Shown here: piece by piece, positions 1 through 20,723 of the stretch
Layout of the letters: the number at the start of each line of letters is the position of its first letter
Numbering within the stretch: position 1 is the stretch's first letter
Virus record (IMG/VR): IMGVR_UViG_3300006734_000051
Location: 1 to 20,723 of that record
Source of the DNA: a virus
Strand: one strand, 5' to 3'
Length of the DNA stretch: 20,723 nucleotides
Notes under the pieces: generated by a model
Told to the model about the DNA's origin: nothing
The model's database searches: none
Seen by the model: the letters and a program-made list of their open reading frames with translations, nothing else
Made by a program: the position numbers and the translations under genes

Positions 1-1
1 A

Positions 2-64
2 CAACGTGAACGTCAACAGAAGTCATGGGAGAATTGTTGGTTAGATTCTTCCGAGTGTGACTAA
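2..64 (+). CDS. 3' end of an unidentified upstream phage gene (partial)
   Basis: Reading from base 2 gives 20 open codons and then TAA at 62-64. The other two + frames meet stops early (TGA at 7-9; TAG at 42-44). The visible tail is charged at first (Gln/Arg/Glu/Lys) and then holds two Cys and two Trp in a WENCWLDSSECD ending. I do not recognise the family from so little. In related phages other baseplate or hub genes lie upstream of gp25, so a structural protein is plausible but this is inference from position only. The stop codon is embedded in a late-promoter-like octamer and is followed within 6 bases by a terminator hairpin, which fits the end of a transcription unit. Confidence 0.55.
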   Translation, partial: QRERQQKSWENCWLDSSECD

Positions 65-67
65 ATA
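60..67 (+). promoter_or_regulatory. T4-type late promoter motif ACTAAATA upstream of gp25
   Basis: ACTAAATA differs from the T4 late consensus TATAAATA at the first two positions and is identical to the octamer at 11740-11747. It contains the TAA stop (62-64) of the upstream gene. If the T4 geometry holds (octamer at about -13 to -6), transcription would start near base 73, giving a leader of about 19 nt with AAAGG (76-80) as a weak ribosome site for ATG 92. The motif is seen; use as a promoter is inferred from its recurrence before four other genes here. Confidence 0.6.
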
Positions 68-69
68 CA

Positions 70-90
70 GGGGCTAAAGGCCCCTTTTTT
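70..90 (+). terminator. Rho-independent terminator between the upstream gene and gp25
   Basis: A GGGGC arm (70-74) pairs with GCCCC (80-84) around the loop TAAAG, and six T follow directly (85-90). The gp25 ATG begins two bases after the last T. A perfect GC stem plus U-tract is textbook for intrinsic termination of transcripts coming from the left. The predicted start of the gp25 late transcript (~73) lies inside the left arm, so that transcript could not form the full stem. Confidence 0.85.
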
Positions 91-91
91 A

Positions 92-496
92 ATGGCAATT
101 CAACTCCGAAGAAAAGAAAAGACTTTTATTGACATCAGTATTGGATTTGAACCCAATCCTTTGACTAAAGATCTTCCTCTAGTTTTAGATCAGAGGGCAA
201 TTGAGACATCAATGAGAAATTTAGTCCTCACCAGACCCGGCGAGGTTCCCTTTGACAGGGATATTGGGTCAAATGTTTACCAATTACTCTTTGATATGAA
301 TGATCCTGCCACAGAGGAGTTGATAGAGGTAGAAGTCCGAAGGACGATTGAATTCAGTGAACCACGGGTTGAGGTAAGAAATGTGAAGGCAGAGGGTAGG
401 CCAGAAGAGTATGCTTTTTTGCTGACAATTGACTATAATATCATTGGCAGAGATGAGGTTATTACTGTTCAACAGATCTTAAGACCTACCAGATAA
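92..496 (+). CDS. gp25: Baseplate wedge subunit gp25 (GPW/gp25 family)
   Basis: A 134-residue protein matching the length of T4 gp25 (132 residues) and of the GPW/gp25 family. Hallmarks: NPLT near the N-terminus, the LTRPGEVPF block at residues 46-54 followed by D-x-G-S-N-V-Y-Q-L-L-F, and the family EPR motif at residues 90-92 (SEPRVEV). In contractile tails gp25 sits in the inner baseplate wedge with gp6 and gp53 and helps nucleate sheath assembly; this role is known for the family, not shown here. ATG 92 is the only plausible start because no start codon lies between the upstream TAA (62-64) and it. It directly follows the terminator's T-tract, with no strong Shine-Dalgarno; the nearest is AAAGG at 76-80. 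gp6 follows after 34 bases. Old annotations of this family as a lysozyme are not supported by catalytic residues here. Confidence 0.97.
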   Translation: MAIQLRRKEKTFIDISIGFEPNPLTKDLPLVLDQRAIETSMRNLVLTRPGEVPFDRDIGSNVYQLLFDMNDPATEELIEVEVRRTIEFSEPRVEVRNVKAEGRPEEYAFLLTIDYNIIGRDEVITVQQILRPTR

Positions 497-499
497 CTC

Positions 500-507
500 T
501 ATAAATA
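500..507 (+). promoter_or_regulatory. Consensus T4-type late promoter TATAAATA upstream of gp6
   Basis: A perfect TATAAATA octamer lies three bases after the gp25 stop and 23 bases before the gp6 TTG. With T4 late spacing the transcript would start near 513, leaving an 18-nt leader that carries GGTAGGA (521-527). This is the strongest promoter match in the window. Confidence 0.8.
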
Positions 508-530
508 GTCAAAAGTAGACGGTAGGAACA

Positions 531-2465
531 TTGGCAGGAGCCATTCAATTAACTGAGGTCGATTTTGACCAAATTAAATCCAATTTAATAGATTACTTAA
601 AATCAACACGTCAGTTCACTGATTATGATTTTGAGGGGTCTAATTTATCTGTAATTTTGAACCTGATCGCGTATCAGGCTCAACTTAACGCATATTCCAC
701 GAATATGATCGCCAATGAGTCATTTTTGGCGAGTGCTAGCATTCGTGATAATGTAGTTGCTAACGCTAGATCAATTGGATACGTTCCAGCATCTGCTAAA
801 TCTGCATTTTCAGAGGTAGATTTTACTTTTCAGTTGGATCGTGAAAGATTTCCTAGTGGATTTCCACAGTTTTTAACCATTAATCCCGGATTATGTTTCT
901 CTACAGGGGGCGGAAGGAGGAATTTTGTCTTTAATATCATTGATCCTGAGACATCTGCAGTCTCAAATGATGGAGAGTGTCGATTTTTAAGAGTTAAAGT
1001 TCATGAAGGGGTGTTGCTAAATGCATCATTTCTTGTTGATGAGAGTAATTTTAATCAAAGATTCGTAATTCGTAACAAAAATGTCGATACTACTACTATT
1101 AGAGTAGAGGTCCAGGAGAATCCACAACAAGATGAAGTTAAATTTTACGCTCAAGCTAATAATTTAACCACGATTGGACAAGAATCGAGGGTTTATTGGC
1201 TAGAGGAAGTTGATGAGTCTTTCTATGAACTCACCTTCGGTGATGGTTTCTTTGGTAAAAAGCTACAAAATGGGGCTAAAATCTTAGTATCTTACATTGT
1301 AACCAACGGACCCATAGCAAATGGTATTCACGGCGAAACAAATTACGCATTTATTGGACAATTGTTTGATACTTCCGGTAATTCTATCTCTGGAGTTCGA
1401 CCAAACATCTTATCCGCAAGTGTTACAGAGGGTGGAGCCGACATTGAGAGCACATCTTCCATCAAATTCAGAGCCCCTAGGGAGTATGCAGCTCAAAATC
1501 GCACTGTTACAACTGAAGATTATGAAATCTTAGTCCGTAAGATCTATCCGGCAATTGAGGATGTGTATGTAATAGGTGGTGAGAACATGCCTATCCCACA
1601 ATTTGGTAGGATTTTTGTTGTAATCAAACCCAAAACTGGTAACTCCCTATCACAAATTGCCAAAAATTTCATCAAAAAGTCATTAGACCCATTTAGAGTC
1701 GCCTCTCTCGACATTCAATTCCTAGATCCAGACATTTTGAATGTGGAAGTTGTTTCTGCTGTCTATTTTGACGAGAAAAGAACAATAAAAGATCAGTCAG
1801 CAATCATTGCTTCGGTCAGAAGGACTCTTGAAAGGTATGTTGACTCCCAAGCAGTGCCTCGTTTTGGTGGTGCTATACGGTATTCTAAGATAGTTGGAGC
1901 TATTGATGATAGTGATGAGTCAATTACAAGAAACAACACGTTCCTGAGACTCAGAAAGGACGTTGTAGCGATCAGAAACACCTCTGCCACCTATGAAATC
2001 TGTTTTGAAGAACAAATTAAGGTCAATTCCGAGGAGGAAGAGCTTACATCAGACCTGCAATCAGTGGTTTACTCCTCTGGATTCGAAGTTGAGGTTGAAG
2101 GAGTTCCAGATCCTAGGATTTTCTTCTTTGAGGATGACCCTAAAACCCGAAAATTCATTAGAAATAAAAATAACGAGATCACTCACATCTTAGCCAAAAT
2201 TCGCAGCTTCTTTTTTGATCGTGATAACAACAAAATCATCGATGATAAGGAATTTGGAGAAATTGACTACTTCTCTGGGGAGGTTCGTATCGGATATTCA
2301 CGACCGGTAACTATTGTTAATACAGTATTACCGAGAAATATCATAGAAGTTCGTGCTATACCTAGAGATTCCGATATTATAGCTAAAAATATAACATTTT
2401 TAGAACTTGATGTTTCTAAATCCGACATTGTAGCCATCATCGATACAGAAATTTCAGGATCATGA
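531..2465 (+). CDS. gp6: Baseplate wedge subunit gp6 (baseplate J-like)
   Basis: A 644-residue protein, close to T4 gp6 (660 residues). The N-terminal ~90 residues (DFDQIKSNLIDYL, then LIAYQAQLNAY, then ASIRDNV, then a GYVP segment) are the typical start of phage gp6 proteins. A conserved FGDG-F-G-K-K-L-Q-N-G block is at residues 236-246, and the AP-x-x-Y-A-AQNR-V-TTEDYE block with the following GGE...PQFGR...IKP begins near residue 316, as in gp6/baseplate J proteins. In T4, gp6 dimers link neighbouring wedges into the inner ring. The start is TTG at 531, preceded by GGTAGGA only 3 bases away; no in-frame ATG precedes the conserved N-terminus and the next internal Met would delete it. The stop overlaps the next gene's ATG (ATGA, 2462-2465), suggesting coupled translation. 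Residues 563-574 resemble an EF-hand loop (D-x-D-x-N...E). Confidence 0.95.
   Translation: MAGAIQLTEVDFDQIKSNLIDYLKSTRQFTDYDFEGSNLSVILNLIAYQAQLNAYSTNMIANESFLASASIRDNVVANARSIGYVPASAKSAFSEVDFTFQLDRERFPSGFPQFLTINPGLCFSTGGGRRNFVFNIIDPETSAVSNDGECRFLRVKVHEGVLLNASFLVDESNFNQRFVIRNKNVDTTTIRVEVQENPQQDEVKFYAQANNLTTIGQESRVYWLEEVDESFYELTFGDGFFGKKLQNGAKILVSYIVTNGPIANGIHGETNYAFIGQLFDTSGNSISGVRPNILSASVTEGGADIESTSSIKFRAPREYAAQNRTVTTEDYEILVRKIYPAIEDVYVIGGENMPIPQFGRIFVVIKPKTGNSLSQIAKNFIKKSLDPFRVASLDIQFLDPDILNVEVVSAVYFDEKRTIKDQSAIIASVRRTLERYVDSQAVPRFGGAIRYSKIVGAIDDSDESITRNNTFLRLRKDVVAIRNTSATYEICFEEQIKVNSEEEELTSDLQSVVYSSGFEVEVEGVPDPRIFFFEDDPKTRKFIRNKNNEITHILAKIRSFFFDRDNNKIIDDKEFGEIDYFSGEVRIGYSRPVTIVNTVLPRNIIEVRAIPRDSDIIAKNITFLELDVSKSDIVAIIDTEISGS
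2462..2465 (+). other. ATGA stop/start overlap joining gp6 to the 2520-residue gene
   Basis: ATG (2462-2464) of the next gene overlaps the gp6 stop TGA (2463-2465). An AGGA (2456-2459) lies only two bases before the ATG. No late-promoter octamer sits before this start, unlike most of the other junctions here, so the downstream gene probably relies on gp6 mRNA and on translational coupling. Confidence 0.7.
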
Positions 2466-5400
2466 CAGATCAAGTATTAGACCAAAGCACCGATTACAGA
2501 CAGGAGATTGCCGGACCTTCTGATCTTGTCAATCAACTTATCCCGTCATGGATTTGGGAAAGATTTACACTGGTCAAAGATGGGATGGTTGTCCCGACTG
2601 GACCATCATCTCGATTCCCAAACTTTATTGCTCGATCCGATGAAAGTGAGCAAAGATTAGGTTTTGGTCAAGATATTTTACAGAATCTTTTAAAGTATAG
2701 AAACTTTGATACTTATAAGAATAAACTAGTACAATATAACTACTTAGCCGTTAATGGTGGTGTCGGTGAAGGTGGATTACTCTTTGCTCCAGTAGATACT
2801 GAGGATGGCCAGAATATATTGGCAGCAAGTCCTCAAGGTGATGCCCAGGCGGTTATGTCTGGTAACCTTGTCAATAAGAAGTTAAGTTCATTGTCCTTCG
2901 ATAATGATGAAGTTATCGAGTTGATGGATGGCACTGGGTTTCCAGAGCGTAATGGAGTCATATTGATAGATGATGAGGTTATTCTCTATCGTTATCGAAT
3001 AGGTAATTTCCTTTATGACCTTCAGAGAGGTGCATCAGGAACAACTGTCTTACCTACTTTCCGTACCAACGGAACATATCTGTCACAAACAATTCCTGCT
3101 GACCATTTTGCAGGGTCTGTGGTTGTCAATCTATCCAATTTGTTCCTTTTGGCGATGTTGGAGACGATTCATAAATCGTATACTCCAAATATAGAGAGTG
3201 ATAGAGTATGTCCTGAAGTAAACAGGTCATCACTTCTTCAAAACATAAAGGACTTCTTTGCATCTAAGGGTTCCAAGCTTGGAATCAAGGCATTATTTAA
3301 GATGTTGTTCTGTGAGAACGATGTTGAGGTATTCTATCCTGGAGATAGGATGATAACTCCGTCCAAATCGACTTGGTCGGAACAAATGATTCTTAGGAGT
3401 GTTCCAATTCCCGAGTTATTCACTGATCCGAACGAAAATTATATACTCCCAGACAAAACAATTGGATCTGAACTTGTTCTTAAGTCATATCTTAATGATA
3501 AGGATATCTTTGCTAAAACTGTTGTTGATTACGCATCAAATTATCCATATGAAAGTGAAGATCAGTTTGAGATGTATCTCAACGAGAGTTTATTCGAAGG
3601 GGAGATCATTGCCAATCCTAGAACTAAACTGACAAGAATTTTAAAGAATCCAGTAGTGTCTGTTACTGATGAAATTGACACTTTTATCGTAACGGTAGAG
3701 ACAACACTTGGATTCCCAGATAAAGGTGTAATATTCATAGACAATGAGGCGATATGGTATACAGAAAAATCACTCAATCAGTTTTTAAATTGTAAAAGAG
3801 GGTTTATAGGTGTTGCTTCGGAACATCTTCCCGGATCATTTGTCTATGGACCATTCTATGTTGAGACATCCACTGTAGATGACAATGGCACCCGATTTGT
3901 AAGTCGTTCTTGGCCACTAGGACTTGTAGAAGATGTTAAAATTGAAGATCCAGGTTTATTGCACACTTTAGATGATGAAATTACCATAAACGGTCCAGGT
4001 AATACAGACCCTAGAGATCCAGTCTTGGGCGTGACTGGTTCTGACAATGTTTTTGACCCAACTTGGAGAGAAAACTTCTCAGATGAGTTGGCAATGACTA
4101 ATGTGGGACTTCCCACTGTGGATAATCCTCTTGGAATCGGTTTTATCAAAGATAGAACACGAGGACCTGATGGTATATACTTTGATCACGACTATACCTT
4201 CGTATCTTCCGGTGGATTTCCAGAATTCGCTATTGGACCCTTCAATAGAAACTCAAATTTAGTTTTACCAGAGAATCGGGTTGGTCCTGGAATTGATCCT
4301 TCTGCCTTTATCGGCATTATACCCAGAAGGGACAATATTAAGGCCAATTTAGTTGGTCGTGAACTTGATGGGAAACCGATTTACGTATTTGACGAAAAAG
4401 GAAACGATCAAATTGGTCTTTTCATTGATGGGGTTCGTGCATTTAGTAATGTATCTAAAAAGAAGATAGTTCAGGGTTCAATTGCTTCATTTAGTATTAT
4501 AAAACCTGGATCTGGTTATAAAAATCCAACAGTTGTTATTACTCCTCCAATAACGACTGCCCAAGTTTCTGTTGATCCAGTAACAGGATCTATTTTAGCA
4601 GTTACTCCCACTTCAACAGGAAATTATCCAGATAACCCTAGTGTTAGAATCTCAAGTGGTGAGGGTGCAAGTTTTTCTTTGTTATTTGACAATTTTGGTA
4701 GAATTACTGATGTATCGGTACAAAGTGGAGGTAGATTTTATAAAGATCAACCAATCTTGCAAGTTGTTGATGGTTCTGGAAGGGGAAGAGGTGCTTTAAT
4801 CAATTGTGAGACTGATGGTGATAAAATCATCAGTGCAAGAGTAGTTAGCAGTGGAATAGACTATCATCCCATTGCTACGTTTGTTAGAGCCGTCCCGATT
4901 GGTTCTGGGGCGGAGATTAACGCCACTGTTGAGTTCTATAAGTTTGATCGTTATGCAGAAGTTATTAATGAACGTGATTTTACCTTTGACAGAGGTAATG
5001 GGTTCTTATACGAAGCAAATACTCCAGAGTCGGGAGTTAAAAGGACAACATATGGTTATATTTGTTCCCCGACTCAGTTAAGAAGAGCAACAAATGATGA
5101 TGGATCCAATCACTCACCTATCTTAGGTTTTGCCTTTGACGGTAACCCAATTTACGGACCATATGGATATGAAAATGGCGTCGATGATGCTAATGGTATT
5201 CGTAGGATGGAAAGTGGTTATATTTTAAGACAGGATAGAAGGCAGATAATTCCAAGTGGTGGTGGAAGGAATGTAGGGTCTAATCCTCCATCAATTAGGC
5301 AATTCCCTATGGGAACATTTGTGGAGGATTACCTATTTGCTCCAGATCAAGTTGCAGGCATTGAACTTCCTCCACCAGTAGATGGAGGTCTTATTGAGAC

Positions 5401-8400
5401 TGAAGCAGAACTATTGATTGTTTCAGAATCTGGTCTTGTTTTGGAGACTGATGTTTTTGACCCTTCATTGAATAATAACTTATTAGAGGATTTATTTGAA
5501 GCGCCTTTATTAAACTCAGAGAAATCATTATTTGTCGTTACTGAAAACATTCCCAAGTATCTTGGAGGAATAGGTAATACATTCACCGAGGCCTTATTGA
5601 ATACTAATGATGATAGAGAGGTGATGACGAGTGCCGGAGCAGATGACTTCGAGACTGAACCCATACTAACAAGTGTATTTGATATTAAGGAGTCAGATTT
5701 ACAAAACAATAATGATCAAGATATTGTAACCAGCTCGGGATCAAATGATAAGTTGGTGTTGAATGTTGTTGATTTTGATACCGAAAATCCTACAAAAGAA
5801 CTGAACGATAACAATAACACCACTATTCTAATTGGAACTGGAGGACAGAGTGGTCTCAGGAGCCGTCCAATCTTACTGAATAAACTAGATGACAATGGAA
5901 TATATATTGAAACTGATGTTGAGAGAATTAAATGTGATACAGGAAACCCGGATGACCCTGATCCTATTCCACCTTGGATTCTAGGAGAAAACAATTGTCG
6001 TTTGTGTAATACTCCAGAATATCCCAAGGAACTCTATCCCGATGGGATTCATGCATACTTTATCACCATTGATGAAGAGGGCGTTCCTGCTTTCCCTTAC
6101 ATCATCGGTAAAACATTCTGTGACAGACCTATATCTCAAGTGGTGAATTTGATTGATAGTGAAGGGGTAGAGGCTATCAATAGGTCTACGATTTATAGTT
6201 CAAACGTTCCTGATGAAACTCCATTGACATTTGATTTCGCACAAGTCGAAAGGTTACGTAATAATTTCTTGACACCAACCAACGATGAAATTGAACTGAA
6301 AATTGCTGATGTATCAACTGGTTCAATCCATAAAGTCATTGTTGATAATGGAGGAAGTATACGTAGGGATGAAGCACCACCTCAAAGTCCAGTAGGAAAC
6401 CTTTTCTTAGTAACTCACGATTCGATTAGAATTATTGCAAGTGTGGGTTTATCAAGTTCTACTAACAACGTAATTATTGTTAGATCAAGGGATGATAGGG
6501 GAATTATTACTGACTACAGATTAACTAACAACAATGATGAAGATATTGTCGTTAGTGAGATAGAAGTAGAGTCGAATCCAATCATCGTTGGTTCTAGGAC
6601 CATAGAGGATGTTAGAGATGGAACAGTAGTAGCAGGTGCAATGGTAGGAGACTTCTGTTACTTTGAAAACAGAGGAACAGGTGGTGGTGGAGCCGAAGCT
6701 AAAGTTATGATGGTCGAAGGTGAACAGGTTGTAAGTTCATCATCAAGTTTGGTTGCCACAAAATTAATATCTCACAGACAAAGACTAGATCTAAGTTTCA
6801 ATAGAAACAGAACCTTTACATTTGTACCAGATACAATAATCACTACATTCAGTGAAATCAACACGACTAGATCAAAGGCAAGAGTGGTATCTTACGACTC
6901 TGATAGAAAGATCCTGATTGTTCAAGTCTTTACAGAAGATTTGATTCAGTATGGAGATAGTTTCTTTGACAACCGAGGGCAAAAGATTACGATGCCTACC
7001 TCCCCAACCACAAGGTCAAGGAGAGGTTCAATTGGTAATAATAGTGCAACATTTAGTTCATTTGTTGAACCAGGATCAAGATTAGATGGTTCTGATTTAC
7101 AACCAGGTGACCTGTGGTGGTCGTTACAGACCGGAAGACTGTATATTTATTATGATGATGGAATTTTAGACGAAGGACAGATCGAAGGAAGCACATCACA
7201 GTGGGTTTGTACACATCCAATTGGTGTCAGACCACTTGGAGCATATGCTAGTGATAAAGAGATCGGAACTACACAACCAACGACAAAACTTGTTTATAAT
7301 GAACCTGGTTTAAATGTAGTAACTATTTCAAACACAGCACCAGATTCCAGACCAGATAAAACTCCTAACGTATTAGGTGACCTTTGGTGGTCTGCACATA
7401 CTGGTGTTATGTACATATGGAATAGTGATGATATCAATCAGTATTTCGATCCTATAAACAATAATATAGAGGGCGGATATACTGCTGAGTGGGTTTGTAC
7501 CGACCCCTCAGGATTAGTTCCATTTGGAGAATACTCGTCAGATAGTCTATATCCTGTTCCATCTACTTCAAGAACTGGTAATGTATATTCATCGACCATC
7601 AGAGTTATTATTTCGGATACTGCACCTACATTCTCTTCTAGTTTAGTTGATGGAACTTGCACCCCAGTTGAACCTGGTAATTTATGGTGGTCACCAGTTA
7701 CTGGTAAGATGTATATCTGGTTTGAGGATTCAACCAGTAAACAATGGGTTGTAACTAATCCACACGGAACTATCTCAGGTCAGTATTCATTTGATGGACT
7801 CGTTGGATCTGGTGGAGGAAGTGGTGGTCCCGATGATGATACCGCATATGCACCTATTGCACGTCTTCCAGAACTTTCTACACAAGAAAGGTTGTTCTTC
7901 GTAAACACCAATAATTTCTTACCACAGGATCAGATTGAGTTCCAGATGGGAGCACCTGGATTTGATAAACGGAATGAAAAGTCAAAGGTCAGACAAGTTA
8001 ATGACTTTGATTCTGCAATGATTGTGACTCGTGCGTTCGAGGATGAGACTGGTGCAATAGATCTACCTGATGGTACGATCACCGCAAATACAACAAGAGC
8101 ACTTTATACTGTTAATACCGAAACTCCTCACAAATTAAAAGTTGGAGACCTTGTCGAGTTTCGTAATTCTAAATTTGAAAAGGTCAACGGAATTCATGAG
8201 GTTGTAGAGGCTGGTTTTGTAAATCTTGCCAAGGGATATGTGAGAGTTAACTCAGATGGTGGTATATACGATGTGGTAATTACAGATCCCGGTAGATACT
8301 ATACAGAGGATTTTTATATTACATTCTCTGGAGGACATGGAAATGGTGGACTAGCTATAGCCCATGTTGATCCCCTTACGGGTCAAATAGTAGATGTCGA

Positions 8401-10024
8401 GATAATAAGTTCAGGTCAAGGTTATGAGATAGAAGATATACTGAAAAGGGAGTTCCTCGAAGACGACATATTTGTAGATACGGAGGAGCCTAGGTTCTCA
8501 AGATTCGTTGAGGATGAAAGAGGTAATTTTATATTATTAGAACAAAACAAGGTCGAGGTATTTACTCCAAAAACAGGTTCTGGTCCTCAGGCCAACTTCG
8601 GTAACGAATTAGCAAATACGAGATTCTCAATCTACCTTGATGAGTTTTATGTCAAGAGCCAAGGTCAACAAGAATTTGACGAGAATTTAGAGTACTCTAC
8701 TAATTCTTTCAATGCTATCAATAAAGTCAATAGGATAAGAGTTACTTCTCCTGGTATTGGATATCAAGAAATTCCCGAGATCATTGGTCTATATCATCGT
8801 GAGATTGATAGAGGAGAGTTCAAGATTAATCTTGATGGAGGTAAAATTGAGTCAATAGATGTTATCAACGGCGGTTCCAGGTATGTAAATCCGATAGCGG
8901 TAATTATTGACCGCACAAATAACGGTAAGTGTGCTACCGCCCAGGTTTATGTCCAGTGCGGAATGGTTGTAGGAATTAAGATATTGAATGGTGGTGAGGA
9001 TTATGTTGATCCAATTGTGCTCATCATAGAACCTAGTGGAACATATATTCCTACCACCAAAGATATCGGTAAAATTGAATCTATCAAAATAATCAAACCA
9101 GGTAGAGCAATATCCGCAGATAGGTCACTTAAGCCAGAGATTCTGATAGAAACTAGAGCGGTTCTTGACTTTGTCGATCAGAGTGTAGATTCCTTCTCTG
9201 AAGGTCAAATAGTATATCAAGGAACCAATGAAGTTAGACAAGCTGTTGGTAAAGTGAAGTCTTATGATCCCGGTAATCAAATCATAACATTGGTTGATCT
9301 GGAGGGTTATTTAAATGAAGGGGAGATGTTATATAATAATTTTGGAACCATGGCAATTGTCGCCGTAAATGGTCAATCTGATACAAGGATTGAAGTGAGT
9401 GGTACATCTGTTCCCGAAGGTCGATTCATAGACCAGACATCGATATTGAGTGACCCCTTCCCCGTAATTCAGGATTCATTCAGGTTCCAGTTATTCTCTT
9501 ATGTAATATCTTCACCGATACAACAGATTGTTTATGACAACTTCGTAGAGAAGATAACACATCCAACTGGATTCATTCGATTTGCTGATGTTACTATTCA
9601 TGATAGTTCAAAATCTACATTTAATACAGAGGAAGCTGAAGTCACCAGATTCAGAATAATCACACCACCTGAGTTTGATTGTTTTGTTGATGGAGATGGT
9701 GGTTTTGCTGATAGTGTTTCTAACTACTACTCCAATGGTGGTAAGGCAGACACAATCTTCTTTGAATGCTTACTAGACGGAGGAAATTCAGGTAATCTTC
9801 CAGATATCGATCTTGATGTTAAATGTTTAATCGATGGAGATGGTGGGTTCTCCGATAGTGATCCAAATTACTTCTCTGATGGAGGATTTGCAAATAGTGA
9901 TCCTATTTGCTTTGAAGATATGGGTAATGCAGGTGAAGTCTTTGACAACAATGTATACTTAGAAACAGAGTCCAGATTCTCACAATATGTTGGAGACGAG
10001 TTAGGTAATTACATCATATTATAA
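2462..10024 (+). CDS. Giant multidomain baseplate/virion protein in the gp7 position, with YHYH-like domain
   Basis: A 2520-residue protein between gp6 and gp8, where T4 has gp7 (1032 residues), so a wedge role is inferred from position. Modules in order: a conserved N-terminus (IPSWIWERF at ~30); an IDDE module at 159-200, repeated at 417-460; between them SKG...ALFKMLF...YPGD at 268-295, typical of phage virion proteins; four G-x-x-Y turn repeats at 683-801; a YHYH-like first half (NHSPILGFAFDGNPIYG, from 883) ending GTFVEDY at 951-957; an insertion at ~963-1176; the YHYH-like second half (CRLCNTPEYP...HAYF...PYIIG, 1179-1216); three LWWS repeats (1549, 1639, 1739); a Gly/Ser linker at 1782-1790; a second turn-repeat cluster at 1944-2180; and a duplicated Cys/Asp repeat at 2404-2500. 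It ends with a short repeat (2498-2520) also found at 2004-2027. No signal peptide or membrane segment is apparent. Single intact frame. Structural role is likely; the exact T4 counterpart is uncertain. Confidence 0.85.
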   Translation: MTDQVLDQSTDYRQEIAGPSDLVNQLIPSWIWERFTLVKDGMVVPTGPSSRFPNFIARSDESEQRLGFGQDILQNLLKYRNFDTYKNKLVQYNYLAVNGGVGEGGLLFAPVDTEDGQNILAASPQGDAQAVMSGNLVNKKLSSLSFDNDEVIELMDGTGFPERNGVILIDDEVILYRYRIGNFLYDLQRGASGTTVLPTFRTNGTYLSQTIPADHFAGSVVVNLSNLFLLAMLETIHKSYTPNIESDRVCPEVNRSSLLQNIKDFFASKGSKLGIKALFKMLFCENDVEVFYPGDRMITPSKSTWSEQMILRSVPIPELFTDPNENYILPDKTIGSELVLKSYLNDKDIFAKTVVDYASNYPYESEDQFEMYLNESLFEGEIIANPRTKLTRILKNPVVSVTDEIDTFIVTVETTLGFPDKGVIFIDNEAIWYTEKSLNQFLNCKRGFIGVASEHLPGSFVYGPFYVETSTVDDNGTRFVSRSWPLGLVEDVKIEDPGLLHTLDDEITINGPGNTDPRDPVLGVTGSDNVFDPTWRENFSDELAMTNVGLPTVDNPLGIGFIKDRTRGPDGIYFDHDYTFVSSGGFPEFAIGPFNRNSNLVLPENRVGPGIDPSAFIGIIPRRDNIKANLVGRELDGKPIYVFDEKGNDQIGLFIDGVRAFSNVSKKKIVQGSIASFSIIKPGSGYKNPTVVITPPITTAQVSVDPVTGSILAVTPTSTGNYPDNPSVRISSGEGASFSLLFDNFGRITDVSVQSGGRFYKDQPILQVVDGSGRGRGALINCETDGDKIISARVVSSGIDYHPIATFVRAVPIGSGAEINATVEFYKFDRYAEVINERDFTFDRGNGFLYEANTPESGVKRTTYGYICSPTQLRRATNDDGSNHSPILGFAFDGNPIYGPYGYENGVDDANGIRRMESGYILRQDRRQIIPSGGGRNVGSNPPSIRQFPMGTFVEDYLFAPDQVAGIELPPPVDGGLIETEAELLIVSESGLVLETDVFDPSLNNNLLEDLFEAPLLNSEKSLFVVTENIPKYLGGIGNTFTEALLNTNDDREVMTSAGADDFETEPILTSVFDIKESDLQNNNDQDIVTSSGSNDKLVLNVVDFDTENPTKELNDNNNTTILIGTGGQSGLRSRPILLNKLDDNGIYIETDVERIKCDTGNPDDPDPIPPWILGENNCRLCNTPEYPKELYPDGIHAYFITIDEEGVPAFPYIIGKTFCDRPISQVVNLIDSEGVEAINRSTIYSSNVPDETPLTFDFAQVERLRNNFLTPTNDEIELKIADVSTGSIHKVIVDNGGSIRRDEAPPQSPVGNLFLVTHDSIRIIASVGLSSSTNNVIIVRSRDDRGIITDYRLTNNNDEDIVVSEIEVESNPIIVGSRTIEDVRDGTVVAGAMVGDFCYFENRGTGGGGAEAKVMMVEGEQVVSSSSSLVATKLISHRQRLDLSFNRNRTFTFVPDTIITTFSEINTTRSKARVVSYDSDRKILIVQVFTEDLIQYGDSFFDNRGQKITMPTSPTTRSRRGSIGNNSATFSSFVEPGSRLDGSDLQPGDLWWSLQTGRLYIYYDDGILDEGQIEGSTSQWVCTHPIGVRPLGAYASDKEIGTTQPTTKLVYNEPGLNVVTISNTAPDSRPDKTPNVLGDLWWSAHTGVMYIWNSDDINQYFDPINNNIEGGYTAEWVCTDPSGLVPFGEYSSDSLYPVPSTSRTGNVYSSTIRVIISDTAPTFSSSLVDGTCTPVEPGNLWWSPVTGKMYIWFEDSTSKQWVVTNPHGTISGQYSFDGLVGSGGGSGGPDDDTAYAPIARLPELSTQERLFFVNTNNFLPQDQIEFQMGAPGFDKRNEKSKVRQVNDFDSAMIVTRAFEDETGAIDLPDGTITANTTRALYTVNTETPHKLKVGDLVEFRNSKFEKVNGIHEVVEAGFVNLAKGYVRVNSDGGIYDVVITDPGRYYTEDFYITFSGGHGNGGLAIAHVDPLTGQIVDVEIISSGQGYEIEDILKREFLEDDIFVDTEEPRFSRFVEDERGNFILLEQNKVEVFTPKTGSGPQANFGNELANTRFSIYLDEFYVKSQGQQEFDENLEYSTNSFNAINKVNRIRVTSPGIGYQEIPEIIGLYHREIDRGEFKINLDGGKIESIDVINGGSRYVNPIAVIIDRTNNGKCATAQVYVQCGMVVGIKILNGGEDYVDPIVLIIEPSGTYIPTTKDIGKIESIKIIKPGRAISADRSLKPEILIETRAVLDFVDQSVDSFSEGQIVYQGTNEVRQAVGKVKSYDPGNQIITLVDLEGYLNEGEMLYNNFGTMAIVAVNGQSDTRIEVSGTSVPEGRFIDQTSILSDPFPVIQDSFRFQLFSYVISSPIQQIVYDNFVEKITHPTGFIRFADVTIHDSSKSTFNTEEAEVTRFRIITPPEFDCFVDGDGGFADSVSNYYSNGGKADTIFFECLLDGGNSGNLPDIDLDVKCLIDGDGGFSDSDPNYFSDGGFANSDPICFEDMGNAGEVFDNNVYLETESRFSQYVGDELGNYIIL
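2936..3830 (+). repeat. Two copies of an IDDE-type module (TGFP-x-x-GVI-IDDE-I-Y...RG)
   Basis: Residues 159-195 (GFPERNGVILIDDEVILY, then LQRGASG) and 417-455 (GFPDKGVIFIDNEAIWY, then CKRGFIG) of the 2520-residue protein share the pattern GFP-x(1-2)-GV-I-x-I-D-[DN]-E-x-I-x-Y followed ~10 residues later by an RG turn. The pattern is familiar from phage baseplate proteins as a small beta-rich module. The SKG...YPGD block lies between the copies. Confidence 0.65.
4478..4870 (+). repeat. G-x-G-Y turn-repeat cluster 1 in the 2520-residue protein
   Basis: Four successive turns of the form [PSG]-G-x-x-Y near residues 683 (PGSGYKNP), 720 (TGNYPDNP), 756 (SGGRFYKDQP) and 798 (SGIDYHP) are spaced 36-42 residues apart. 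Each is followed by a short beta-rich segment with hydrophobic residues at alternating positions. Such arrays are common in large marine myovirus virion proteins and suggest a repetitive beta fold; the fold is inferred. Confidence 0.65.
5348..5989 (+). other. ~213-residue insertion splitting the YHYH-like domain
   Basis: The domain's first half ends at GTFVEDY (residues 951-957) and its second half resumes at NCRLCNTPEYP (from 1178). In the phage YHYH proteins I recall, these two blocks are separated by only a short loop. The intervening residues ~963-1176 are rich in Asp, Asn, Glu, Leu and Ser and hold loose internal repeats such as LNTNDDREVMTSAG, LQNNNDQDIVTSSG and LNDNNNTTILIGTGG. The insertion stays in frame and ends next to a Pro-rich DDPDPIPPW stretch. 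Confidence 0.55.
7049..7795 (+). repeat. Three tandem LWWS/TG-x-x-YIW repeats
   Basis: Three units share G-[DN]-LWWS-x-x-TG-[RVK]-[LM]-YI-[YW], then [QE]-W-V-x-T-x-P-x-G, then G-x-Y-[AS]-[SF]-D. The LWWS blocks begin at residues 1549, 1639 and 1739 (bases 7106, 7376, 7676). Units 2 and 3 are also preceded by S-[ND]-TAP. The units have diverged in DNA while keeping the aromatic core, so the duplication is old and the protein pattern appears selected. GDLW...LY-Y patterns occur in phage fibre and baseplate proteins. A Gly/Ser linker follows at 7805-7831. Confidence 0.75.
8270..9110 (+). repeat. G-x-G-Y turn-repeat cluster 2 in the 2520-residue protein
   Basis: Turns occur near residues 1944 (PGRYYTED), 1985 (SGQGYEIED), 2098 (PGIGYQEIP), 2137 (NGGSRYVNP) and 2177 (NGGEDYVDP). 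The ~110-residue gap between the second and third holds one copy of the RFS...GN-[FY]-I repeat. Spacing of ~40 residues inside each subset matches cluster 1. Confidence 0.6.
8471..8542 (+). repeat. Internal copy of the RFS-[RQ]-[FY]-V...GN-[FY]-I-[IL]-L repeat
   Basis: Residues 2004-2027 read T-E-E-P-RFSRFV-E-DE-R-GNFILLE. The extreme C-terminus of the same protein (bases 9953-10021) carries T-E-S-RFSQYV-G-DE-L-GNYIIL and then stops. Both are followed or ended at the same hydrophobic ILL/IIL step. Confidence 0.6.
9671..9964 (+). repeat. Duplicated Cys/Asp-rich repeat (C-x-x-DGDGGF-x-DS) near the C-terminus
   Basis: Two units 48 residues apart start at Cys2407 and Cys2455. Each has the form C-x-x-DGDGGF-[AS]-DS-x-x-NY-[YF]-S-x-GG-x-A, then a second Cys (2436 and 2483) followed by x-x-D-x-GN-[SA]-G. 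The DGDGG loops resemble calcium-binding loops, and the paired Cys could form disulfides or be buried; both are inferences. Confidence 0.7.
9953..10021 (+). repeat. C-terminal copy of the RFS...GN-Y-I-I-L repeat
   Basis: The last 23 residues of the 2520-residue protein repeat the motif at bases 8471-8542. The stop codon (10022-10024) falls just where the internal copy continues with Glu-Gln, so the protein ends exactly at a repeat boundary. Confidence 0.6.
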
Positions 10025-10044
10025 TATTTTATGTCTATTTCTAC

Positions 10045-10052
10045 CATAAATA
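10045..10052 (+). promoter_or_regulatory. T4-type late promoter CATAAATA upstream of gp8
   Basis: CATAAATA lies in the 46-base gap between the giant gene's stop and the gp8 ATG. T4-like spacing predicts a start near 10058 and a 13-nt leader beginning AAAAGAG, which would itself be the ribosome site. No terminator hairpin is visible in this gap. Confidence 0.7.
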
Positions 10053-10070
10053 CATTTAAAAGAGTGGCCA

Positions 10071-11744
10071 ATGGCAACTGTAAATACTAACGATATTAGA
10101 GTAAGAAACGCCAAAAATTTGATCGAATCATTTTTTGGTGTTACAACGACATTTCCTGGAGATGAAGATTTTCCAGAGATGGAACCTGACGCATTTTCAT
10201 GTGGTGATGATAATGTAGATCAACCCATTGTCGTAAAAAATAATAACGCCTTTGTGTTTATAGGAAGACCTATGCCGTGGGAATATGATATGACTAGACC
10301 GGTCCAACCGGGTATAGTATCTGGGGAGGAGGTTCCACCTGTTCCAGACAATAGTTATAAGGAATACTATGAGGTTAATAATCAGTTGTTGTCATTGAAA
10401 AAAATTGACCCAAATGAATGTTACCATATGATACCCAGATTAAGATGGGAATCTGGATTGGTTTATGACATGTATAGACATGACTATACGATAAATAACA
10501 GATCATATACCAATGCGTCAAATCTTTATGACGCAAGATTTATTGTAATCAATCAGAATAATGATGTTTATGCCTGTTTGGGTAATAATGAAAATGGTCA
10601 GTCTACTGTAGAACCAACCTTCTTACATGGATCCTCAAACCCACAGTTTACATCTGATGGATACCAGTGGTTATTCTTATACGGACTCAATGAGAGAGTT
10701 CTAAGAAACTATGCCACTCAGAATTATATGCCTATCTTTAATGATGGAGTATCTTCTTTAGAGGCAAATCCTTTGACAGAAGGAGCAGTCTACACTGTAT
10801 CACTAATCAATAGAGGACTTGGATACACTAATTCTCCAGGTGCAGTTCCCAACGAAGTTCCTTTTTACTATAGTAATATCGTGGGAGATGGAACTGGCGC
10901 TGTGTGTAGATTGACAGTTCTTGAGGGTAGAGTGTTTGATGTTCGAGTCGTAAGACCAGGATCAGGATATACTTTTGCAACTATTGATTTCACACCCGGC
11001 AGAGTTTATAGAACACTTGCTGACTTGGATGCCAGGCAGAATGGACTCAATCCACGGGGCGATGGAACGTTTAGAGCAGATGTAATCATCTCACCACCTG
11101 GAGGATGGGGATTTGACTTCTCTAGGCAACTCGGTGGAACGAGAGTTGGTGTATTTTCGTCATTAAACTATGACCAACTTGATTTCCTTCCAGACACCAC
11201 CTTTAGACAAATAGGTATATTACAGAATATTGAGACAGAGTCAAATGAAGAAACCCTAAGTGCTCACTATCGAGTGAAGGTTATAGAAGATTTGGCATCA
11301 GAGGAGAGAGGACCAAGCACTCAAGATATTGATTTTATTATTGGAGAGACGATATCACAGACAACATCAATAGTAAGAGACGACGGAACAATCTTCACAT
11401 TCACCGCTAAAGGGACTGTGGCCGGTTGGAACAATGTTGAAAACATCATCAGTTACATACAAGATCCAAAGTATCACACAGATGATGATGGAGTTCTGTA
11501 CAGGTTCGGTGGTGATGCAAAAATTGTTACAAATAGAGAATTGACATTTCCTAATGAGAGGAACAAAGAGGTAACCCCTGACCTTAGCTTCAATGACACA
11601 TTCCTTTCGCAAGAATTTAGTAATGGATATGCAGAGCCAGAATTTAAAAAATATACTGGTGAATTAATATACCTAACAAATCTAAGTCCCATCAAAAGAC
11701 AACCTACACAGACTGAACGAGTTAGCCTCATTATTTCATACTAA
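10071..11744 (+). CDS. gp8: Baseplate wedge subunit gp8, enlarged
   Basis: A 557-residue protein; T4 gp8 has 334. Family-typical features: an RLRWESG-x-VYDMY-x-x-[DN]Y block around Trp126, then NLYDARF-V-N-Q-N-x-x-VY-CLGNN from residue 151, DGYQW-F-LY-L from 196, and, further on, SPPGGWG at 341-347 (GGHG in the homologues I recall) followed by an FRQIGIL segment. In T4, gp8 dimers sit on the wedge periphery with gp7 and gp10. The extra length includes two G-x-GY turns at residues 249 and 297, 48 residues apart, of the same kind as in the two giant proteins. The start ATG 10071 is preceded by AAAAGAG (10058-10064) and follows a late-promoter octamer. The TAA stop lies inside the next late-promoter motif. 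The order after gp6 and the giant protein matches T4 6-7-8. Confidence 0.93.
   Translation: MATVNTNDIRVRNAKNLIESFFGVTTTFPGDEDFPEMEPDAFSCGDDNVDQPIVVKNNNAFVFIGRPMPWEYDMTRPVQPGIVSGEEVPPVPDNSYKEYYEVNNQLLSLKKIDPNECYHMIPRLRWESGLVYDMYRHDYTINNRSYTNASNLYDARFIVINQNNDVYACLGNNENGQSTVEPTFLHGSSNPQFTSDGYQWLFLYGLNERVLRNYATQNYMPIFNDGVSSLEANPLTEGAVYTVSLINRGLGYTNSPGAVPNEVPFYYSNIVGDGTGAVCRLTVLEGRVFDVRVVRPGSGYTFATIDFTPGRVYRTLADLDARQNGLNPRGDGTFRADVIISPPGGWGFDFSRQLGGTRVGVFSSLNYDQLDFLPDTTFRQIGILQNIETESNEETLSAHYRVKVIEDLASEERGPSTQDIDFIIGETISQTTSIVRDDGTIFTFTAKGTVAGWNNVENIISYIQDPKYHTDDDGVLYRFGGDAKIVTNRELTFPNERNKEVTPDLSFNDTFLSQEFSNGYAEPEFKKYTGELIYLTNLSPIKRQPTQTERVSLIISY
10782..10985 (+). repeat. G-x-G-Y turn repeats inside gp8
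   Basis: Two units, LINRGLGYTNSPG (Gly at residue 249) and VVRPGSGYTFATIDF (Gly at 297), flank a GDGTGAVCRLTV segment. They match the pattern of the larger clusters at 4478-4870, 8270-9110 and 18046-18600, and appear inserted in the middle of gp8. Confidence 0.65.
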
Positions 11745-11747
11745 ATA
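11740..11747 (+). promoter_or_regulatory. T4-type late promoter ACTAAATA upstream of the DUF4815-type gene
   Basis: Identical to the octamer before gp25, and likewise containing the stop codon of the preceding gene (gp8 TAA, 11742-11744). The predicted start near 11753 would give a 14-nt leader that opens with AAAGAG (11753-11758), eight bases before the ATG. Confidence 0.65.
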
Positions 11748-11766
11748 TCCTTAAAGAGCCTGAGAG

Positions 11767-14700
11767 ATGCCAATTTCGACCAATACTAATGTAAGACCTT
11801 ATTTTGATGATTTCGATCCAAATAAGAACTTTTATAGAGTCATGTATAAGCCTGGATTCCCCATCCAGGCCAGAGAATTAACCACGACTCAAAGTATCTT
11901 ACAGGATCAGATTGAGAAGTTAGCTGGTGTTTTTCTAAAAGAAGGGGATACTGTAGTTCCTGGTGATTTTACTGTCAGCATACCTGCCTCTTATGTGAGA
12001 TTGGCATCTCTTACTCAAGGTGCAACTGCAAATAGTTTTGTTGGGTTCACACTTACAGGTGTGACTTCGGGTGTCAAAGCGTTTGTAAACTTTGCCACTG
12101 AAAAGACAGAAGATGATGATCCGACTCTTTATGTAAATTACGAAAATGATGGTAGCAATTCGGAAACTGCCACTTTCTTGGAAGGAGAAACCCTAGAGTC
12201 AAATACTCCTGATGCCTTTACTGCAACAGTAGGTGTCAATGAAACTAGTAAGCCAATTACTACTCCTCCTATTGGTGTGGGTAGTATCTTTACAGTCAAT
12301 GAGGGATCATACTTCGTTGACGGATTTATAGTTAGAAATGATGAACAAACTATTGCTCTTGATAAGTACGGAGTTTCTCCTACATCTAAGGTCGGGTTTG
12401 TTGTCACTGAAGAATTTGTTGACTCTGTAGACGATAAATCTCTACTCGATAATGCACAGGGATCTTCCAATTTTGCTGCTCCAGGTGCAGATCGATTGAA
12501 GATTAGTCTTACTCTCGTAAAAAGAGACCCCGATGCAATTGACCCTAACTTTATCACTCTGACCAATTTAGTTGAGGGAAATGTTGTAGGTAGTTCTACA
12601 CAAACAGTTAAGTGGGACTTCCTTTACGATCTACTAGCAAAAAGAACATTTGATGAGGCCGGTGACTATATTGTCAGCGATTTTCCAATACAACCTTTAG
12701 AGTACTGGGATTTCCTAGATACTGATAATCCTTCTAACGTAGAAGTAATTAATTTAAACCCAGATGGGGTATTTGACCCAGATGAGAATGGTTTTTATCC
12801 ACCTGTTCCCGGAACTGGATCTACACAACCCCTCACCTTTTCTGAAGCCAATGCAAAATATTCAATAAGGGTTTCTCCTGGAAAGGCATATATTCAAGGA
12901 TATGAAGTAAGTTTCACCAGTCCTTTCTTTATCTATGGTGACAAACCTCGTGTTCAGGGGTTCGTTCCTAAGTCATCAACTCAAGTTCCAAACGGTTATA
13001 ACATCCCAATCTCTCGTTTATCTGGAATCCCTGATTTAGATAATATCACTGGACCTGGTACTAAAACTCAAGCATTTAAAGATATTGTGTGTTACCGTGA
13101 GTTTGGTGATGGTTTCTCTGGAGAATCATCAAACCCCGAAAGATTAGGAAGGCCTATCAGTGGCGGAAACCAACCACTTACGACATATCATCTTATTTTA
13201 GAGAAAATATCGTCTGACTCTCAAAGGTTACCGTTTGATGATAATAATATTGTAGATGGAATACCAACGAACACAGTAAATCCCGGAGAGGAAGGGGAAT
13301 TTGAAGTTCAAAGAATAACCCCCTTGAGGTTGGATGAAAGTACCTCAGAAACAAATAGTGTTGTTGTTTCCATACCATCCGGTAAAACCATCAAAAGAGG
13401 TGACACTTTTGAGAATAAAAAGGTATTAATATCAAGAAAAATTACACCCTCTCCTACTGGTATAATCAGACCAAAGTATATTTTCAATACAGACCTTGTA
13501 GAGATGGGGGATTTTTATGGTTACAATTCCGTATCTAGACTAGGAATATTGGGGTCGGAGTTTTTCACGGAGTTTTACATTGTATTTGATGAAAACGACT
13601 CAGGGAGAGATCGTAATTGGTTAGTTGGAAACCTTGTATTTGGAGAAGAGAGCAATGCAATTGGTCAAGTGGAGGAGGGATCTCAGGGAAATAGATTGAT
13701 TCTTTCGTCAATCGTGGGACAATTTAGAAATGGAGAAAACATCAGACAGTTGTTTTCTGGATTAGACTCGACAAATGTTTTATTGGAAAGAGAGGGACCT
13801 GGTATCTCAAGTCAAACATTGGTAGAAACAAAGACCAATGCGGATATATTATTAGATTTAAATATCAAAAATGACAATGATGACTTTGTGGTAAAAAGTG
13901 GTAGGATCATTAGAAAAGGAGAGGTTGTAGGGTTAGAATTTGATACCAAATATGAAGCAAAATACGATCCTAACAACCCGGACAGTATACCTAGACCAGC
14001 TAATATAACTTCATCTATTGATACCAGTGAAATCAGATTATTCAAGACCTTAGCAAATACTGTTGAATCATCAAATTTTAGAATCAGTCTTCCATCACTA
14101 GAAGACCTAAGGACTCAGGAAAGTTACAATGAGTGGATTTATAGAGTTCTTGAAGAAATTGACTCTACAATGTTATCTAATATTGATGGAGGTGAAGCAA
14201 AACCATCATATGATACATCTGATCCAATACTTGTTCCAGTGACAAAATCACAACCCACCAAGGGTGATTTTGATTTAGGTTCAGAGAACTATATCACTGT
14301 ATTTGCTTTAGGTGCTAGAGTTGTTTTATTCAAGGAGGGATCAGATGGAATAGATCCTGGTAAGGGTGGATTTGTCTATAAAAAGAAAACAAATTCACTT
14401 GAATTGACTAAATTCGGTAGAGATTTCTTATATAATTTTCCATATTCAAATCCTCAAAACACAAGAGAGGTTCCCCGTGTAAACTACACTATTATCACTG
14501 AAAACGGTATTTCCGGTTATGCAGTAGTAATTCCTGCTAAAATTACTAATACTATCACAAAAACAAAGTCATTATTCTCGGAATTAAGTGATGTCCCGAA
14601 CTTCACTGCGGATGTCTCATTTGCAACATCTAATGATGTAAATACACTGACTCTTGCTGACGGGTCATTATTTTCTGGAAGAAAGGGTGATAATTTTATC

Positions 14701-17700
14701 GTATGTGATGATTTTCTTGGAGATGCTTCAGACCAATTGGTCGGCGGTGATATAGTAGTAATAACGGATGATAGTGAATCAACCCAACAATTAGTTGTTT
14801 TGTTTGCTACACAACCATTTGGTTATGGACCTAGTAGAACTCCTGGATATATTTACTTCACTACTACACTAAACAAGAAAATTACTGGAAAGAGAGTTGA
14901 GAGAATTCGTGTAAAACCATTGGGTAAGCCCTCTGATAATCTTATTCTTCAACTTCCCGAAAATGTAATCTCCTCCCTCGAATCAGACCCACAAAATACT
15001 GGAATCAATTACCAGGTATATAAACAGTTTGTCACGGATGAACTTAATGCAGGAGAGACAGAAGTTCGTATTACAACCAATAAACCGAACGAAAAATTCA
15101 TAATTGATCAATTTAAATATACAATATCTATTGCTAAAGTTACAAATAGGAAAGAGAAAAACATCTCATCCTTCGAGGGAAGATTAATATCATTGAGTTT
15201 AAACAACCCAATCAGCATATTAAGTCAAGGAACTGAGGTTACACTAACTTTTAGATCACCATTACCTGTTGGATCTGTATTGAAGATTATAGCTCCAATC
15301 CAAGTAACTAATGCCCAGGCAAAGAGAAAGAATCTCATCAGAGACTATCAACAATCATTCCCATTTGATCCTGAAAATCCTAGAGACCTGGAGTTGAGCC
15401 CATTATCTTCCCAAGCTGCAGCATTTGAGAAAGCTGATATCTTTAGACTGAAGTCTCTGATGATGACCGACGGAGATGGTAAACAAATTGACATTAAGGA
15501 TAACTACATTTTTGATAATGGACAAAGAGATGGTTTTTATGGATTAGGTCAGTTGCTACTCAAGCCAGGTAGACCTAGACCTGTTGGCAATGTGATAGCA
15601 ACATATGATTACTTTGAACATGAGGGTTCTGGTGATTTCTTCAGTGTTGATTCTTATTTACATGATAGAGGGGTCCCCTATGGACTCATACCAGTTTACA
15701 GACCAATCTCAGACACACCAGAGGGAAATATTGATCTTTCGGATGTGACACTTAAGTTGAGGGATAGTATTGACTTTAGACCAATAGTCAATGTTGCTCC
15801 TCCCAATCCTTCCTTCTTATCGACAAACATTCCGTTTGAATCAGTATTAAATTCTTATAATTTCCTTGATACAAGAAATGGCGGAAATGCATTTGTTCCC
15901 CGCATTCCAATTCCTAATTCACAATTTGAATGTGATATTCAATTCTACCTACCCAAGATTGATTCACTCTTCTTAGAAAAGACCGGTAAGATGACTCTGG
16001 TTGAGGGTATACCCTCTAAAAATCCTGTCGCTCCTCCTGATTTGTCAACAGGTATTCGCATTTATGATTTATTCCTTCCTGCATATACTTTCAATATCAA
16101 AGATGTAAGGATCGAAAAATTCAATTACAGAAGATACACTATGAAGGATATCTCTGAAATTGATAGTAGATTAGATAGAGTTGAGGATTTGATTACATTA
16201 TCAATCTTAGAGATCAGTGCACTCAATCAAAGTGTTAGAGATGCAAAGACAGGGCTTGATAGATTTAAGAACGGAATTATTGTTGATACCTTTGCTGATC
16301 ACTCCAAAGGTAATGTTGGAACTAAAGTTTATAGAAATAGTATTGATTTCAAACAGAGTCACTTAAGACCCGCCCATGTTTGGGATCAAGTTGCTCTAGA
16401 AGAGACTAATCAAACTGATGAAAACAGAGAGATCTTTGGATTCTATGTTAATAACAATGGTATCGTGACATCTCCATTTGATAATAAGGTGTTGATCTCT
16501 CAACCAAAGGCAACGAGGTCCATAAAAATTCAACCTTACACTAACTTTGCCTTTGAGGGTAAAGTAAAATTGACACCATCAATTGACACTTATTTTGACA
16601 ACCGTAAAATTCCTGATGTGGTGATCGGTGACAGTAAGATTTGGGCGGCAATGGTTAATATCCCTGCTGACATGGTAATTATGTCATTAGGAACCGTTTG
16701 GGGATCTTGGGAAAATCAAGGAAGAGTTATGGTAAATAAGAAGCTTGAGTTTGGAAGGGAGAATCAATTCAGAGAAAATAGAGTCAATGATTTAAATGAG
16801 AGTCCATTTTTATACTCAAATGGACTTTCTGTAGGAGAAAGTAGTTTAACAATTGGAAGTGCCGCATTATCTTTAAACGAAGCAAGAGGTATTATCAAGA
16901 GACAGTTCCCAGTTAATACGGGTGAACCTATTAACACTTCAAATGGAGAAAGATCTGTAGATACTCAGATTCTCCCAACAATGAGAACGATTCCTGTTTA
17001 TATAAATGCAGAGAGATTAAAACCAAATACGAGATACTTCGCCTTCTTTGATGAAGTCAATGTAAGTAAGTGGGTCTCTGTTGATAATATAGAACCAGAA
17101 GTCAACTTCCCAGATGGTGTTGCTAGATATTCTGGTGTGCCCAATTCAAATCCTAAAGGATTTGGAGCTCCGTTAATTACAGATGGTGAAGGTAATTTAC
17201 AAGGTGTATTCTTAATACCTAATGGAAGACCACCTGTGAAGGGATCTATATTCAATGGATCGTTAAATGATGTGGAGTATAGAGTCAATGGTCCTACAAG
17301 ATCATTCAAAACTGGACAGAGATATTTCAGACTTACATCCAATAGAAAGAACTCTACTGATCTATCTAAGATTGAAGGGTTTGCAGAGTCTGTCTTTGTA
17401 TCTGGATCTGTTGTTAATGACAAGTCTGAATATATTTTGGCAACAAGGTCTAAAGACTTCACCACTCAGACTAGAATTAACGAACAACAGTCCAATACGG
17501 ATAATGAACTCGATTCTATAGATGTATCCGATCGTCCTCCATTCCAAAAACCATCATTAAGACCAAGACCCCGTGACCCCATTGCACAAACATTCAACAT
17601 TGATTCAAATAGTCCAGATGGTGTTTTTGTCAGTCAGTTAGATGTTTTCTTCAAAAAGAAAGATTTGATTCAAGGTATTGAAGCATACATTGTCTCTACA

Positions 17701-20442
17701 GATGGACAAACCCCCTCTAACAATGTTTTACCACACTCAAGGGTAGTTAAACCAAGTTCAACACTTCTACGTATTGTGTGTGATTTACAGAACGCTTCTG
17801 CAGAAACACTGAGAGAAGGAGTTACTGTAAGAGGAGATATATCTGGAACTGTCGGAACAATTCGTAATGATGTAGTCTTCCAATCCCCATCCGTAAACAG
17901 TGCTCGTAATATTGAAAACACTGTTTATGATGTTATCATCAGTAATTATGCAAATGATATAGTTCCTGGAGCGGATTTCATTCCAGGAGAGAGACTAATT
18001 ATCGAGACTAACCCCCAATTAATTGGTAGTTATTCTATTGCTCTCGATGAAGTTCAGTTGAGTCGTATTGACATGAAGAAACTTGGTTCTGGATATTCAA
18101 TTGGAGAAACACAATCCTCTCCAATCACTCCACTAACAGAGGTTGAAATTGATGCTCCAGATCTACCTGGCGGAATCCGGGCGCAGGCAACTATCAAAGT
18201 TGCACAATCTACAGATGCAGTTGATAATATCGAAATTGAAAATCAAGGTCGTGGATACTCTAAACCAGGGCAGGGTCAACCATTTATCATCTTCGAAACT
18301 TCTACTATCGATACCACAGGCAGTGGAGTAGGTCTCACAGTTGCTTGTAGAGTTTCTACCTCAAATGTAGCTAAAGATGATGGTAAGATTACTTTTGCTG
18401 CTCCATCTAATCCAGGACAAGGATATAAAGATGGAGACAAGGTAAGGGTCATAGATCCTAATGGATCAAATACTCTTGACGCAGTTCTTATTGTGAGATT
18501 GGTAGAGGGTAAGGATGGTCAAATCTATGAGATTCAACTCACCGAACCAGGTTCGGGTTACACTAAGGTTCCAGGTGTAACCTTCATTGATAACACTAAT
18601 AATGATAGATTACAACAAGCTGAGGCTATTGTAAGAATTAGACCAGGTCGTAAGAGTGTCAAGATGGGTGTAGCAACATCAATGGACGCTTCTCAACCCA
18701 CTAGATTTAAGTTTGATGCCCCAGTTTACTTGTTGGGTAATGCTAATTATGCCTTTGTAATTAAGTGTCCTACATCGACTGATTATGAAATTTACACTGC
18801 GAAAATTGGTCAAAAGATTATAGGAACCGATACAAAGGTCATCGTTCAACCAAACACTGGTGCTCTATTTACTTCTCAAAATGCTGGTATTTGGACAGAG
18901 GATCAGTCACAAGATATCACCTTTGTATTACATCGTGCTAATTTTAAATCTAACTTTACTTCAAACTTGAGGTTGCAAAATGAACCGATCTCTATAAGGT
19001 TGTTGCCTCCTAATCCAATTGAAACTTGTAATACTGAGGAACTCGTTCCTCCTATCATCAGTAATCCAAACTCAAATAATTGGGAAGAAAACAACAAAAT
19101 CGTCAAGGTCTATCATCCTAATCATGGATTGAGATCTGGTGATATGGTTTCACTAGAGGGGGTTGATGGTGGAGCTACTAGAACAGTTGGAGGTATTAAT
19201 GTTGATAACATCAACACTTTACATCAGGTGATTGCTGCTGACCTTGATAATTTCACAATCAAAGTGATTCAGGGTGCCACTAGTATATTGAGAGGTGGTG
19301 GTAACAGGGTCCTAGGTTCTTATAATAGACCATATGAAACAATCAATCTCTACTCTGGTGTTCAAACCTTCCCATCCTCTAAAATCTTTGCTACGAATAT
19401 TGCGACAGAAGCTGCGGGTGTAACTCAGTACAATGTAGATAATCAATACAAGTTCTCTGTAGTGGAGGATATTCCAATCATGGATACCTTCTACTATGAT
19501 GGGGCCAAGCAAGTGGCTAATTATCTGAATGAATCAAAATATTCACGATCAGAACTATTGGATGGTAGAAGGTCACTAGAGACCAATATTACCTTTATTT
19601 CAACTGATAGTAAAGTTTCTACTGTGATTGATTTGCAGAGAACAAATATGAATGTGATTACGAACCTGGTGGACAGACCTGAACCAAATAATCTCAATAT
19701 CAATAATTTACAGAGAGCGACCATCACTTCTAATTTAATTACATCAGATATAAAACCCGGAACTCCAGTTGACTTTACATTGAAAAATGGGAAGATTGTC
19801 ACATTGATGGTAGATCAAGTTTTACCAGATATCAAAAAGATGACTTTTATAGGATCCGGTATTAGGGAAATTGCTCCTTTAGATAACGTTGATAGTTTAA
19901 ACTTCCCAGGTTTTGATCTTGATACAATTCTTGAAAATTCAGAGATTACGATCACTAATAATATAGAATTCTTAGGAGAGGAAGCTACATTCGGAAGTGT
20001 ATATTCAAAATGGATATCCAAACAATTTATCCTTGAAAATATTTCTGATGGTATTCAAGTCAGAATGAGTGCTATTCTCTATGGTTTCAAAGATATTAGG
20101 ATTTATTATCGTCCTAGATTTGTTGGATTTGATGGTGATACATCCACAATTAACTGGACACCATTTAACCCAGATCAAGTTGCACCAAAAGAGGATCGTG
20201 TTGATTTGAATGGTAATCCAGTCAAGACACCAGGTCTACCTGACAACATTGAGACTGTGAAACCAAGGTCTTCTAGAAACGTAGATCCCAGGAAGATTCA
20301 ATCGGATGAGTGGCAAGAATTGACCTGGAGTAATCAAGACATTGCTCAATTTGATGCAATTTCACTCAAGATTGTCATGGAAGCGACTAATCCAGCCAAG
20401 TGCCCAATTATTGATGATATACGGATCGTCGTATCTGAGTAA
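11767..20442 (+). CDS. Giant DUF4815-type virion/baseplate structural protein
   Basis: A 2891-residue protein. The N-terminus (DDFDPNKNFYRV-YKPGFPIQARELTT, within residues 14-45) is the signature start of DUF4815 virion proteins, followed by FVDGFIVRNDE (~183), DKSLLDNAQGSSNFAAPGADR (~225-245) and SPGKAYIQGYEV (~371). A heptad-like helix EIDSRLDRVEDLITLSILE (from ~1463) leads to GLDRFKNG at 1496-1503, also typical. Later blocks are PTMRTIPVYINAERLKPNTR with AFFDEVNVSKW (1737-1771), DPIAQTF...VFFKKKD (1937-1967), a G-x-GY cluster (2107-2265), FKFDAPVYL...YAFVI (~2315), a HPNHG segment (2450) and a C-terminal TNPAKCPIIDDIR stretch typical of these proteins. It directly follows gp8, where T4 has gp9/gp10, so a wedge-periphery or fibre-attachment role is likely. 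Equating it with gp10 is inference. Single intact frame; ATG 11767 has AAAGAG upstream. Confidence 0.88.
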   Translation: MPISTNTNVRPYFDDFDPNKNFYRVMYKPGFPIQARELTTTQSILQDQIEKLAGVFLKEGDTVVPGDFTVSIPASYVRLASLTQGATANSFVGFTLTGVTSGVKAFVNFATEKTEDDDPTLYVNYENDGSNSETATFLEGETLESNTPDAFTATVGVNETSKPITTPPIGVGSIFTVNEGSYFVDGFIVRNDEQTIALDKYGVSPTSKVGFVVTEEFVDSVDDKSLLDNAQGSSNFAAPGADRLKISLTLVKRDPDAIDPNFITLTNLVEGNVVGSSTQTVKWDFLYDLLAKRTFDEAGDYIVSDFPIQPLEYWDFLDTDNPSNVEVINLNPDGVFDPDENGFYPPVPGTGSTQPLTFSEANAKYSIRVSPGKAYIQGYEVSFTSPFFIYGDKPRVQGFVPKSSTQVPNGYNIPISRLSGIPDLDNITGPGTKTQAFKDIVCYREFGDGFSGESSNPERLGRPISGGNQPLTTYHLILEKISSDSQRLPFDDNNIVDGIPTNTVNPGEEGEFEVQRITPLRLDESTSETNSVVVSIPSGKTIKRGDTFENKKVLISRKITPSPTGIIRPKYIFNTDLVEMGDFYGYNSVSRLGILGSEFFTEFYIVFDENDSGRDRNWLVGNLVFGEESNAIGQVEEGSQGNRLILSSIVGQFRNGENIRQLFSGLDSTNVLLEREGPGISSQTLVETKTNADILLDLNIKNDNDDFVVKSGRIIRKGEVVGLEFDTKYEAKYDPNNPDSIPRPANITSSIDTSEIRLFKTLANTVESSNFRISLPSLEDLRTQESYNEWIYRVLEEIDSTMLSNIDGGEAKPSYDTSDPILVPVTKSQPTKGDFDLGSENYITVFALGARVVLFKEGSDGIDPGKGGFVYKKKTNSLELTKFGRDFLYNFPYSNPQNTREVPRVNYTIITENGISGYAVVIPAKITNTITKTKSLFSELSDVPNFTADVSFATSNDVNTLTLADGSLFSGRKGDNFIVCDDFLGDASDQLVGGDIVVITDDSESTQQLVVLFATQPFGYGPSRTPGYIYFTTTLNKKITGKRVERIRVKPLGKPSDNLILQLPENVISSLESDPQNTGINYQVYKQFVTDELNAGETEVRITTNKPNEKFIIDQFKYTISIAKVTNRKEKNISSFEGRLISLSLNNPISILSQGTEVTLTFRSPLPVGSVLKIIAPIQVTNAQAKRKNLIRDYQQSFPFDPENPRDLELSPLSSQAAAFEKADIFRLKSLMMTDGDGKQIDIKDNYIFDNGQRDGFYGLGQLLLKPGRPRPVGNVIATYDYFEHEGSGDFFSVDSYLHDRGVPYGLIPVYRPISDTPEGNIDLSDVTLKLRDSIDFRPIVNVAPPNPSFLSTNIPFESVLNSYNFLDTRNGGNAFVPRIPIPNSQFECDIQFYLPKIDSLFLEKTGKMTLVEGIPSKNPVAPPDLSTGIRIYDLFLPAYTFNIKDVRIEKFNYRRYTMKDISEIDSRLDRVEDLITLSILEISALNQSVRDAKTGLDRFKNGIIVDTFADHSKGNVGTKVYRNSIDFKQSHLRPAHVWDQVALEETNQTDENREIFGFYVNNNGIVTSPFDNKVLISQPKATRSIKIQPYTNFAFEGKVKLTPSIDTYFDNRKIPDVVIGDSKIWAAMVNIPADMVIMSLGTVWGSWENQGRVMVNKKLEFGRENQFRENRVNDLNESPFLYSNGLSVGESSLTIGSAALSLNEARGIIKRQFPVNTGEPINTSNGERSVDTQILPTMRTIPVYINAERLKPNTRYFAFFDEVNVSKWVSVDNIEPEVNFPDGVARYSGVPNSNPKGFGAPLITDGEGNLQGVFLIPNGRPPVKGSIFNGSLNDVEYRVNGPTRSFKTGQRYFRLTSNRKNSTDLSKIEGFAESVFVSGSVVNDKSEYILATRSKDFTTQTRINEQQSNTDNELDSIDVSDRPPFQKPSLRPRPRDPIAQTFNIDSNSPDGVFVSQLDVFFKKKDLIQGIEAYIVSTDGQTPSNNVLPHSRVVKPSSTLLRIVCDLQNASAETLREGVTVRGDISGTVGTIRNDVVFQSPSVNSARNIENTVYDVIISNYANDIVPGADFIPGERLIIETNPQLIGSYSIALDEVQLSRIDMKKLGSGYSIGETQSSPITPLTEVEIDAPDLPGGIRAQATIKVAQSTDAVDNIEIENQGRGYSKPGQGQPFIIFETSTIDTTGSGVGLTVACRVSTSNVAKDDGKITFAAPSNPGQGYKDGDKVRVIDPNGSNTLDAVLIVRLVEGKDGQIYEIQLTEPGSGYTKVPGVTFIDNTNNDRLQQAEAIVRIRPGRKSVKMGVATSMDASQPTRFKFDAPVYLLGNANYAFVIKCPTSTDYEIYTAKIGQKIIGTDTKVIVQPNTGALFTSQNAGIWTEDQSQDITFVLHRANFKSNFTSNLRLQNEPISIRLLPPNPIETCNTEELVPPIISNPNSNNWEENNKIVKVYHPNHGLRSGDMVSLEGVDGGATRTVGGINVDNINTLHQVIAADLDNFTIKVIQGATSILRGGGNRVLGSYNRPYETINLYSGVQTFPSSKIFATNIATEAAGVTQYNVDNQYKFSVVEDIPIMDTFYYDGAKQVANYLNESKYSRSELLDGRRSLETNITFISTDSKVSTVIDLQRTNMNVITNLVDRPEPNNLNINNLQRATITSNLITSDIKPGTPVDFTLKNGKIVTLMVDQVLPDIKKMTFIGSGIREIAPLDNVDSLNFPGFDLDTILENSEITITNNIEFLGEEATFGSVYSKWISKQFILENISDGIQVRMSAILYGFKDIRIYYRPRFVGFDGDTSTINWTPFNPDQVAPKEDRVDLNGNPVKTPGLPDNIETVKPRSSRNVDPRKIQSDEWQELTWSNQDIAQFDAISLKIVMEATNPAKCPIIDDIRIVVSE
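18046..18600 (+). repeat. G-x-G-Y turn-repeat cluster in the 2891-residue protein
   Basis: Four turns at residues 2107 (LGSGYSIG), 2161 (QGRGYSKPG), 2217 (PGQGYKDGD) and 2262 (PGSGYTKVP) are spaced 45-56 residues apart. They fall between the DPIAQTF...VFFKKKD block and the FKFDAPVYL...YAFVI block, which in other DUF4815-type proteins I recall are closer together, so this looks like an insertion. Confidence 0.65.
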
Positions 20443-20450
20443 CCTAAATA
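20443..20450 (+). promoter_or_regulatory. T4-type late promoter CCTAAATA upstream of the 68-residue gene
   Basis: CCTAAATA begins right after the TAA of the giant gene (20440-20442). The predicted start near 20456 leaves only a 12-nt leader before GTG 20468, with no clear Shine-Dalgarno in it. Confidence 0.6.
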
Positions 20451-20467
20451 ACTAAAACCTTATTTCA

Positions 20468-20674
20468 GTGAAACATAAAGTTGCCGGTTACGATGGTTTG
20501 TATAAGGATGATGACTCTGGGGTCATCGTCAATAAAAGTGAGTCAGAACGTAACCGATATCAAATAGCCAAGAGACAGGCAATGATGAACTTGGAGTCTC
20601 AACAAGAAATATCAAATCTCAAACAAGAGATGGGTGAAATTAAGGATCTCCTCAAACAGTTGTTGAAGAAGTAA
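20468..20674 (+). CDS. Small coiled-coil phage protein, function unknown
   Basis: A 68-residue, highly charged protein. The N-terminal half (HKVAGYDGLYKDDDSGVIVN) reads like a conserved leader of small proteins found beside structural genes in T4-like marine phages. The C-terminal half, from about residue 40 (SQQEISNLKQEMGEIKDLLK), has heptad-spaced Leu/Ile/Met and ends LLKK, so a coiled-coil oligomer is likely. No membrane segment or catalytic motif is seen. The start is GTG; upstream in frame there is only a weak ATT before a TAA at 20453-20455. It follows its own late-promoter motif, and its TAA overlaps the next ATG by one base (TAATG). Position suggests a virion-associated or assembly role; this is inference. 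Confidence 0.8.
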   Translation: MKHKVAGYDGLYKDDDSGVIVNKSESERNRYQIAKRQAMMNLESQQEISNLKQEMGEIKDLLKQLLKK

Positions 20675-20723
20675 TGGCATTAAATTTTCCCTCAAATACT
20701 ACCCAACCATATATTGATCCTGT
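20674..20723 (+). CDS. Start of a virion/tail-fibre-like protein (partial, runs off the right edge)
   Basis: ATG at 20674 overlaps the TAA of the 68-residue gene (TAATG). Sixteen complete codons are visible, beginning MALNFPSNTTQPYIDP. An M-A-L-N-F-P start followed by a short polar stretch is common in structural and fibre-like proteins of marine T4-like phages, where it precedes short beta-repeat domains. The rest of the protein lies outside the window, so the assignment rests on this opening and on the late structural context. Confidence 0.65.
   Translation, partial: MALNFPSNTTQPYIDP

Follow-up and report, generated by a model that had tools for sequence, protein, structure and literature searches.

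A predicted interlock of late promoter and intrinsic terminator before baseplate gene 25 of T4-like viruses of cyanobacteria

Anatomy of the region upstream of gene 25

The window analysed here is a 20,723-base IMG/VR virus record with the T4-like baseplate genes 25, 6 and 8; two very long open reading frames (ORFs) in its wedge cluster, at 2462-10024 and 11767-20442, encode 2520 and 2891 amino acids. Upstream of gene 25 a late promoter octamer is followed by a hairpin and a run of T (Table 1). The TAA within ACTAAATA lies in frame with a short upstream ORF, which is complete (52 amino acids; L009 4025-4183) in the near-identical contig L009, a sequence that matches the window at 1847 of 1859 bases (99.4%) and extends 4.1 kb further upstream. 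A sequence-only reading of this DNA had described an octamer at 60-67 containing the upstream TAA, a T6 run and the gene 25 ATG at 92, all of which are present, and a hairpin at 70-90; the GC hairpin and its T6 are there as described, with the stem beginning one base earlier, as A69 pairs with T85.

The stem comprises 7 bp, five of them G-C pairs, with one G-T pair at the apex. In its 7-bp GC-rich stem, 3-nt loop and T6 it resembles intrinsic (Rho-independent) terminators, with five or more T directly after the stem. ACTAAATA is a TATAAATA-like octamer and precedes a late gene; among 208 late-leader octamers from five near genomes, 58% are of the C variant that it represents. In a terminator scan the gene 25 hairpin was the most GC-rich terminator-like site of the window, which holds 18 such sites, mildly above shuffled sequence (mean 11.4, sd 3.4). 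Near-matches to TATAAATA in the window were at chance level (44 found, 42 expected). The composite of octamer, hairpin and T-tract occurred once, and any such composite arose in only 5 of 1000 dinucleotide shuffles, so that the combination is noteworthy for its rarity although its separate parts are near chance in the window.

Table 1 Features at the gene 25 upstream region of the window
Feature	Position	Strand	Remarks
3' end of upstream ORF	2..64	+	5'-open in window; stop TAA 62-64 within octamer
T4-type late promoter octamer, variant ACTAAATA	60..67	+	
Stem left arm	69..75	+	A69-T75
Predicted late transcription start	73	+	Last A of octamer + 6; T4 rule and purine peak
Loop AAA	76..78	+	
Stem right arm	79..85	+	G79-T85
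T6 tract, U-tract of predicted intrinsic terminator	85..90	+	
Gene 25, baseplate wedge subunit	92..496	+	phrog_261, E 8e-41; ATG 92-94
TATAAATA before gene 6, comparison late octamer without hairpin	500..507	+	

Conservation and spacing of octamer and hairpin

A homology search with a gp25 alignment yielded 15 IMG/VR loci with 12 distinct upstream sequences, and octamer, hairpin and T-tract preceded gene 25 in every one of them (15/15 loci, 12/12 distinct upstreams). The five nearest named phages, MA01, S-CREM2, S-B68, S-N03 and S-CRM01, carry the same cassette, which is found in a group of viruses of cyanobacteria. By the same criterion it did not occur before gene 25 in eight distant phages (S-SM2, P-TIM68, Syn33, S-SCSM1, ACG-2014d, S-SSM7, Aeh1 and T4), nor in any of 28 distinct upstream sequences from Syn33-like marine phages of the open-ocean clade (80 loci, two dropped for short flank), ten of which keep the octamer. 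A weak AT-rich inverted repeat lies upstream of gene 25 in S-SCSM1. Weak AT-rich inverted repeats also stand directly after the octamer, without a U-tract, in several Syn33-like upstream sequences (L287, L301 and similar ones); these are possibly remnants or translational versions of the element.

Sixteen gene 25 cassettes, one of them (L182) taken from a pattern scan of IMG/VR, were compared. Among them 15 different left arms were found, with pairing nonetheless kept; when right arms were swapped between sequences, pairing fell to 73%, relative to own-arm pairing that is complete by construction (pairing by script). In 13 of the 16 the last A of the octamer is also the first base of the stem; the window's stem begins 2 nt further on, and those of L021 and L022 begin 2 nt before that A. 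The expectation that the spacing from octamer to hairpin would be fixed in relatives is thereby borne out among the near ones.

Spacing was then scanned across 11 phage genomes and four contigs containing 855 occurrences of [AC]TAAATA, without demanding a T-tract. A stem of 6 bp or more began at the last A of the octamer in 21 of the 855, against an average of 3.9 for each position from +13 to +40; when a T-tract was also required, the figures were 17 and 1.3 per position over the same range. The control motif [GT]TAAATA (n = 599) gave three stems at its last A, and none with a T-tract. In T4 this geometric scan picked out two late octamers and no others. They precede ORFs beginning MLLTGKLYKEEK and MNIFEMLRIDERL, which we take to be gene 49 (endonuclease VII) and gene e (lysozyme), respectively. 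Within a genome the arrangement is rare, since among 220 [AC]TAAATA octamers with an ATG-initiated ORF 9-46 nt downstream in five near-relative genomes, only nine late promoters have the hairpin. A strict pattern demanding CCC-N-TTTT matched 2 of 20 records and missed known cassettes, and was given up in favour of hairpin scans. In the sites selected from IMG/VR by pattern, it is the pattern itself that sets the spacing and makes the left arm G-rich, and these sites hence carry no evidence on spacing.

Predicted late start, termination and translation

In T4 the late octamer occupies positions -13 to -6 (PMC1524935). Among the late leaders of five near relatives, 208 distinct sequences in all, a purine stands six bases past the last A of the octamer in 95%, compared with 63% and 74% at the neighbouring positions, and the same purine peak was observed in marine phages (81%) and in T4 (80%). 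Placed by this spacing, the window's start is predicted at G73; 15 of the 16 gene 25 cassettes have a G at the predicted start, from which 0-3 pairs of the stem are left. This agrees with the suggestion that late RNA would begin near position 73, with most of the left arm already passed. The predicted folding energy of the window sequence is -11.7 kcal/mol in full and -0.4 kcal/mol from the predicted start, and over the 16 cassettes the values range from -10.0 to -15.9 kcal/mol for the full sequence and from 0 to -3.5 kcal/mol for the predicted late RNA. Since the start predicted by T4 spacing lies at the end of the left arm, late RNA should be unable to refold the stem.

The segment expected to melt at the late promoter (-5 to -1) reads CAGGG in the window, with a G+C fraction of 0.8, and lacks the AT-richness that is typical, though not required, of late promoters. 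Its mean G+C is 0.77 in 88 cassettes, which were partly selected by a G-rich pattern, and 0.30 in the 220 late promoters. A review describes an AT preponderance in the melting segment of T4 late promoters (PMC2988020); set against this, the GC-rich segment suggests that the late promoter may be weak.

These features suggest the following sequence of events. A polymerase arriving from upstream would transcribe both arms, whereupon the stem would form and the RNA would be released at the U-tract, immediately short of the start codon of gene 25. A polymerase starting at the late octamer would begin at about G73, without most of the left arm; its RNA could not form the stem, and transcription would continue into gene 25. 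The element would pass RNA according to its point of origin, and we infer a role in timing, by which early and read-through transcription would be kept out of the late baseplate genes. On the sequence features at hand, we regard the gene 25 element as probably an interlocked late promoter and intrinsic terminator.

A published precedent exists for this self-sparing geometry, which the sequence-only reading had proposed and which the loss of folding energy in predicted late RNA also favours. In T4 genes e, soc, 49 and I-TevI, as reported in PMC3014915 and PMC2988022, hairpins form only on RNA started upstream, because the start of late RNA lies inside the 5' arm or beyond it. These genes, and also segB and Aeh1 mobE, have their late promoter in a position that leaves the 5' arm out of late RNA. 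The gene 25 cassette is like them in that the octamer abuts the left arm, in that the late start is predicted inside that arm or past it, and in that read-through RNA should fold and late RNA should not. It differs in that the T4 elements block translation by hiding the ribosome-binding site or the AUG, whereas gene 25 here has a GC-rich stem with a U-tract after it and no conserved ribosome-binding site in its right arm. From ordinary intrinsic terminators it differs in its placement, which should exempt the transcripts of one promoter.

Two further systems bear comparison. In the transposase genes of IS10 and IS50, RNA entering from outside folds back and is silenced, and one arm is missing from RNA started at the inner promoter; this protection, in contrast to the cassette, is translational and belongs to transposons. 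The translation-initiation hairpin of T-even gene 25 is likewise an RNA stem just before gene 25, but it lies between the ribosome-binding site and the AUG and aids translation; it is described in PMC3014915 as absent from distant non-coliform relatives. A limited literature search found no published description of a cassette of the terminator type, and we do not claim that none is in print. The element is real and selected, and it is probably a terminator variant of the known T4 arrangement.

Of the alternatives, the one with most in its favour is a lock on translation of the type of T4 genes e and 49, in which the hairpin would hide the ribosome-binding region in read-through RNA, late RNA would be translated for want of the left arm, and termination would be minor or absent. 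Its mechanism is published for T4, the geometry of octamer and stem is that of genes 49 and e as recovered by our scan, and G79-G80 of the window's AAAGG are paired. However, the right arms at gene 25 are pyrimidine-rich in all cassettes but L020, no ribosome-binding site is conserved across the 16 gene 25 late leaders, and the AUG of gene 25 lies outside the stem. The proposal that AAAGG (76-80) is freed in late RNA likewise falls away as a general feature, this motif being particular to the window sequence. The U-tract, moreover, is strongly tied to the hairpin, in support of the terminator reading: seven of nine hairpin-bearing leaders in the five near genomes, and one of 211 leaders without a hairpin, have a T5 run close to the start codon, the two groups being alike in length (medians 26 and 23). 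An arm without a conserved ribosome-binding site, followed by a U-tract, makes transcriptional stopping likelier than a translational lock. With the late promoter set against the 5' arm, and neither ribosome-binding site nor AUG sequestered in the helix, gene 25 is not filed with the T4 locks and is alike to them in geometry only; we consider a purely translational reading unlikely.

Rather improbable, in our judgement, is ordinary compaction, in which the terminator of the upstream unit and the next late promoter overlap without being coupled and late RNA may start elsewhere. Signals are tightly packed in these genomes, stop codons inside the octamer are common at ordinary late promoters of this lineage, and the order of terminator followed by octamer is the commoner one; yet overlap of this kind accords poorly with a sharp peak at one spacing that recurs at unrelated genes and in T4. 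Very improbable is a reading in which the hairpin serves to stabilise or process the 3' end of the upstream mRNA and the U-run acts as a leader that enhances translation, for even though the U-run stands directly before the start codon, and other aids to initiation are plausible because only 52 of the 211 hairpinless late leaders hold a ribosome-binding-site-like sequence, just one of those 211 leaders has a U-run. In the window 4 nt separate the stop codon from the stem; a ribosome terminating just before a stem could cover the left arm and weaken termination.

Upstream context and recurrence at the resolvase and other late genes

The element had been proposed as a compact insulator between late units. 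Contig L009 contains an exact sigma-70 promoter, TTGACA-17-TATAAT, at L009:3134-3162, which is 1049 nt upstream of gene 25. Five small ORFs come after this promoter, and after them the cassette, which is the only strong plus-strand terminator-like site between this promoter and gene 25. Because of this upstream promoter, an early/late boundary fits L009 better than one between late units. The relatives are mixed: one-mismatch promoters were found upstream of gene 25 in L017, L020 and S-CRM01 and two-mismatch promoters in MA01 and S-N03, while none with up to two mismatches was found within 3.5 kb of gene 25 in S-CREM2, S-B68 and L014. An early promoter before gene 25 was accordingly rejected as a general feature.

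The spacer of the L009 sigma-70 promoter contains CTAAATA, and its sequence would make this a possible dual early/late promoter. The reverse order, a terminator with a late octamer just past its U-tract, is also seen in these genomes; a terminator-like hairpin and T-run at L009:2265-2310 is followed at once by TATAAATA, and such arrangements number seven in MA01, 11 in S-CREM2, six in S-B68, nine in S-N03 and four in S-CRM01. Some terminators (6 of 40 in S-B68, 3 of 44 in MA01 and 3 of 40 in S-CREM2) have TTGA or TTGC in the hairpin and an extended -10 element (TGnYATAnT) after the U-tract, and look as if the -35 element of an early promoter might sit in the hairpin.

Cassettes are not confined to gene 25. 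Among the 80 loci listed from at least 120 matching stretches, the IMG/VR pattern scan gave at least 76 distinct sites, 75 of them with a good stem, and many of these matches stand before different late-looking genes. PHROG matches downstream of cassettes include the terminase large subunit in S-N03 and the major head protein and a tail-fibre protein in Syn33. A related cassette also precedes the gene for a RusA-like Holliday junction resolvase (phrog_244, PHROG match), a functional counterpart of T4 gene 49 that belongs to a family other than gp49. This gene was present in seven of 17 records searched and directly preceded by the cassette in four: in S-PM2, S-CREM2 and S-B68 the order is nrdA-nrdB, the cassette-resolvase unit and lysis genes, and in S-N03 small ORFs and a tail-fibre-like gene come first, then the cassette-resolvase unit and an endolysin gene. 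No GC-rich cassette was found directly before the resolvase gene in MA01 and S-CRM01 (HTVC008M was left out). In MA01 a cassette with the stem-loop of the S-N03 resolvase cassette lies at 84420 (L045:4420), 0.68 kb upstream of the resolvase gene (85096), as if something had been inserted between the two. In S-CRM01 the region before the resolvase gene at 91839 contains, by eye, an octamer and an AT-rich palindrome directly before the ATG, without a U-tract, and is closer to the T4 form.

Among 105 distinct IMG/VR resolvase upstream sequences, 48 had no octamer, many of them appearing to come from other phage types, 19 had an octamer without a hairpin by the criterion used here, and 38 had a hairpin (36 with a T-tract). 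The right arm resembles a ribosome-binding site (e.g. GGAGGT) in 24 of the 57 distinct octamer-bearing upstream sequences, so that in these 24 the sequestration that defines the T4 locks is found. Such right arms occur alongside the T-tract, and the resolvase element therefore combines a T4-like lock with a U-tract.

Terminators that are made conditional on the origin of the RNA by a start inside their own stem may, we suggest tentatively, be a widespread device of T4-like cyanophages, a transcriptional counterpart of the translational locks of T4 that would operate at gene 25 and at terminase, head and tail genes and, in combined form, at the resolvase. If so, about 30 bases would separate early from late expression without any protein and without antiterminators, and the element could serve as a reusable insulator in synthetic circuits. 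In T4-like cyanophages the same functions would then be guarded as by the hairpins of T4, namely the resolvase and also lysis, whose genes here lie downstream of the resolvase gene; the guard would stand at a resolvase of another family, and this recurrence would suggest selection against early expression of resolvase and lysis genes.
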